From Candidatus Halobonum tyrrellensis G22 (GTDB lineage Archaea > Halobacteriota > Halobacteria > Halobacteriales > Haloferacaceae), in NCBI RefSeq assembly GCF_000495475.1, contig NZ_ASGZ01000064.1:124001-188000 (forward strand): 64,000 bases of DNA. Direction: 5' to 3'. Below are positions 1-64,000 of the stretch, piece after piece. Every line of letters starts with the position of its first letter. Position 1 is the stretch's first letter. Position numbers and translations under genes: made by a program. The notes under the pieces were generated by a model. The model did no database searches, had not been told where the DNA came from, and saw only the letters and a program-made list of their open reading frames with translations.

Positions 1-144
1 AGCCGCGCCGACGGTGCGGTGCTAGGGGCGATCAGCGTCGCGGGACCGACGACCCGGATGACGAACGACCGAGTGGGCGAGGAGATATTGGACCGACTCC
101 TCCAGGCCGCGAACGTCGTCGAGATCAACGTCAACTACGCGTGA
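1..144 (+). CDS. IclR-family transcriptional regulator, C-terminal end (5' truncated by window edge)
   Basis: The first 47 codons are open from base 1 and end at a TGA. The translated tail (AVLGAISVAGP, then AANVVEINVNY) matches the last effector-binding-domain strands and C-terminal helix of IclR regulators. It closely resembles the C-terminus of the complete IclR protein at 43283-44038 ([11 protein letters not shown], then [11 protein letters not shown]). The DNA-binding half lies outside the window, so its target cannot be judged. A long palindrome follows about 120 bases downstream, as happens after the other IclR genes here. Confidence 0.85.
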   Translation, partial: SRADGAVLGAISVAGPTTRMTNDRVGEEILDRLLQAANVVEINVNYA

Positions 145-616
145 ACGGTCGTCCCCCGGCGTTCCCACTCCCATCGCTCGTGTCGTCGCTCAGAACGAGC
201 GTTCGACATTCCGGAACGAACTGACCGACACCCTCTCGTCGTCCCGGTTCGTGGAGTAGACGCGTACGATTACAGACGTACGCGTGTAATCGTATGGGCG
301 AGACGACCGTCGCGGCCGCAGGTGCTGCCCGGCCGGGTCGTTCTCACCCTCTCCGCCCCGGACGAGAACGACCGTCCGACCCTCCCGAATCATCAACGTC
401 CGACACTGTAGGACCTAATATACGAAGTTCGATATGATTTCAGAACCGAACTCCCGTGTCCGACGCGGGAGCGGGTTCGTACAGAACCGGCGACAGAACT
501 CGGCTGTGGCCGGCGGAACTCGGTGGATCCGGGCGGTTTCCGCGGTCGATACGGATGTCCGACCGATCCCGCGCGAGCGCCCGGAGATTGATAAGGGTTC
601 GGCCGTAGTCGGACGC
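145..616. other. gene-free interval with a long palindrome
   Basis: No convincing coding region is present; the short open frames here are Arg-rich and lack recognisable domains. The interval holds the palindrome at 265-294 described separately. The DNA just before 617 (ending in GATTGATAAGGG and a GC-rich stretch) has a weak A/T-rich element about 25 bases upstream of the ATG, consistent with a leaderless promoter for the next gene. Confidence 0.5.
265..294. repeat. perfect 10-bp-arm palindrome (site A of the TTAC-N4-GTAC-N4-GTAA family)
   Basis: The arms TACGATTACA and TGTAATCGTA are perfect reverse complements, separated by 10 bases containing a central CGTACG. The core 270-289 reads TTAC-N4-GTAC-N4-GTAA, a pattern seen again at 22949-22968, 44135-44154 and 48656-48675. 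It lies 125 bases after the stop codon of the IclR gene ending at 144. It could be a dimeric regulator site or an RNA hairpin; the sequence does not decide. Confidence 0.6.
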
Positions 617-844
617 ATGGACATCGACACCGAAGAACTCCGCGCCTCGCTCACCCCTCGCGAGGAGAACGAGGCCATCAAGTCGTACCAGAACACCGTC
701 TCGGTCGCGTGTCCCGCGTGCGGGGAACCGTTCGACGACCTCGTGGTCTGTAAGCAGAACCCGACGAGTCTCGACCTCTCGAAGCGACTCGACCTGTGTG
801 TCGGCGTCGACGACGACAAGGCGTACATCTTCACTCACAGCTAA
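617..844 (+). CDS. small DUF7385-like zinc protein (haloarchaeal 'flagella cluster protein')
   Basis: A 75-residue acidic protein with CPAC near residue 33 and further Cys residues (VVCKQ, LDLCVG), which could bind a single zinc ion. The sequence matches the small haloarchaeal family often labelled flagella cluster protein, now DUF7385; I recall this from memory and have not searched it. The biochemical role is unknown. The frame is open upstream to about 434, but that extension is Arg-rich and unlike the family, so the ATG at 617 with a GATAAGGG element about 25 bases upstream is preferred. It is monocistronic. Confidence 0.75.
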   Translation: MDIDTEELRASLTPREENEAIKSYQNTVSVACPACGEPFDDLVVCKQNPTSLDLSKRLDLCVGVDDDKAYIFTHS

Positions 845-1005
845 CCGGCCCCTAGCTCCGCCAGGGTGCCGCCCGCCGTTGGAGTTGGCCCGCGAACTGA
901 TATCGGGTAGTTGATATGACGGAACGGGATGCATGTATCGTATCTTTCTGAAATCGGTTCCAGCGAAAGTTCATACGGCTCCCGGCCCTGGGTCCGAACG
1001 CGCAA

Positions 1006-1608
1006 ATGTCCGAATACGAACTGCCGCCGCTCCCGTACGACTATGACGCGCTCGAACCGCACATCTCCGAACAGGTGCTGACGTGGCATCACGACACCCA
1101 CCACCAGGGCTACGTCAACGGCTGGAATTCCGCCGAGGAGACGCTCGAACAGAATCGCGAGGAAGGAGAGTTCGGTTCCTCGGGGAGCGCCCTGCGGAAC
1201 GTCACCCACAACGGGTCGGGACACATGCTCCACACGCTGTTCTGGCAGAGCATGAGCCCCGAGGGCGGCGACGAACCTTCCGGTGAACTCGCCGACCGGA
1301 TCGAGGAGGACTTCGGCTCGTACGACGCCTGGAAGGGCGAGTTCGAGGCCGCAGCCAAGAACGCCAGCGGTTGGGCGCTGCTCGTGTACGACTCGTTCTC
1401 GAACGAACTCCACAACGTCGTCGTGGACAAACACGACCAGGGCGCCCTCTGGGGCAGCCACCCCGTCCTCGCGCTCGACGTCTGGGAGCACTCCTACTAC
1501 TACGACTACGGCCCCGCCCGCGGCGACTTCATCGACGCCTTCTTCGAAGTCGTCGACTGGACCGAACCCGCCGAGCGGTACGAGCAGGCCACCCAACTGT
1601 TCGAGTAG
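1006..1608 (+). CDS. sod: superoxide dismutase, Mn/Fe family
   Basis: Cytosolic enzyme converting superoxide to O2 and H2O2. The 200-residue length is normal for the Mn/Fe family. The metal ligands are all visible: His28 (in TWHHDTHH), His76 (in MLHTLFW), and Asp158 and His162 in the signature DVWEHSYYYDYG. The N-terminal YELPPLPYDYDALEPHI is the canonical family start and fixes the ATG. The protein is acidic, as expected for a high-salt cytoplasm. Metal preference (Mn or Fe) cannot be read with confidence, although haloarchaeal members are usually Mn enzymes. It stands alone, with about 160 bases upstream and 216 downstream free of genes. Confidence 0.97.
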   Translation: MSEYELPPLPYDYDALEPHISEQVLTWHHDTHHQGYVNGWNSAEETLEQNREEGEFGSSGSALRNVTHNGSGHMLHTLFWQSMSPEGGDEPSGELADRIEEDFGSYDAWKGEFEAAAKNASGWALLVYDSFSNELHNVVVDKHDQGALWGSHPVLALDVWEHSYYYDYGPARGDFIDAFFEVVDWTEPAERYEQATQLFE

Positions 1609-1824
1609 TCGAGCGATAGAACCGACGGACGACCGGTCCGTCGGGCAGTCGGCCCCGAACGCGGCACCCGACCGTGGGCACCGGAACCGGGTCCCGCACC
1701 CCGACGTTCGCGGTACCGTTCTCCGAGCCGCCGAACCGCCGTGAGCCGGGCGTCCGAGACGCGGCCCGGTGTTCGAACTCGACGGGGTCGACCGTCAGAC
1801 GCGTGAACGAACGCGTCCGCGCCG

Positions 1825-2265
1825 TCAGTGCTGTTCGAGCCCCTGCCGCAGGAGGTCGATGACCGCGCCGAGGATGACGACGTTCTTCACGAACTGGTAC
1901 AGTTCGACCTGTCGCTGCTGGTCGTCCTCCTCGTTCCAGAAGTCGTGCATCGTCGGGGTGACGCCGAGCAGGAACGACCCGACGGCCCCCGCCGCGAGGA
2001 CGGGCATCCGCCAGAGCAGGACGCCGATGCTCCCGACGCCGAGCATCCCGCTCCCGAACGGAACCAGTTTGTCCGCGAGCGGGACCCCGTTCGCCTCGGC
2101 GTACCCTATCTGTCCCTCCAAGTCACGGAGATTCTCGAACGCGGTGTACGCGAGCAACCCTCCGACGAGGAGCCGTCCGATCCTCGACGGCGGGTTCCGC
2201 TCGGTTTTGCGCAGCGAGCGCCCCCCATCCGACTCCTCCTCTTTTTGATCGGTTTCGACAGCCAT
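1825..2265 (-). CDS. DoxX-family integral membrane protein
   Basis: A 146-residue protein with a short charged N-terminus, then RIGRLLVGGLLAYTAFENLRDLEGQIGYAEANG. That is the DoxX pattern: a first membrane helix, a short loop, then an amphipathic helix. Two or three more hydrophobic segments and a conserved MHDFW motif follow. DoxX proteins are small four-helix membrane proteins linked to quinone or thiosulfate redox chemistry; the substrate here is unknown. The ATG at 2265 is chosen because a purine-rich AAGGGGGAC lies just upstream and the only earlier in-frame start is a TTG at 2295. Confidence 0.8.
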   Translation of the reverse strand: MAVETDQKEEESDGGRSLRKTERNPPSRIGRLLVGGLLAYTAFENLRDLEGQIGYAEANGVPLADKLVPFGSGMLGVGSIGVLLWRMPVLAAGAVGSFLLGVTPTMHDFWNEEDDQQRQVELYQFVKNVVILGAVIDLLRQGLEQH

Positions 2266-2596
2266 CGTCCCCCTTACGTCGGCGTTGATTGACAAGGCTG
2301 TCGGTCCCGTTCTCGTACTCGCGTCGTCACGTTCGGCGGAACATCGCCCCGATACGCCGTGACAGATAGTATACGATATCTGCCTGTTGTCGCATATCTG
2401 TCCCCGCTACGCCCGTGTACGCGCTGCTCGAAGGCCGGAGCGCTTCCCGGGATATTATTCGATGTCCGATAGGAGATGCGGTCTCGACGTACGCTCACGA
2501 CGGCGAAACGACCCCGCCGGCCGGCCGTCGTCCGTGCGGTCGGGGGTCGGCGCGGCCCGGCCGGCCCGACGGCGGCGGGACCGCGCTTCGGGGTCG
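2266..2596. other. gene-free interval with inverted repeat
   Basis: The interval lies between the start of the DoxX gene and the 3' end of the secreted GH2 gene. No coding frame is convincing. An inverted repeat at 2363-2382 (CAGATA, eight bases, TATCTG) contains GTATAC, and a further ATATCTG follows at 2394-2400. These A/T-rich bases are the likely promoter region of the DoxX gene. Confidence 0.45.
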
Positions 2597-5500
2597 CTAC
2601 TCGCTCGGCAGGTCGACGGTGACCGTGTGTTCGCCGGGACCGAAGGTTCCGGTCGTGCTCTCGAGTAGGACCTGTTCGTCCGCGGTGTCGGCGTCGAACG
2701 TCTCGTCCGACATCGAGTAGACTGCGAGCGACAGCGTCATCTCGTCGCAGCCGTCCGCGACGGTGAAGGTGACGCTCGCGGTGCCGTCGTCGTGTTCGCG
2801 GATGTGGCCGTAGTCGAGACAGTCCCGTATCTCAGCGCTCGGCCACGCGGTGTCCTTCTCCGTGATGCCCTCCTCGGCCGACCCGAACGCGAACCGCATC
2901 AGGCGGTCTTGGGCGGCGTACAGGCCGTCCTCGCCGAGTTCCTCGATCGGTTCGCCCGCGGCGAAGTCCACCTGGTAGTACGATTCGGCGTCGGTCGCCT
3001 CGGCGGCCCGGAGCGTCACGGCCGATTCGACCGTCTGGCCGGCTTCGAGCGTCGGCTCTTGGCCCAGGGCGGGCTGGCGGTTCATCCAGCCGTAGGGGTT
3101 GGTCCCCGAGATGGAGCGGTCGAGGACGAGCAGGTCGACCGACTCGGTCCGGGCTTGCGCGCGGACGTGCTGTTCGCGGTCGGCGTCCGACGCCGCGCGC
3201 AGGCCGGTTCCGGCGCCGTCGGTGAGGTCGACGCGGTGGACGTTCCGCTTCGTGCTCCGGAAGTCGTTCGACCCGTACGCCGTGGTGTCGTCCTTCCACG
3301 GCTGTCCCGTCTGGATGTCGATCGCCGGACTCTCCGGCCGCGTCCCGTCGGGGAACGCCGAGGCCGTCCCCGTCTCGCGGCCGACGTGGTCGGCGGGGTA
3401 GGCGCTCCAGAGACCGTCCCGGTCCCACGACAGCGTCGTGAACCCGGGGCGGGCGGGGAACGCGACGCCCGCCTCGCGTGCGTCGACCGCCTCGGTGAGC
3501 GTGAACGCGTAGCCCACGCGCAGGCCCTCGGCGGCGGGTTCGAGCGTGAACGTCCCCTCGGCGGTGTCGTACGCGACGTCGACCAACACACGGTCGCCGT
3601 CCCGGCGGACGCCCGTCACCGTCCGCCCCGACAGGCGGTGGTCGATGGCGGTCTCGTACTCGCGGCCGGCCTCGTCTTGGGTGGGTGTGACGGCGAACTC
3701 CAGGCCGTCGACGAGTGAGTCACCGTCGGCCGACCGGACCTCGACGGCGCCCGTCTCGCTATCGACGTGCGCCGCGACCGACCCGGCGTCGACGGTGAAC
3801 GACCCGTCGCCGGTCTCGACGCCCGTGCCCTCGGCGCCGCCGTCGTCGGCCGCCGCTGCGTCGGCGTCGTCGGGTTCGGCGACGAACTCGTTGACCGTCC
3901 ACCCGTCGTGGACCGCCTCGACCCGGACCGACTCGCCCGGTGCGGGGACGGTCACCCGCGTCTCCTCGCCGGGCGCGAGCGAGACGTCGAGGTCGGTTTC
4001 GTCCCCGTCGCTGTCGGCGGTCAGCGTCACCTCCGAGAGGTCGGTGAACTCGTAGCGGTTCTCGACGGTCAGCGTGACGCTCCCGCCGTCGGCCGCCCAC
4101 GCGGCGTCGGAGAACGTGACCGGCGCGTACACCTTTCTGACGTGCCAGAACTCCGGGCGGTGCCGGCGGTTGCGGTCGAGCATCCCCCAGAGGTACTCGC
4201 CCCACTGTTCGAGGTGGTCGCCGCCGGCCCACAGCGCCGCCCCGGCGACCGACTCCGCGTTCCGGCACCGCTCCCAGATGGTCTCGAACACCCGCCCCCA
4301 CTCGTCGCGCAGGCCGGGGTCCGTGACGAGTTCCTCGTCGTTGTAACAGTAGGTGTGGGCGTACTCGTCGTACAGCAGCGGCGCGTCGGTGCCGGAGTAC
4401 TCCTCGACGGTCGACCCCGACCGCAGCGCCGGGTAGTGGTGCGCGCGGAGTTCGTACTCGTCGTGCCACGGGTCCGACGGGTCGTACACGTCGTGGTTGA
4501 ATATCTTGGGTCGCGTCGGGTCGAACTCGTCGACCAGACCCGCGACCGTGTCGAACACGTCGTACCACTCCGACTCGTTGGCGATCGACCAGATGCAGAC
4601 CGACGCCCGGTTGCGGTCGCGCTCGACCGTCTCCAGCGTCTGTTGGACCACCACGTCCGGATAGGGGTCGCCGCGGTCGCGCCCGACGAACATGTGCGGC
4701 GCCTCCATCTCGACGACGATGCCGAGTTCGTCACACGCCTCGAGGAACGCCTCCGAGGTGGGGTGGTGGGCGGTGCGGACGTAGTTGACGTTCGCCTCCT
4801 TCAGCCGGCGGGCGTCCTCGCGGGTGATCGCCGGCGGGATGGCCTGGCCGTACTGCGGGAGGTGGATCTCCTCCCAGTTGACGCCCCGGAGCGTCACGGA
4901 CGTGCCGTTGATCAGGAGTTGGTTCCCGCTCACCTCCACGTCGCGGATGCCGACCGACTCGGTGACCCGTTCGGTCGTCTCCCCCGCGTTCAGTTCGACC
5001 GCGACGTCGTACAGTCGGGGGTGTTCGGGGTCCCACGTCCGCGGGTCGGAGACGGGAATCTCGACCGACAGCTCCTCGGTCGCGCCCGCAGCGAGCGAGG
5101 TGACCTCCGCCTCGGCCGACCCCGCGGTCGACCCGTCGGGACCGGTCAGCGTGACCGTGGCCGTCGCGGCGTCGAGGGCCGCGTCGCCCGCGTTGGTGAC
5201 CGGGGCGTCGACGTGCACCGTCGCGCTCCCGGCGTCGAGGTCGGTCCGGACGACCAGGTCCGAGAGGTGCGCGTCGGGCAGGCCGACGAGCGTCACGTCG
5301 CGCGTGATGCCGCCGGTGACGTTCTGCCAGCCCATGTCGTCGGACGCCGACCGCTGGGCCACGCCGACCGCGAGGTCGGTCGACCCGTCGGGGTCGACGG
5401 CGTCGGTGATATCCACCTCGAAGGGGGTGTAGCCGCCGACGTGTTCGGTCACGAGCGTCCCGTCGACGTACACCCACGCGTGGCTGTACACCGCGCCGAA

Positions 5501-7159
5501 GTGGAGTTTGACCCGCCCCTCCCAGCCGTCGGGCACCTCGAACTCCCGGCGGTACCAGCCGCGTTGGCCCTCCGGCGGGTACCACTCCGAGGACCCACTG
5601 GGGACGTAGTAGTCCTCGTACGCCCACTGGCCGGGCACGGCCTCCTCGCGCCACTCGACGCTGCGGTCCTCCAGCGAGTCGTACGTCAGCCACAGCACCG
5701 CGTTCGACGGCACCGACGAGAACCCCTCCGCGACCTGCGCGTCGGTCAGCGCCGTATCGAGCGCCGCGGTCGACCTGACGGAGACGTCGAGGTCGTCGCC
5801 GCCGACCACGAACGGCGCGTCGCTGCTCGCCAGCCCCGACGCGCCGTGGGAAATCGCCCCGCGGAACTCGCCGTCGACGTAGATGCGGTTCTCGTCGGCG
5901 GCGACCACGACGGTCAGCCGGTGCCACTCGCCGGTCGAGACGTCGGTCTGGACCGAGTCGGGGTAGCTCCCGTCGGCGGTCTGCATGTAGAAGGAGGCGG
6001 TCCCGTCGTAGATGCCGAGTCCGAACTGCTCGGTGCCGGTGGAGACGGGACTGCTCCCCTTGTCGACGACGAGACCGCTCCCGCCGTCGTACTTGACCGT
6101 CGCTTCGAGCGTGAACCCGGTCGACGCGAGGTCCAGACTCTCCGGTGACCCCGCCGAGACGTACGGCGCGCCCGCCAGGTCGAGCGCCTGCCCGCCCTCG
6201 CCGGCGACGAACGCGGGGTCGCCGACGAGTTCGCCGTCGTTGCCCGACCCCGACTCGTCGGCGACCACGCCGCCCGACGCGGAGTCGAACCCGAGCCACG
6301 CCACCGCGCTGTCGGGCACCGAGTCGAACCCGCCGGCCACCTGCTCGGCCGACAGCGCCGCGTCGAACGCCGCGAACGCGTCGACCACCGGCGTCCCCTG
6401 CGTGCCGTCCGCGGAGTTGTAGCCGACGTGGAGCGGCGAGTCCGTGTGCGGGAGCGACGAGACGCCGTGTTCGAGCGAGCCGACCGCCTCGCCGTCGACG
6501 TAGAGACGCATCGCGTCCGGTCCCATCACGAACGTCGCGGTGTACCACTGGCCGGGAGTGAGGTCGCCGCCGGTCACCGTCGGCCAGTCGCCCTCGCCTT
6601 GCGTCCAAAAGGAGAGTTCGCCCCCGTAGACGCCCGCGGAGTACTGGCTCCCGCCTTTCGAGAACAGCAGCGTGTCCGCGGAGTACTTGAACGTCAACTG
6701 GACCGTGAAGCCGGGTTCGGTGAAGTCGAGACCCCCGGCGTCGCCGACCGCGACGTACGCGTCGCCCGCGAGGTCGACCGCTCGGGCCGACTCGTCGGTG
6801 ACGACCGGCGGGTCGTTCGCGAGGGTCGCGTCGTTACCCGCGGGCGAGGAGTCGGGCGTGACGACCCGCGACCCGTCCGCGCTGCTCGGCGGGCCGTCGC
6901 TCCCCGAGAGCGCGAACTCCCACGTCCCGTTGAGCGACCGCGTCCCGCCCGCATCCGTCTCGGCCGGGCGCGGCGTCGTCCCGACCGACTCCACGATGTC
7001 GGCGTACTCGCCCTCCGCGGCGGCCCGTGCCGCCTCCTCGGCCGCGCTCGCCCCGACCGGTAGTGTCGATCCGAGCGTGATCCCAGCGACCCCCGAAAGG
7101 ACCGTTCGGCGGGTCGGCGCTACCGCTCTCCGTGACGGTGTCTCGTGTTCCTTCGACAT
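2597..7159 (-). CDS. secreted multidomain glycoside hydrolase family 2 (beta-galactosidase-like)
   Basis: A 1520-residue exported protein with a Tat signal (APTRRTVLSG near residue 15, hydrophobic stretch, ASAAEE). The first strand of the GH2 jelly-roll (SLNGTWEFAL, ~75-85) is followed by two LamG/concanavalin-like domains (~95-280 and 285-485). The jelly-roll then resumes (VEWREEAVPGQW, ~500-590), followed by Ig-like domains and a TIM barrel (~740-1010). The likely acid/base is Glu862 (IANESEW) and the nucleophile Glu932 (LLYDEYAHT). A long beta-rich region and a module shared with two other secreted enzymes (last 126 residues) end the chain. GH2 enzymes cleave beta-galactosides, glucuronides or mannosides; the locus favours galactosides. 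The ATG at 7159 is preferred over 7198 because it places the Tat motif normally. Confidence 0.9.
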   Translation of the reverse strand: MSKEHETPSRRAVAPTRRTVLSGVAGITLGSTLPVGASAAEEAARAAAEGEYADIVESVGTTPRPAETDAGGTRSLNGTWEFALSGSDGPPSSADGSRVVTPDSSPAGNDATLANDPPVVTDESARAVDLAGDAYVAVGDAGGLDFTEPGFTVQLTFKYSADTLLFSKGGSQYSAGVYGGELSFWTQGEGDWPTVTGGDLTPGQWYTATFVMGPDAMRLYVDGEAVGSLEHGVSSLPHTDSPLHVGYNSADGTQGTPVVDAFAAFDAALSAEQVAGGFDSVPDSAVAWLGFDSASGGVVADESGSGNDGELVGDPAFVAGEGGQALDLAGAPYVSAGSPESLDLASTGFTLEATVKYDGGSGLVVDKGSSPVSTGTEQFGLGIYDGTASFYMQTADGSYPDSVQTDVSTGEWHRLTVVVAADENRIYVDGEFRGAISHGASGLASSDAPFVVGGDDLDVSVRSTAALDTALTDAQVAEGFSSVPSNAVLWLTYDSLEDRSVEWREEAVPGQWAYEDYYVPSGSSEWYPPEGQRGWYRREFEVPDGWEGRVKLHFGAVYSHAWVYVDGTLVTEHVGGYTPFEVDITDAVDPDGSTDLAVGVAQRSASDDMGWQNVTGGITRDVTLVGLPDAHLSDLVVRTDLDAGSATVHVDAPVTNAGDAALDAATATVTLTGPDGSTAGSAEAEVTSLAAGATEELSVEIPVSDPRTWDPEHPRLYDVAVELNAGETTERVTESVGIRDVEVSGNQLLINGTSVTLRGVNWEEIHLPQYGQAIPPAITREDARRLKEANVNYVRTAHHPTSEAFLEACDELGIVVEMEAPHMFVGRDRGDPYPDVVVQQTLETVERDRNRASVCIWSIANESEWYDVFDTVAGLVDEFDPTRPKIFNHDVYDPSDPWHDEYELRAHHYPALRSGSTVEEYSGTDAPLLYDEYAHTYCYNDEELVTDPGLRDEWGRVFETIWERCRNAESVAGAALWAGGDHLEQWGEYLWGMLDRNRRHRPEFWHVRKVYAPVTFSDAAWAADGGSVTLTVENRYEFTDLSEVTLTADSDGDETDLDVSLAPGEETRVTVPAPGESVRVEAVHDGWTVNEFVAEPDDADAAAADDGGAEGTGVETGDGSFTVDAGSVAAHVDSETGAVEVRSADGDSLVDGLEFAVTPTQDEAGREYETAIDHRLSGRTVTGVRRDGDRVLVDVAYDTAEGTFTLEPAAEGLRVGYAFTLTEAVDAREAGVAFPARPGFTTLSWDRDGLWSAYPADHVGRETGTASAFPDGTRPESPAIDIQTGQPWKDDTTAYGSNDFRSTKRNVHRVDLTDGAGTGLRAASDADREQHVRAQARTESVDLLVLDRSISGTNPYGWMNRQPALGQEPTLEAGQTVESAVTLRAAEATDAESYYQVDFAAGEPIEELGEDGLYAAQDRLMRFAFGSAEEGITEKDTAWPSAEIRDCLDYGHIREHDDGTASVTFTVADGCDEMTLSLAVYSMSDETFDADTADEQVLLESTTGTFGPGEHTVTVDLPSE
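2600..2977 (-). other. shared C-terminal module, GH2 copy
   Basis: The last 126 residues of the secreted GH2, from YQVDFAAGE to the stop. Landmarks are EELG, QDRLMRFAFG, WPSAEIRDCLDYG, DDGTASVTFTVAD, TLSLAVYS, ADEQVLL and TFGPGEHTVTVDLP. The two Cys, in DCLDYG and DGCDE, could form a disulfide. It matches the C-terminal ends of the GH15 (37767-38168) and GH10 (53213-53598) proteins. I do not recognise it as a named binding domain. Its terminal position in three unrelated secreted enzymes suggests a substrate-binding or surface-retention role. Confidence 0.75.
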
Positions 7160-7289
7160 GCCAGGTGATTCCGAGTGAACATCTACGTGCCGGGACAATA
7201 ACTTCGATGGTTGATCATACGGGTACTCCGTCGAATCTATTCCGGAGCGACAGGTGTCGCGGTGGTCCGCGGCGGGTTCGGCGGCCGAC

Positions 7290-9335
7290 TTACGCGTCGT
7301 TCGGTCGGTCGCCGAACGCCAGCGACGAGGGGGCGGCGTCGGTGACGGCCACGTCGTACGGGTCGACGGCGTCGTCGCCGACGTGCCACGTCGCGCCGTC
7401 GGGGGCGTCGACGGGGACGGGGTCGGCGGAGAAGTTCGCCACCCACGTCAGACCGCCTCGGTTGGCGAGCCGAACCCCCGCGGGGAGCGGGTCGGTCGTC
7501 TCGACGCCCGCGCGGTCGAGCACGTCGCCCACGAGCGTCCGCGCGAGTTCCTCGCCCGGCCACGTGCCGACGTAGGTGGCCGCCCCCTCGCCGACCGCGT
7601 TCCGGACGACGGCCGCCTCGCCGTCCGCGCGCCCGCCGTCGTAGCGGGCCACCACCTCGGCGCCGTCGTCGGCCGGCGACAGCCACTCGTTCCAGACGCG
7701 GGCGTCGAACCGCTCGCCGTCGACGACGACGCCGCTCTCCAGCGAGTCGGGGACGCTCTCGTGGTCGTCCACCGTCGCGCCCACCAGCGTCGCGAGCGGC
7801 CCGGGCTGGGGGGCGTCGTGGAGCTTGTTGTACGGGTCCTTCACGCCCGAGCGCATCCCGACGAGGAGTTCGCCGCCGCCCTCGACGTACGACCCGAGCG
7901 CGTCGGCGAGGTCGTCGTCCGCGAGATAGAGGGAGGGGGCGACCGCCGCGTCGTACCCCGAGAGGTCGGCGGTCGGCCGCACCACGTCGACGCCGACGGA
8001 CCGCTCGCGGAGCGCGGCGTAGTACGTCTCGACGTGGAGCCAGTAGTCGAAGTCGGGCGTCATCGGCTCGATTCCCAGCGCCCAGAGGTCGTCGTAGCTG
8101 TGCAGCAGCGCCACGTCCGCGTCCGGCACGGCGAGCGACTCCCCGTCGTCGGCGTCCCGTTCGCCCCCGATATCGTCGAACTCCGCGGCCGCGTCGCTCG
8201 CGTCGTGGTAGCCCGCGTCGGGTTCGCCGTCGCGTTCGAGCAGGCCCGCGTGGTACTGCTCTTGGCCAGTCAGACACCGCCGCCACCGGAAGTAGCTCAC
8301 CACGTCCGCGCCGTGGGCGGCCGCGTACTGCGCCCACAGCCGCATCGCCCCCGCCGCGGGCTGTGGCGAGTAGGGCGGCCAGTTGATGTCGCCGGGCTGC
8401 TGTTCCATCACCCAGAACGGCTCGCCGGTCGCGCTCCGGTAGAGGTCGTGGTCGAGTCCCAGGTTGTCGGGGTTGCCCGCGCGGTACTCCGCCTCCGAGA
8501 CGTGCTCGCGGCGCTCCTGGACGTGCCCCGTCGGGTAGGAGTCCCACGACGCGAAGTCGAGGTCCGCACAGACGTCGTACGCGTCGAGTTCGCCGTAGTG
8601 GGACATGAAGTTGTGCGTGACGAACCAGTCGTCGTCCGCCTCCCGCAGGAGGCGGGTCTGGATGCGGTTGTACTCGACGGCGGAGTCGCTACAGAACCGG
8701 TAGTAGTCGAGCAGCCGCGAGGGGTGGTGGTCGGCGGCGGTGTGCCGCGGCGGGTCCGCCTGCGCGAACGAGTTCAGCTCCTGACTCCAGAACGCGGTCC
8801 CCCACCGCCCGTTGAGCGTCTCCACGTCGCCGTACGTCTCGCGGAGCCAGCCCCGGAACGCGCTCGCGCAGTCGTCACAGTAACACCGGAGCGTGCCGTG
8901 ACAGCCGTACTCGTTGTCGGTCTGCCAGCCCGCGACCGCGGGGTGGTCCGCGAAGCGTTCGGCGAGAGCGCCGACGATACGACGGGTCTCCCGCCGGTAG
9001 GTGGGGGAGTTGAAACAGTAGTGCCGGCGGCCGCCGTACTGGCGGGTCGTCCCGTCGGCCTCCGCCTGGAGGATGTCGGGGTGTTCGTCGACGAGCCACT
9101 TCGGCGGCGCCGCAGTCGGCGTACACAGCACCGCCTGCATGCCGTACTCGCCGACCAGGTCGACCGCGCGTTCGAGCCAGTCGAACTCGAACTCGCCGGG
9201 TTCGGGTTCGAACCGCGACCACGCGAACTCGCCCATGCGGACGTACTCGATGCCCGCCTCCGCCATCCGCTCGACGTCCGCCTCGGCTCGCTCGGCCGGC
9301 CAGTGCTCCGGGAAGTAACAGACTCCGACGTTCAC
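7290..9335 (-). CDS. bgaH: beta-galactosidase, GH42 (BgaH type)
   Basis: A 681-residue protein without a signal peptide, so cytosolic. It releases galactose from beta-galactosides. The N-terminal MNVGVCYFPEHWP and the overall sequence closely resemble the Haloferax BgaH enzyme. The acid/base is Glu142 (GWQTDNEYG) and the nucleophile Glu311 (FWVMEQQPGDINW). Cys107, Cys151, Cys153 and Cys156 form the zinc cluster known in GH42 trimers. A beta-galactosidase trimerisation domain (~400-610) and a small C-terminal beta domain follow. It sits downstream of the sugar ABC transporter genes on the same strand, so it probably hydrolyses the imported oligosaccharide. Its 3' neighbour is the secreted GH2. 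Confidence 0.96.
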   Translation of the reverse strand: MNVGVCYFPEHWPAERAEADVERMAEAGIEYVRMGEFAWSRFEPEPGEFEFDWLERAVDLVGEYGMQAVLCTPTAAPPKWLVDEHPDILQAEADGTTRQYGGRRHYCFNSPTYRRETRRIVGALAERFADHPAVAGWQTDNEYGCHGTLRCYCDDCASAFRGWLRETYGDVETLNGRWGTAFWSQELNSFAQADPPRHTAADHHPSRLLDYYRFCSDSAVEYNRIQTRLLREADDDWFVTHNFMSHYGELDAYDVCADLDFASWDSYPTGHVQERREHVSEAEYRAGNPDNLGLDHDLYRSATGEPFWVMEQQPGDINWPPYSPQPAAGAMRLWAQYAAAHGADVVSYFRWRRCLTGQEQYHAGLLERDGEPDAGYHDASDAAAEFDDIGGERDADDGESLAVPDADVALLHSYDDLWALGIEPMTPDFDYWLHVETYYAALRERSVGVDVVRPTADLSGYDAAVAPSLYLADDDLADALGSYVEGGGELLVGMRSGVKDPYNKLHDAPQPGPLATLVGATVDDHESVPDSLESGVVVDGERFDARVWNEWLSPADDGAEVVARYDGGRADGEAAVVRNAVGEGAATYVGTWPGEELARTLVGDVLDRAGVETTDPLPAGVRLANRGGLTWVANFSADPVPVDAPDGATWHVGDDAVDPYDVAVTDAAPSSLAFGDRPNDA

Positions 9336-9480
9336 GCGTGGAGGTCACCCCGGACCGCCGTAAGTCGATCGGTGGTCGACGGCGCGCGACCCCGTCGGCG
9401 TCCCGCGGGTCCGGGTCGGCTCGCCCCCGCGGCGGCGTCCCCGTCTCGGCTCGGAGTCGGACGCGGGAGCCGGGGCGGGC

Positions 9481-10614
9481 TCACTGGTCGGGTCCCGGCT
9501 GGACGTACTGCTCGTAGCTGATGTCCGTCTCGCTCGTCTTGGTCTTGATCGACTCACTCGTCTTCGGGTCGAACAGGTAGAGGTCCTCCTCGTCGAAGCC
9601 GAACGCGACGGTCACGCCCTCCTCGGGGTGGATCTCGCTTTCGATGCGCGCGGTCAGGTCGACGTCGCCCATCCGGGCGTACAGGAAGTTCTCGTTGCCC
9701 ATCTCCTCGACGACGGTCACCTCGCTGGGCATCGCCCCGTCGACCTCCGGCCGGAGGTCCTCGGGCCTGACGCCGACGCGGACGCGGTCGTACCCCTCGA
9801 CCAGCGAGGGGTCGTCGAGCGCGTACTCGAACCCGCCGGGACCGGTGAGCAGCCCCCCGTCGACGTCCGCGGTGAACGCGTTGATGCTGGGGCTGCCGAT
9901 GAACCCCGCGACGAACTCGTTTGCGGGCGAGCGGTACACGTCGCTCGGCGTTCCCACCTGCTGGAGTTCGCCGCCCTCCAGGATGACGATCCGGTCGCCC
10001 ATCGCCATCGCCTCCGTCTGGTCGTGGGTGACGTACGCCGTCGTCACGCCGAGTTCCGACTGGAGCTCCTGTAGCTCGGTACGCATCGTCGACCGGAGCT
10101 TCGCGTCCAGGTTGGAGAGCGGTTCGTCCATCAGGAACACCTCGGGGTCGCGGATGATCGCGCGGCCGAGCGCGACCCGCTGCTGTTGGCCGCCCGAGAG
10201 TTCGCGCGGCTTCTGTTCGAGCAGCGTGTCGATGCCGAGCAGACCCGCTATCTCCTCGACGCGGGCGTCTATCTCGTCGCTCGACTGCTTGGTCGACAGC
10301 CGCAGCGGGAAACCGATGTTCTTCCGGACCGTCATGTGGGGGTACAGCGCGTAGTTCTGGAACACCATCGCCACGTCGCGTTCGCGCGCCCGCCGGTCGG
10401 TCACGTCGCGGCCGTCGAACTCGATGGTCCCCGAGGTGACGTCCTCCAGTCCGGCGATACACCGGAGCGTCGTCGTCTTCCCACAGCCGCTGGGGCCGAC
10501 GAACACGAGGAACTCCCCGTCCTCGACCGTCAAGTCGAGGTCGTCGACCGCGACTATCTCACCGTTCTCGTCGCCGAACACCTTGCGAAGTTTCGTGATG
10601 TCGATTGTTGCCAT
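9481..10614 (-). CDS. sugar ABC transporter ATP-binding protein (MalK/UgpC type)
   Basis: A 377-residue ATPase energising import. Walker A is GPSGCGKTT, the Q-loop region is MVFQNYALYPHMTV, the signature is LSGGQQQR and Walker B is VFLMDEPLSNLD, followed by the H-loop (YVTHDQTEAMAMGD). The residues after ~240 form the TOBE/OB-fold regulatory domain typical of MalK and UgpC proteins (VRVGVRPEDL). It is the fourth gene of the importer set, 10 bases after the second permease gene. The substrate is inferred from context to be a beta-galactoside or galacto-oligosaccharide. MalK-type ATPases can be shared among several sugar importers. Confidence 0.95.
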   Translation of the reverse strand: MATIDITKLRKVFGDENGEIVAVDDLDLTVEDGEFLVFVGPSGCGKTTTLRCIAGLEDVTSGTIEFDGRDVTDRRARERDVAMVFQNYALYPHMTVRKNIGFPLRLSTKQSSDEIDARVEEIAGLLGIDTLLEQKPRELSGGQQQRVALGRAIIRDPEVFLMDEPLSNLDAKLRSTMRTELQELQSELGVTTAYVTHDQTEAMAMGDRIVILEGGELQQVGTPSDVYRSPANEFVAGFIGSPSINAFTADVDGGLLTGPGGFEYALDDPSLVEGYDRVRVGVRPEDLRPEVDGAMPSEVTVVEEMGNENFLYARMGDVDLTARIESEIHPEEGVTVAFGFDEEDLYLFDPKTSESIKTKTSETDISYEQYVQPGPDQ

Positions 10615-10624
10615 TCGTGGTCAC

Positions 10625-11461
10625 CTACTGTTTGACCGACCCCGAGAGGATGCCCTTGATGAAGTACTGCTGCATCGTCAGGAAGACGACGAAGATGGGC
10701 GTCACCGCCAACGACGTCGCCACCATGATCTGGTCGAAGTACACCCGCTGTTGGCCGACCAGTTCGGCCAGCGCGAGCGGGATCGTGTACATCTGCGGGT
10801 CCTGCAGGATCACCAGCGGGTAGAGGAACGCCTGCCACTGGTTCAAAAACAGGATGATCGACAGCGCCGCCAGCGACGGTAGCATCGTCGGCAGCGCGAT
10901 CTTGTAGTACAGCTGGAACTCCGTGGCGCCGTCCATCCGCGCGGATTCGAGCAGCGATTCGGGGATCGCCTGCATGTTCTGGCGCATCAGGAAGATCCCC
11001 AGCGGGTTCGCCGCCCACGGCAAGATCACGGCGAGATACGAGTTCGTCCACCCGATCTGCACCATCAGCAGGAACAGCGGGATGATCAACAGCTGGATCG
11101 GCAACACCAGCGTCGCGAGGATGAAGTAGAACAGCGGCTCCTTGAACCGGAACTCGTACTTCGCGAACGCGAAGCCGGCCATCGAACACAGCACCAGCGA
11201 CAGCGCGGTGTACGCCACCGCGATGATGATGCTGTTGCCGATGCTGTTGAGGAAGTCGACGTTCTCCTGGAGCGCCTGGAAGTTGTCGAACCACTGGAGC
11301 CCCGGGATCAGCCGCGGCGGCCAACTGAAGAACTCCGACTGCGGGATGGTCGCGGCGACGATCATCCAGTACAGCGGGATCAACACGAGGACGACGATCA
11401 CCATCAGGAAGATGTACGCGCCGAAGCGCCACAGCGCCTCGTTGCGCTCCTCCTCACGCAT
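10625..11461 (-). CDS. carbohydrate ABC transporter permease (MalG/UgpE type)
   Basis: A 278-residue inner-membrane protein with six predicted transmembrane segments. It carries the EAA loop typical of binding-protein-dependent permeases (ESARMDGATEFQLYYKIALPTMLPSL), which docks on the ATPase. It is the MalG-like partner of the permease encoded just upstream. The ATG at 11461 overlaps the end of that gene by 8 bases; a GTG at 11470 would add three residues. This tight overlap indicates translational coupling. CUT1-family importers of this kind carry di- and oligosaccharides. Confidence 0.93.
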   Translation of the reverse strand: MREEERNEALWRFGAYIFLMVIVVLVLIPLYWMIVAATIPQSEFFSWPPRLIPGLQWFDNFQALQENVDFLNSIGNSIIIAVAYTALSLVLCSMAGFAFAKYEFRFKEPLFYFILATLVLPIQLLIIPLFLLMVQIGWTNSYLAVILPWAANPLGIFLMRQNMQAIPESLLESARMDGATEFQLYYKIALPTMLPSLAALSIILFLNQWQAFLYPLVILQDPQMYTIPLALAELVGQQRVYFDQIMVATSLAVTPIFVVFLTMQQYFIKGILSGSVKQ

Positions 11462-12479
11462 CCTGGTCACCCCCGTAGTGGATCTGGACGATGGACATCG
11501 CGCTCACGATGAGCACGAGGATGACCGAGACGGCGCTTGCGTACCCCAGGTTGAGCTGGAGGAACGCCTGGTTGTAGATGTACTGCACGATGGTTATTGT
11601 CGCGTTCGACGGGCCGCCGCCGGTGATCACGTACGGCTCCGAGAAGATCTGGAACGTCCCGATCGTCGACGAGACGACGACGAACAGCAGCACCGGCCGA
11701 AGCTGCGGGAGCGTGACGTAGCGGAACTTCTGCCAGCGGCTCGCGCCGTCGATCTCGGCGGCCTCGTACAACTGCTGCGGGACGGTCTGGAGCCCCGCCA
11801 GCAGGATGATCATGTTGTAGCCGAGCCAGCGCCACGTGACCGCGATCACGAGCGTTATCCGCGCGCCCCACGCGCTACCGAGCCACGCGACCGGCGAGAG
11901 CCCGAGTTGGACGAGCGCGTAGTTGATCAGCCCGACCTGGTCGTTGAACAGCAGCAGGAAGATGGTCGAGTACGCGACCAGCCCGGTGGCGACGGGCAGG
12001 GCGATGAGCGTCCGGAACAGCCCCTTCGCGCGGATGAACTTCGAGTCCAACACGAGCGCCGTCGCCAGCCCCAGGCCCACCATCAACGGCACCTGCACCA
12101 GGAAGATGAACGAGGTGTTGAACAGCGACGTGTGGAACAGCGAGTCGCGGAATATCAGCCGCTCGTAGTGGGAGAGCCCCACGAACTCCAGGTTCGCGAT
12201 CGCGGGGATCGAGACCGTCAGCGGCCCCGCTTGGATCTGGAGCAGGATGTCGTTCGAGACCCCGACGTAGTTGAAAAATGACAGGTACAGCGTGTACAGC
12301 GTCGGGAACAGCAGGAAGACCCCGAACAGGATGAAGAACGGCGAGATGTACGCGTACGGCAGCCCCGGGATCGTGGGGACGTTGTCCGAGATGCCCTGCC
12401 GGGTGTAGCGGACCTGGTCGGAGAGCTGTCGGTACGCGGTCGACGAGCGGACGCGCGACTGGATGGCGGCGAGCACCAT
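11454..12479 (-). CDS. sugar ABC transporter permease (MalF/UgpA type)
   Basis: A 341-residue membrane protein with a cytosolic N-terminal stretch of about 40 residues followed by six membrane helices. The EAA motif (EAAEIDGASRWQKFRYVTLPQLRPVL) is intact. It pairs with the downstream permease to form the transmembrane channel of a CUT1-type importer. It starts at an ATG and ends inside the next gene. It is separated from the substrate-binding protein gene by 241 bases containing a small hairpin, which may let the binding protein be made in excess. Confidence 0.93.
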   Translation of the reverse strand: MVLAAIQSRVRSSTAYRQLSDQVRYTRQGISDNVPTIPGLPYAYISPFFILFGVFLLFPTLYTLYLSFFNYVGVSNDILLQIQAGPLTVSIPAIANLEFVGLSHYERLIFRDSLFHTSLFNTSFIFLVQVPLMVGLGLATALVLDSKFIRAKGLFRTLIALPVATGLVAYSTIFLLLFNDQVGLINYALVQLGLSPVAWLGSAWGARITLVIAVTWRWLGYNMIILLAGLQTVPQQLYEAAEIDGASRWQKFRYVTLPQLRPVLLFVVVSSTIGTFQIFSEPYVITGGGPSNATITIVQYIYNQAFLQLNLGYASAVSVILVLIVSAMSIVQIHYGGDQDA

Positions 12480-12680
12480 CCGCCGGTTACCCCCGCCTCC
12501 GGTCGGGGTCCGCGGACCCGGCTGGGTCGCGGGTCGGCTCCGTCGCTCGGGCGGTACGGGTTCGGCCGTCGCGTCGTCCGCGGCGGTGGTCGGCCGTCCC
12601 GGAACGGGGGCCGGCCCGCCGTCGCGGCCGTGGCGTGGTGGTCGGGTGTGGGGTGGGGCGTGTCATGAGGTCGGTGTCGT

Positions 12681-12693
12681 GAACACGGTGTTC
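12681..12693. other. perfect inverted repeat between binding-protein and permease genes
   Basis: GAACAC and GTGTTC flank a single G, 28 bases after the stop codon of the binding-protein gene. A hairpin here could stop or stall most transcripts, or protect the upstream mRNA, giving more binding protein than permease. It could instead be a protein-binding palindrome. The 12480-12720 interval otherwise holds no gene. Confidence 0.4.
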
Positions 12694-12720
12694 GGGAGCG
12701 GTTGACGGGTCACCGTCGGC

Positions 12721-14133
12721 TCAGGCGACTTCCCGGTCGGTCCGGTCGGCGACGGTCTCGGCGGCGTCCTCCATCGCCCGCTGGGGGGACTTGTCGCCGT
12801 CGAGCATGTTGCCGAGTTCCGTCTCGATGGCGTCCTGCACCTCGGGAGTGTCGGTGGTGTAGTTGTACGGTTCGATCTCCTGTGCCACCTCGGCGAACAG
12901 GCCGAAGACGGGCTGGCCGCCGTAGAACTCCTGTTCTTGGTCGTAGATGTCGGCCTCGTACGCCGTCGTCAGCGACGGGAACAGCCCGTAGTCTTCGAGC
13001 ATCCGGTTCTGTGCCTCGGGGGTCGTCATCGCCCACAGGCAGTAGTCGTACGCCCGGTTGACGACCGCGTCGTCGTCGATCTGTGAGGGGATCGCCATGT
13101 TCGACCCGCCGCGGTTCGACGCCCGGGTGCCGCCCTCCTCGAACGCCGGAAGCTTGTACACCCCCCAGTTGCCCGACGTGTCGGGCAGTTCCGCCCGTAG
13201 GGTGCCGTCCATCCACGCCGCGGTCGCGACCGACGCGAGCGTCCCCTCGGCGAACGCGGTGAACCAGCCGCCCGACCACGTCTCGATGCGGGTCGTGATG
13301 CCCGCGTCCTGCATGTCCATCATCAGTTGGGCGACGGCGACGCTGTCCTCGCTCCCGACGGCGACGGCGCCGTCGTCGGTGAACGCCTGCCCGCCCCGCT
13401 GGCGGATGAGCATCCGCCAGAGCTGCGCCATGTCCTGCGTCGGGAGGTTGATCATCGCCACGTCGTCGGGGAGCTGCGAGCCGGCCTCGATGAACGCGTC
13501 CCACGTGGTGAGGCTCTCGGGGTCGATGCCCGCCTCCTCGTAGCGGTCGCGCTTGTAGAAGACGCCCGTCGGGCCGATGTCCCACGGGATGGCGTAGTAG
13601 GAGTCCTCGTAGCTGACCGTCTGCCACTTCCCCTCGACGATGTCCTCGGTGATGCCCGCCTCCTCGATGCGGGAGGTGAGGTCCGTCAGGCCGTCGATGC
13701 TCGCGTAGTTGGTCACGTCGTAGTTCTGGACCACCGAGAAGTCGGGCGCGCCGCTCCCGCTGGTGACGGCCGTCTGGAACCGCTGTTCCCAGGCGTCGCC
13801 GCCGAGTTCCTCGACGGTGACCTCCGCGTCCGCCTCCTCGTTGTACGTCTCGGCGGCGTCTTGGAGCGCCCGGGCCGCGATGTTCCACCCCCAGCCGTTT
13901 GCGGCCGACGCCATCTGTGAGCCGGACCCGCCGTCGGTCCCGGTTCCGCCGTCGCCGGTGCCGCCGTCGCCGGTACCGCCGTCGCCGGTACCGCCGTCTC
14001 CACTGTCGCCGTCCCCGTTCCCGTCGCCCCCGCCGGTGCTGACACTGCAGCCCGCGAGGCTCGCTGTCCCCGCGACTCCGAGTGCTTGGAGGAACTGTCG
14101 ACGGCGCGCGTCCGGATCGGTAGGCTTCGCCAT
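12721..14133 (-). CDS. extracellular sugar-binding lipoprotein of ABC transporter (family 1)
   Basis: A 470-residue solute-binding protein. The N-terminus has a Tat motif (ARRRQFLQALG) followed by the lipobox LAGC, so it is exported folded and probably lipid-anchored at Cys28. A Gly/Asp/Thr-rich linker of about 45 residues, with repeated DGGTG units, tethers the binding domain. The body has the mixed alpha/beta pattern of MalE/UgpB-type proteins. The upstream DNA has an A/T-rich CATATACG element and a GAGG just before the ATG. It is the first gene of the importer set and should define its specificity, probably beta-galactosides. Confidence 0.93.
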   Translation of the reverse strand: MAKPTDPDARRRQFLQALGVAGTASLAGCSVSTGGGDGNGDGDSGDGGTGDGGTGDGGTGDGGTGTDGGSGSQMASAANGWGWNIAARALQDAAETYNEEADAEVTVEELGGDAWEQRFQTAVTSGSGAPDFSVVQNYDVTNYASIDGLTDLTSRIEEAGITEDIVEGKWQTVSYEDSYYAIPWDIGPTGVFYKRDRYEEAGIDPESLTTWDAFIEAGSQLPDDVAMINLPTQDMAQLWRMLIRQRGGQAFTDDGAVAVGSEDSVAVAQLMMDMQDAGITTRIETWSGGWFTAFAEGTLASVATAAWMDGTLRAELPDTSGNWGVYKLPAFEEGGTRASNRGGSNMAIPSQIDDDAVVNRAYDYCLWAMTTPEAQNRMLEDYGLFPSLTTAYEADIYDQEQEFYGGQPVFGLFAEVAQEIEPYNYTTDTPEVQDAIETELGNMLDGDKSPQRAMEDAAETVADRTDREVA

Positions 14134-14139
14134 GATCCT

Positions 14140-14175
14140 CTGTGAGTCTATTACAATCGTATATGAAGGTATCGG
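14140..14175 (-). promoter_or_regulatory. promoter region of the sugar-binding lipoprotein gene
   Basis: Read on the minus strand, an A/T-rich CTTCATATACGATTG lies 20 to 40 bases before the ATG at 14133, and GAGGATC sits directly upstream of the start as a possible ribosome-binding site. The string TTACAATCGTAT on the plus strand resembles half of the TTAC-N4-GTAC palindrome family found after IclR genes, which may indicate a related regulator site. This last point is weak. Confidence 0.4.
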
Positions 14176-14286
14176 TCGTCCGTTCCCCTCGACCGTCGCC
14201 GATCGGCCGCAGGCAGGGCGGCCCGCACGTCGAGAGCCGTCGAACGACCGGGTGCCGACGCCCGACGGGCGGGGGGTCGGGACCGC

Positions 14287-15039
14287 TCAGGCCAGGTCGA
14301 GAACCGACGCCACCGCCGCGTCGGGGTCGCCCGTCGGGGAGAACTCACAGCCCACGTAGCCGTCGTACCCCGCGTCGTCGAGCGCCTCGAACACGTTCGC
14401 GTAGTTCAACTCTCCCGTCCCCGGTTCGTGCCGGCCGGGCACGTCCGCGACGTGGACGTGCGCCACGTCGTCGACGTTCCCGGTCACGGTCTGGATGACG
14501 TTCCCCTCCGTCACCTGCTGGTGGTAGACGTCGTAGAGGAGTCCGACGCTCGGCGAGTCGACTTCGTCGACGATGGCGAACCCCTCGTCGCTGGTCTCCA
14601 GGTAGTTGTCGGGGTGGTCGACCGCCCGGTTCAGCGGTTCGAGCGCTATCGTGACGCCCGCCTCCTCGGCGTCGGGCGCGACGCGCGAGAGGGCGTCCAC
14701 GATGGCGTCGTGTTGGGCGTCGTCGTCGACGCCCGCCTGGTCGGGACCGCTCGTCGCGATCAGGGTCGGAATCCCCCGGTCGGCCGCCGTCCGGATCGAC
14801 TCGCGGACCGTCTCGACCGCCTCGTCGGTGCCGTCGGGGTCGGTCAGCGTCCCCCCCGCGACACAGCCCGCCACGTCGACGCCCGCCTCGTCGGCCGCCG
14901 CCGCGACGGCGTCGAGGTCCTTCTCGCGCCAGCCCCAGAACTCCACGGCGTCGACGCCCGCCTCGCCGGCGCGGCGGACCCGCGCCTCGAACGGGTCGTC
15001 GTCGTACACCATCTCGACGCAGACCGACAGTCGCACCAT
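14287..15039 (-). CDS. sugar phosphate isomerase/epimerase family TIM-barrel protein (hydroxypyruvate isomerase-like)
   Basis: A 250-residue cytosolic TIM-barrel protein. The start (RLSVCVEMVYDDDPFEARVRRAGEAGVDAVEFWGW) is the pattern of the Hyi branch of the xylose-isomerase-like superfamily. Metal-binding acidic residues are visible in IALEPLN (Glu), LLYDVYHQQ (Asp/His), HVADVPGRHEPG (His/Asp) and CEFSP (Glu). These enzymes interconvert small keto and aldo sugars or hydroxypyruvate; the substrate here is not determinable. The ATG overlaps the TGA of the upstream oxidoreductase by one base, so the two are a transcriptional and translational unit. Confidence 0.88.
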   Translation of the reverse strand: MVRLSVCVEMVYDDDPFEARVRRAGEAGVDAVEFWGWREKDLDAVAAAADEAGVDVAGCVAGGTLTDPDGTDEAVETVRESIRTAADRGIPTLIATSGPDQAGVDDDAQHDAIVDALSRVAPDAEEAGVTIALEPLNRAVDHPDNYLETSDEGFAIVDEVDSPSVGLLYDVYHQQVTEGNVIQTVTGNVDDVAHVHVADVPGRHEPGTGELNYANVFEALDDAGYDGYVGCEFSPTGDPDAAVASVLDLA

Positions 15040-16151
15040 CAGTCGTCACCCGACGACGTCGGCGCCGGCGAGAGGTCGCCCGAGTCGAGCATCGACTGGA
15101 GCGGGTTGTCGTCGATGTCGAGCGGGAGGTCGACCCGACCGCGGCGGCGCGACGACTCCCAGGCGGCGAAGATGAGTTCGGTCGCCCGGAGCGCGTTGTC
15201 CGAGCCGAGTTCGGGTTCGTCGCCCTCCCGGAGACACCGGACGTTCTCCGCGAGCGCGCGGTCGATGAACTCCCAGCCGTGGAGTCCGTCGTCCGTCTCG
15301 ACCGTCTCCCACCCCTCGCCGTCGCGGCGGATGCGGAGCGGCGGGAGCTCCTCCCCTTCGTCGTGGGCGCCCACCTCGATGACGCCGTCGCTCCCGACCA
15401 GACGGTTGTGACACGCGACCGCCGCGGTGGGTCCGCCCCCGCCGCCGAAGTCGCTGTCGGAGGTGCCGACGCCGTGGACGCCGCTGTCGTACTCCCAGTG
15501 GACGACCGCCTGGTTCTCGTTGTGCGTCCCGAACAGGACGTTCTCCTCGGAGTAGTCGATCTGTGCCAACACCCACTTCGCCGGCGACTCGTCGGCGAAG
15601 TAGTTACAGAGGTCGAACGAGTGGCTCCCGTAGTCGAACAGGCCCACGGGCGCCGCGAACTCGACGCGTTCGAGGTCGCCGATCTCGCCGTCGTCGAGCA
15701 GTTGCTTCGCGGTCCGGACCGCGTCGCTGAACCGTCGCTGGTGGTTGATCGTGAGTTGGACGCCGTGGCGGTCCGCCGCCTCCGCCATCGCCCGCGCGTC
15801 GCCGTAGGTGTCGGCCATCGGCTTCTCGCAGTGGACCGCCTGCACGACGCCGCTCTCGATGCAGTCGACGGTGATGTCGGCGTGGACCGCGGGCGGCACG
15901 CAGACCGAGACGATGTCGGGTTCGACGGCCGACAGCATCGCGCCGTACTCCTCGAACACCGCGTCGTCGCTCAGGCCGAACTCGTCGGCGAACGCCTCGG
16001 CGTTCTCGCGGACGATGTCGGCGCAGGCGACCAACTCGCAGTCGTCTAGCTTCTCGTACCCCGCCGCGTGGTGGTACGCCATCGCGTACCCGTCGCGTCC
16101 CGGGTCGTCTGGCTCGGTTCCGGTTCCCACGATGGCGACTGTGTACGTCAC
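15039..16151 (-). CDS. Gfo/Idh/MocA family NAD(P)-dependent oxidoreductase
   Basis: A 370-residue cytosolic dehydrogenase. The N-terminal Rossmann motif (VAIVGTGTEP) is slightly unusual, with an insertion before the first helix. The conserved Glu-Lys-Pro (HCEKPMADTYGDA) and the substrate-domain motif LTINHQRRFSDAV are present. Family members oxidise sugars, inositols or amino sugars. The GTG at 16151 is chosen because an archaeal TATA element (TTTATATTAA on the minus strand) lies at leaderless distance; the longer open frame upstream is low-complexity and overlaps the divergent PhyH gene. It is followed with one-base overlap by the TIM-barrel gene. Confidence 0.9.
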   Translation of the reverse strand: MTYTVAIVGTGTEPDDPGRDGYAMAYHHAAGYEKLDDCELVACADIVRENAEAFADEFGLSDDAVFEEYGAMLSAVEPDIVSVCVPPAVHADITVDCIESGVVQAVHCEKPMADTYGDARAMAEAADRHGVQLTINHQRRFSDAVRTAKQLLDDGEIGDLERVEFAAPVGLFDYGSHSFDLCNYFADESPAKWVLAQIDYSEENVLFGTHNENQAVVHWEYDSGVHGVGTSDSDFGGGGGPTAAVACHNRLVGSDGVIEVGAHDEGEELPPLRIRRDGEGWETVETDDGLHGWEFIDRALAENVRCLREGDEPELGSDNALRATELIFAAWESSRRRGRVDLPLDIDDNPLQSMLDSGDLSPAPTSSGDD

Positions 16152-20530
<4,379 letters not shown>

Positions 20531-20586
20531 GGGGTCGCGGCGGGTCGGCCCGCGGCGCGGGTCGCGGGCGGAAATAATCCGCCGCG

Positions 20587-21747
20587 CTACCACTCGGCGA
20601 TGCTGCCGTCGCCGTGCCGCCACACCGGGTTGTGCCAGTTGACGGTCTTCTCCGCCTGCTCGCGGACGTACTCCTCGTTGATCTCGATGCCGAGCCCCGG
20701 CGCGTCGGGCACCGAGACGTAGCCGTCCTCGTAGTCGAAGACGGTCGGGTCGTCGAGGTAGTCGGTCACGTCCGTCGTCTCGTTGTAGTGGATGTTGAGG
20801 CTCTGCTCTTGGATCAGCGCGTTCGGCGTGCACGCGTCGACCTGGATGCACGACGCGAGCGCGATCGGACCAAGCGGACAGTGGGGCGCGAGCGCGACGT
20901 CGTACGCCTCGGCCATCGTCGCTATCTTCCGGGTCTCGGTGATGCCGCCCGCGTGGCTCACGTCCGGTTGGATCACGTCGACCGCGCCGCTCTCGAACAC
21001 CTGCTTGAAGTCCCACCGGGAGTACATCCGCTCGCCCGTCGCGATGGGGATGGTGGTGTGGGCCGCGATGTCCGGGAGCGCCTCGTTGTGTTCGGGGAGG
21101 ACGGGCTCCTCGATGAACATGGGCTCGTGCGGTTCGAGCGCCTTCGCCAGCCGCTTCGCCATCGGCTTCGTCACCCGACCGTGGAAGTCGACGCCGATGT
21201 CAACCTCGTCGCCGACCGCCTCCCGCACCTCGCGGAGTCGGTCCACCGCGTCCTGGACGGTCCGGGGGTCGTCGACGCGCTCCAACTCCTCGGTCGCGTT
21301 CATCTTGAGCGCGGTGAAGCCCGCGTCGACCATCCCCTCGGCCTCGTCGGCCACCTCCGAGGGGCGGTCGCCGCCGATCCACTGGTAGACGCGGATCCGG
21401 TCGCGCGCCGCGCCGCCGAGCAGTTCGTACACCGGCACGCCGAGTCCCTTCCCCTTGAGGTCCCACAGCGCCTGGTCGATGCCGGCGATGGCGCTCATCA
21501 GGATCGGACCGCCGCGGTAGAAGCCGCCGCGGTACATCGTCCCCCAGTGGTCCTCGATGGGGTCGACCGGTTCGCCGACGAGGTAGTTGTCGAGCAGTTC
21601 CTCCACGGCGGTCCGGACGGTCCGCGACCGCCCCTCGACGACCGGCTCCCCCCACCCGACCAGCCCCTCGCTGGTTTCGAGTCGCAGGAACAGCCACCGC
21701 GGCGGCACCTCGAACAGTTCGTAGTCGACGATGCGGTTGGTCGTCAT
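20587..21747 (-). CDS. dgoD: D-galactonate dehydratase
   Basis: A 386-residue enolase-superfamily enzyme that converts D-galactonate to 2-keto-3-deoxygalactonate, a step in the DeLey-Doudoroff pathway used by Haloferax for galactose. Visible family residues include the KMN strand (TALKMNATEEL), Asp and His in GVDFHGR, Glu in MFIEEPV, Glu in TGERMYSR, and the catalytic His in LAPHCPLGP. The length matches bacterial DgoD (382). It converges on the LacZ-like gene and diverges from the IclR gene. The ATG at 21747 overlaps the stop codon of a possible 27-codon leader frame. Confidence 0.92.
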   Translation of the reverse strand: MTTNRIVDYELFEVPPRWLFLRLETSEGLVGWGEPVVEGRSRTVRTAVEELLDNYLVGEPVDPIEDHWGTMYRGGFYRGGPILMSAIAGIDQALWDLKGKGLGVPVYELLGGAARDRIRVYQWIGGDRPSEVADEAEGMVDAGFTALKMNATEELERVDDPRTVQDAVDRLREVREAVGDEVDIGVDFHGRVTKPMAKRLAKALEPHEPMFIEEPVLPEHNEALPDIAAHTTIPIATGERMYSRWDFKQVFESGAVDVIQPDVSHAGGITETRKIATMAEAYDVALAPHCPLGPIALASCIQVDACTPNALIQEQSLNIHYNETTDVTDYLDDPTVFDYEDGYVSVPDAPGLGIEINEEYVREQAEKTVNWHNPVWRHGDGSIAEW

Positions 21748-21827
21748 CGGCGCCGCCCCGCCGCCGCGACGGCAGCCGCGCCCGTACTCGCCCCCGCCGC
21801 TCGGTCCGAACGTACGCTCGCAGTCAT
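21744..21827 (-). CDS. possible 27-residue leader peptide overlapping dgoD start
   Basis: An ATG at 21827 opens 27 codons (MTASVRSDRAAG and onward, Ala/Arg-rich) whose TGA overlaps the dgoD ATG as ATGA. A TATA-like TTTATAC on the minus strand (21858-21864) lies about 31 bases before this ATG, so a transcript from it would begin close to the leader. This could couple leader translation to dgoD. Composition is ordinary for this G+C content, so it could also be a chance frame in an untranslated leader. Confidence 0.3.
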   Translation of the reverse strand: MTASVRSDRAAGASTGAAAVAAAGRRR

Positions 21828-21857
21828 GGTGTGCGTCGTCGTACAACGGCGACGGAC

Positions 21858-21864
21858 CGTATAA
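21858..21864 (-). promoter_or_regulatory. TATA-like element for dgoD
   Basis: TTTATAC on the minus strand is the best archaeal TATA match in the 110 bases upstream of dgoD. It would place transcription start near 21832. Confidence 0.45.
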
Positions 21865-21986
21865 ACCCCCCGGGCCCGGAGTCGCGCCCCCGTCGCCCGC
21901 TCGGAGTCCCCGCGCCGCGCTCCCGTCCCCCGTGCCGCTCGGTTCAGAACCTATCAGATGGCTTTTATTCGGCAAGAGATGCCATC

Positions 21987-22003
21987 GTTCACCATCGGAG
22001 AAC
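21987..22003. promoter_or_regulatory. probable IclR operator, dgoD side
   Basis: GTTCAC, five bases, GAGAAC: one mismatch from a perfect inverted repeat, and nearly the same sequence as the site at 22090-22106 (including the spacer CATCG versus TATCG). The two centres are 103 bases apart, in the intergenic region shared by dgoD and the IclR gene. This is inferred to be the binding site of that regulator. A related short palindrome, GGTTCAGAACC, lies at 21941-21951. Confidence 0.55.
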
Positions 22004-22089
22004 GGACGGTCGACCCCCTCGTCGTCTGCTGATCTCCGTTCATTATCACGATAGTTCATCGAAATTTCGGCCGGTCCCGTAGCGCCGGC

Positions 22090-22106
22090 GTTCACTATCG
22101 GTGAAC
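22090..22106. promoter_or_regulatory. probable IclR operator, autoregulatory
   Basis: GTTCAC, TATCG, GTGAAC is a perfect 6-bp-arm palindrome. It ends directly before AGCCTTTTGTT, the likely BRE/TATA of the IclR gene, with its centre 44 bases before the ATG. The same placement occurs at the other complete IclR gene (43233-43249). A site just upstream of the TATA fits activation or autoregulation. Confidence 0.6.
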
Positions 22107-22141
22107 AGCCTTTTGTTCCGGCCGCGCGTTACACTCGACCG

Positions 22142-22906
22142 ATGAACGCAGACGGCGAACAGTTGGGGGTGAAGTCGACCGGGACGTGCTTCGGGCTACT
22201 CGAACGGGTCCGCGTCCGGGGCGGGGCCGGGATCAGCGAACTCGCGCGCGACACCGGCCTCTCGAAGAGCGCGGTCCACAAACACGTCCAGACGCTCTCG
22301 ACGCTCGGCTTCCTCGTCCGGGAGGGGGACCGGTACCACCTCAGCTTCCGCTTTCTCGCGTTCGCCCGCCAGGCGCGCGACCGCCTCCCGTTCGCGAGAG
22401 TCGAATCGACCGTCCGCGACCTCGCGGAGACGACGGACCACACGACCGACTTTCTGGTCCGGGAGAACGACGCCGTCGTCTGCGCCGTCCAGACCCCGGC
22501 GGGAACGGGCGCGGGACCGGAACACGGCGAGGGGTCGGTCGTCCCGGCGCACGCCACCGCGGGCGGGAAAGCCGTCCTGGCGTACCTCGACGAGGCGGAA
22601 CGCGACGCCCTCCTCGAACGTCGGGGGCTACCGCGGTACACCGAGAAGACGATAACCGACCGCGCGCGCCTGGAGGAGGAACTCCAGTCCGTACGCGACA
22701 GGCGCGTCGCGTTCGGCCGCGAGGAGTTCACGCCCGGCGTCCACGCCGTGGCGTCGCCGGTGTTAGGCACCGACGGCCGGCCGGTCGGGTCCGTCAGCGT
22801 CGTCGGCGACACCAGACAGATGTCCGGCAAGCGACTCGAAGAGGACGTGGTCGGGCTGGTGACCTCCGCCGCCAAGACCATCGAACGGGCGGTACGGACC
22901 GCCTGA
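22142..22906 (+). CDS. IclR-family transcriptional regulator (galactose/galactonate locus)
   Basis: A 254-residue regulator. The winged helix-turn-helix (residues ~15-75) includes ISELARDTGLSKSAVHKHVQTLSTLGFLVREG. The effector-binding domain has the usual HATAGGKAVLAYL and SPVLGTDGRPVGSVSVVGD motifs. It is divergent from dgoD with two matching palindromes between them, so it probably senses a galactose-derived acid. Haloferax is known to control galactose catabolism with an IclR regulator (GacR); equivalence is suggested by context but not shown. It is followed by a palindrome-rich interval. Confidence 0.93.
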   Translation: MNADGEQLGVKSTGTCFGLLERVRVRGGAGISELARDTGLSKSAVHKHVQTLSTLGFLVREGDRYHLSFRFLAFARQARDRLPFARVESTVRDLAETTDHTTDFLVRENDAVVCAVQTPAGTGAGPEHGEGSVVPAHATAGGKAVLAYLDEAERDALLERRGLPRYTEKTITDRARLEEELQSVRDRRVAFGREEFTPGVHAVASPVLGTDGRPVGSVSVVGDTRQMSGKRLEEDVVGLVTSAAKTIERAVRTA

Positions 22907-22948
22907 ACCGCTCAAGCGGCGGATCGGCACGTCACCTCCCCGCTCGTG

Positions 22949-22968
22949 TGACAAGAGTACCGCTGTAA
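22949..22968. repeat. site D of the TTAC-N4-GTAC-N4-GTAA family
   Basis: Read on the minus strand it is TTAC-AGCG-GTAC-TCTT-GTCA. The first 12 bases (TTACAGCGGTAC) are identical to site C at 48656. It lies 42 bases after the IclR stop codon. Confidence 0.5.
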
Positions 22969-23023
22969 AGATCGCCCACCCTCGACGACCGTTCCGACGC
23001 ACCGTTCGGTCACGGCGGGTGCG

Positions 23024-23057
23024 GTCGAGTACGAGAGACGGTGTGACAGTACTCGAC
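23024..23057. repeat. 9-bp perfect inverted repeat
   Basis: GTCGAGTAC and GTACTCGAC are separated by 16 bases. It lies in the gene-free interval after the IclR gene. It could form an RNA hairpin or bind a dimeric protein. Confidence 0.5.
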
Positions 23058-23439
23058 ACCCGAACGGTTGTGAGTCTAATGTGATAGATACGGACTCCGT
23101 ACAACTCCGTGACCCGTACGAGTACGGGTAAATCCGATGCGTACGAGGCGCTCCGCCCGGTGCGCCGGCGAAGTTGGCAGTCCCAGCATCGAGAGGCGTA
23201 TTTCGAGTCGTCTCCGGGGATCCCTGTGCCGGTTCTCGACGCCCGATATCGGACCGATAGTTCCCCGTATACGTATTCGTTGATAGTATAATTATTTTCT
23301 TATATGTACGTGTGGCTGGTTGTCCCTGCGGCGGCCCGGAATCCGGATGAGGTGGTTCGGACGGCCGGGGGTCCCCCCGCCGCTCGGTCGCTCGGCGCGG
23401 ACCGGAAACCTTCTTGCGGGGGCCGGACCAACCGCCGGT

Positions 23440-24252
23440 GTGGCAGTCCTCCAAGCCCTCCGGCGGTCACCCGGCGCGGTCGCCCGGGTGCCCGCGCTCG
23501 TCGTTCCCGCGGTACTCCTGTTCGCGCTCCAGTTCCCGCAACTGGCGCTCCAGTCGACGAACCCGCTCGTGGCGTCGCTCGTCTCGCTGGGCGCGTCGCT
23601 GCTCATGCTGGCCGCGCTCCCGTTCTTCCAGGCGGGGATGGTCGGGATGGCCGACGACGCGCTCGACGGCGACAGTTCGCTCGGGGCGTTCGTCGACTAC
23701 GGGCGGTCGAACTACGTGCAGATGCTGGTCGCGTACCTGCTGGTGCTGGCGGTGAACCTCGTGTTGGGCGTCGTCGTCGCCGTCGTCGTCTTCGGCACCG
23801 TCCTGTTCGGCCTGGTACCCGTCGGACCGGTCGTGCTCGCCCTCGTCGCCGTCGTGGGGCTGGTCGCCGCGCTCGCGTACGTCGCGTTCGCGTTCGTCGT
23901 CCAGTTCTACGGACAGGCGGTCGTCCTCGAAGGCCGGTCGGGGGTCGACGCGCTCACGCGGAGCTACGGCGTCGTGCGCTCGAACCTCGCCGCGACGGCC
24001 GGCTACACGCTCGTCGCGTTCGTCGTCGGCGGCGGGATTGGCCTCCTCTTCGGCGGGCTGTCGCTCCTGACGACACCCGAGGCCGCGGCGGCGTACGGCC
24101 TCCCCGTGCTCTCGACGGGCGGCGTCGTCGCCGTCGCGGCGGTCCTGACGCTGGTCGGCGCCGTGGTCTCGACGTTCTTCGTCGTCTACTCCGTGGCGTT
24201 CTACCGGCAGGTCACGACCGAGGCGTCGCCGATGTCGACCGCGGCGCGGTGA
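23440..24252 (+). CDS. polytopic membrane protein, DUF7847-like
   Basis: A 270-residue protein with about six hydrophobic segments, starting with the motif VAVLQALRRSPGAVARVPALVVPAV. That motif is typical of a haloarchaeal membrane family I believe is labelled DUF7847. The function is unknown; related proteins resemble glycerophosphodiester phosphodiesterase membrane domains. The GTG at 23440 is preferred because homologous proteins begin at this Met/Val-Ala-Val-Leu; the frame remains open for 40 more low-complexity codons upstream. The TRAM protein gene follows 83 bases downstream. Confidence 0.75.
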   Translation: MAVLQALRRSPGAVARVPALVVPAVLLFALQFPQLALQSTNPLVASLVSLGASLLMLAALPFFQAGMVGMADDALDGDSSLGAFVDYGRSNYVQMLVAYLLVLAVNLVLGVVVAVVVFGTVLFGLVPVGPVVLALVAVVGLVAALAYVAFAFVVQFYGQAVVLEGRSGVDALTRSYGVVRSNLAATAGYTLVAFVVGGGIGLLFGGLSLLTTPEAAAAYGLPVLSTGGVVAVAAVLTLVGAVVSTFFVVYSVAFYRQVTTEASPMSTAAR

Positions 24253-24335
24253 CGACCCGTCCCGCTCCCGGTGGCCGGGCGAGCGCGGCCCACACCCGGA
24301 GGAGATAAGGCACCCACCCCCCAGATCCGGTGTAG

Positions 24336-24806
24336 ATGGTCGACCTTCCCCGGACGCTCCGTTCCGTCTACGCCGCGACGCTCCGCGAACGCGACGGGTC
24401 GTACGTCGTCGAAGTACCGAAACGAGAGGTCGAACACGGCTCCGTCTCGGCGGGCGACGTCTACCGGGTCGCGCTGATCGAGCAGGTCGCCGCCGCGGAC
24501 GACCAGACCGACCCCGCGACCGCGTCCGACGGTCGAACCGACGCCCGCTCGAACGGCGCGCCCGAGTCCGCCGGCCGCTCGTCCGAGCCGTCGCCCCCCG
24601 AGCCGCCGGTGTCGGAGGGGGAGGTCCGCCGGGTGAGCGTCGAGTCGCTGGGCGACCAGGGCGACGGGATCGCGAAAGTCGAGCGCGGCTACGTGGTGAT
24701 CGTCCCCGACGCCCACCCGGGCGACGAGCCGACGGTCCGGATCGACCGGACGAAGGAGAACGTCGCGTTCGCGAGCGTCGTCGACCGGGACGACCGGACG
24801 CCGTGA
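24336..24806 (+). CDS. TRAM-domain protein with long disordered linker
   Basis: A 156-residue protein. Residues 1-50 form a conserved N-terminal segment (DLPRTLRSVYAATLRERDGSYVVEVPKREVEHG). Residues ~52-95 are a low-complexity Ser/Pro/Asp linker. Residues ~97-150 are a TRAM RNA-binding beta-barrel, seen from SLGDQGDGIAKVERGYVVIVPDAHPGDEPTVRI. TRAM proteins bind RNA, and small archaeal ones have been proposed as RNA chaperones; the target here is unknown. An A/T-rich GATAAGG element lies about 30 bases before the ATG. Confidence 0.88.
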   Translation: MVDLPRTLRSVYAATLRERDGSYVVEVPKREVEHGSVSAGDVYRVALIEQVAAADDQTDPATASDGRTDARSNGAPESAGRSSEPSPPEPPVSEGEVRRVSVESLGDQGDGIAKVERGYVVIVPDAHPGDEPTVRIDRTKENVAFASVVDRDDRTP

Positions 24807-24951
24807 CCCCGGGCCGGCCGGCGCGGCGAACCCCGGCTCCGCGGAGCCGGCGGTAGCGACGGACGGCCGCTCGTCGCCGCGTCCCGACTCGCGCGGAGCC
24901 ACCCGCCCCGAACCGGGAACAGTCAACTACCCCGCCGCCGGAGGGGGCGGT

Positions 24952-25776
24952 ATGGTCTCCGTCTCGGTACGGGTCGCGCTCGCGCTCGGCGCGCTCCAGG
25001 GCGTCCTCGAGTGGCTGCCGGTGTCGAGCGAGGGGAACGTCGCGCTCGTGTTGACCGTGCTGTTCGGGTTCTCGGCGGTCGACGCCGTCGGCCTCTCGCT
25101 GTTCCTCCACGCCGGGACGGCGCTCGCGGCCGGGGTCTACTACCGGGGGACGCTCGCCGACCTGCTCCGGTCGGTCCCCGACTGGCGGCCACGGACGGCG
25201 TTCGACGACCGGAACGCCGAGCTGTCGTTTCTCGCGGTCGGCACGCTCGTCTCCGGCGTCGTCGGCGTCGGCGCGTACGCGACGCTCGACTCGCTGGTCT
25301 CCGCGCTGACGGGCGGCGGCTTCGTCGCGGTGATCGGCGCGCTGCTGGTCGCGAGCGGGCTGTTCCAGCGGCTGGTCGGCGCCGACGCGCTCGGCCGCCG
25401 GACGGAGCCGGGACCGCTCGACGCGGTGCTCGTCGGCGTCCTCCAGGGGATCGCCGTCCTCCCCGGCGTCTCGCGGTCGGGCGCGACGACGGGCGGGCTG
25501 CTCCTCCGCGGGCACGACGGCGGCGAGGCGTTCCGGCTCTCGTTTCTCCTGTCGATCCCGGCGGCGCTCGGCGCGGGCGGACTCGCGGTCGTCGAGGCGG
25601 GCGGGCCGCCGTCGCTCGCGCCCGTCCCGGCGCTCGCCGCGCTCGGCGCGAGCGCGCTCGTCGGGCTGGCGACCATCGACGCCCTGCTCCGGGTCGTCGA
25701 GCGGCTGCCGTTCTGGGCGGTCTGCGTCGGACTCGGTGGGGTCGCCCTCCTCGGAGCGGGGCTACTCCTCCCGTGA
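24952..25776 (+). CDS. uppP: undecaprenyl-diphosphatase-like membrane phosphatase (UppP/BacA family)
   Basis: A 274-residue integral membrane protein with about eight helices. The two catalytic motifs of the BacA/UppP family are present: GVLEWLPVSSEGN near residue 17 and LPGVSRSGATTGG near residue 175. In bacteria the enzyme recycles the undecaprenyl carrier lipid. In archaea it should act on dolichyl or other polyprenyl diphosphates used for protein glycosylation. The usual FLPISSTGH of bacteria appears here as WLPVSSEGN, as in other haloarchaeal members. It is monocistronic by spacing. Confidence 0.9.
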   Translation: MVSVSVRVALALGALQGVLEWLPVSSEGNVALVLTVLFGFSAVDAVGLSLFLHAGTALAAGVYYRGTLADLLRSVPDWRPRTAFDDRNAELSFLAVGTLVSGVVGVGAYATLDSLVSALTGGGFVAVIGALLVASGLFQRLVGADALGRRTEPGPLDAVLVGVLQGIAVLPGVSRSGATTGGLLLRGHDGGEAFRLSFLLSIPAALGAGGLAVVEAGGPPSLAPVPALAALGASALVGLATIDALLRVVERLPFWAVCVGLGGVALLGAGLLLP

Positions 25777-25964
25777 GTCGCGACCCGCCCCGGACTCGCT
25801 CACCGGCCGGGGACGCGAGCCACGGTCGGGAGCTATGCCGGCTGGTCGCCGTCGTCGACATGCCGCTCGCGGGGCGGATCCTCGGCGGGTGAGCCCCGTC
25901 CGCCCACCGGGTTCGTATCCACCCGCGACGCGTTCGGCGCGCCGTCCGGCACGGACGCGACCGG

Positions 25965-28900
25965 TCAGTCGGCCGCCGACGGGTCGTCGACGGCCGCCGC
26001 GACGCCGGTGACCTCGAACCGCGCCCCGCCGTCGCCGTCCACGAGTTCGACCGTCCAGCCGTGGGCGTCGGCGACCTGTTCGACGATGTGGAGTCCGAAC
26101 CCGGTGCCGTCACACGACGTGGTGTAGCCCGCCTCGAACACCGACCCGCGCTCGTCGGCCGGGACGCCCGGCCCGTCGTCTTCGACGTAGAACCCGTCGG
26201 TCAGGTCGCCGACCTCGACCCGGACGCCGTCGCCGCCGTGTTCGACCGCGTTGCGGAACAGGTTCTCGAACACCTGCTGGAGGCGGCTCCGGTCGGCCCG
26301 TATCGCCCCCGTGCTCGCGGCGTCGAGCGTCGCCGCTCCGGTCTCGACGGTGTCCCAGCAGTCGCGGGCCACCGTCGCGAGGTCGACCGACTCCACCTCC
26401 CGGACCGCCTCGCCCTCGCGGGCGGTCGCGAGCAGGTCCTCGGTCAGCGCCCCCATCCGGTCGAGCGCGCGCGCGACGGCTCCGAGGTGCTCGTCGTCGC
26501 GGTCCTCGCGTGCGAGTGCGAGCCGACCCTGTGCGACGTTCAGCGGGTTGCGCAGGTCGTGGCTGACGACGCTGACGAACCCGTCGAGTCGGTCGTTCTG
26601 CCGGGTGAGTTCCGACTCGCGCGCGCGGAGTTGGTCCGTCCGCCGCACCTGTTCGAGTGCGGCGGCGACGTTACCCGCCAGGATCTCCCCGAGCGCGACG
26701 TCCCGTTGGTCGAACGCGTCGGGCACCGTCGACCCGGCGAGCAGGATGCCCTCGTCGCGAACCGGGAGGTAGAGTTCGCTCCGGACGGCCGTGTCGGGGT
26801 TGTGGACGTCCGCGTCGGCGTGGACGTCGTCGACCGTCCGCGCCTCCCCCCGCTCGTAGACGCGCCAGGCGATGCTGTCGTCGCCCGTGAACGTCGGCAG
26901 GTCGCCGACGAGGTCGCGCGCGGCGTCCGTGCTCGCGACCGGCGGCAGCCCCTCCCGTTCCTCGTCGCGGAGGTGGATCGCGTTCACCCCGTGACCCAGG
27001 ATGTCGCGGGCGGCCTCGACGGCGATGCGGCCGATCGCCTCGCGGCTCTCGGCGGCCACGAGTTCCTGGGTGGTCCGGTTGAGCGCCTGGAGCCGTCGCT
27101 CGTACTCCGCCCGGTCGGTGACGTCGCGGTACGTCCAGAGCCGCCCGGTCCCGTCGGGCAGGTCGAACGGCTCGTGACTCCACGCGAGCGTCCGGCCGTC
27201 CCGGAGGCGGAGTTCGTTCTCCCGGACGGAGGCGTTCTCCGCGACGGTCCGTTCGGCGTCGGCGACGAACCCCTCGGGGTCGACGAACAGGTCGCTCGCG
27301 GCGTCCCTCAGGCGTCGGCAGTCGGCGCCGACGAGCCTCGCCGCGTCGGAGACGCCGAACAGGCGGTCGAGTTGCTGGTTGGTCGCGAGCGCGGTCCGCG
27401 ACCCGTCCTCCGCGAGCACGCCGACCGGCAGGGTGTCGAACAGCGTCGACAACACCGCGTTCGTCCGTTCGAGTTCGCGCTTCCGTCGCCGCTGCTCGGT
27501 GGTCTCGCGCGCCGAGACGATGACCGAGACCACCTCCCCGTCGTCGGCGGCGACCGGTCGGAACACCCCCTCGACGATACAGAGGTCGCCGTCGCCGGAC
27601 AGGTCGATCTCGAAGGGGACGTACTCGCCGTCCGCGGCGCGCTCAACCCGCCGTCGGATCTCGTCGGCGACGACGGCCGACGAGTCGAACCACGGCAGTT
27701 CCCAGACGGGCGCGCCGACCACCTCCTCGCGGGGGAGGTCGAGACAGTCCATCGCCGTTCGGTTGAGGTCGAGGACGGTTCCGTCGGTGTCGACGACCCC
27801 GACGCGGTTGTCCGGGTCGTCGAACACCGCGTCGTACCGCCGCTCCTTCCGCCGGAGTTCGACCTCGAGTTCCTTCCGCTCGGTGACGTCCCGCGAGATG
27901 CCGACCGCTCGGAGACCGTTGCGGTCGTCGGCGTCCGACTCCGTCGACCCCTTCACGTGGACGTGCGCGTGTATCCACCGGCACTCCCCCCGCTCGGGGT
28001 TCGTCCGGTACTCGATGTCGCCGCGCTCGCGGTCGCCGTCGATCAGTTCGCGGTGGAACCGCCGGAACGCCGGGCGGTCGTCCGGGTGGACCGCGTGCTC
28101 GCAGTGGTCCTCCCACGTCGGCAGGTCCTCGGGCGCGAACGCGAAGGCGCGCTCGTACCTCCCGTGGCGCACCACCTCGCCGGTCTCGAAGTCGACCTCG
28201 AAGGCGATCGAGTCTGTCCGGTCGAGCGCGAGTGCCATCCGCTCGCGCGCCCGTTCGGCCTCCCGCTCCCGGTCGCTGCGTTCGGTCACGTCGAGCGCCA
28301 GCCCGACCACCGCCCGCTCGTCGCCCTCGACGGAGTCGGACGGCGACAGTCGGGGGCGGAGCACGCGCCGCCGACCGTCGGAGTCGACCGTCTCCATCTC
28401 GGCCGTCCGCTCGGGTTCGCCGGAGTCGAGCACGTCCGCCACGTCCGCGCGGACCCGGCGTGCTGTCGCGTCGTCGAACGCGTCCGCGACGGACGACCCC
28501 TCCAGGTCGGCGACGGTCGCGCCGTGAACGTCGGCGAGCGCCTCGTTCGCCAGCAGGAACCGCCCGGACTCGTCGACGACGGACAGCGGGTGCGGGACGG
28601 CGTCGACTACCTCCCGGAGGCGTCGTTCGCTCCGCTCGACCGACCGCCGCGAGCGGCCGTGGTCGACGGCGTCGGTCAGCCGGTTCGCCAACGCGGCGTG
28701 CTGGTCGGCGTCGGACTCCTTCCGGAGGTAGTCGGTCACGCCCGCCGAGATCGCCTCGCTCGCCACCGCCTCGCTCCCCGTCCCGGTGAGGAGGACGAAC
28801 GGGAGGTCGGGGTACTCCGCGCGGACCGCCCGGAGGAACTCGATCCCGTCCCGGCCGGGCAGACCGTACTCGGCGACGACGCAGTCGAACTCGGCGGCGC

Positions 28901-29048
28901 CGAGCCTGTCGAGACCGGCGGCCGCGCTCGTCGCCGTCTCAACGGCGAGCCGGTCGTCCTCGCGTTCGAGCAGCCGCGCGGTCAGTTCGGCGAAGTCGGC
29001 GTCGTCGTCGACGTGGAGGACGCGGACCGGCGCCGAACGGTTGGTCAT
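25965..29048 (-). CDS. multi-PAS sensor histidine kinase with N-terminal receiver-like domain
   Basis: A 1027-residue cytosolic sensor with no membrane segment. Domains: receiver-like (1-120), four PAS domains (~140-260, 270-395, 400-520, 525-650), GAF (~660-800), HisKA (~815-885) and HATPase (~910-1015). The phospho-accepting residue is His830 (VVSHDLRNP). The N box has Asn929/Asn933, G1 is VEDDGPGVP and G2 is GTGFGLHIV. In the receiver, Asp14-16, Thr88 and Lys110 are conserved, but the phospho-acceptor position is Glu60 (VVAEYGLPG) rather than Asp. It is not next to a response regulator. The ATG at 29048 begins the receiver; further upstream the frame is not conserved sequence. Confidence 0.9.
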   Translation of the reverse strand: MTNRSAPVRVLHVDDDADFAELTARLLEREDDRLAVETATSAAAGLDRLGAAEFDCVVAEYGLPGRDGIEFLRAVRAEYPDLPFVLLTGTGSEAVASEAISAGVTDYLRKESDADQHAALANRLTDAVDHGRSRRSVERSERRLREVVDAVPHPLSVVDESGRFLLANEALADVHGATVADLEGSSVADAFDDATARRVRADVADVLDSGEPERTAEMETVDSDGRRRVLRPRLSPSDSVEGDERAVVGLALDVTERSDREREAERARERMALALDRTDSIAFEVDFETGEVVRHGRYERAFAFAPEDLPTWEDHCEHAVHPDDRPAFRRFHRELIDGDRERGDIEYRTNPERGECRWIHAHVHVKGSTESDADDRNGLRAVGISRDVTERKELEVELRRKERRYDAVFDDPDNRVGVVDTDGTVLDLNRTAMDCLDLPREEVVGAPVWELPWFDSSAVVADEIRRRVERAADGEYVPFEIDLSGDGDLCIVEGVFRPVAADDGEVVSVIVSARETTEQRRRKRELERTNAVLSTLFDTLPVGVLAEDGSRTALATNQQLDRLFGVSDAARLVGADCRRLRDAASDLFVDPEGFVADAERTVAENASVRENELRLRDGRTLAWSHEPFDLPDGTGRLWTYRDVTDRAEYERRLQALNRTTQELVAAESREAIGRIAVEAARDILGHGVNAIHLRDEEREGLPPVASTDAARDLVGDLPTFTGDDSIAWRVYERGEARTVDDVHADADVHNPDTAVRSELYLPVRDEGILLAGSTVPDAFDQRDVALGEILAGNVAAALEQVRRTDQLRARESELTRQNDRLDGFVSVVSHDLRNPLNVAQGRLALAREDRDDEHLGAVARALDRMGALTEDLLATAREGEAVREVESVDLATVARDCWDTVETGAATLDAASTGAIRADRSRLQQVFENLFRNAVEHGGDGVRVEVGDLTDGFYVEDDGPGVPADERGSVFEAGYTTSCDGTGFGLHIVEQVADAHGWTVELVDGDGGARFEVTGVAAAVDDPSAAD

Positions 29049-29140
29049 GACTCGTTCGGATGGAGGAACTGGTAATAACCGTTCGGCTACAAATATCGGG
29101 GGTGAAAACTGTCGTCCGGCGTCGGCAGTACCGCCGGGGA

Positions 29141-29974
29141 TCAGTTCGGGGCGGAGGAGCGGTCCGTCCCGCCCGCCCGGCGGCGCGGCGAGACCAGTTC
29201 CCGGAGCGGCGCCGAGGGGGCGACCGAGACGGCGTCGAGCGCTCGCTCGGTGTCGGCACACCGACGCCGTGCGACCCGGTCGAGCGCCTCCCCGTCCGGG
29301 AGCGGCGCCGCGACGCGGACGGTCCGGGGCTCGGCGTCGGCCGTCCGCCGGAGCTGTCGCGCCGCGCTCGCGGCCCGACCGAGCGTCGCGAACCGCTCGA
29401 CGCGCGGTCCGTCGGCGCCCGCGACGGTCGCCCCGATGGCGGCCGCCGCCGCCCCGAGACTCCCCGCCGTGCGGTCGGCGAACGCGCCGTACTCCTCCGC
29501 CGAGGGAATCGACCCGGCGCCGCGTCCGGCGAACGCCTCCACGATCCGACTCGCGGCGGTCGTGAGTCGCTCGACGCAGTCACCGCGGTGGTCGTCGTCG
29601 ACCGCCGACAGCGCCGCGTACGCCGACGTGTGGAGGTAGTCGCTCGACAGGAGCGCCGCGGTCGGGTCGTGGGTCAGCGAGTGGGCCACCTCGTCGGCGA
29701 GTTGGACCAGTAGCTCGCTCCGCAGCCGGCAGTACTCGCGGAGGAGTTCGACCGCCGTCGCCGCCGGGAGGACCGCATCGACGTCGGCATCGGTGTCCGG
29801 ACGCACGGCGGACTCGTACGAGACCGCCGCCAACTGACCGTACCACCGGTCGCTGCGCTCACGGACCGCCGCGACCGCGGGGGCGAGCGACGCCCCCTCG
29901 GCCGTCGCGAGCGCGTCGTCCAGCCGTCGGTCGAGCGCCGCGCGTCGTTCCGCCCGGGAGTGGTAACGCGACAT
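29141..29974 (-). CDS. degenerate polyprenyl-synthetase-like protein
   Basis: A 277-residue helical Ala/Arg-rich protein. HDPTAALLSSDYLHTSAYAALS resembles the isoprenyl-diphosphate-synthase strand that normally reads LLxGDYLLxxA, and the Gly/Ala-rich helix AGSLGAAAAAIGATVAG also fits. Neither Asp-rich DDxxD motif is present: the second is replaced by ARQLRRTADA. It is therefore unlikely to make prenyl chains and may be a non-catalytic relative. The gene starts two bases after the MATE transporter stop, so it is co-transcribed with the TetR-MATE unit. Confidence in the family is moderate. Confidence 0.6.
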   Translation of the reverse strand: MSRYHSRAERRAALDRRLDDALATAEGASLAPAVAAVRERSDRWYGQLAAVSYESAVRPDTDADVDAVLPAATAVELLREYCRLRSELLVQLADEVAHSLTHDPTAALLSSDYLHTSAYAALSAVDDDHRGDCVERLTTAASRIVEAFAGRGAGSIPSAEEYGAFADRTAGSLGAAAAAIGATVAGADGPRVERFATLGRAASAARQLRRTADAEPRTVRVAAPLPDGEALDRVARRRCADTERALDAVSVAPSAPLRELVSPRRRAGGTDRSSAPN

Positions 29975-29976
29975 CG

Positions 29977-31476
29977 TCAGTCGTCCGTCGGCGCCCCCTC
30001 GACGGCGGTGTCCTCGACGTCGACGCTCGACTCGGTGAGGTCCGACTCCCGCCACGTCCCCCGGCGGTACCAGCCGTACGCGATGGCGGCGCCGAGGACG
30101 TTCGAGACGGCGAACGACAGCCAGATGCCGTTCTCGGCCATCGGCCCCGACAGCAGCCACGCGAGCGGGAAGCGGACGACGCCGAGCATCAGCACCGAGA
30201 TGGCCGCCGCGGTGAGCGTCTTGCCCGCGCCGCGGAGGCTCCCCGTGAACGCCCGCATGATCCCGATGAACCCGAACGTCAGCGCCACGTACCGCAGGAA
30301 CGTCGCGCTCACGTCGACGACCGCGGGGTCGGTCGTGAACACGTCCGCGATGGGCGCGGCGGCGAACCAGACCACGACGCCCGCGACCGAGAGGATGCCG
30401 AACAGCACTTTCGACGCCAGCCCCGCGGCCGCCGCCGCGCGGTCGGGTTTGCCCGCGCCGATGTTCTGGCCGGTCATGGTCTCGACGCCGCGTGCCACCG
30501 CGATGGCGGGCAGGAAGATGACCGAGAACACGCGCGTCCCGATGCCGTACCCCGCGACCACCGCGGGCGAGAACGAGGCGACGATGAACAGCAGGAGGTT
30601 CATCGACACCGCGCGACCCGTCCCCTCGATGGAGGCGGGGACGCCGATCCGGGCGAGTCGACGGAGGTAGTCCAGGTCGGGCGCCATGTCGCGGAGGTGG
30701 ATCTGGACGCCGCGGGTGCCGCGGAACATGACCGCGAGACCGACCACGAGCGCGAGCGCCCGCGAGAAGACGGTCGCCACCGCCGCGCCGGTGATCCCCG
30801 ACCCGGTGTAGCCGGTCGCCGCGAACAGCGTCGCCTCCACCCCGCCCAGTCCGAGCATCGAGAACAGCGGGTTCGACTCGAACCCGAAGATCAGGAACGG
30901 GTCGAGGACGATGTTGAGCACGACCGACCCGAACATCACGAGCATCGGGGTGATCGTGTCGCCGTACCCCCGCATCAGCGAGATGAACACCGCGAACCCG
31001 AACATGAACAGCAGGCCGACCGAGATGACCTCCATGTACTGCGTCGCCAGCGGCAACACGTCGGGCGAGGCGCCCATGAGCGCGAGGAACTGATCGACGA
31101 AGACGTAGCCGACACCGCCCAGTACGACCGAGGCGATGGCGGCGAACGTGACGGTCTGGGAGGCGGCGTACTCGGCCTCGCGCTCCTTGCCGCTCCCGGT
31201 AAACTGCGCGACGAGGACGCTCCCCGCCACACTGATCCCCATCCCCAGCGAGATGAGCAGGAACACCATCGGGAACGCGAAACTGATCGCCGCCAGCGCG
31301 TCCGTGTTGTACTGGCCGAGCCAGAACGTGTCCGCGAGGTTGTACGCGGTCTGGAACAGGTTCGTGACGACGATCGGCATCGACAGGAAGAACAGCGGTT
31401 TGCCGATGCCGCCCGCGGTGAGGTCGAACTCCTCTTGGCCCTTGAACAGCGAGCCGATGCGGTCGAAGACCCCCAT
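29977..31476 (-). CDS. MATE-family multidrug/cation efflux transporter
   Basis: A 499-residue membrane protein with 12 predicted helices in two halves. It starts with the MATE pattern GGIGKPLFFLSMPIVVTNLFQTAYNLADTFWLGQYN, and the second half carries the matching IGVPASIEGTGRAVSM repeat. MATE proteins export drugs or organic cations using a Na+ or H+ gradient. Its ATG overlaps the stop of the upstream TetR gene by one base, so the regulator controls it directly. The C-terminal 25 residues are an acidic tail. The substrate cannot be inferred. Confidence 0.94.
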   Translation of the reverse strand: MGVFDRIGSLFKGQEEFDLTAGGIGKPLFFLSMPIVVTNLFQTAYNLADTFWLGQYNTDALAAISFAFPMVFLLISLGMGISVAGSVLVAQFTGSGKEREAEYAASQTVTFAAIASVVLGGVGYVFVDQFLALMGASPDVLPLATQYMEVISVGLLFMFGFAVFISLMRGYGDTITPMLVMFGSVVLNIVLDPFLIFGFESNPLFSMLGLGGVEATLFAATGYTGSGITGAAVATVFSRALALVVGLAVMFRGTRGVQIHLRDMAPDLDYLRRLARIGVPASIEGTGRAVSMNLLLFIVASFSPAVVAGYGIGTRVFSVIFLPAIAVARGVETMTGQNIGAGKPDRAAAAAGLASKVLFGILSVAGVVVWFAAAPIADVFTTDPAVVDVSATFLRYVALTFGFIGIMRAFTGSLRGAGKTLTAAAISVLMLGVVRFPLAWLLSGPMAENGIWLSFAVSNVLGAAIAYGWYRRGTWRESDLTESSVDVEDTAVEGAPTDD

Positions 31477-32081
31477 CAGCGCTCGACCTCCAGCGACCCG
31501 CTCGCGTCCGCGAGTAGGTGCCGCTCGGCGTAGTCTATCAGCGTCTCGTACAACTCGTCGGTCGAGCCGTCGATCGCGACCCGCCGGGCGTGCGCCCCCT
31601 GTACGGTCGCCGTGAGACACTCGGCGACCCGGGCGGGGTCGACGCTCGGGTCGAACTCGCCCGACTCGACGCCGTCGGCGACGACGGTCTCCAACCGGTC
31701 GAACAGCGCGGCGTCGAACTCGACGAGGTGTTCGCGGATCGTGTCGTTGTACGGCGCCTGCGCTTTCACCTCCAAGAGTGCGGTGCGGAACCCTCGACCG
31801 GACGACGCCCCCTCGTCGGTGAGCAGGACCGCCAACAGCGAGCGGAACCGCTCGGTCGCGGTGTCGCCCGTCGCCGCGTCGATGCGGTCGGTGTACTCCT
31901 CGTAGAGCAGTTCGAGGAACGCGTCGAACAGGTCGCGTTTCCCGTCGTAGTAGTAGTGGATCAGCGCCTTGCTTCGGTCGGACTCCGCGGCGATCTCCTT
32001 GAGCGTGAGGTCCGCGTAGCCGTGTTCACAGAGCGCGCGATACGTCGCCCGCAGTATCTCCCTCTCCGGTCCGTCGTCCAT
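31476..32081 (-). CDS. TetR/AcrR-family repressor of the MATE operon
   Basis: A 201-residue regulator. The helix-turn-helix spans residues ~10-55 (EHGYADLTLKEIAAESDRSKALIHYYYDGKRDLFDAF) and a ligand-binding helical domain follows. The last base of its stop codon is the first base of the MATE ATG. A perfect 14-bp palindrome, ACTAACCGGTTAGT, lies 17 bases upstream of its ATG at 32098-32111, so autorepression is likely. The same palindrome with one or two changes lies before several nearby genes, suggesting a small regulon. Confidence 0.93.
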   Translation of the reverse strand: MDDGPEREILRATYRALCEHGYADLTLKEIAAESDRSKALIHYYYDGKRDLFDAFLELLYEEYTDRIDAATGDTATERFRSLLAVLLTDEGASSGRGFRTALLEVKAQAPYNDTIREHLVEFDAALFDRLETVVADGVESGEFDPSVDPARVAECLTATVQGAHARRVAIDGSTDELYETLIDYAERHLLADASGSLEVER

Positions 32082-32097
32082 CTGATCGACTGTACTT

Positions 32098-32111
32098 ACT
32101 AACCGGTTAGT
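32098..32111. promoter_or_regulatory. TetR operator, perfect copy
   Basis: ACTAACCGGTTAGT is a perfect 14-bp palindrome between the TetR start (32081) and an A/T-rich TTTTTGA stretch that may be its TATA region. The placement would block transcription of the TetR-MATE-polyprenyl-like operon. Confidence 0.7.
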
Positions 32112-32229
32112 CAAAAACCTTCGGATGCCGCTGAGGACCCGCCTCGGGCGGTTCGGGCGGTCGTTCCGGGCGTATCGAGGCTGATCGGCGCGTAGACAGT
32201 TCCGGCGGCGACGGAGGGGGAAACGGTTA

Positions 32230-32243
32230 TCCAACCGGAGAGT
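32230..32243. promoter_or_regulatory. weak match to the TetR palindrome before the second TetR gene
   Basis: TCCAACCGGAGAGT matches ACTAACCGGTTAGT at 10 of 14 positions. It lies 13 bases before the ATG at 32257. The left half is preserved better than the right. The site may be a diverged operator or chance. Confidence 0.35.
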
Positions 32244-32256
32244 AAGTACCTACAGA

Positions 32257-32865
32257 ATGGCCGACCCACCGGAGGGGACTACCTCGGAGGCGGACGAGGA
32301 GATCATGGGCGCGACGTACCGCGCGCTCCAGGAGTACGGCTACGCCGACCTGACCGTCAGGCGGATCGCCGACGAGTACGGCAAGTCGACCGCCGCGGTC
32401 CACTACCACTACGACACGAAGGACGACCTGCTTGCGGCGTTCCTCGACTACCTCCTCGCGCGGTTCGTCGACGCGATCCACGAAGTCGAGACCACCGACC
32501 CCGAGCGACGGCTGGACCTGCTACTCGACAAACTCCTCGTCGACCCCGAGGGCCACCGCGACCTGCTGGTGGCGATGCTGGAGATGCGGAGCCAGGCGCC
32601 GTACAAGGAGCGGTTCCAAGAGCGGTTCGACCAGAACGACGAGTACGTCCGCTACGTCCTCCGGACGGTCGTCGACGACGGCATCGACCGCGGCGTCTTC
32701 GCCGACGTCGACTCCGACCACGTCTCGCGCGCGCTCATGACCATCGTCGACGGGGCGCGCACCCGCGCGGCCGTCCAACCGGAGGGGGCCGACCCCGGGG
32801 CGCTCGCGACCGCGCGCCGGACCGCCGACGAGTACGTCGACGCGGTGCTCCTCCGCGACGACTGA
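32257..32865 (+). CDS. TetR/AcrR-family transcriptional regulator
   Basis: A 202-residue protein with an N-terminal helix-turn-helix (residues ~22-62: EYGYADLTVRRIADEYGKSTAAVHYHYDTKDDLLAAF) and a C-terminal ligand-binding domain that ends in a conserved ADEYVDAVLL helix. It diverges from the first TetR gene across about 175 bases and is about as different from it as TetR paralogues usually are. Its target is unknown. The zinc-ribbon membrane protein gene on the opposite strand converges on it. Confidence 0.92.
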   Translation: MADPPEGTTSEADEEIMGATYRALQEYGYADLTVRRIADEYGKSTAAVHYHYDTKDDLLAAFLDYLLARFVDAIHEVETTDPERRLDLLLDKLLVDPEGHRDLLVAMLEMRSQAPYKERFQERFDQNDEYVRYVLRTVVDDGIDRGVFADVDSDHVSRALMTIVDGARTRAAVQPEGADPGALATARRTADEYVDAVLLRDD

Positions 32866-32899
32866 GCCGACCGGTCCACCCTCCGACTCCCGCGCCGCC

Positions 32900-33367
32900 T
32901 CACCGCTCCTCGGCGGACCGGTCGCGCGGAGGCCGGTCCCCCTCGGGTTCTCGGTCGGCGGCCCGGTCGAGTTCCGCCGTACACCAGTGACAGAACTCCA
33001 GGTCCGGGTCGAGTTCCCGCCCGCAGTGCGGGCACGCGACGGGGGCGGACCCTGCCTCCGGTTCGGTGGTCCGCGCGGCGACCATCCGCGCGACGGCGTT
33101 GTTGACGCGCGCCAGCAGGTAGGCGTCGACGACGCTGACCGCAGCCACGGCCAGCGTCGGGGCGAACGCCAGCGGGTCGGCGACGGTTCCGTTCGCGGCC
33201 GCCTCGACGGCGGCCGGGTCGACGAACAGGACTGTCGTCGCGACAGTGAGGACGACCCACGCGAGCGCGCGTCCCCACCGCCGCAGGTAGAGGTGGCCGA
33301 ACCCCGTGGCCAGCGCCGCCAACAGCGCCGCGAGCCACGGTCGCTTCCGGGAGACCGATCGGTTCAC
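32900..33367 (-). CDS. small membrane protein with C-terminal zinc ribbon
   Basis: A 155-residue protein. Two or three hydrophobic segments occupy residues ~10-95, starting with RKRPWLAALLAALATGFGHLYLRRWGRALAWVV, a pattern of small haloarchaeal membrane proteins. CPHC and CHWC (~113-133) form a zinc ribbon, followed by an acidic tail. The function is unknown. The ATG follows a TATA-like CTTATAACTTA and a near-perfect copy of the TetR palindrome, so it may belong to the TetR regulon. Confidence 0.8.
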   Translation of the reverse strand: MNRSVSRKRPWLAALLAALATGFGHLYLRRWGRALAWVVLTVATTVLFVDPAAVEAAANGTVADPLAFAPTLAVAAVSVVDAYLLARVNNAVARMVAARTTEPEAGSAPVACPHCGRELDPDLEFCHWCTAELDRAADREPEGDRPPRDRSAEER

Positions 33368-33373
33368 GCCTTG

Positions 33374-33387
33374 ACTAATCGGTTAGT
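33374..33387. promoter_or_regulatory. TetR-type operator before the zinc-ribbon gene
   Basis: ACTAATCGGTTAGT differs from the perfect palindrome at one position. On the minus strand it lies just downstream of a TATA-like TTATAACTT and 7 bases before the ATG at 33367, where binding would block transcription start. Confidence 0.6.
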
Positions 33388-33494
33388 AAGTTATAAGCCT
33401 TCTTCCCCGCCGGTCGACGATCGGGAGTGGGTCGCCCATCGCGCGCGGCCGAAATCGGGCCGACGGACGGCGCGAAGCCCCGGTACCGCGCGAA

Positions 33495-34325
33495 CTACCA
33501 GTTCCAGGGGCCGTGGTCGGGGTCGATCTCGCGGTACTCGCGGTCGATGGAGTCGATCAGTTCGCGGTCGTCGTCGTCGAGTTCGAGTTCTCGGGCCGCG
33601 AGGTTGTCTTCCATGTGCTCGCGACTGCTCGCCTTCGGGATGGCGGCGACGTTGTCGTGGTCGAGCAGCCACGCGAGACAGACCTGCGCGGGCGAGGCGT
33701 CGTGTCTCTCCGCGACCTCCTGTATCTCGGGTACGTCGAGCGCCTCGCCCTTCCCGAGCGGCGAGTACGCGACCAGCCAGTGGTCGTGCGTTTGGGCGTA
33801 CTCGACGAGTTCCTCCTGGGGGAGCAGCGGGTGCATCTCGACTTGGTTGGCGAACAGCGGCGCGTCGAGGTGCTCGCGCGCCTCGTCGAGCAGTTCGGGT
33901 GTGAAGTTGGCGACGCCGACGTTGCGCGCCTTCCCCTCGTCGTAGGCGTCGTCGAACGCCGACAGCACGGGTTCGTGTTCGTACGCGCCCGACGGCCAGT
34001 GGACGTACAGCAGGTCGACGGCGTCGACGCCGAGGCGGTCGAGACAGCCGTCGATGGCCTCGGGCACGTCCGCGGGGTCGTCGGGCACGTCGACGTGCAT
34101 CGTCTTGGTCGCGAGGAACACGTCCTCGCGGTCGACCTCCGACGAGCGTATCCCCTCGCCGACGTACTCCTCGTTCTCGTACACCTGCGCCGTGTCGACG
34201 TGCCGGTAGCCCACGTCGAGGGCGGTCCGGACGTTCTCGGTCCACTGGTCGCGGTCGTCGGCCGAGTACGTGCCGAGACCGAGTCGCGGCATCTCGTCTG
34301 CGACGTCGGGGGAGTCTCCGGGCAT
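33495..34325 (-). CDS. aldo/keto reductase
   Basis: A 276-residue NAD(P)H-dependent carbonyl reductase of the AKR superfamily. The catalytic tetrad is visible: Asp44 and Tyr49 (HVDTAQVYENEEYVG), Lys74 (LATKTMH) and His109 (LLYVHWP). The coenzyme-binding C-terminal motif IPKASSREHMEDN is intact. The physiological substrate is unknown. The ATG at 34325 is preferred over an upstream GTG at 34361 because MPGDSPDVADEMPRLGLGTY is the normal family start. It diverges from the GH15 gene. Confidence 0.93.
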   Translation of the reverse strand: MPGDSPDVADEMPRLGLGTYSADDRDQWTENVRTALDVGYRHVDTAQVYENEEYVGEGIRSSEVDREDVFLATKTMHVDVPDDPADVPEAIDGCLDRLGVDAVDLLYVHWPSGAYEHEPVLSAFDDAYDEGKARNVGVANFTPELLDEAREHLDAPLFANQVEMHPLLPQEELVEYAQTHDHWLVAYSPLGKGEALDVPEIQEVAERHDASPAQVCLAWLLDHDNVAAIPKASSREHMEDNLAARELELDDDDRELIDSIDREYREIDPDHGPWNW

Positions 34326-34414
34326 CACCACACCTTCTCCGCGCGCCCGCATCAATACCACGGCCCCGGCACTCGATTCGAGTCCCCCGGATTCGCACGG
34401 GTCGTGTTGACGAA

Positions 34415-34441
34415 TTAGTCACTACGTTCGTTGTTAGTCAC
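34415..34441. promoter_or_regulatory. TTAGTCAC direct repeat in the GH15 promoter
   Basis: TTAGTCAC occurs at 34415-34422 and 34434-34441, 19 bases apart, upstream of CGAACTTTTTCAACGG, which may be the TATA region of the GH15 gene. Direct repeats at about two helical turns can mark a regulator site. No palindrome is present. Confidence 0.3.
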
Positions 34442-34478
34442 GAACTTTTTCAACGGTGCCGCGGCTGGGTCGGGACGG

Positions 34479-37400
34479 ATGAGACGACGAACCCTGTTGA
34501 AAGGCGTGGGCGCGGCGGGGCTGGTCCCGTTCGCGACGACACGAGCGGCGGCGGCACCGTCGGGCGGCGACGACGCGACGTGGACGACCGGGAAGAAGTA
34601 CGGCGTCGGCACCGTCGCGGACCACCGGACCGACGACGCCTCCCGGGTGTGGTTCACGCTGACCGAGGGGGCGCTGACGGAGGTGCGCTTCCCGCGGATC
34701 GACCTGCTGAACGTCCGGACGCTCGACTTCGTGGTGGCCGACCCCGACGCGGGCTACGCGAAGCGGACGTTCGACGAGAACCGCACCGACGAGGGGACCG
34801 TCGAGCGGTCGGTCGAACTCGTCGACGACCGCGCGCTCCTGTTCGAACAGACGGTGACCGAGACGGCGTCCGGCCGCGGCTGGACGCTCACCGCGGAGTA
34901 CGTCGCGGCTCCCGGCGGGGACGCCCTGCTCGCCGACGTGACGTTCGAGGCGACGGACGGCGGGTCGTACGACGTGTACGCGGTGCTCGACGCCTCCGTG
35001 GCCCAAAGCGGGATGGCCGACACCGCCGCGGTCCGCGGCACCGAGGGCGACCGCGTCCTGACCGCGACGGACACCGAGGCCAACGACGGGGACGCCGTCA
35101 TCGTCGACGAGGCGGGGAACGCGTACAACCCCGCGCTCGCGATGGCCTCGGCGTCCGGGTTCGAGTTCGCGAGCGCCGACGTGGCCGGCGGCGACGGTCT
35201 CTCGGGGCTACTCTCGAACGGGTCGCTCGGCGACCCCCACGGCGAGTCGGAGGGCAACGTCGCGCTGGTGGGTCGGCTCGGCTCGGGCGTCTCGTCGGCG
35301 AGCGAGACGCTGTCGCTCGGCTTCGCGACCGGCCGCGACGTCGACGCCGCGGTCGGGGTGGCCCGGGACGCGCTCTCGACGGGGTACGCCGCGGCGCGGA
35401 GCGGCTACCGCGAGTCGTGGCACGCCTACCTCGACGAACTCGACGCGCCGTCGAGCGTGAGCGGCGACCTCCGCACCCAGTACGACGTGTCGGCGATGGC
35501 GCTCCGGGCGGCCGACTCGAAGAACTACCCCGGCGCGGGCATCGCCAGCCCCTCGGTGCCGTGGGGCGACGCGACGGAGGCGAACAACCCCTCCGACTAC
35601 GGCTACAACTTCGTCTGGTCGCGCGACCTCTATCAGGCGTACACCGCGATGCTGGCGATGGGGGACGTGGAGGGTGCGCGCGACGCGACGGAGTACATCT
35701 ACGACTACCAGCAGCGCGAGAACGGGTTCGTCCCCCAGAACACGTTCGTCGACGGGCGGACCCGCTGGGGCGGCGAGCAGATGGACAACGTCTCGTGGCC
35801 GCAGGTGATGGCGTACCAACTGTGGGAGCGTGAGGACGTGGGCTTCGACGACGCCGACTACGACTACGAGAACGTCCGGCTGTCGGCGACGTACGTGGCG
35901 ACGAACGGCCCGCACACCGACCAGGAGCGGTGGGAGGAGGAGAGCGGCTACTCGCCGTCGACGACGGCCGCCGAGATAGCCGGGCTGGCGTGTGCGGCGG
36001 CGCTCGCGGACGCCGCGGGCGAGCGGACCGACGCGCTGCTGTTCCTCGGCGTCGCCGACCGCTGGCAGTCGACCACCGAGGAGTGGATGGCGACCACCCA
36101 GCCGCCGGAGCTCGAAGAGCCGGACGACATCGGCGACGACTACGACGTCGACTACACCACGGCGACGACGCCGTACTACTTCCGGGTCAACGACGACACC
36201 GACCCGAACGACGGCGCGCCGCTCGACATCAACAACGGCGGGCCGTCGCTCGACGAGCGGTCGGTGATAGACGCCGGCTTCCTCGAACTTGTCCGCCTGG
36301 GGGTGAAGCCGTGGGACGACCCGGTGGTCGAGAACTCGCTCGACCTGGTCGACCGCACCATCCAGGTCGACACGCCGAACGGCCCGGCGTGGTACCGCTA
36401 CACCGAGGACGGCTACGGCGAACAGGGCCGCGACGACGCCGACGACCTGCCGGCGGGCGCGCCGTGGGGCGCGAACGGCGACAACGCCGGCCGGGGGCGA
36501 CTGTGGCCCATCTTCTCGGGCGAACGCGGCGAGTACGAACTCCTCTCGGACGCCGACGAGTACGACCCCGCCGAACTGCTCGAGTCGATGCACCGGTTCG
36601 GCAACTCGGGGTACATGATCCCCGAACAGGTGTGGGACCGCACCGAACCGACGGCGTACGGCTGGGAGTTCGGCGAGGGAACCGGGTCGGCCACGCCGCT
36701 GTCGTGGTCGATGGCGCAGTTCGTCCGGCTAGCGTGGGGTATCGACGCGGGCGAACCCGTCGAGACGCCCGCGTTCGTCGCCGACCGCTACGTCGAGAGC
36801 GCGGTTCCCGAGGGTCCCGACCTGTCCGTCGAGTTCCCCTCGGAGACGGTCCGGAGCGACACCGTGACCGTGTCGGGGACGACGGACGGTGCGACGGTCG
36901 TCGTCGCCACGACCGAGGAGACGGTCGCGGTCGAGCCGTCGGGCGGGTCGTTCGAGACGGAGGTGACCGTCGCCGACGGCACGAGCGATCTGACGGTCGT
37001 CGCCGCGACGGACGCCGCCGACCTCTCGGGGGTCGGGACGACGGCGCGGACGGGCGAGGTACGGTCGGTGTCGCTCGGCGACCGGGTCGCCCTCTTCGAC
37101 GACGAGACGGGCGACGACCACGGCCCCGGGTCGTACACGTACCCGACGGCCGACGCGTTCGTCGACGGCGCGTTCGACGTCGACTCGGTGGGCATCTACG
37201 AGACGGACGAGCGCTACCAGTTCCTCTACACGCTCGCGGGTCCGCTGACGAACCCGTTCGGCGGCGCGGCGGGCTTCTCGCTGCAGGCGCTGCAGGTGTA
37301 CGTCCGCGACCCGAGCGCCGACGGCGGCGCGACGGCGGCCCGCGAGGGGGTCAACGCGGAGTTCGCCGCCCCCTACCAGCGGCGCGTCGTCGCCGACGGG

Positions 37401-38168
37401 TTCACCGGCGAGTTCGCGCCCCGCGTCGAGGACGCCGCCGGCGGCGTCGTCACCGAGGACGTCTCGCTCACGGCGTACCCGGAGGCGAGCGCCGTCAAGG
37501 TCGGCGTGCCGAAGTCGTCGCTCGGCGGCGACGTCCGGACCCTCCAGTTCGCGCCGCTGCTCATGGGTCAAGACGGGTTCAGCCCCGGGCGGATCCGCCC
37601 GGTGAACGCCGCCAACGGCGGCTACGTCTTCGGCGGCGGCCGCGACGACGACCGCAACCCGAACGTCATCGACCTGGTGGTGCCCGACGGCACCACCCAG
37701 GCGGACACGCTGAGCTACGACGACGACCCACGGGGGACGGTCCCGTACCTCTCGGTGGGGACGCGGTACCAGGTGGACTTCGCCGCGGGCGAACCGATAG
37801 AGGAACTCGGCGATGACGGCCTGTACGCCGACCAGGACCGGCTGATGCGGTTCGCGTTCGGGTCGGTCGAGGAGGGCATCACGGAGAAGGACACCGCGTG
37901 GCCGAGCGCTGAGATACGCGACTGTCTCGACTACGGCCACATCGTCGAACACGACGACGGCACCGCGAGCGTCACCTTCACCGTCGCCGACGACTGCGAC
38001 GAGACGACGCTGTCGCTGGCGGTCTACTCCATGCCCGGCGACGAGTTCACCGCCGACACCGCCGACGAACAGGTCCTACTCGACAGCACGACCGGAACCT
38101 TCGGACCCGGCGACCACACCATCACCGTCGACCTACCCGGCGGCGGCGCCGACGACGGGAACGGCTGA
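34479..38168 (+). CDS. secreted GH15 glucoamylase/glucodextranase-like enzyme
   Basis: A 1229-residue exported protein with a Tat signal (MRRRTLLKGVGAAGLVPF). Residues ~30-300 are the glucodextranase N domain (KYGVGTVADHRTDDASRVWFTLTEG). The catalytic (alpha/alpha)6 barrel (~305-780) has YNFVWSRDLYQAYTAML, the likely acid Glu486/487 (ERWEEESGYSPST) and the likely base Glu716 (GYMIPEQVWDRTEP). A beta region (~785-860) leads to a glucodextranase C-type domain (~865-1080: LGDRVALFDDETGDDHGPGSYTYPT). The shared terminal module starts at residue 1097. The enzyme should release glucose from alpha-glucans outside the cell. The ATG at 34479 begins the Tat signal; a TTG 16 codons earlier does not. Confidence 0.93.
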   Translation: MRRRTLLKGVGAAGLVPFATTRAAAAPSGGDDATWTTGKKYGVGTVADHRTDDASRVWFTLTEGALTEVRFPRIDLLNVRTLDFVVADPDAGYAKRTFDENRTDEGTVERSVELVDDRALLFEQTVTETASGRGWTLTAEYVAAPGGDALLADVTFEATDGGSYDVYAVLDASVAQSGMADTAAVRGTEGDRVLTATDTEANDGDAVIVDEAGNAYNPALAMASASGFEFASADVAGGDGLSGLLSNGSLGDPHGESEGNVALVGRLGSGVSSASETLSLGFATGRDVDAAVGVARDALSTGYAAARSGYRESWHAYLDELDAPSSVSGDLRTQYDVSAMALRAADSKNYPGAGIASPSVPWGDATEANNPSDYGYNFVWSRDLYQAYTAMLAMGDVEGARDATEYIYDYQQRENGFVPQNTFVDGRTRWGGEQMDNVSWPQVMAYQLWEREDVGFDDADYDYENVRLSATYVATNGPHTDQERWEEESGYSPSTTAAEIAGLACAAALADAAGERTDALLFLGVADRWQSTTEEWMATTQPPELEEPDDIGDDYDVDYTTATTPYYFRVNDDTDPNDGAPLDINNGGPSLDERSVIDAGFLELVRLGVKPWDDPVVENSLDLVDRTIQVDTPNGPAWYRYTEDGYGEQGRDDADDLPAGAPWGANGDNAGRGRLWPIFSGERGEYELLSDADEYDPAELLESMHRFGNSGYMIPEQVWDRTEPTAYGWEFGEGTGSATPLSWSMAQFVRLAWGIDAGEPVETPAFVADRYVESAVPEGPDLSVEFPSETVRSDTVTVSGTTDGATVVVATTEETVAVEPSGGSFETEVTVADGTSDLTVVAATDAADLSGVGTTARTGEVRSVSLGDRVALFDDETGDDHGPGSYTYPTADAFVDGAFDVDSVGIYETDERYQFLYTLAGPLTNPFGGAAGFSLQALQVYVRDPSADGGATAAREGVNAEFAAPYQRRVVADGFTGEFAPRVEDAAGGVVTEDVSLTAYPEASAVKVGVPKSSLGGDVRTLQFAPLLMGQDGFSPGRIRPVNAANGGYVFGGGRDDDRNPNVIDLVVPDGTTQADTLSYDDDPRGTVPYLSVGTRYQVDFAAGEPIEELGDDGLYADQDRLMRFAFGSVEEGITEKDTAWPSAEIRDCLDYGHIVEHDDGTASVTFTVADDCDETTLSLAVYSMPGDEFTADTADEQVLLDSTTGTFGPGDHTITVDLPGGGADDGNG
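37767..38168 (+). other. shared C-terminal module, GH15 copy
   Basis: From YQVDFAAGE (residue 1097) to the stop, with a short GGGADDGNG tail. Landmarks match the GH2 copy almost residue for residue (EELGDDGLY, DRLMRFAFGS, WPSAEIRDCLDYG, DDGTASVTFTVAD, TFGPGDHTITVDLP). By hand alignment about 31 of 370 bases differ, including shared rare codons such as ATA and CTA, so the two copies are recent relatives. Confidence 0.8.
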
Positions 38169-38276
38169 CCGCGACGGTCAGCACGCTCCCGGTCGCGGTA
38201 CTCGGGCGTCGTTCGGCCGTCGTCGCGTATTGCTCCGCCGTCCCGACCGCCGAGAATGGGGTAAAAGCTTATACTG

Positions 38277-38290
38277 ACTAAACGGTTAGT
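38277..38290. promoter_or_regulatory. TetR-type operator before the SDR gene
   Basis: ACTAAACGGTTAGT differs from the perfect palindrome at one position. It directly follows a TATA-like AAAAGCTTATAC and ends 13 bases before the ATG at 38304, the same arrangement as at the zinc-ribbon gene. Confidence 0.6.
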
Positions 38291-38303
38291 TACCACTCAC
38301 ACC

Positions 38304-39077
38304 ATGAACGGGATCAGCGGGAAGACGGCGGTAGTGACGGGCGCCGGGTCCGGTATCGGGCGCGCGACGGCCGAGCGGTTCGCCGCGGAGGGGGCGAACG
38401 TCGTCGTCGCGGACGTAGTCGAGGAGACGGGGCGCGAGACGGTCGAGTCCATCGAGGACGACGGCGGCGAGGCGACGTTCGTCGAGGTGGACGTCAGCGA
38501 CACCGAGTCGGTCGAGCGGATGGTCGACACCGCGGTGGAGGAGTACGGCGGCCTCGACTTCGCGAACAACAACGCGGGCATCCTCACCGGGTTCGCGGGA
38601 GTGACGGACATCGAGGAGGAGCAGTGGGACCGACTGATCGACATCAACCTGAAGGGCGTCTGGGCGTGTATGAAGGCCGAACTCCCCGTGATGGAAGCGC
38701 AGGGGAGCGGCGCCATCGTCAACACCGCCTCCGAGGCCGGGCTGGTCGGCATGGGCGGGCTAGCCAGCTACTCGGCCAGCAAGCACGGCGTGGTCGGTCT
38801 GACCAAGACGGTCGCACTGGAGTACGCCTCCCGGGGCATCCGGGTCAACGCGGTCGCACCGGGACCCACCGACACGAACATCCAATCGGGGATGAGCGGC
38901 GGGAGCGGCGACCCGTCGTCGATGCCGTTCGACACGTCCGCGATGGTCGACGTACCGATGGGGCGGACCGCCGAACCGGAGGAGATGGCCGGCGTGGTGG
39001 CGTTCCTCTGCTCGGAGGACGCCTCGTACGTCACCGGCCACACGCTCCCGGTCGACGGCGGACAGGCCGCGGACTGA
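38304..39077 (+). CDS. SDR-family NAD(P)-dependent oxidoreductase
   Basis: A 257-residue classical short-chain dehydrogenase. The cofactor motif is TGAGSGIGRAT near residue 14. The NNAG motif is present, and the catalytic Ser/Tyr/Lys are in NTASEAG and YSASKHG. The C-terminal GHTLPVDGGQAAD is typical of glucose-1-dehydrogenase or 3-oxoacyl-ACP reductase-like members; substrate cannot be assigned. A TetR-type operator overlaps its likely transcription start, so expression is probably drug- or metabolite-inducible along with the MATE pump. Confidence 0.93.
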   Translation: MNGISGKTAVVTGAGSGIGRATAERFAAEGANVVVADVVEETGRETVESIEDDGGEATFVEVDVSDTESVERMVDTAVEEYGGLDFANNNAGILTGFAGVTDIEEEQWDRLIDINLKGVWACMKAELPVMEAQGSGAIVNTASEAGLVGMGGLASYSASKHGVVGLTKTVALEYASRGIRVNAVAPGPTDTNIQSGMSGGSGDPSSMPFDTSAMVDVPMGRTAEPEEMAGVVAFLCSEDASYVTGHTLPVDGGQAAD

Positions 39078-39119
39078 GGCCGCGACCGCACCGGTTCGGT
39101 GCCGGCGCTTCCGCCCGCC

Positions 39120-39410
39120 CTACTCGGCGCCGTCGCCCCAGTACGACGCCAGTCCGAGCGCGAACGCGACGCCCGTGAGGAACGCGACGGCGAGCGTCGA
39201 CCGGTCGACGGCGTCCCGGTGGGTCCACGCGAGGACCCCGGCGACGGCGGCGTTCGCGCTCCCCCAGAGGACGTTCGTCTCGGGGCTCGAATCCTCGCCC
39301 GCGGGGGACACGTGTCGCTCGCCGGTCACACCCTTGACGAAGTGAGGGACCGCGTTCGTTCCGAACAGCCCGACGCCCGCGAACGCGAGCAGTTGTTTCG
39401 GTGTCGCCAT
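39120..39410 (-). CDS. small membrane protein of unknown function
   Basis: A 96-residue protein with hydrophobic segments near the N-terminus (LLAFAGVGLFGTNAVPHFVKGVTGE), in the middle (LWGSANAAVAGVLAW) and at the C-terminus (LAVAFLTGVAFALGLASYW). The NAVPHFVKG motif is shared with small haloarchaeal and bacterial membrane proteins of unknown role. The ATG at 39410 is preferred; the frame upstream is low-complexity. It converges on the SDR gene. Confidence 0.65.
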   Translation of the reverse strand: MATPKQLLAFAGVGLFGTNAVPHFVKGVTGERHVSPAGEDSSPETNVLWGSANAAVAGVLAWTHRDAVDRSTLAVAFLTGVAFALGLASYWGDGAE

Positions 39411-39642
39411 CGACTCCACCTCGGGGAGCCAGGGTGATAGCTCGTGTGAACTGTACGACCCGTTCGTCCGCGTCGACCGGAGGGACGCGGCTGGGGGTGT
39501 ACTGTGTCGTGCACCCACGTCGTCCGTCGCCCGCGCGTCGCCTCCGTCACGCGCCCGCCGTTCGGCGACTCGGCCGTGAGCCGTCGGGCCGACCGTGGGC
39601 CGACCCGCGTATCGACTGGTGGGTCGACCGCGAGCGGGCGGG

Positions 39643-39876
39643 TCAGTCGCCCGACGACGGGTCGGCGGCCGGCGACCCCGCCGCGGTCGACCCCGGCTCT
39701 TCCACCTGGGTGTAGACGAGCACGAAGCCGACGAGCGCGAGCACCGCGCCGAAGACGAACGGCGTCGCGTACGGTTGGCCGACGGAGAGGTCGATCCCGG
39801 CGAGGTAGCTCGCCGACAGCGGGCCGATGGCGACGCCGAGCGCGATGCTCCGGCGGTCGGTGTCGAGAACCCCCAC
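39643..39876 (-). pseudogene. MFS transporter remnant: start and end joined by an internal deletion
   Basis: A 77-codon frame from the GTG at 39876. The first residues (VGVLDTDRRSIALG) look like the conserved beginning of haloarchaeal MFS transporters. The rest (VAIGPLSASYLAGIDLSVGQPYATPFVFGAVLALVGFVLVYTQVEE) looks like the last helices of such a protein. About 330 residues between them are absent, while the frame is kept. The remnant still has an operator-like palindrome and TATA upstream. It is probably non-functional as a transporter. The frame could also start at the GTG at 39906. Confidence 0.6.
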
Positions 39877-39945
39877 TACTCGCTCCCCCCGAGCGCCGGG
39901 GACCACCCCGGCCCGGTCGGCGAACGGTTCCGCGCGGCGGATATA

Positions 39946-39959
39946 ACTAACCAGTCAGT
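39946..39959. promoter_or_regulatory. TetR-type operator before the MFS remnant
   Basis: ACTAACCAGTCAGT matches the palindrome at 12 of 14 positions. On the minus strand it is followed directly by TTATATCC, a TATA-like element. Here the site is upstream of the TATA, unlike the SDR and zinc-ribbon cases. Confidence 0.5.
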
Positions 39960-40050
39960 CAGCAGGCGTGAACCCGGTCGGGCACCCGTATAACACTGGT
40001 GTGAGACTTCACACACGGTCCGCGCAGGGCCGGTCGGGACGCCACGAGAG

Positions 40051-40713
40051 TCACGGGGAGATCCCCCCTCCGTCCGGCGAGAGCACCGCGTCGAGGTAGC
40101 GGCCGAGTTCGGCGCGGACGACGGCCACGTCGTCGATGTCCGAGGTGGGGCGGTGGGTGCGGACCCCCCCGATGACGGTGAACACGAACGCCGCGACCCG
40201 GTCGGGGTCGACCGAACGGAACGCCCCCCGTTCGACGCCGGCGCGGACGGCCCGCGCGATGCGGTCGCGGAAGAACCGGTCGTGGCGCGTGAACTCCGCG
40301 CGGTAGCGGGCGTCGTGGGCGGCCTGCGCGCGGAGTTCGACCATCGCGGCGCCGAACTCGCGGCGGTCGTCGGGGAGGTCGGGTGCGAGCACGTGGTCGA
40401 GCATCGACTCGAAGTGGGCGGCGGGGTCGTCGCCCGGGTCGGCGTCGATGGTGCGTTCGAACTCCTCGAGCATGAACGAGAGGAAGTCGAGGAGGAGTTC
40501 GTCCTTCCCGTCGTAGTGGTGGTACAGCAGCGACTTGCTCTTGGCGAAGCGATCGCCGATCCGCTGGATGGTGAGGTCGGCGTACCCGTGGTCACACAGC
40601 GCCCGGTAGGTCGCCTGCATGATCTCCTCGCGGGTCCCCCGCGGGTCGTCGAGCGCCGAGTGCGCTCTCGCCTCGGAGTCGTCCGGGTCGGTGCCGTTCC
40701 CGTCGGCGTCCAT
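40051..40713 (-). CDS. TetR/AcrR-family regulator of the ABC export operon
   Basis: A 220-residue regulator with an N-terminal acidic extension of about 20 residues. The helix-turn-helix follows (~35-75: DHGYADLTIQRIGDRFAKSKSLLYHHYDGKDELLLDF), then a ligand-binding domain. It is the third gene of an operon, one base after the permease stop. A 20-bp palindrome upstream of the operon's first gene is its likely operator, giving feedback control of the exporter. Confidence 0.92.
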   Translation of the reverse strand: MDADGNGTDPDDSEARAHSALDDPRGTREEIMQATYRALCDHGYADLTIQRIGDRFAKSKSLLYHHYDGKDELLLDFLSFMLEEFERTIDADPGDDPAAHFESMLDHVLAPDLPDDRREFGAAMVELRAQAAHDARYRAEFTRHDRFFRDRIARAVRAGVERGAFRSVDPDRVAAFVFTVIGGVRTHRPTSDIDDVAVVRAELGRYLDAVLSPDGGGISP

Positions 40714-40714
40714 C

Positions 40715-41641
40715 TCACCGCGCCTCCGCGCTCGTTGCGCGCGCCATGTAGTAGACGGCGACCGCGCCGAACGCGATATCGAGCGTTACGAGCACCGCGA
40801 GCGCGGGCACCAGCGTGTTCCAGACCCCGCCGAACGCCGTCACCTCGACCACGCTCATCACGTCGCGGCCGAACATCAGCGCGCGCGCCGCGTCGATGCC
40901 GTACGTGATCGGGTTGAGGCTGGCGACCACCCGCACCCACCCCGGGAGCGACTCCAGCGGGAGGAACGCGCTCGACAGAAAGAGGAGCGGGAACTGGAGG
41001 ATGTTGACCGACAGCATCGTCGACTCCTGGTCGCGCGTGACGAGCGCCATGATGTTCGAGAAGGCCGTGAACCACACCGAGAAGACGATGCCGACGACGA
41101 CGATACCCACCGCGCCGGGGAGACCCGTGGCGACGTACGGTCCCGTGTTCCCGCCGGTGTCGAGCCACAGCAGGACGTAGCCGAACGTGAGGACGATACA
41201 CACCTGGACGACGATCCGGAGCACCTCCGAGAGCGACTTGCCGAGAAACACCGCCCCGCGGTGCATCGGCGACACCAGCGCCTTCTCGAACATGCCGCTC
41301 TCGATGTCCTCGACCAACCCGATGCCGGAGGTGGTCGCGCTGACGAGCGACACCTGGATCGCGATGGCGGGGACGAGGTAGGTGGTGTAGTTCACGTCCG
41401 CGCCGACGCTGCCGCCGATGGCGCCGCCGGTGACCCCGCCGAACACCTCGGTGAACAGCACGAGGAACATAAGCGGGTTCAACAGCGAGAACGTCAACAC
41501 GAACGGGTTGCGGGCCGTCTTCAGCATCCACCGCTTGAGGTTGACCCACGTGTCCGTGAGGAAGCCGTTGCCCGACGCCTCGGCCCGCGAGTTCCCCGTC
41601 CCGGCGGCGGTGCCGGCGTCGGACTCCGTCTCGGCGCTCAT
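40715..41641 (-). CDS. ABC-2 type transporter permease
   Basis: A 308-residue membrane protein with six hydrophobic segments and the ABC-2 core pattern (SPMHRGAVFLGKSLSEVLRIVVQVCIVLTFGYVLL and SSAFLPLESLPGWVRVVASLNPITYGIDAAR). ABC-2 permeases export drugs, lipids or polysaccharides. It is the membrane partner of the ATPase whose 3' end it overlaps by four bases (ATGA). The N-terminal 25 residues are a Ser/Ala/Glu-rich disordered stretch. The substrate is unknown; the TetR partner suggests a toxic compound. Confidence 0.92.
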   Translation of the reverse strand: MSAETESDAGTAAGTGNSRAEASGNGFLTDTWVNLKRWMLKTARNPFVLTFSLLNPLMFLVLFTEVFGGVTGGAIGGSVGADVNYTTYLVPAIAIQVSLVSATTSGIGLVEDIESGMFEKALVSPMHRGAVFLGKSLSEVLRIVVQVCIVLTFGYVLLWLDTGGNTGPYVATGLPGAVGIVVVGIVFSVWFTAFSNIMALVTRDQESTMLSVNILQFPLLFLSSAFLPLESLPGWVRVVASLNPITYGIDAARALMFGRDVMSVVEVTAFGGVWNTLVPALAVLVTLDIAFGAVAVYYMARATSAEAR

Positions 41642-42657
41642 CGGGACGCCCCCGGGGCGCGCTCGGGGTCGGCAGTCGCGTCGGCGTCCGTATCGTCGCC
41701 GTCCACGTCGTACTCCTCGCCGGTGATGGCGAGGAACACGTCGTCGAGCGTCGGACTCCGCACGTTGAACCCCGTGATCGTCAGGCCGGCATCGCGGAGC
41801 GACACCAGCAGGTCCGTGCCGCGGCTGCGCGCCACCGAGGAGGTGACGACGATGCCGTCGTCGGTGGTCTCGACCGCCGCCGCGTCGTCGACGAGCGCGG
41901 AGTCGGCCGCGATGGCGCGCGCGCGTTCGACGTCGCGGTCGGTGGGGTCGTCGAGTTCGAGTTCGAGTACGTCGCCGCCGACCCGCGACTTCAACTCGGC
42001 GGGCGACCCCGAGACGGCTATCTCGCCGCCTTTGATCACGCCGATGCGCTCGCAGAGTTGGTCCGCCTCTTCGAGGTACTGCGTCGTGAGGAACACGGTG
42101 GTCCCGCGGTCGTTGATCCGCCGGAAGTAGTCCCACAGCCGGTTTCGCGCCTTCGGGTCGAGACCCGTCGTCGGTTCGTCGAGGAAGACGACCGGCGGTT
42201 CGTGAACCAGCGCGGTGGCGACGTCGAGCCGCTTCTTCATCCCGCCCGAGAAGTCCTTCGCCCGTTTGTCGGCCACGTCCGCCAGGTCGACCAGGTCGAG
42301 CAGGTCGTCGATCCGACCCGCCCGCTCCCCGCGGGGGACGCCGTACGCCTCGCAGGCGAACCGGACGTTCTCGCGGGCGGTGAGTTCGGTGTCGATGCTG
42401 GTCTCTTGGGCCATGTAGCCGATCGACTCGCGGACCCGCCGGGGGGCGTCCGCCACGTCGTAGCCGTTGACGCGAACGCTGCCCTCGGTCGGACGCAACA
42501 GCGTCACGAGCATCTTGATCGTCGTGGTCTTGCCCGCGCCGTTCGCGCCGAGGAAGCCGAAGAACTCCCCCTCGGGGATGTCGAGCGAGACGTCCTCGAC
42601 CGCCTCCGTCCCGTCCGCGTACGTCAACGCGAGGTGTCGGGCGTCGATAGCGCTCAC
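41638..42657 (-). CDS. ABC-2 type transporter ATP-binding protein (DrrA-like)
   Basis: A 339-residue ATPase. Walker A is GANGAGKTT, the Q-loop is YMAQETS, the signature is FSGGMKKR and Walker B is VVFLDEPTTGLD, followed by a C-terminal regulatory region like that of daunorubicin-resistance ATPases. The GTG at 42657 (VSAIDARHLALTYADGTEAVEDVSL) is preferred because it begins the conserved N-terminal strand and leaves the palindrome at 42692-42711 in the promoter. The first gene of an ATPase-permease-TetR operon. Confidence 0.93.
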   Translation of the reverse strand: MSAIDARHLALTYADGTEAVEDVSLDIPEGEFFGFLGANGAGKTTTIKMLVTLLRPTEGSVRVNGYDVADAPRRVRESIGYMAQETSIDTELTARENVRFACEAYGVPRGERAGRIDDLLDLVDLADVADKRAKDFSGGMKKRLDVATALVHEPPVVFLDEPTTGLDPKARNRLWDYFRRINDRGTTVFLTTQYLEEADQLCERIGVIKGGEIAVSGSPAELKSRVGGDVLELELDDPTDRDVERARAIAADSALVDDAAAVETTDDGIVVTSSVARSRGTDLLVSLRDAGLTITGFNVRSPTLDDVFLAITGEEYDVDGDDTDADATADPERAPGASR

Positions 42658-42691
42658 GGGGGACGGGAACACGTCGGACCACTTAGCGTTT

Positions 42692-42711
42692 TTGAATGAA
42701 TATTCAATCAA
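42692..42711. promoter_or_regulatory. probable operator of the ABC operon
   Basis: TTGAATGAATATTCAATCAA is a 20-bp near-perfect palindrome built on TGAATATTCA, with its nearer edge 35 bases before the ATPase start. Its sequence is unrelated to the ACTAACCGGTTAGT family, so the operon's own TetR protein is the best candidate binder. Confidence 0.6.
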
Positions 42712-43232
42712 GGTAGCCACCCACACGGATCGACGCCGCTCCCGATATAATACCAATTTAAGTAGTATTATACTGAGAATATGATTATTCGCCCGTACGG
42801 TTTCTCAGGTTCCGATAGTCGGCGTGCAACGAAATAAACGTTATACTGTCCGATACAATCGGATTTTACCCCGTATCTGCCGACGAGTACGACCTCTCTC
42901 GTGATCGATTCTCGCGTGGTGAAATGACGATCGCGATTAATATCACAATAGTAGCCATCCTACCGACTGTTTGTACAGCTAGCGGTCGAACCCGAAGCGA
43001 CTGACTAACCGGTCCGGGCAGGACCACTCGCCGACGGATCCCACCCCGCCTGAAGCCGGGAGTCGTCGACTCGCGAAACCCGCCGGATGACCGGCTCGCA
43101 GTTCCTAACGGCGGGCGTCCCCGTCGCCGGGAGTTCCGGCCGTTCAACCCTCTCCGCCCGTGGCCAACCGCCGGAGGCCCCGTCGTCGGAGAGCGAACGC
43201 GCGTCGGGGAGCGCGGGTCGAAGGAGGAGGCT

Positions 43233-43249
43233 GTTCTGGTCTCCAGAAC
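43233..43249. promoter_or_regulatory. probable IclR operator, autoregulatory
   Basis: GTTCTGG, TCT, CCAGAAC is a perfect palindrome. Its centre lies 42 bases before the IclR ATG, directly upstream of a TATA-like GTTTATC. It has the same outer GTTC/GAAC and spacing as the palindrome before the other IclR gene, with different inner bases that may set specificity. Confidence 0.6.
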
Positions 43250-43282
43250 GTTTATCATCGTTACACACGAACGCAGGTGTAG

Positions 43283-44038
43283 ATGAACGCCAAACACCCG
43301 GTGCGAACCACCGAGAAGACGCTCGCCCTCGTCGAGGAGTTGATGGACCGGGGGCCGTGCGGCGTGACCGAACTGGCGGAGGGGCTGGACATGGGGAAGA
43401 GCGCGGTGCACAACCACCTGACGACGCTCCGCGAACACGGCTACGTGCTCAAGAGCGGCGACGAGTACCAACTCGGCTTGAAGTTCCTCGAAGTCGGCGG
43501 ACACACGCGGAAGTCGATGGAGTTCTACCAGGTGGCCGAGTCGGAGATCAAGTCGCTGGCGGTCGAGACGGGCGAACTCGCCAACCTGCTGGTCGAAGAG
43601 CAGGGGATGGGCGTCTACCTGATGCGTTCGAAGGGGGACAAGGCGGTCGACCTCGACACGTACGCCGGTCTCCGCACGTACCTCCACACAACCGGGCTTG
43701 GCAAGGCCATCCTCGCGAACCTGCCCGAGTCGCGCGTCGACGAGATCATCGAGCAACGGGGGCTCAAACAGGAGACGCCGCGGAGCATCGGAACTCGGGG
43801 GGAACTGTTCGACGCCCTCGACGAGATCCGCGAGCGTGGGTACGCCATCGACGACGGCGAGCGACTCGAGGGACTGCGCTGTATCGCGGCGCCCGTCAAG
43901 TCGTCGACGGGCGAGGTGCTCGGGTCGATCAGCGTCTCGGCGCCCGCCAGCCGGGTCAGCGACGAGGACCTCCACGGCGAACTCGCCGAACTCGTCCTCA
44001 GCGCGGCGAACGTCGTCGAACTCAACATCAACTACTGA
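43283..44038 (+). CDS. IclR-family transcriptional regulator (glucuronate/xylan locus)
   Basis: A 251-residue regulator. The winged helix-turn-helix is at residues ~8-65 ([48 protein letters not shown]). The effector domain has [22 protein letters not shown] and [19 protein letters not shown]. It precedes an SDR gene on the same strand and begins the uronate/xylan region, so it probably senses a uronic-acid intermediate. It resembles KdgR-like IclR proteins, but ligand identity is inference. Confidence 0.93.
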
Positions 44039-44134
44039 CTCACCGACCCGTTCTGAATCGCCGAACGGGCGCTCGCCCCACACGCTACCTTCGGTCGTCC
44101 TCCCGCCCCCGTTTCCGACCGTCCGAGCTCTCGA

Positions 44135-44154
44135 TTACAGTCGTACCGACGTAA
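44135..44154. repeat. site B of the TTAC-N4-GTAC-N4-GTAA family
   Basis: TTAC-AGTC-GTAC-CGAC-GTAA, preceded by CGA as at sites A and C. It lies 96 bases after the IclR stop and 158 bases before the SDR start. By hand, 20 of 26 bases match site A. Confidence 0.5.
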
Positions 44155-44312
44155 ACGCCGTGTTCGATAGTTATACAGCGTGATCGATCCGCACCGACTT
44201 GGACGGTGGGGCAACTCGCGTTCTGTATCCCACAACGGAGCCGTCACGCGCTCCCGGCGGGCGTCGGAGCGGATCAGACAGACCTAAACGGAGTGTGCGG
44301 TTCTAGCCGCTC

Positions 44313-45083
44313 ATGGTCAACGACTCCACTGCTGGTGTTCAGCTCGCGGACAGGAACGCGGTCGTCGTCGGCGGGACGACGGGTATCGGGCGCGCGATAG
44401 CGCTCGCGTTCGCCGACGAGGGTGCGAACGTGGTCGCGACGAGTCGGTCGGACGATGCCGTCGAGGACGTGACCGCGGAACTCCGCGAACGGGGCGCCGA
44501 CACCGCGGCGGTCACCTGCGACGTCCGCGACCGCGAATCGCTCGAACGCCTCCGCGACGCCGCCGAGGAGGCGATGGGGTCGGTCGACGTGCTCGTCAAC
44601 TCCGCGGGGTCGGTCGCGAAGGCGTCGGTCACGGAGATGTCCGAGGAGGAGTGGAACCGCGACATCGACGTCTGTCTCACGGGCGTGTTCCGCGCGTGTC
44701 AGGTGTTCGGCGCCGCGATGGACGAGGGGAGCATCGTCAACATCTCCTCGATGTCGGCAGACCAGGCGCGCGAGGAGCGGCCGGCCTACTGTGCGGCCAA
44801 GAGCGGCCTCAACGGACTCACCCGCGCCGCGGCCGCGGACCTCGCGCCCGAGGTTCGGGTCAACGCGGTCGCCCCGGGGTTCGTCAAGACGCCGCTGGCG
44901 GGCGAGAAGATGGAGGAGGGCTCCGCGTTCCGCGAGGCGGTCGACGACCGCACCCCGATGGGCCGGGTCGCCGATCCCGACGAGATAGCGGGGTCCGTCG
45001 TCCACCTCGCGAGCGACGCCGCGGCGTTCACCACCGGACAGGTCGTCACCGTCGACGGCGGCTACGACATCAGCGCGAAGTAG
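44313..45083 (+). CDS. SDR-family oxidoreductase, candidate fructuronate/mannonate reductase
   Basis: A 256-residue short-chain dehydrogenase. The cofactor motif is GGTTGIGRA, with NSAG, Ser in NISSMSA and the catalytic YCAAK. The C-terminal GQVVTVDGGYDISAK is typical. It lies downstream of an IclR gene and near uxaC and uxuA. In haloarchaeal glucuronate breakdown an SDR enzyme carries out the step between uronate isomerase and mannonate dehydratase, which no other gene in this cluster provides. The assignment to that step is inferred from context, not from residues. Confidence 0.75.
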   Translation: MVNDSTAGVQLADRNAVVVGGTTGIGRAIALAFADEGANVVATSRSDDAVEDVTAELRERGADTAAVTCDVRDRESLERLRDAAEEAMGSVDVLVNSAGSVAKASVTEMSEEEWNRDIDVCLTGVFRACQVFGAAMDEGSIVNISSMSADQAREERPAYCAAKSGLNGLTRAAAADLAPEVRVNAVAPGFVKTPLAGEKMEEGSAFREAVDDRTPMGRVADPDEIAGSVVHLASDAAAFTTGQVVTVDGGYDISAK

Positions 45084-45129
45084 GCGTCGCGACCTGACTG
45101 CTCGAATCGGGGGTCGCGAAGGCGGCCCC

Positions 45130-45257
45130 GCTCACGCCGGATCGAACCGGGCGAGAGCGAAGCTCTCGCTGGCTCGACGAGGCGTCACTCCGTCACCCCT
45201 CGTCGAACTACGCTGACTGCGTTCAGCGAGTTCGACCCGGCTCACGCCGGGTCGAAC
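45130..45257. repeat. direct repeat with two hairpins between SDR gene and enolase remnant
   Basis: GCTCACGCCGG(A/G)TCGAAC occurs at 45130-45147 and 45240-45257 with one difference; the second copy is the last codons and stop of the enolase remnant. Between them lie a perfect 8-bp hairpin (45151-45169, GCGAGAGC and GCTCTCGC around GAA) and a 13-bp near-perfect hairpin (45203-45235). The duplicated gene end suggests a local rearrangement. The hairpins resemble mobile REP-like elements. Confidence 0.5.
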
Positions 45258-45728
45258 AGTTCCTCACCCTCCTTCAGGTGGGCTTCGACCGTGTCGAGGT
45301 CGAGTTCGACGCCGAGACCCGGGTCGTCCGGGACGGCGATCCGACCGGGTTCGAGCACGTCCTCTTCGACCACGTCACCCCACCAGTCGACGTCGCGCGC
45401 GCGTGGTACTCGAGCGCCAGGAAGTTGGACGCGGCCGCGCCGACGTGGACGCTGGCCACCGTTCCGACCGGCGAGGCGACGTTGTGGAGCGCGAGCGGAA
45501 TGTGGTACGCCTTCGCCATGTCGGCTGCCTTCTTCGTCTCGTACATCCCGCTGGTCTTCGGGACGTCGGGGTGGATGACATCGACCCCTTGATTCTCGAC
45601 GAGGCGGCGTGCCCCCTCGACGCGGTAGGCGTTCTCGCCCGCGACGACGGTCACGTCCGTCTCGTTGGCCACCTCGATCTGGAGGTCCTGATTCTCCGGG
45701 GGAACGGGGTCTTCGAGCCACCAGACGT
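45242..45728 (-). pseudogene. enolase-superfamily sugar-acid dehydratase, truncated and frameshifted
   Basis: Only the C-terminal half of a mandelate racemase/sugar-acid dehydratase is left. It begins with WWLEDPVPPEN, then VVAGENAYRVEGARRLVEN, GVDVIHPDVPKTSGMYETKK and PLALHNVASPVGTVASVHVGA. A frameshift after ALEYHARA moves the end (RDVDWWGDVVEEDVLEPGRIAVPDDPGLGVELD) into another frame. The N-terminal half is gone: the frame ends at about 45728, where an unrelated fragment on the opposite strand begins. It probably once acted on an aldonic or uronic acid. Confidence 0.8.
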
Positions 45729-45925
45729 CGACGGGGGAGATGGCGACGCGGTGTGAGACGCTCGTCGAGTACCTCTACCGACACAACGAACTGCCCGAAA
45801 CGGTCGTCCTGCTCACCGGAACCGCACTCGTGCCGGACGACGACTTCACGCTTCAGGAGGGCGACCGGATCGCCATCGACATCGACCGGATCGGCCGCCT
45901 CGTCAACGACACCGTCACCGTCTGA
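45728..45925 (+). pseudogene. fumarylacetoacetate hydrolase family protein, C-terminal fragment
   Basis: The frame STGEMATRCETLVEYLYRHNELPETVVLLTGTALVPDDDFTLQ ends with EGDRIAIDIDRIGRLVNDTVTV. This is the C-terminal third of a FAH-family enzyme (the LLTGT and GDRIAIDIDRIGRL motifs). The N-terminal part, including the metal-binding Glu residues, is missing, so it is inactive. Archaeal FAH proteins cleave or dehydrate 2-keto-3-deoxy sugar acids, which fits the locus. It starts at the breakpoint shared with the enolase fragment. Confidence 0.7.
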
Positions 45926-46010
45926 GAGTGTTGTGTCGGGTGCGTCGCCGGAGAGCGGGGTTCGGTCCACCAGAGCTATATCCGCGCTCGCCGACAGACG
46001 GACACCGACC

Positions 46011-47021
46011 ATGCGTTCGGAGACTCACCCGTCCGTCTCGCTGCACAACGTCGCGGAGACGACCGACCCCGACTGGACGACGGGCGGCGACCAACTGTGC
46101 CGCGTTCCCGCCTCGGTCCGGGCCGAGTTGAACGACGGCGCGAGCGACCGGCTGGCGCACGCGACCAACGCCGAACTCCGGTTCGTCCCCGAGAGCGACG
46201 GGAGCGTAGTCGAGGTGACGGTGTCCGCCGCCGAACCGGCGCGAGCGTGGGTGTTCTGGGGGTCGTTCCAGCCGTGGCAGGCCGTCGAGGTCGGGCCGAC
46301 GCCCGAGACGTTCGAACTCGGCGTGCCCGAGCGACTGCGCGAACTCGACGCGAGCGTGGATACGGGGCGGTTCGACCCGCGGCTCTGTCGAGTGCGGTTC
46401 GACCGGTTCGCGCCCGTCGCACTCCACGGCGTCGCCGGCGACTGCCGCCCCCCGACGCCGGGGGAACTCCCGGACGAGCGCTACCTCGCGTACGGCACCT
46501 CCATCACCGAGGGCGCGAAGGCGTCGGCGGCGCACCTGAGCTACGTCTCCCACGCCGCACAGCACCGGGGGTACGACGCGGTGAACCTCGGCTGTTCGGG
46601 GTCGGCGTACTGCGAGCCGGCGCTGGCCGACTACGTCGCCGCCCGCGACGACTGGGACGTCGCGTCGCTCGCGCTCTCGGTCAACATGGCGAACGGCGGC
46701 TTCTCGCCCGCCGAGTTCCGCGAGCGCGCGGACTACTTCGTGAACACCGTCGCCGGGCACCACCCGGAGAGCCCGGTCGTCTGCGTCACGCTGTTCCCGT
46801 ACTTCGCCGACGTGACCGACGGCGGCGACGCCGCCCACGCGGGCGCCTACCGGGACGCACTCCGGTCGGTCGTCGCCGACTCCCCCCACGACAACGTCTC
46901 GCTCGTGGCGGGACCCGACCTCCTGTCGGCGTCGGACCTGACGTGGGACGTGCTCCACCCCGGCGACGCCGGGATGCGGTCGATCGGCGACGGACTGGCC
47001 GAACACCTCGACACCTCGTAG
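46011..47021 (+). CDS. SGNH/GDSL-family hydrolase
   Basis: A 336-residue protein without a signal peptide. An N-terminal beta-sandwich-like region (1-150) precedes an SGNH fold. Block I has the nucleophile Ser in YLAYGTSITEG, block II is NLGCSGSAYCEP, block III is SVNMANGG, and the Asp/His pair is in DVLHPGDAGM. It resembles carbohydrate-esterase-type SGNH proteins that have an N-terminal jelly-roll. In a xylan locus, deacetylation of imported xylo-oligosaccharides is a reasonable role, not demonstrated. A TATA-like CTATATCC lies about 35 bases before the ATG. Confidence 0.85.
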   Translation: MRSETHPSVSLHNVAETTDPDWTTGGDQLCRVPASVRAELNDGASDRLAHATNAELRFVPESDGSVVEVTVSAAEPARAWVFWGSFQPWQAVEVGPTPETFELGVPERLRELDASVDTGRFDPRLCRVRFDRFAPVALHGVAGDCRPPTPGELPDERYLAYGTSITEGAKASAAHLSYVSHAAQHRGYDAVNLGCSGSAYCEPALADYVAARDDWDVASLALSVNMANGGFSPAEFRERADYFVNTVAGHHPESPVVCVTLFPYFADVTDGGDAAHAGAYRDALRSVVADSPHDNVSLVAGPDLLSASDLTWDVLHPGDAGMRSIGDGLAEHLDTS

Positions 47022-47264
47022 GGCCGGACAGCCGACCGGCGCTAGTCCGGCGACCGTCGCCCGGTCGACACCCGCCCGATCCGTCTTCCGATGGAGAACT
47101 ACGCACCGTCCACACGTCGGTTCTACGACCGGTGATCGCGGGCAGATCTGACGTACTCCGCGGCGGCGTCCAAACCCGGACCAGGGCGGCCGGTCGGAAC
47201 TAGCCCGGAGCGACCCGGCCGCGGTCGGCTGAAGCTTTAAGATCCGGCGCCGCCATCGACGGGT

Positions 47265-48206
47265 GTGACGACACTCCGAGACGCCGCAGCCGACGCCGGG
47301 GTCCACGTCGGCGCCGCCGTCGACGCCGACTCGCTCCGCACCGACACCGACTACCGGGAGACGCTCGCCCGCGAGTTCGACGCCGTGGTCGCCGAAAACG
47401 CGATGAAGTGGGGACGGCTCGCGACCGGCGAAGGGGGGTACGACTTCGCCGACGCCGACGACATCGTCGAGTTCGCGGAACGGCACGACATGTACGTCCG
47501 GGGGCACACGCTGGTCTGGCACCGGATGTACCCCGAGTGGCTCCGGCCGTGGTCGCGGTCGGAGGCGGAGGCGCGCCGCCTCCTCCGGACACACGTCCAG
47601 ACGGTCGCCGGGCGCTACCGCGGCCGTGTCGACGCGTGGGACGTGGTGAACGAGGCGGTGGCGGACGACGGCGGCCTCCGCGAGACACAGTGGCTCGAAG
47701 CGCTCGGTCCCGACTACGTCGCGGAGGCGTTCGAGTGGGCCGACGCCGTCTCGGACGCCGACCTCTTCTACAACGACTACGGCGCGGACGGCCGCTCGGA
47801 GAAGGCCGACGAGGTGTACGAACTCGTCTCCGACTTCGTCGCGCGCGGCGTCCCCATCGACGGCGTCGGCCTCCAACTCCACGTGTTCGACGAACAGGTG
47901 CCGCCCGCGGACGTGGCCGCGAACGTCGACCGGTTGACCGACCTCGGGTTGAAAGTCCACGTCACCGAACTCGACGTTGGTATCGGCGCCGCGGTCGACG
48001 ACCGCGCGGAACAGGCCGACTACTACCGCGACGTGGTGTCGGCGGCCGTCGACGCCGGCGCCGACACCGTGGTGACGTGGGGCGTCGACGACGGCCAGTC
48101 GTGGCTGCCCGTGGCGAGCGGCGGCGGCGAGAACCCCCTCCTGTTCGACGAGCAGTTCCGTCCCAAGCCCGCGCGCGACGCCGTCGTCGACGCGCTCTCG
48201 CGGTAG
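47265..48206 (+). CDS. endo-1,4-beta-xylanase, GH10, cytosolic
   Basis: A 313-residue single-domain GH10 barrel with no signal peptide. The acid/base is Glu130 (AWDVVNEAV) and the nucleophile Glu235 (KVHVTELDV). RGHTLVWH and the WGVDDGQSW motif that supports the active site are intact. A cytosolic GH10 would shorten imported xylo-oligosaccharides. It starts at a GTG about 30 bases after a TATA-like GCTTTAAG. It lies between the esterase-like gene and uxaC, on the opposite strand from the latter. Confidence 0.95.
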   Translation: MTTLRDAAADAGVHVGAAVDADSLRTDTDYRETLAREFDAVVAENAMKWGRLATGEGGYDFADADDIVEFAERHDMYVRGHTLVWHRMYPEWLRPWSRSEAEARRLLRTHVQTVAGRYRGRVDAWDVVNEAVADDGGLRETQWLEALGPDYVAEAFEWADAVSDADLFYNDYGADGRSEKADEVYELVSDFVARGVPIDGVGLQLHVFDEQVPPADVAANVDRLTDLGLKVHVTELDVGIGAAVDDRAEQADYYRDVVSAAVDAGADTVVTWGVDDGQSWLPVASGGGENPLLFDEQFRPKPARDAVVDALSR

Positions 48207-48313
48207 CGCGTCGAGTACGCGGGACGGCCCGCGACGGGCGGTCGCGAACCGACGGCGGGGACTCGCCGCGGGCGAATCTCCGGCCGCCGGGTCCGACGTT
48301 GGGTCCGATGCCA

Positions 48314-48328
48314 TTCTGATTATCAGAA
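48314..48328. promoter_or_regulatory. IclR-type palindrome of an orphan promoter
   Basis: TTCTGAT, T, ATCAGAA is a perfect palindrome. It shares TTCTG-N5-CAGAA with the operator at 43233-43249, and the following GAACGGGCTTTTGG mirrors GAACAGCCTTTTGT at the IclR gene at 22142. Confidence 0.5.
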
Positions 48329-48655
48329 CGGGCTTTTGGTTCGGAGTTCCGCGGCGCGTGCGGTCGTCCGACACCCGACGGGGAGGGGGCGGGACGCCCG
48401 CTTCGGCCGACGCCGGCGGTCGAGGGTCACGGGCCACGGGCGCTCGTCGACCGACCCGGTCGCGTCGGGGAGCGCGGTGTGATCACCGACGAGAGCCCTG
48501 CGGCCGTTCGCGTACCGACGCTCCGTGTACCGGTCGAGGGGGAGCGCACCGCTCGCCACCCCGGTCGAAACCGTTCCGAGCCACCGAACCCACTCCCCTC
48601 GACCGCGATGGTCTCGGCGCTCTCCCGAGTTCCTCCGGCGGCCGTCGGGGTTCGA

Positions 48656-48675
48656 TTACAGCGGTACCGTCGTAA
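48656..48675. repeat. site C of the TTAC-N4-GTAC-N4-GTAA family
   Basis: TTAC-AGCG-GTAC-CGTC-GTAA, with a central CGGTACCG and flanking ATTAC/GTAAT arms. It lies 57 bases from the 3' end of uxaC. Confidence 0.55.
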
Positions 48676-48732
48676 TTCCGCGACAGTGTTCGGCCGATGG
48701 AGTTCTGAGATAGGGAACAGATTCGCGTGGGG

Positions 48733-50100
48733 TTACAGCCCGTACAGTTCCTTCGGCCGGTCGTACGCGACGTGTTCGACGAGTCGCTCGGCGTTGTCGT
48801 ACGGGACCCGGCCGCGGTCGACCATCCGTCCCACCAGGTTCGCGAGCGTCCGGCGGAACATCTCGAACCGCGAGCCGTACGAGACGAGTTTCCGCGAGTC
48901 GCTCACCATCCCGGCGTGGTTCGCCAGCAGGTCGACCGACGCCACCCGCTCTAACTGGTTCGCCATCCCCATCGGACTGTCGTTGAACCACCACGCCGGC
49001 CCGACCGAGACGTTCGGGTACGCCCGCGCGAGCACCGTCACGTCCGGGTAGTGAGTCGGGTCGAGCGTGTACAGCACCACCTCCATCTCGCCGTCGAACC
49101 GGTCGAGGAAGTGGTCGAGACCGCCGACCACGTCCACGTCGCTCGTCGAGACGTCGCCGCCCGCGTTCGCGCCGACCCGCTCGTACAGCGACGCGCGGTA
49201 GTCGCGGACCGCCCCGACGTGCAACTGGGTCACCCAGCCCTTCTCCGCGTTCAACTCGCCGACGAACTCCAGCAGGTACGCCTTGAAGTCGCGAACCGCC
49301 CCTTCGTCGAGATTCGCCCCCCGGCGCGCCCGGTCGTACACCGCGGCGGCGCGCTCGTCGCTCACGGGGGCCGAGACGGGGTCCGTCCCCGTGCCGATAT
49401 CGCAGGCGACACAGCCGTGGTCGGCGAAGTAGTCGTGCGTCTCCGCGAGCGCGTCGCGAAAGCCCTCGAAGTCGTCGACATCGGTCTCGGTGGCCGCGTC
49501 GAGTTCGACGACGAACTCGTCCCACGCGGGCTTTTCGACTTTCAGCGCGCGGTCGGGCCGCCACGTCGGCCGGACGTCGACGCCCTCGACTTCGGTCTCG
49601 GCGCGTTCGTGGTACTCCAGCCGCGAGGTCGGGTCGTCGCTGCTGCACAGCACCTCGACGTTCATCTCCCGCAGGAGGGCCTGCGGGCGCATCTCCGGCT
49701 CCGAGAGCTGTCGTTTCGTCTCCTCCCAGATCTCGTCGGCGGTGTCGGCGCTCAGCGGCTTCTCGATGCCGAACCGCCGTTCGAGGTCGAGGTGGACCCA
49801 GTCGTAGGTGGGGTTGCCCGCGAAGTCGGGGAACACCGCCGCGAGGGCGTCCCACTTCTCGCGGTTGCTCGCGTCGCCGGTCACCTTCTCCTCGGGGACG
49901 CCACGCTCGCGCATGTGCTGCCAGACGTAGTGGTCGGTCGCGCCCTCGACCTCCCAGACGTCGTCCCACGGGTCGTCGTCGACGACCTCCGCGAGGTCGA
50001 CGTGGTTGTGGGGGTCGACCACCGGCAGGTCGGCGATCGACTCGTAGAGGTCGACCGCCGCCTCCGAGTCGAGCAGATACGTTTCGTCGATGAAGCCCAT
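48733..50100 (-). CDS. uxaC: uronate isomerase (glucuronate isomerase)
   Basis: A 455-residue amidohydrolase-fold enzyme that converts D-glucuronate to D-fructuronate. The metal-binding motif is DPHNHVDLAE near residue 30. LHVGAVRDYR, NVSVGPAWWFNDSPMGM and GMVSDSRKLVSYGSRFEMFRRTLAN are characteristic UxaC blocks. The start is at MGFIDETYLL, with a palindrome GGGTTCGAACCC (50108-50119) just upstream. It lies 62 bases downstream of uxuA on the same strand, so the two form an operon. It supplies the entry step for glucuronate released by the GH67 enzyme. Confidence 0.95.
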   Translation of the reverse strand: MGFIDETYLLDSEAAVDLYESIADLPVVDPHNHVDLAEVVDDDPWDDVWEVEGATDHYVWQHMRERGVPEEKVTGDASNREKWDALAAVFPDFAGNPTYDWVHLDLERRFGIEKPLSADTADEIWEETKRQLSEPEMRPQALLREMNVEVLCSSDDPTSRLEYHERAETEVEGVDVRPTWRPDRALKVEKPAWDEFVVELDAATETDVDDFEGFRDALAETHDYFADHGCVACDIGTGTDPVSAPVSDERAAAVYDRARRGANLDEGAVRDFKAYLLEFVGELNAEKGWVTQLHVGAVRDYRASLYERVGANAGGDVSTSDVDVVGGLDHFLDRFDGEMEVVLYTLDPTHYPDVTVLARAYPNVSVGPAWWFNDSPMGMANQLERVASVDLLANHAGMVSDSRKLVSYGSRFEMFRRTLANLVGRMVDRGRVPYDNAERLVEHVAYDRPKELYGL

Positions 50101-50107
50101 ACGCGGC

Positions 50108-50119
50108 GGGTTCGAACCC
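50108..50119. promoter_or_regulatory. 12-bp palindrome in the uxuA-uxaC spacer
   Basis: GGGTTCGAACCC is a perfect palindrome 7 bases before the uxaC start. Its GTTCGAAC core recalls the GTTC/GAAC ends of the IclR-type sites but without a spacer. It may be a regulator site or mRNA hairpin. Confidence 0.35.
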
Positions 50120-50162
50120 CCCCGACAAAAGTCCTCGCCGGCTCGTCCGGTGCGGGCGGCGG

Positions 50163-51113
50163 CTACTCCCCCCGCTCCAACAGCCCCTCGATGTAGCCGA
50201 CGGCGAACAGCCGGCCCATGTCGGTGTAGCCCGACATCGCCCCCTCGCGGTCCTCCTCGTCGAGCATCCGCGGGACGTGGTCCGGGCGGATCGGGCCGTC
50301 GAACCCCACCGCCTCGTAGGCGTCCATCGCGGCGCGCATGTCGGTCTGCCCCTCGTCGTGCCACGTCTCGACGAACCGCTCGGAACCCCCCTCCACGTCG
50401 CGGAAGTGGACGAAGTGGATGCGGTCGCCGAACGCGCGGATCGCCGCGGGCACGTCCGCGCCCATCGCCGAGAAGTTGCCCTGACAGAACGTCAGCCCGT
50501 GGGCCGGGCTGTCGTACAGGTCCAAGATCCGCTCGACGTTCTCGACGGAGGTGACCAGGCGGGGGACGCCGCGGACGGACGACACCGGCGGGTCGTCGGG
50601 GTGGAGCGCCATCCGGACGCCCGCCTCCTCGGCGACCGGCACCACCTCGTCGAGGAAGTACTCCAGGTTCTCCCACAGTTCCGCCTCCGAGATGTCGACG
50701 GGGTGGGGCGGCGCACGCTCGGACTGCTCGTGGTCGTAGACGGTGGTTCGCGAACCCCCGCGGAGCGGGTGGGCGTCGGCGGTCCGGATCACGCCGACGG
50801 GGTTCTCCGTCCACACCCACGAGTAGACGCCGACCCCCACCTCGCCCATGTTCCGGATCAGCCGCTTGACCGTCTCGATCTCCTCGTCGCGGCCCTCCTC
50901 GCCGAGCACCGTCGCCGTCATCGGCGGGCGGTCCTCCACCACGTCGAGCGAGAGACCGTGGTCGGCGAACCGGTTCCGCGTCTTCAGCAGCGAGTCGTAC
51001 GTCCACCACTCCTCCTCTCCCCAGAAACGGACGACGGCGGTCGAGAGTCCGAGCTGTCGGGCGATCGTCCACCGCCTGTCGGGGCGCGGCGGCAGCATCA
51101 GCGTCGTGTCCAT
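50163..51113 (-). CDS. uxuA: mannonate dehydratase
   Basis: A 316-residue TIM-barrel enzyme that dehydrates D-mannonate to 2-keto-3-deoxygluconate. Diagnostic UxuA motifs are VYSWVWTENP, RMALHPDDPP, GLTFCQGNFSAMG, HFVHFRDVEG and PIRPDHVPRM; the His/Cys residues in these blocks bind the metal. It is somewhat shorter than bacterial UxuA (about 390), as in haloarchaeal forms. It starts at the ATG at 51113, directly after a palindrome and a TATA-like CTATATG, and is followed by uxaC. Confidence 0.95.
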   Translation of the reverse strand: MDTTLMLPPRPDRRWTIARQLGLSTAVVRFWGEEEWWTYDSLLKTRNRFADHGLSLDVVEDRPPMTATVLGEEGRDEEIETVKRLIRNMGEVGVGVYSWVWTENPVGVIRTADAHPLRGGSRTTVYDHEQSERAPPHPVDISEAELWENLEYFLDEVVPVAEEAGVRMALHPDDPPVSSVRGVPRLVTSVENVERILDLYDSPAHGLTFCQGNFSAMGADVPAAIRAFGDRIHFVHFRDVEGGSERFVETWHDEGQTDMRAAMDAYEAVGFDGPIRPDHVPRMLDEEDREGAMSGYTDMGRLFAVGYIEGLLERGE

Positions 51114-51120
51114 ACCTCCC

Positions 51121-51137
51121 GTTCGGAAAACCCGAAC
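51121..51137. promoter_or_regulatory. probable IclR operator before uxuA
   Basis: GTTCGG, AAAAC, CCGAAC is a perfect 6-bp-arm palindrome 7 bases from the uxuA ATG and downstream of a TATA-like element. It has the GTTC-N9-GAAC form of the IclR-type sites. Its position near the transcription start fits repression. Confidence 0.55.
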
Positions 51138-51289
51138 ATATAGCTTGTGCGACGTGCCAGTTCGGGGAGATAGTCGCCGGACGGCGTCGAGTATCACGAT
51201 CGATAGAACCGTCGAAACGTACGTTATGTTTAGAAAGACTCATACGGCGCACCGCCGAGGATCCACAAGCGCGTAAGCGCACCGACACT

Positions 51290-53779
51290 ATGCCCGAAGA
51301 CGACAACAGAGCCGGCGAGCGGAGTGGCAACGCACGGAACGGACGGGACGAGGAGTCGACGCCCGACGCCGAGGGCGGTCCGCTGGGGGTCGACCGGCGG
51401 CGGTACATGCAGGCGCTGAGCGCGGCGGGGCTGGTGGGCGCCGGCGCCGCGGGCGCGGCGGCCGACGTACCGGACGCGGCGCCCCGGCAGGTGGAGGGGT
51501 CGCTCGACGCCTACCACCAGACGCTGCGTGCGGACCTGACGAGCGCCGACAGACAGCAGCGACAGCTTCCGCCCGGCGCGTGCGTCTACGCCGCGACCGA
51601 ACGGGCGGCGCTCGACGCCTTCTCCGTGGTTGGCGGCGGCAGGGAGACGCGGGTCGCGGTCGACACCGACGCGGTACCGATAACGGTCGGCGAACGAGTC
51701 ACGGTCCCCGAGGGGAGCGACGACCCCGCCGACCACGCCTACCGGGGCGAGATATCGGACCACTCGTTCGGCGAGGGCGACCTGCTGCTCGCGGTCGCGT
51801 ACCTCCGCAGCGACGACGACGACGCCGAGGTGACGGCGCGCTTCGGCTACGAGTACACGGACTCGTCGGGGGAGACGGCCACCACCGACAACTTCGTCCA
51901 GCGGTCCGCACACGTCGAGCCGAGCGAGCGGTGGATGCGCTACTACTTCCCCGTCGAGGTCGAGTCGGTTCCGGACTCGGAGGCGGTCCCGTCGGTCGAG
52001 TTCCGGACCGGCTACGGCGAACAGACCGTCGAGTTCGGTGGGCTCGCGCTGTTCGACTACGGCGGCGCCGACCTCGCGCTCGACACCCTCCCGCCGTACC
52101 ACTACGAGGGGCGCTCGCTCGACGCCGAGTGGCGCGACGCCGCCCACGACCGGATCGACGAACACCGGACGGCGGACGTGAGCGTCGAAGTCGTCGGTCC
52201 CGACGGCGAGGCGGTGTCGGGCGCGTCGGTCGACGTCGAGATGACCGACCACGAGTTCGACTTCGGCAGTGCGGTCTCGGTCGGCCAACTCACCGGCGAC
52301 ACCGAGGACGACCGGACCTATCGGGAGGTGTTCGCCGACAACTTCAACAAGGCGACCGTCGAGAACGGGCTGAAGTACCCCGCCTGGGAGGGCGTCTGGG
52401 ACATCAGCAACGAGGCGACGCGGGCGGCGCTGGAGTGGCTCAACGAGCGCGACTACCCGGTTCGGGGCCACTACCTGCTGTGGGAGCAGTCGGACAACTC
52501 GGTCGGCGGCGGGATGTCGATCGAGAACCCCGACTCCTACTCGGCCGAGGAGTTGGAGGCGCTGATCGCCGACAAGATCCGGAACCACGCCGCCGAGTTC
52601 GAGGAGGACGTCGTCGAGTGGGACATGCACAACCACCCCGTCTGGCAGAGCAACTTCCGCGACACGGAGGGACTGGGGTGGCCCGCGGTCGACAACTGGT
52701 GGGCGGCCGCCGACGAGACGACCGACCTCCCGCTTCACACCAACGAGATGGGTGCCATCGGCGGGCAGTGGCAGCGGAGCGCGTACGACGACTACATCGC
52801 CCACCTCGTCGACAACGACTACCCCATCGACGCCATCGGGTTCATGGGCCACCACCAACAGCAGTACAACCAGATACTCGACATCGAGACGATGATCGAG
52901 GGGTACGACACGTTCGCGGAGTACGACCTCCCGATGCTCGTCACCGAGTTCGACATCCAGATCTTCAGCCGGCGGAACGCCCAGGACGTCGCGGTCCAAG
53001 CCGACTACACCCGCGACTTCCTCACGGTGGCGTTCAGCAGGCCGCAGGTCGTGGGCGTCGTCTCGTGGGGGTTCTGGGAGGAGGACCACTGGCGGCCGAC
53101 CGGCGCCTACTACGACGCCGACTGGTCCCTCCGGGCGAACGGCGAAGTGTACCGGAACCTCGTCTTCGACGAGTGGTGGACCGACGCCTCCGGCACGACT
53201 GGGTCGGGACCGTACCAGGTCGACTTCGTCGCCGGAGAGGTCGAGGAGGAACTCGGCGAGAGCGAGGACGACTACTACGGCCGGCAGAACCGGCTGATCC
53301 AGTACGCCCACACCGAGGGCGGCGAGGTGGCCGACCGCGACACGTGGATCAACTCGCTCGACCCCGAGACCCGCGACGCCGTCACCGCCAGCGACGTCGA
53401 GGTGGACGACGGCACCGCCTCGGTCTCCTTTACGGTCGCCGACGGCGAGGAACTCACGCTGTCGCTGGCGGCATACACGCTGCCGGGCGGCGAGTTCTCC
53501 TTCGACACCGCGGACGAACAGGAACTCGTCGGCTCCGCCACCGAGACGTTCGGTCCCGGCGACCACAGCCTCGAAATCGACCTGCCCGAGTCGGGGGCGT
53601 TCACCACGTCCGCCTACCTCGGCGACCACGAGGTGACCGTGAGCGCCGACGGCGAGGAGACGACACGGACCGTCTCGGTGACCGAGCCGACCGAACGGAC
53701 CATCACCGTCGAACTGGAGGGGAGCGAGGAGACGACCGAGAGCGTCGACGCCGAACCCGGCGCGCTCGAAGCCGAGTGA
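51290..53779 (+). CDS. secreted GH10-like protein with substituted catalytic acid
   Basis: An 829-residue exported protein. An acidic N-terminus leads to a Tat motif (VDRRRYMQALSAAGLVG). Residues ~70-270 form a carbohydrate-binding-like beta sandwich. The GH10 barrel (~330-625) keeps DNFNKATVENGLKYPAWEG and RGHYLLW and the nucleophile Glu553 (MLVTEFDIQ). The acid/base position is His449 (VEWDMHNHPVWQ) instead of the usual Glu in NE. The shared terminal module spans ~642-770 and a beta-rich PEGA-like tail ends the chain. It is divergent from uxuA. Either it binds xylan without cutting it, or it uses a different catalytic acid. Confidence 0.9.
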   Translation: MPEDDNRAGERSGNARNGRDEESTPDAEGGPLGVDRRRYMQALSAAGLVGAGAAGAAADVPDAAPRQVEGSLDAYHQTLRADLTSADRQQRQLPPGACVYAATERAALDAFSVVGGGRETRVAVDTDAVPITVGERVTVPEGSDDPADHAYRGEISDHSFGEGDLLLAVAYLRSDDDDAEVTARFGYEYTDSSGETATTDNFVQRSAHVEPSERWMRYYFPVEVESVPDSEAVPSVEFRTGYGEQTVEFGGLALFDYGGADLALDTLPPYHYEGRSLDAEWRDAAHDRIDEHRTADVSVEVVGPDGEAVSGASVDVEMTDHEFDFGSAVSVGQLTGDTEDDRTYREVFADNFNKATVENGLKYPAWEGVWDISNEATRAALEWLNERDYPVRGHYLLWEQSDNSVGGGMSIENPDSYSAEELEALIADKIRNHAAEFEEDVVEWDMHNHPVWQSNFRDTEGLGWPAVDNWWAAADETTDLPLHTNEMGAIGGQWQRSAYDDYIAHLVDNDYPIDAIGFMGHHQQQYNQILDIETMIEGYDTFAEYDLPMLVTEFDIQIFSRRNAQDVAVQADYTRDFLTVAFSRPQVVGVVSWGFWEEDHWRPTGAYYDADWSLRANGEVYRNLVFDEWWTDASGTTGSGPYQVDFVAGEVEEELGESEDDYYGRQNRLIQYAHTEGGEVADRDTWINSLDPETRDAVTASDVEVDDGTASVSFTVADGEELTLSLAAYTLPGGEFSFDTADEQELVGSATETFGPGDHSLEIDLPESGAFTTSAYLGDHEVTVSADGEETTRTVSVTEPTERTITVELEGSEETTESVDAEPGALEAE
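53213..53598 (+). other. shared C-terminal module, GH10 copy
   Basis: From YQVDFVAGEVEEELG to LEIDLPES. It aligns with the GH2 and GH15 copies at YQVDF, AGE, EELG, QNRL, DDGTASVSFTVAD, LTLSLAAYT, TADEQEL and TFGPGDH. It lacks the two Cys and is more diverged (WINSLDPETRDAV in place of WPSAEIRDCLDYG). Unlike the other two, it is followed by another beta-rich stretch (TSAYLGDHEVTVSADG). Confidence 0.7.
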
Positions 53780-53885
53780 GGTGAGCGGCCGGTAGTCGCT
53801 CCCGGCGGCCGCGCCGTCGGGGACGACCCGGCGTCCGCGGTGCGGCCTACTCTACTTCTTCGTCCGTGGTCCCCGCCGTCGGTCG

Positions 53886-54245
53886 CTACTGCTCGCTCTC
53901 GCTGCCCTGCCGCGAGAGGATGTCGACCACCACGTTCGCGAACTCCACCGTCCGCGTGGGGAGCCCGTACGCGTCGGTCTCCATGCCGTACTCCCGGAGG
54001 TCGGCGACCGTCTCGGGGGTGTGCGCGAGCGTCGTCACCGTCTCGCGAACGTCGACGTCGAGGACGCCCTCGTCCGTCTCCAGCCACGGCTGGGTGCGCT
54101 GTTTCTCGTCGTACTCGATCGAGAACGTCTCGTTACCGACCGCGTCGACGACGTCGTCGACCGCCCCGATCTCGACCCTGTCGTCGCCGGCGACGAGGAA
54201 CAGCGTCCCGTCGTCGCACTCCGGCTCGTACCGTGTTCGTGTCAT
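53886..54245 (-). CDS. small conserved-looking hypothetical protein
   Basis: A 119-residue acidic soluble protein (TRTRYEPECDDGTLFLVAGDDRVEIGAVDDVVDAVGNETFSIEY at the start). It has alternating beta strands and a C-terminal helix (TVEFANVVVDILSRQ). I do not recognise the family. Codon use is like that of its neighbours. The ATG at 54245 is preferred over upstream in-frame codons that are Arg/Pro-rich. It stands alone between the secreted GH10 and the ABC operon. Confidence 0.65.
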   Translation of the reverse strand: MTRTRYEPECDDGTLFLVAGDDRVEIGAVDDVVDAVGNETFSIEYDEKQRTQPWLETDEGVLDVDVRETVTTLAHTPETVADLREYGMETDAYGLPTRTVEFANVVVDILSRQGSESEQ

Positions 54246-54324
54246 GCGCGGTCGTATAGCCGCTCGCGTAATAACAGCGTCGCCGCCCGCCGGACCGGCC
54301 GGGGTCGGCCGTCCCCGCCGGCCG

Positions 54325-56571
54325 TCAGCGCTCGGCGAACTCCTCGGGGTGTTCGACCGCACCCTCGAGGGGTTCGCTCTCCCAGTACTCGTGGTCCGGG
54401 TCCTCGCGGAAGCACGCCGCCTTCCCGTCGCCGCCGTCGACGTCGAGCAGTTCGGGGTCGTCGCGCGTACACGCCTCGCGGGCGACCGGACACCGGGTGT
54501 GGAACCGGCAGCCCGACGGCGGGTCGACCGGGTCGGGCACGTCGATGTCGCGGATCGGCGGGTCGTCCGCCTCCATCGCGTCGAGGTCGAGGTTCGGCGT
54601 CGCCCACCGGAGCACCTCGGTGTACGGGTGCCGGGGGTCGTGGATCAGCCGCTCGGCGGAGCCGATCTCGACGATCTCGCCGAGGTACATCACCGCGATC
54701 CGGCCGTCGCCGTGTTCGGCGAAGTAGCGCGCGTTCGACAGGTCGTGGCTGATGAACAGAAACGAGGTGTGGAACTCCGACTGGAGTTCGAGCATCAGAT
54801 CCATGATCTCGATGCGCAGGCTCACGTCGACCGCCGAGATGGCCTCGTCGGCGAGGATCGCGTCGGGGTTCATCAACAGCGCCCGCGCGAGCGCAACCCG
54901 CTGTTTCTCGCCGCCGCTCAACTGGTGGGGGTAGCGGTCGAGGAAGTCGCCCGCGGGCGTCATCCCCACGCGTTCGAGCAGCGAGTGCATCCGGCTCCGT
55001 CGCTCGGCCCGGCCGATGTTCGGGTGGGTGTGGTGGAGCGGTTCCGAGAGGATGTCGACGATCCGCCGGTTGGGGTTGAGCGAACTCCCGGGGTCCTGGT
55101 GGATGATCTGGAGTGCCTGCCGCACCTCGTCGTACGGGATGTCCGCGTTGCCGTCCTTCGCCTCCCAGATGTCGTGCCCGCGGTACTCGATCGTCCCGCC
55201 GGTCGGCCGCTGGAGCCCGATCATCGTCTTGCCGAGCGTGGTCTTCCCGCAGCCCGACTCGCCGAGCAGGCAGACCAGGTCCTGCTCGTGGATGTCGAGG
55301 TCGATACCGTCGACCGCCTGCACGACGTCGGGGTCACCCCGGAACCGGTCGAGCAGTCCCTGCTGCTCCTCGAAGTGGACCTCGATGTCGTCGAGCGACA
55401 GCAGCGCCTGATCGCCCGCCGCGACCGCGCGGTCCTCGACCGTCGACCCCGCGGCCGGCCGCGGCGAGTCGACGCTGGCCGCGTCCGGGGCGTCCTCGCC
55501 GAAGTTGAGCGGGATCTCCTCGCGTGCCTCCTCCCAGTGGTGACACGCCGTCCGGTGGTCGGACGCCTCGTCGATCGGGGCGAAGGGCGGGTCGACCGTC
55601 CGGCACTCCTCGGTCGCCAGCGGGCACCGCGGGTGGTACCGGCAGCCCGACGGGACGTTCACCGGCGCCGGTCCCTCGCCCTCGATCGGCTGCATCTCCT
55701 CTAAGGGCGCGTCGAGGTTCGGCGTCGCGTTCAGTAACGCCCGCGTGTACGGGTGTGCGGAGTCGCCGATGATCGCGTCGCGCTCGCCGATCTCCGCGAA
55801 CTGGAACGCGTAGATGATCGCCATCCGGTCGGCGAGCGACGCCACCAGCGGGAGGTCGTGCGTGATGAAGATGATGGTGAGGTCGTACTCGTCGCGGAGT
55901 TCCTCCAACAGCCCGAGGATCGACCGCTGCATCAGCAGGTCGAGCGCGGCCGTCGGCTCGTCCATCACCAGCACCTCCGGGTCGAGCACCATGCTCAACG
56001 CGATGAGCGCGCGCTGTTGCATCCCGCCCGACAGTTCGTGCGGGTAGGAGTTGAGCACCCGTTCGGGTTCGAGATACAGGTTCTCCAGCAGTTCGCGCGC
56101 GAACTCCATCCCCTCCGAGACGTGCTTGTCGTGGCTCTTGAGCGTCTCCGTGAAGTGGGTCCCGATCTCCATGGTGGGGTTGAACGACGACATCGCCCCC
56201 TGGAACACCATCGAGATCTGCTCCCAGCGGAACTTGCGGAGTTCCTCGTCGCTCAGTTCCAACACGTCGACCGTCTCCCCGTCGGGGGGGTGATAGCGGA
56301 TCCCGCCCGTGAGCAGCCCCGGGTCGGGGACGGCGTCCATCAGCGCGGAGGCGAACATCGACTTGCCCGACCCGCTCTCGCCGACGATGCCGAGCACCTC
56401 GTGGCGGTCGATGTCGACGGTGACGTCCTCGAGGACGTACGTGTCGCCGTCGCTGTAGGTGACGTTCGCGTCGCGTATCTCCAACACCGGGTCGTCGACG
56501 ACGGTGTCGGGTTCGGTCGTCTCGTCTGTCGCGGTCGGTCGCGTACTGTCTGTGTTGGTGTCGGTGGACAT
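54325..56571 (-). CDS. ABC transporter ATP-binding protein, fused DppD-DppF type
   Basis: A 748-residue protein with two complete ATPase domains of the oligopeptide/dipeptide (Opp) family. The first has Walker A GESGSGKSM and signature LSGGMQQR; the second has GESGCGKTT and LSGGEKQR. Both halves end with the family Cys-rich element (GCRYHPRCPLATEEC and GCRFHTRCPVAREAC). The first Walker A has Met after Ser in place of Thr. Fusion replaces the usual separate D and F proteins. It powers the importer encoded upstream on the same strand, whose gene ends immediately before it (0 bases). Confidence 0.95.
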   Translation of the reverse strand: MSTDTNTDSTRPTATDETTEPDTVVDDPVLEIRDANVTYSDGDTYVLEDVTVDIDRHEVLGIVGESGSGKSMFASALMDAVPDPGLLTGGIRYHPPDGETVDVLELSDEELRKFRWEQISMVFQGAMSSFNPTMEIGTHFTETLKSHDKHVSEGMEFARELLENLYLEPERVLNSYPHELSGGMQQRALIALSMVLDPEVLVMDEPTAALDLLMQRSILGLLEELRDEYDLTIIFITHDLPLVASLADRMAIIYAFQFAEIGERDAIIGDSAHPYTRALLNATPNLDAPLEEMQPIEGEGPAPVNVPSGCRYHPRCPLATEECRTVDPPFAPIDEASDHRTACHHWEEAREEIPLNFGEDAPDAASVDSPRPAAGSTVEDRAVAAGDQALLSLDDIEVHFEEQQGLLDRFRGDPDVVQAVDGIDLDIHEQDLVCLLGESGCGKTTLGKTMIGLQRPTGGTIEYRGHDIWEAKDGNADIPYDEVRQALQIIHQDPGSSLNPNRRIVDILSEPLHHTHPNIGRAERRSRMHSLLERVGMTPAGDFLDRYPHQLSGGEKQRVALARALLMNPDAILADEAISAVDVSLRIEIMDLMLELQSEFHTSFLFISHDLSNARYFAEHGDGRIAVMYLGEIVEIGSAERLIHDPRHPYTEVLRWATPNLDLDAMEADDPPIRDIDVPDPVDPPSGCRFHTRCPVAREACTRDDPELLDVDGGDGKAACFREDPDHEYWESEPLEGAVEHPEEFAER

Positions 56572-57597
56572 TTAGACCATCCCTCCGGGCGGCGCCGTCG
56601 TGTCGTCTTCCCCTTCGATCGACTCGGACTCCCCGGAGAGCCGGGTCCGGACCCGCGGGTTGAAGATGCGGTCCATCCCCTGGCTCACGAGGATCAGGCC
56701 GAGCGCCAGTCCCACGATGGCGACGATGGGGACGAGCAGCCAGTGGAGCGCCTGCATCGTGAACAGCCCGCCCTGGTTGTACGCGTTGTTCAGCGTGACG
56801 CCCCAGTTCTGCCCCGTGTACGGGAGCACGCCGATGAAGTACAGCCCGACGGACGCGAAGATGGTGTAGCGCGCGGCGAACACGAAGTTGACCATCACGT
56901 ACGGCATGATGTTCGGCAGCACGTCCTTGACGATGATCCGGAACGTGCTCGACCCCATCGTCCGGGACGCCTCGACGTAGCTCTCCTCGCGGATCGACAG
57001 CACCTGCGAGCGTATCGAGCGCCCCAACCCCGCCCAGTAGTTGATCGTGAGGATGACCCCGAGCAGGATGGGGTTCTCCGGGCTGAACGTGATCGCCAGC
57101 ACGATCACCAGCGGCAGCCCGGGGATCGCCATGAAGAAGTCCGACACCGAGGTGATGGCGGTGTCGACGCTGCCGCCCTTGTACCCCGAGACGGTGCCGA
57201 CCATCACCGCGAGGGTGGTCGCCCACACCCCGCCCGCCAGCACCATCAGCAGGATGAACGGCGTCGAGTCGACGATCAGCGCGAACAGGTCGACCCCCGA
57301 CTGGGTCGTCCCGAGAGGGAACGCCCAGTTCTGGAACGGCGGGAGCAGCCGCGGCGCCTGGTTCGGCGAGGGGTTGCGCCAGAGACCGAACACGTCCAGC
57401 GCCGCCATCAGCAGGTAGACGCTCAGGATGATGATCCCGACCCGGGTGCGGAGGTCAGACCACGCGATTATCGCCGGCTCGCGGACCATCCGCCGGTAGA
57501 ACTCGCCGTAGCGCTCACGGCGAGTCATCTCCTCGGCGGACGCGTCCGACCGCCAGTCGACCCCCTCCTCGGAGGAGGAGTCGGTCTCAGTAGCCAT
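56572..57597 (-). CDS. ABC transporter permease (OppC/DppC type)
   Basis: A 341-residue membrane protein. A cytosolic N-terminal segment of about 50 residues precedes six helices and the family's permease loop (EASRTMGSSTFRIIVKDVLPNIMPYV). In Opp-family importers this protein and its OppB partner form the channel. The start overlaps the end of the OppB-type gene by 11 bases. In thermophiles, Opp-like importers next to xylanases and alpha-glucuronidases carry xylo-oligosaccharides, the likely substrate here. Confidence 0.94.
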   Translation of the reverse strand: MATETDSSSEEGVDWRSDASAEEMTRRERYGEFYRRMVREPAIIAWSDLRTRVGIIILSVYLLMAALDVFGLWRNPSPNQAPRLLPPFQNWAFPLGTTQSGVDLFALIVDSTPFILLMVLAGGVWATTLAVMVGTVSGYKGGSVDTAITSVSDFFMAIPGLPLVIVLAITFSPENPILLGVILTINYWAGLGRSIRSQVLSIREESYVEASRTMGSSTFRIIVKDVLPNIMPYVMVNFVFAARYTIFASVGLYFIGVLPYTGQNWGVTLNNAYNQGGLFTMQALHWLLVPIVAIVGLALGLILVSQGMDRIFNPRVRTRLSGESESIEGEDDTTAPPGGMV

Positions 57598-58585
57598 CGG
57601 CGTCCCCCGTACTGATGCGCGGGTCGATGAAGCTGTACGTCAGGTCGGCGATCGTCACCGCGACGACGAGCGTCACCGTGATGACGAGGAAACAGCCCAT
57701 CATCAGCGGGTAGTCGTTGGCGTTGACCGCCGCGATGAGGTAGTAGCCGAGTCCGGGGTACGAGAAGATCTGTTCGAGGACGACGGTCCCGCCGAGACGG
57801 AACCCGATCAACAGGAGGAGCCCGGTGTACATCGGCAGGATCGCGTTCTGCGCGACGTAGCGGGTGGCGATCCGGCCGTCACCCAGCCCGCGGAGCCGCG
57901 CCACCTCGACGTACTCCTGACCGAGCACCTGGATGCCGTTCCCGCGCATGCTCAGCGCCGTCGACCCGATCCCGCCGATCGTAAACGCCGCGATCGGCAG
58001 GATGGCGTGGTGGATGACGCTCGCGAAGTAGTCGAGACTGATCCCGGCTTCGATGTCGCGCGCGGCCGCGTTCCCCGTCGGGAACAGTTGGAGCTGGAAC
58101 GCGAGGAAGAACAGGAAGATCACCGCGAAGATGAAGTACGGAACCGCCATCACGAGGATCGACCCGCTGGAGGCGAGCTTGTCGAACGTGGAGCCCTCCC
58201 AGTACGCCTGGACGGCGCCGATTATCACGCCGCCCGCGAACATCAACAGCGTCGAGGTCACCACCAGGAACACCGTCCACGGCAGCGCCCGCGCGACCAC
58301 CTCGGCGACGGGCTGGTTGAGCGAGATGGACTGCCCGAAGTCCAACTGGACGACGCCGATCAGGTAGTCGAGGTACTGCTGCCACAGCGGCGCGTCGGGC
58401 CGGATGTTCTGGAGCGCCTCGATGCGGGCGTTGACCTGTTCGACCGGCACTCCCTGGCGGATGAGCTGGAGCCGGAGCTGCGTGAACGGTCCGCCCGGGA
58501 GCAGTCGGATCAGGCCGAACGACAACGTCGCGACTGCTAGAACGGTCAGGGGGATCCTGGCCGTCCGTCTGAGGTAATAGTTCAT
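57587..58585 (-). CDS. ABC transporter permease (OppB/DppB type)
   Basis: A 332-residue membrane protein starting with MNYYLRRTARIPLTVLAVATLSFGLIRLLPGGP, the conserved first helix of OppB/DppB proteins. The permease loop EYVEVARLRGLGDGRIATRYVAQNAILP is intact. It is 46 bases downstream of the binding-protein gene and overlaps the OppC-type gene. Together they would import an oligosaccharide or oligopeptide; locus context favours the first. Confidence 0.94.
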   Translation of the reverse strand: MNYYLRRTARIPLTVLAVATLSFGLIRLLPGGPFTQLRLQLIRQGVPVEQVNARIEALQNIRPDAPLWQQYLDYLIGVVQLDFGQSISLNQPVAEVVARALPWTVFLVVTSTLLMFAGGVIIGAVQAYWEGSTFDKLASSGSILVMAVPYFIFAVIFLFFLAFQLQLFPTGNAAARDIEAGISLDYFASVIHHAILPIAAFTIGGIGSTALSMRGNGIQVLGQEYVEVARLRGLGDGRIATRYVAQNAILPMYTGLLLLIGFRLGGTVVLEQIFSYPGLGYYLIAAVNANDYPLMMGCFLVITVTLVVAVTIADLTYSFIDPRISTGDADGY

Positions 58586-58631
58586 AGTCGTCTACTGGAG
58601 TTGCAGTCTCAAACGATTTGGGTCTTACGGA

Positions 58632-60458
58632 CTACCCCCGGTACTGGAGGTCGCCCTCGTGGACCCACCAGAACGGCGGCCACTTGACCTGACGGTTGGC
58701 GTTGCCCTCCTCCGCCACCGTCCAGTCGTCGTCCGTGACCCACGACTGCTCGAACTTCGACACCAGCCCGAGGAACGGCAGGTCGATGTGGTTGTACCAC
58801 GCCGACCGCTGGACGTACTCGCGGGAGGCGTCGTCGTCCGGCTGTCGGGCGATCTCTCGACAGACATCCAGCGGGTTGAGCGTCATCTCGCCGCCGTCGC
58901 GGCCGGGCACCGTCTGTTCCGACTCGGCGATCGACCGGTAGTTGTGCCCGCCGCCGATGTCGGTCGCCCACAGCTGGTAGTACAGCGGGAAGTAGGGGAA
59001 CGCCGACCGCGACCCGCCGGGCAGCCAGTAGAGACTCCCCAGCCCGAAGTTGCTCTCGGAGTACTGGCTGAACCAGTCGTTCGTCGGGAGCGTGCTGATC
59101 GAGAAGTCGAACCCGAAGTCGTTCAACTGGCTGACCGTCGTCTGGGTCATCGTCGTCCAGTCGGTCCACCCCGCCGGCGAGTAGTAGTCGCCGCCGATGG
59201 TGCTCCCGCTGGAGTCGACCCAGTTGCCACCCTCCATCGAGTAGCCCGCCTCCTCCATGAGCGCGGTCGCCCGGTCGGTGTTACTCGACTCGGGACCGTA
59301 CGTCTCGAAGTCGTCCATCCAGTCGCCGAGCCAGTACTCCTGGTCGCGCGGGGCGATCCCACACGGGGACGGGGTGACGAACTTCGTCCGCGGCCCGGCG
59401 TTGTCGACCAACCGCTGTCGGTTGATGACGTGCGCGACCGCCTGTCGGACGTTCCGCTTCCCGAAGTGCTCGTGTTCGTGGTTGAAGACGATCCCGTACC
59501 CCCACTTGGCGGGGATGTTCACCTCGACCACGTGGTCGGGGAACCGGTCGGCGATCTCCGGCGGGGTGAACAGGCTCGTCGCCGCGTCCACCTCGTTGCC
59601 CGAGATGAGCGCCTGGTGTTGGGCGGTGTTGCCGCCGTAGCTCTCGATCAGGTAGCTCTCGAAGTTGACGTTGTCCGACTTGTAGAACTCGGGGTTGCGC
59701 TCGAACTCGAACGCCTGCTGGTCCTTGTTCACGAACTGGAACATCCCGCTCGCGATCGGGTCCTCCCAGGCCCACTGGAGGAACTCCGAGACGTCGGCGT
59801 CGAGCCACTCCTCGTGGGTCTCGGCCTTCGTGTCGATGAAGAAGTTGGTGAGTTCGAACCGGAGGATCTGCGGGTTCGTCTCGCCCGACAGCGTCAGCCG
59901 GGCGGTGTAGTCGTCGACGATCTCGTAGTCGTCGAGGTAGCCCCAGATCGAGCTCTCCGTCTGCCGTGCGAGCTGGATCTGCACCTCGAAGTCCTCGGTC
60001 GTCCACTCGTCGCCGTTGCTCCAGACGATGTCGTCGCGGAAGGTGAGCGTCGCCTCGGTTCCCTCGATCTCCAGATCCTCGAGCGCGCCGTAGATGAACT
60101 CGGTCTCGGTGAACGAGTACTTGAGGTACGGCGCGAACACCGCCCGCCCGGCGGGCCAACTGTAGTTCTGTGTCGCCGAGGAGTTGAAGTGGAGGTCGAC
60201 CGGGTTGCCCGTGTAGGCGTTGACGAACGTGGCGTCGTACACCTGCATATCCCCCGACCCGGTGTCGGTCCCCGTCCCCTCGGACCCCGAGTCGGTGTCC
60301 TCCCCGTCGGTGTCCGTGTCGGCGGTCGTCCCCTCGCCGCCGCCCCCGCCGGAACAGCCGGCGAGCGCCGCGACCCCCGAGGCCCCGGCCGCCGCCAGCA
60401 TCTTCCGTCGACTGACGACGTCGTCGTAGTCGCTACCCTCACCGCTATCAGGTTCCAT
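58632..60458 (-). CDS. ABC transporter substrate-binding lipoprotein, family 5
   Basis: A 608-residue binding protein. The N-terminus carries a Tat motif (SRRKMLAAAGASG) and the lipobox LAGC, then a Gly/Thr/Asp-rich linker with repeated TDTD units. The body follows the SBP_bac_5 pattern (LTFRDDIVWSNGDEWTTEDFEVQIQ and IVFNHEHEHFGKRNVRQAVAHVINRQRLV). Family 5 proteins bind peptides, nickel or oligosaccharides. Because it is divergent from the alpha-glucuronidase, methylglucurono-xylo-oligosaccharides are the likely ligand. A TATA-like TTATGATAAC lies upstream. Confidence 0.93.
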   Translation of the reverse strand: MEPDSGEGSDYDDVVSRRKMLAAAGASGVAALAGCSGGGGGEGTTADTDTDGEDTDSGSEGTGTDTGSGDMQVYDATFVNAYTGNPVDLHFNSSATQNYSWPAGRAVFAPYLKYSFTETEFIYGALEDLEIEGTEATLTFRDDIVWSNGDEWTTEDFEVQIQLARQTESSIWGYLDDYEIVDDYTARLTLSGETNPQILRFELTNFFIDTKAETHEEWLDADVSEFLQWAWEDPIASGMFQFVNKDQQAFEFERNPEFYKSDNVNFESYLIESYGGNTAQHQALISGNEVDAATSLFTPPEIADRFPDHVVEVNIPAKWGYGIVFNHEHEHFGKRNVRQAVAHVINRQRLVDNAGPRTKFVTPSPCGIAPRDQEYWLGDWMDDFETYGPESSNTDRATALMEEAGYSMEGGNWVDSSGSTIGGDYYSPAGWTDWTTMTQTTVSQLNDFGFDFSISTLPTNDWFSQYSESNFGLGSLYWLPGGSRSAFPYFPLYYQLWATDIGGGHNYRSIAESEQTVPGRDGGEMTLNPLDVCREIARQPDDDASREYVQRSAWYNHIDLPFLGLVSKFEQSWVTDDDWTVAEEGNANRQVKWPPFWWVHEGDLQYRG

Positions 60459-60519
60459 GACGGTCTACGTGTTATCATAATTAGTCATAAACATTGTGGA
60501 TGGTCCGTGCACGACGTGT

Positions 60520-60532
60520 GTGAAAAATTCAC
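60520..60532. promoter_or_regulatory. palindrome in the divergent transporter/GH67 promoter region
   Basis: GTGAA, AAA, TTCAC is a 13-base inverted repeat about 60 bases from the binding-protein start and 90 bases from the GH67 start. It could be a shared operator. Its half sites invert those of the galactose-locus IclR palindrome (GTTCAC/GTGAAC). Confidence 0.4.
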
Positions 60533-60620
60533 TCGGGAGGGGGTGGGTGGCGTCGTCCGGGGCCGCGGGACCGTCCCGATCGGTACTGTTTTCGTCGGTC
60601 TGGGCCACCCGCGGTGTACG

Positions 60621-62696
60621 ATGGATCAGTACGACGACTGCTGGCTCCGCTACGACTCCCCCGCGGACGGCGACCGTCTCGACGCCTACCGGCGGCGGTG
60701 CGTCCACGCGTACGTCTCGGAGGGGGCGCCCGAACTCGCCGCGGTCCGGGACGAACTCCGGCGGGCGGTTCCGAGCCTCCTCGGCCGGGACCCCCACCTC
60801 TGGCAGCACCCGCCGCGGACGGTCGACGGGTTCCTCGCGGTCGGCACCCCCGACGAGATGGCGATGGTGGCCGAGTCGGTGCCCGTCGACGAGGTGGAGA
60901 GGTTCGCGGACGGCGGCTACCTCCTCCGGTCGGTCGAGTGGGAGGGGATGGACTGTCTGGTCGTGACCGCCGCCTCAGACCGCGGGCTGGTGTACGGCAC
61001 GTTCCACCTGCTCCGCCTGCTGAGCACGGGCGAACCGGTCGACGACCTAGACGTGCGCGAGGAACCCGCGTACGCCAACCGGGTGATCGACCAGTGGGAC
61101 ACCCCGTTCCACCGCTCGGTCGAACGGGGGTACGGCGGGGAGTCGATCTTCGACTGGGAGCGGCTGCCCGACCTCCGGCCGCGATACGAGGACTACGCGC
61201 GCCTCCTCGCCTCCGTCGGCGTGAACGGTATCGTCCTCAACAACGTCAACACGGAGAAGCCGCCGCGGGCGAGCGCGAACCCCGCCTTCGACGCGTTCGA
61301 GGGGTGGCAACTGCTCGAACCGCGGCGGCTCGAAGCGCTCACCGGTCTCGCGGCGCTGTTCCGCCGGTACGGGATCGAGACGTACCTCTCGGTCAACTTC
61401 GCCGCGCCGATGCTGTTGGGCGACTGCGACACCGCCGACCCCCTCGACGACGAGGTTCGTGCGTGGTGGGAGCGGAAGGCCGAGGAGGTGTACGACCTGA
61501 TCCCCGACTTCGGGGGCTTTCTCGTCAAGGCCGACTCGGAGGGCCAACCCGGCCCGTACGACTACGGCCGCGACCACGCCGAGGGCGCGAACGCCATCGC
61601 GGCGGCGCTCGCCCCCCACGGCGGGCGCGTGTTCTGGCGCGCGTTCGTCTACGGCTCCCACGACGACCGCTCGGTGCAGGCGTACGAGACGTTCGACCCC
61701 CTCGACGGCGCGTTCGCCGACAACGTCACCGTCCAAGTGAAGAACGGTCCCATCGACTTCCAGCCGCGCGAACCCGTGTCGACGCTGTTCGGGTCGATGC
61801 CCAAGACGGACCTGGCGCTGGAATTGCAGGTGACCGGCGAGTACACCGGCCAGGGCGTCCACGCCGCCTACCACCACCCCATGTGGACGGAGGTGTTCGA
61901 GTTCGACACCCACGCCGACGGCGCGGGCACGCCCGTCAAGTCGCTGTTCGGCGGCGACGGCGAGGGGGTCGTCGGCGTCGGCAGCGTCGGCGAGGACCGC
62001 AGTTGGACCGGCACCCACCTCGCGCAGTCGAACCTCTACGCGTTCGGCCGGGCGGCGTGGGACCCCGACCGCTCGACGGGGACGGTGACCGACGAGTGGG
62101 TTCGCCAGACGTTCGGTACGGACGGCGAGGTGGTCGACACCGTCGCCGGGATACTCCGCGACTCGTGGGCGGCGTGTGTCGACTACACCACCGGCGGTCT
62201 CGGCCTGATGCACATGATGCACAACGGCGAGGAGTTGCTGGAGAACCACTACGAGCCGTCGCCCGGCGAGTGGCCGGGCTACCACGGCATGACCGACGAC
62301 GGCGTCGGCGTCGACCGGAGCGCGTACGCCGCCCAGTACCCCGACCCGGTCGCCGACCGCTACGCGTCGGTCGACGACTGCCCCGAGGAACTCCTGCTGT
62401 TCTTCCACCACCTCCCGTGGGAGCACGAACTCGCCGACGGGACGACCGTCGTCCAGCGGCTGTACGACAACTGCTTCGCGGGCGTCGAGGAGGCGAAACG
62501 GCTCCGCGAGCGGTGGAACTCGCTCGACGGCCGCGTGGACGACCGCCGGCACCGCCACGTCGCCGAGCGGTTCGACGAACAGGTCGCGAGCGCCGAGCGG
62601 TGGCGCGACAGCCTGACCGCCACGTTCTACGACTACTCGGGGGTCGCCGACGAACGCGGGCGCGTCCCCGCGGGAGACGGAGCGGGGAGCGCGTAA
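60621..62696 (+). CDS. alpha-glucuronidase, GH67
   Basis: A 691-residue cytosolic enzyme that removes (4-O-methyl)glucuronic acid from the end of xylo-oligosaccharides. The catalytic acid is Glu307 (LVKADSEGQPG), and the base pair is Asp379 (NGPIDFQPREP) and Glu407 (LQVTGEYTG). The spacing between them matches characterised GH67 enzymes. NVNTEK and GLGLMHMM are further family motifs. There is no signal peptide, so the substrate must be imported, consistent with the divergent Opp-type transporter. The released glucuronate would feed uxaC. The ATG at 60621 starts the conserved MDQYDDCWLRY. Confidence 0.96.
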   Translation: MDQYDDCWLRYDSPADGDRLDAYRRRCVHAYVSEGAPELAAVRDELRRAVPSLLGRDPHLWQHPPRTVDGFLAVGTPDEMAMVAESVPVDEVERFADGGYLLRSVEWEGMDCLVVTAASDRGLVYGTFHLLRLLSTGEPVDDLDVREEPAYANRVIDQWDTPFHRSVERGYGGESIFDWERLPDLRPRYEDYARLLASVGVNGIVLNNVNTEKPPRASANPAFDAFEGWQLLEPRRLEALTGLAALFRRYGIETYLSVNFAAPMLLGDCDTADPLDDEVRAWWERKAEEVYDLIPDFGGFLVKADSEGQPGPYDYGRDHAEGANAIAAALAPHGGRVFWRAFVYGSHDDRSVQAYETFDPLDGAFADNVTVQVKNGPIDFQPREPVSTLFGSMPKTDLALELQVTGEYTGQGVHAAYHHPMWTEVFEFDTHADGAGTPVKSLFGGDGEGVVGVGSVGEDRSWTGTHLAQSNLYAFGRAAWDPDRSTGTVTDEWVRQTFGTDGEVVDTVAGILRDSWAACVDYTTGGLGLMHMMHNGEELLENHYEPSPGEWPGYHGMTDDGVGVDRSAYAAQYPDPVADRYASVDDCPEELLLFFHHLPWEHELADGTTVVQRLYDNCFAGVEEAKRLRERWNSLDGRVDDRRHRHVAERFDEQVASAERWRDSLTATFYDYSGVADERGRVPAGDGAGSA

Positions 62697-62791
62697 CGAC
62701 GAGCGAGCGACGGGCGGAGCCGCCGGCCGCGCTCCGGCCGCCCACCCGAGCCATCACTGGGTTTTTCACGTCCGTCCGCTCACCAGTGGTC

Positions 62792-63022
62792 ATGTCGCGC
62801 ACGTCGGCCGTGATGGACGCCCTCTGCGCCCAGCGGGGGCGGATGCAGGTTATCATCGCGGTCCTGATCACGATGGGGCTGCTGCTCGGGCTGTCGGTGC
62901 TGTTCGTCGACCCCGGCGACCGGACGTACCCCATCCTCGTCCTCGACGCGGTGCTCGTCGTCGGCGGGCTGGCCTTCTTCCTGACCGCCTACTGGTACTG
63001 CACGAAACGCGCGATGGACTGA
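62792..63022 (+). CDS. small two-helix membrane protein of unknown function
   Basis: A 76-residue protein. It has a short cytosolic N-terminus (MSRTSAVMDALCAQRGRM), two hydrophobic segments (QVIIAVLITMGLLLGLSVLFV and PILVLDAVLVVGGLAFFLTAYWY) and a basic C-terminus. I do not recognise the family. The codon pattern is typical of coding sequence, and the frame continues from the GH67 frame region only by chance. It is 95 bases downstream of GH67 and may be transcribed from its own promoter. Confidence 0.65.
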   Translation: MSRTSAVMDALCAQRGRMQVIIAVLITMGLLLGLSVLFVDPGDRTYPILVLDAVLVVGGLAFFLTAYWYCTKRAMD

Positions 63023-63103
63023 GGACCGCGTGGGTGCGCGGCGACGCCGTGTGTGAAGTCGGTGACGCGTAGCCGGTGTGCGTGCGGTGTCGCGTCGGGC
63101 GCG

Positions 63104-64000
63104 TTACGACCCGCCCGCGAGATAGTCCGCCGTGTCGGCCGCGACTTCCCGGACGTTCTCGTCGTCGTCGGCGTCGGCGAGCGCGCGGAGTCGCTCGACG
63201 GTCGGCGCCTCGGCGTACGCGGGACCGAGACGCCCCAGCGCGCGGACCGCGCGTGCGCGGACGACCGTCCGGTCGTGGTCGAGACAGTCGACCAGCCGGT
63301 CGGCGACGGGCGCGACCGCCTCGGGGTCGACCGCCGCCACCTCGCCCACCGCGTCGACGGCGCCGCCGGCGACGCCGGGGTCGATGTCGTCGAACAGCGC
63401 CACGAGGTCGTCGACGCAACCGACGGCCGACTCTGGCTCCGCCTCGGCGACGGCGACGACGACGTTGACGAGCGTGCGCCGCGCGGAGACGCGCCGCCTC
63501 CGCTCGGACTCCTCCTTCTCCCGGAGCGTCTGCCGGGTCACGTCGTCGTCGACGACGGCGAACTCCTCCAGTTCCCGCTGTAACTCCGTCTCCCGGACCC
63601 CCTCGACCAGCCGCCGGACGTGCGGCGCGACGATGTCCGGTCGCGGCACCACGAGTTTGCCGAGCGCGGTCGCGCCGGTCAACTGCACGTCGACGATGTC
63701 CGTGCCCATCGCGCCCGCGAGCGCCGACACCCGGCCGTCGAGCGCCGCCGGTTCCGCGCTCGCGACGGCGTCGAGGACGGCGATGGCCCGCAGCGCCAGC
63801 GCGGAGTTGGAGTCGTCCGCGAACGCCGCCACCTCGTCGAGGAACGGGCGGACGGCGTCGACGTCCGCCTCGGCGAGCGTCTCGCACGCCTCTAGCCCCC
63901 ACTGGGTGACCAGTGGGTTCGACGACGACAGCGCCGCGCGCACCTCGGACTCCTCGATATCGCCGGGCGCGACCGACCCCGTGTCGACGCCCGCGAGCGG
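63104..64000 (-). CDS. HEAT-repeat domain protein (5' end beyond the window)
   Basis: At least 298 residues, open to the window edge, so the start is missing. The chain is a series of helical pairs with the Asp/Val/Arg pattern of HEAT repeats (for example DRTVVRARAVRALGRLGPAYAEAPTVERLRALADADDDENVREVAADT). It is highly acidic and soluble. HEAT proteins are scaffolds for protein or nucleic-acid partners; no specific role can be inferred. A charged linker (DVTRQTLREKEESERRRRVSARRTL) separates two repeat groups. Confidence 0.85.
   Translation of the reverse strand, partial: PLAGVDTGSVAPGDIEESEVRAALSSSNPLVTQWGLEACETLAEADVDAVRPFLDEVAAFADDSNSALALRAIAVLDAVASAEPAALDGRVSALAGAMGTDIVDVQLTGATALGKLVVPRPDIVAPHVRRLVEGVRETELQRELEEFAVVDDDVTRQTLREKEESERRRRVSARRTLVNVVVAVAEAEPESAVGCVDDLVALFDDIDPGVAGGAVDAVGEVAAVDPEAVAPVADRLVDCLDHDRTVVRARAVRALGRLGPAYAEAPTVERLRALADADDDENVREVAADTADYLAGGS

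Follow-up and report, generated by a model that had tools for sequence, protein, structure and literature searches.

Few glycosidase families have been studied as well as GH10, whose pair of catalytic glutamates is regarded as invariant and serves as a criterion in annotation. In the 64,000 nucleotides of Candidatus Halobonum tyrrellensis G22 DNA analysed here (the window), a secreted GH10 protein carries a histidine, His449, at the position of the acid/base glutamate. Is this protein a dead copy of a xylanase, or does it catalyse with a different residue? A preliminary description of this DNA had offered both options, a pseudo-enzyme or an enzyme that uses His or another residue as the acid. 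The evidence discussed below leans to the catalytic option, with the pseudo-enzyme kept as a rival, and the secreted His-type GH10 of haloarchaea is, on the sequences compared, probably an enzyme with altered chemistry and not a dead copy.

The answer matters in either case. If a natural His clade is selectively maintained, the acid/base residue would be swappable in the GH-A barrel, and an active clade would be a natural partner for the laboratory E128H mutants and would make testable which accompanying changes (Met519, Glu486) allow His to function. If the clade is inactive, a conserved pseudo-xylanase is misannotated as endo-1,4-beta-xylanase and the predictions of xylan breakdown for several haloarchaea would be wrong.

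Gene, domain architecture and fold

The His-type GH10 protein (829 aa) is encoded at 51290-53779 on the forward strand by an open reading frame whose GC3 is 0.936, compared with 0.933-0.944 in its neighbours. Secretion, which had been proposed earlier, agrees with a Tat-type N-terminus that reads DRRRYMQALSAAGL, in which the signal spans residues 35-60 (DRRRYMQALSAAGLVGAGAAGAAADV; 51392-51469), and motifs of the RR-x-x-L-K/Q type are present in nearly all homologues with readable N-termini. The signal is followed by an N-terminal beta-rich region (residues 70-270; 51497-52099) that is mostly strands in a low-confidence model and gave no match in a Pfam search, by the GH10 (beta/alpha)8 catalytic domain (residues 319-604; 52244-53101), and by a C-terminal module (residues 636-802; 53195-53695). 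A GH43 protein with CARDB domains, encoded elsewhere in the same genome (L069 476-3346, contig C5), has in its later portion a module 61% identical to this one, and modules of this type are widespread in haloarchaeal genomes.

The catalytic domain matches Pfam Glyco_hydro_10 (PF00331) with an E value of 5.5e-27 and a score of 95 bits (cut-off 22 bits), and the nearest solved structure by sequence is XynA 7d88 (E 1.9e-37; 27-28% identity). An AlphaFold2 model built from 23 sequences, which included GH10 proteins from viral-contig loci, reaches a pLDDT of 71.8 overall, and most of its barrel strands lie at about 87-96; an earlier model from 6 sequences was poor (pLDDT 52.8). The best PDB matches of the larger model (Foldseek, VIA-align) are all GH10 xylanases, with a Z of 29.5 to 7d88. 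In its secondary structure His449 is immediately C-terminal of strand 4, and Met519 and Glu553 are modelled in the strands that bear Gln205 and the nucleophile in GH10. By similarity, barrel fold and the beta-7 nucleophile Glu, the protein belongs to the GH10 sequence family. The canonical two-Glu label is not applicable to it because the acid/base Glu at the end of beta-4 is replaced by His449.

The acid/base site

Residues were mapped onto S. lividans XlnA (1e0w), and subsite roles were taken from the TmxB list (PMC6163442) and transferred via XlnA numbering. His449 (codon CAC, 52634-52636) aligns on the acid/base residue Glu128, and the nucleophile Glu553 aligns on Glu236; the preliminary description had reported both the substitution and the kept nucleophile, with residues and coordinates that proved correct. 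Glu553 and Asp555 (XlnA Asp238) are encoded at 52946-52954 and His521 (XlnA His207), a partner of the nucleophile, at 52850-52852. Met519 (52844-52846) takes the position of Gln205, a conserved -1 subsite residue, and Glu486-Met487 (52745-52750) take those of Asp171-Tyr172, the Tyr being a +1 subsite residue.

Glutamate codons are GAR. The CAC codon at residue 449 lies two base changes away from them, so a single base-call error cannot account for the histidine. Sequence error or gene decay is excluded by this two-base change, by the sharing of His across 24 alignment rows and by a dN/dS of about 0.2. Misalignment with a true Glu adjoining the site is likewise excluded, as in every member the NHP block lines up with NEP, and a search of the alignment for an acid/base Glu elsewhere near the site, which had been named as a check on the claim, found none at the beta-4 end of the His-type members. 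His449 is a genuine substitution and not decay.

The His-type clade

Homologues were sought with the protein in 391 Halobacteria genomes, named genomes and plasmids. Close relatives, down to about 40% identity, read WD(M/V)HNHP where Glu-types read WDVVNEP. In an alignment of 147 rows the acid/base position is Glu in 122 and His in the remainder; once the window's duplicate was removed, 24 His rows remained. One of these is a fragment of a gene represented by another row, and the filter had merged one more, near-identical gene (L036), so the number of distinct His-type genes is 24. All 24 rows share His, Asn448 (the -1 Asn127 of XlnA) and Pro450, with Glu in none, counts which share ancestry and do not represent independent events. 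The nucleophile Glu, the equivalents of His207 and Asp238, and Trp593 are kept in 23/23 covering His-type rows, the -1 residue His394 (XlnA His81) in 22/23, and the -1 residues Trp398 and Trp601 (XlnA Trp85, Trp274) in 22/22.

Among the conserved -1 residues only two have changed, and both uniformly: Glu128 to His and Gln205 to Met. Met519 is present in all 23 covering His-type rows and in none of the 122 Glu-type rows, which have Gln there. Glu486 is also present in 23/23, whereas Glu-type rows mostly have Asp (109/122) at that position, with Glu in 11/122. The position of the +1 Tyr172 holds Met, Leu, Ala or Gly, mostly Met (Met487 here). Between close His-type pairs dN/dS is about 0.16-0.25. 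The earlier argument that the change is not local decay is correct and is much strengthened by the clade of 24 genes and, as far as sequences can tell, the His-type active site is rebuilt, not eroded.

Two His-type genes are interrupted. In G264 (L012, minus strand around 2236-2238) a single in-frame TGA falls at the -1 Trp codon (W398 of the window protein) in a gene that is otherwise intact, and the Halocatena RDMS1 copy is annotated as two pieces. The related genomes G281 (L006/L037/L181) and G137 (L007/L036/L180) each hold three His-type paralogues plus Glu-type GH10s; the G281 contig matches strain HArc-gm2, for which growth on xylan has been reported (PMC9726719). Two copies on Halocatena marina plasmids (L176, L177) are divergent His-types that read WDVINHP and retain the Met and Glu co-substitutions. 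L176 has sulfatases, GH78 and rhamnosidase fragments nearby and may therefore act on another polysaccharide.

The scan of genome contigs gave His-types in haloarchaea only, viral contigs and phage records gave none, and two Bacteroidota plasmid relatives were both Glu-type, bacterial genomes being covered in part. The alignment with His-type homologues from other phyla that had been suggested earlier was thus realised with 24 haloarchaeal genes and none from other phyla. No report of a natural His-type GH10 was found in the open-access literature searched.

In a tree without the Halocatena rows, built after the key columns had been removed from the alignment, all His rows group together (SH-aLRT 99), and a single change explains them. 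With Halocatena included, Glu-type proteins of G265 separate two His groups and two changes are needed; forcing all His rows into one clade costs 6.4 log units and is rejected marginally (p-AU 0.042). His may have been gained twice with the same partner residues, or gained once and reverted in G265, and the sequences can be read equally well either way. A broader reading, which we hold at somewhat less than even, is that this is a natural GH-A-clan clade in which Glu was replaced by His and the second shell was rebuilt (Gln to Met, Asp to Glu, +1 Tyr to Met), possibly twice in Halobacteria, to give a competent His-dependent (glucurono)xylanase or transferase.

Genomic context

The His-type gene is preceded in the window by genes for an IclR-family regulator (43283-44038, +), which is conserved beside the His-type gene, an SDR dehydrogenase (44313-45083, +), a GDSL esterase (45987-47021, +; start uncertain), a cytosolic Glu-type GH10 without signal peptide (47265-48206, +), the glucuronate isomerase UxaC (48733-50100, -) and the mannonate dehydratase UxuA (50163-51197, -; start uncertain). 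It is followed by an oligopeptide/oligosaccharide-type ABC importer (54325-60458, -), comprising fused ATPases, two permeases and an SBP_bac_5 binding protein, and by a GH67 alpha-glucuronidase without signal peptide (60621-62696, +; start inferred from sequence; PF07488 1e-125). The cytosolic GH10 retains WDVVNE and VTELD, and hence both glutamates, as had been stated. A short remnant at 45251-45540 (-) is 71-78% identical to a mandelate racemase-family gene that encodes 395 aa in the Halorussus vallis locus.

With GH67, an intracellular GH10, an importer, uronate catabolism and a secreted GH10-type protein, this is, by its predicted gene products, an aldouronate (glucuronoxylan) utilisation locus. 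Several genera share most of the window's gene order at their His-type genes. GH67 is present in 16/17 His-type genomes compared with 39/391 sampled overall (p 6e-17, a value that ignores descent), in 10/11 His-type genera compared with 25/86 (p 8e-6), and in 16/27 genomes that have only Glu-type relatives (p 0.015 against the 16/17).

G286, a genome from the family to which the window genome belongs, has the order GH4-SDR-UxaC-UxuA-[GH10]-ABC-permeases-SBP-GH67, and the GH10 in the slot of the His-type gene (L375 5871-7682) is a Glu-type protein of 603 aa with a Tat signal and the motif EWEVYNEAIH. That the His-type gene fills the slot of a secreted xylanase counts for its being an enzyme. 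The two genes also make a useful natural comparison pair.

Proposed function and mechanism

We predict from these comparisons, with slightly more confidence than doubt, that the protein leaves the cell by the Tat route, is either free or located at the cell surface, and acts as a retaining endo-beta-1,4-(glucurono)xylanase with His449 as its acid/base. It would perform the extracellular first step of the aldouronate-utilisation locus by cutting glucuronoxylan to (methyl)glucuronosyl-xylo-oligosaccharides, which would be taken up by the adjoining ABC importer and dismantled by the cytosolic GH67 and the cytosolic Glu-type GH10, with UxaC/UxuA consuming the uronic acid. In the Geobacillus model an extracellular GH10, XynA1, acts at this step and releases aldotetraouronic acid (PMC4194401).

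The reaction would be a double displacement in which Glu553 is the nucleophile at C1, as in ordinary GH10 enzymes, and His449 stands in for Glu128, first as the general acid and then as the general base. Met519, in place of another -1 residue (Gln205), may tune His449, and Glu486 is a candidate partner of His449 by analogy with the Asp of other His-using glycosidases. Histidine serves as the general acid of GH117, and the same role has been proposed for it in GH156 and GH3 NagZ; in all three an Asp is paired with the His (PMC11574756). When the His-type rows are compared with these His/Asp dyads at the level of sequence, His449 is invariant and Glu486 is an invariant candidate partner. The fixed His together with Met519 and Glu486 (and mostly Met487), next to an otherwise intact -1 subsite and nucleophile triad, leans the evidence to catalysis.

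With natural-type substrates, a laboratory GH10 xylanase carrying the N127S/E128H substitutions formed a covalent xylobiosyl-enzyme as well as Michaelis complexes, the latter with xylopentaose (PMC5811086; PDB 5gqd/5gqe), and its Michaelis complex was considered to mimic the wild type well (PMC5811086). The covalent intermediate indicates that His at the acid/base site is compatible with the first chemical step. That the intermediate could be crystallised counts against the proposal, since His may not be an effective base for the deglycosylation step.

Alternative explanations

The main rival, which we regard as unlikely but serious, is a xylan-binding pseudo-enzyme that has lost its acid/base, binds (glucurono)xylan or its oligosaccharides at the cell surface and helps in their capture or delivery to the importer. 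The absence of the acid/base Glu from all members fits this explanation, and so does the secretion of the protein together with its extra N-terminal beta-rich and C-terminal parts. Other secreted xylanases are at hand in some genomes: secreted Glu-type GH10s, which could carry out the hydrolysis, are encoded in several His-type genomes, and GH11 in two. However, nine genomes encode no secreted GH10 other than the His-type protein; GH11 occurs in two of these and is absent from seven, and no GH30 was found in the nine (nor GH5 in the window genome), so loss of activity would leave several genomes without a known extracellular GH10, GH11 or GH30 endoxylanase. The pattern of change also speaks against mere binding. 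Binding alone would not require the nucleophile triad, yet the triad is invariant, and loss of function usually leaves varied residues, not one fixed residue with fixed co-substitutions. Halocatena L176 has lost the -2 residues Glu44, Asn45 and Lys48 but retains the His of the acid/base site, Asn127, Met205, His207 and the nucleophile; a protein that gives up sugar binding at -2 and keeps its catalytic core is the opposite of what is expected of a binding protein.

It is also conceivable, though improbable, that the protein is an active retaining enzyme with another chemistry, either transglycosylase/phosphorylase-like transfer or hydrolysis in which the glucuronate carboxylate of the substrate assists as the acid and a neutral or positive His accommodates the anion. 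The locus processes uronic acids, the +1 Tyr172 has given way to Met, Leu, Ala or Gly, and GH3 enzymes with a His acid/base have been reported as phosphorylases (Macdonald 2015, as cited in PMC11574756). A phosphorylase would be expected inside the cell, whereas a Tat motif is found in nearly every member with a readable N-terminus, and transfer chemistry has no direct evidence in its favour. That another side chain, most likely Glu486 (XlnA Asp171, lengthened), is the true acid and His449 a structural or relay residue is less probable again, for despite the switch from the prevalent Asp to an invariant Glu there, ordinary GH10 also has an acidic residue at this position and yet uses Glu128 as its acid.

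Comparison with known systems

The protein shares with the GH10 xylanases S. lividans XlnA and XynA 7d88 the fold, the nucleophile Glu with its His-Asp partners, and the -1/-2 residues. It differs from both in the replacement of the acid/base Glu by His, Gln205 by Met, Asp171 by Glu and the +1 Tyr172 by Met. The engineered SoXyn10A N127S/E128H (PDB 2D20, 2D22, 2D24; with T82A in addition in 5GQD and 5GQE) likewise places His in a GH10 barrel, but this mutant is laboratory-made and has Ser127, whereas the natural His-types have retained Asn127 and carry Met205. GH3 NagZ, GH117 and GH156 also have a His in the general-acid role of a glycosidase; they belong to other families and have a known Asp partner for their His, whereas His-type GH10 has a candidate only. 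XynA1 of the Geobacillus hemicellulose utilisation locus occupies the same position in the pathway, with a secreted GH10, an importer, GH67 and a uronate pathway. It is described as an active xylanase, while the His-type protein discussed here is archaeal, Tat-exported and accompanied by an importer of the SBP_bac_5 type.
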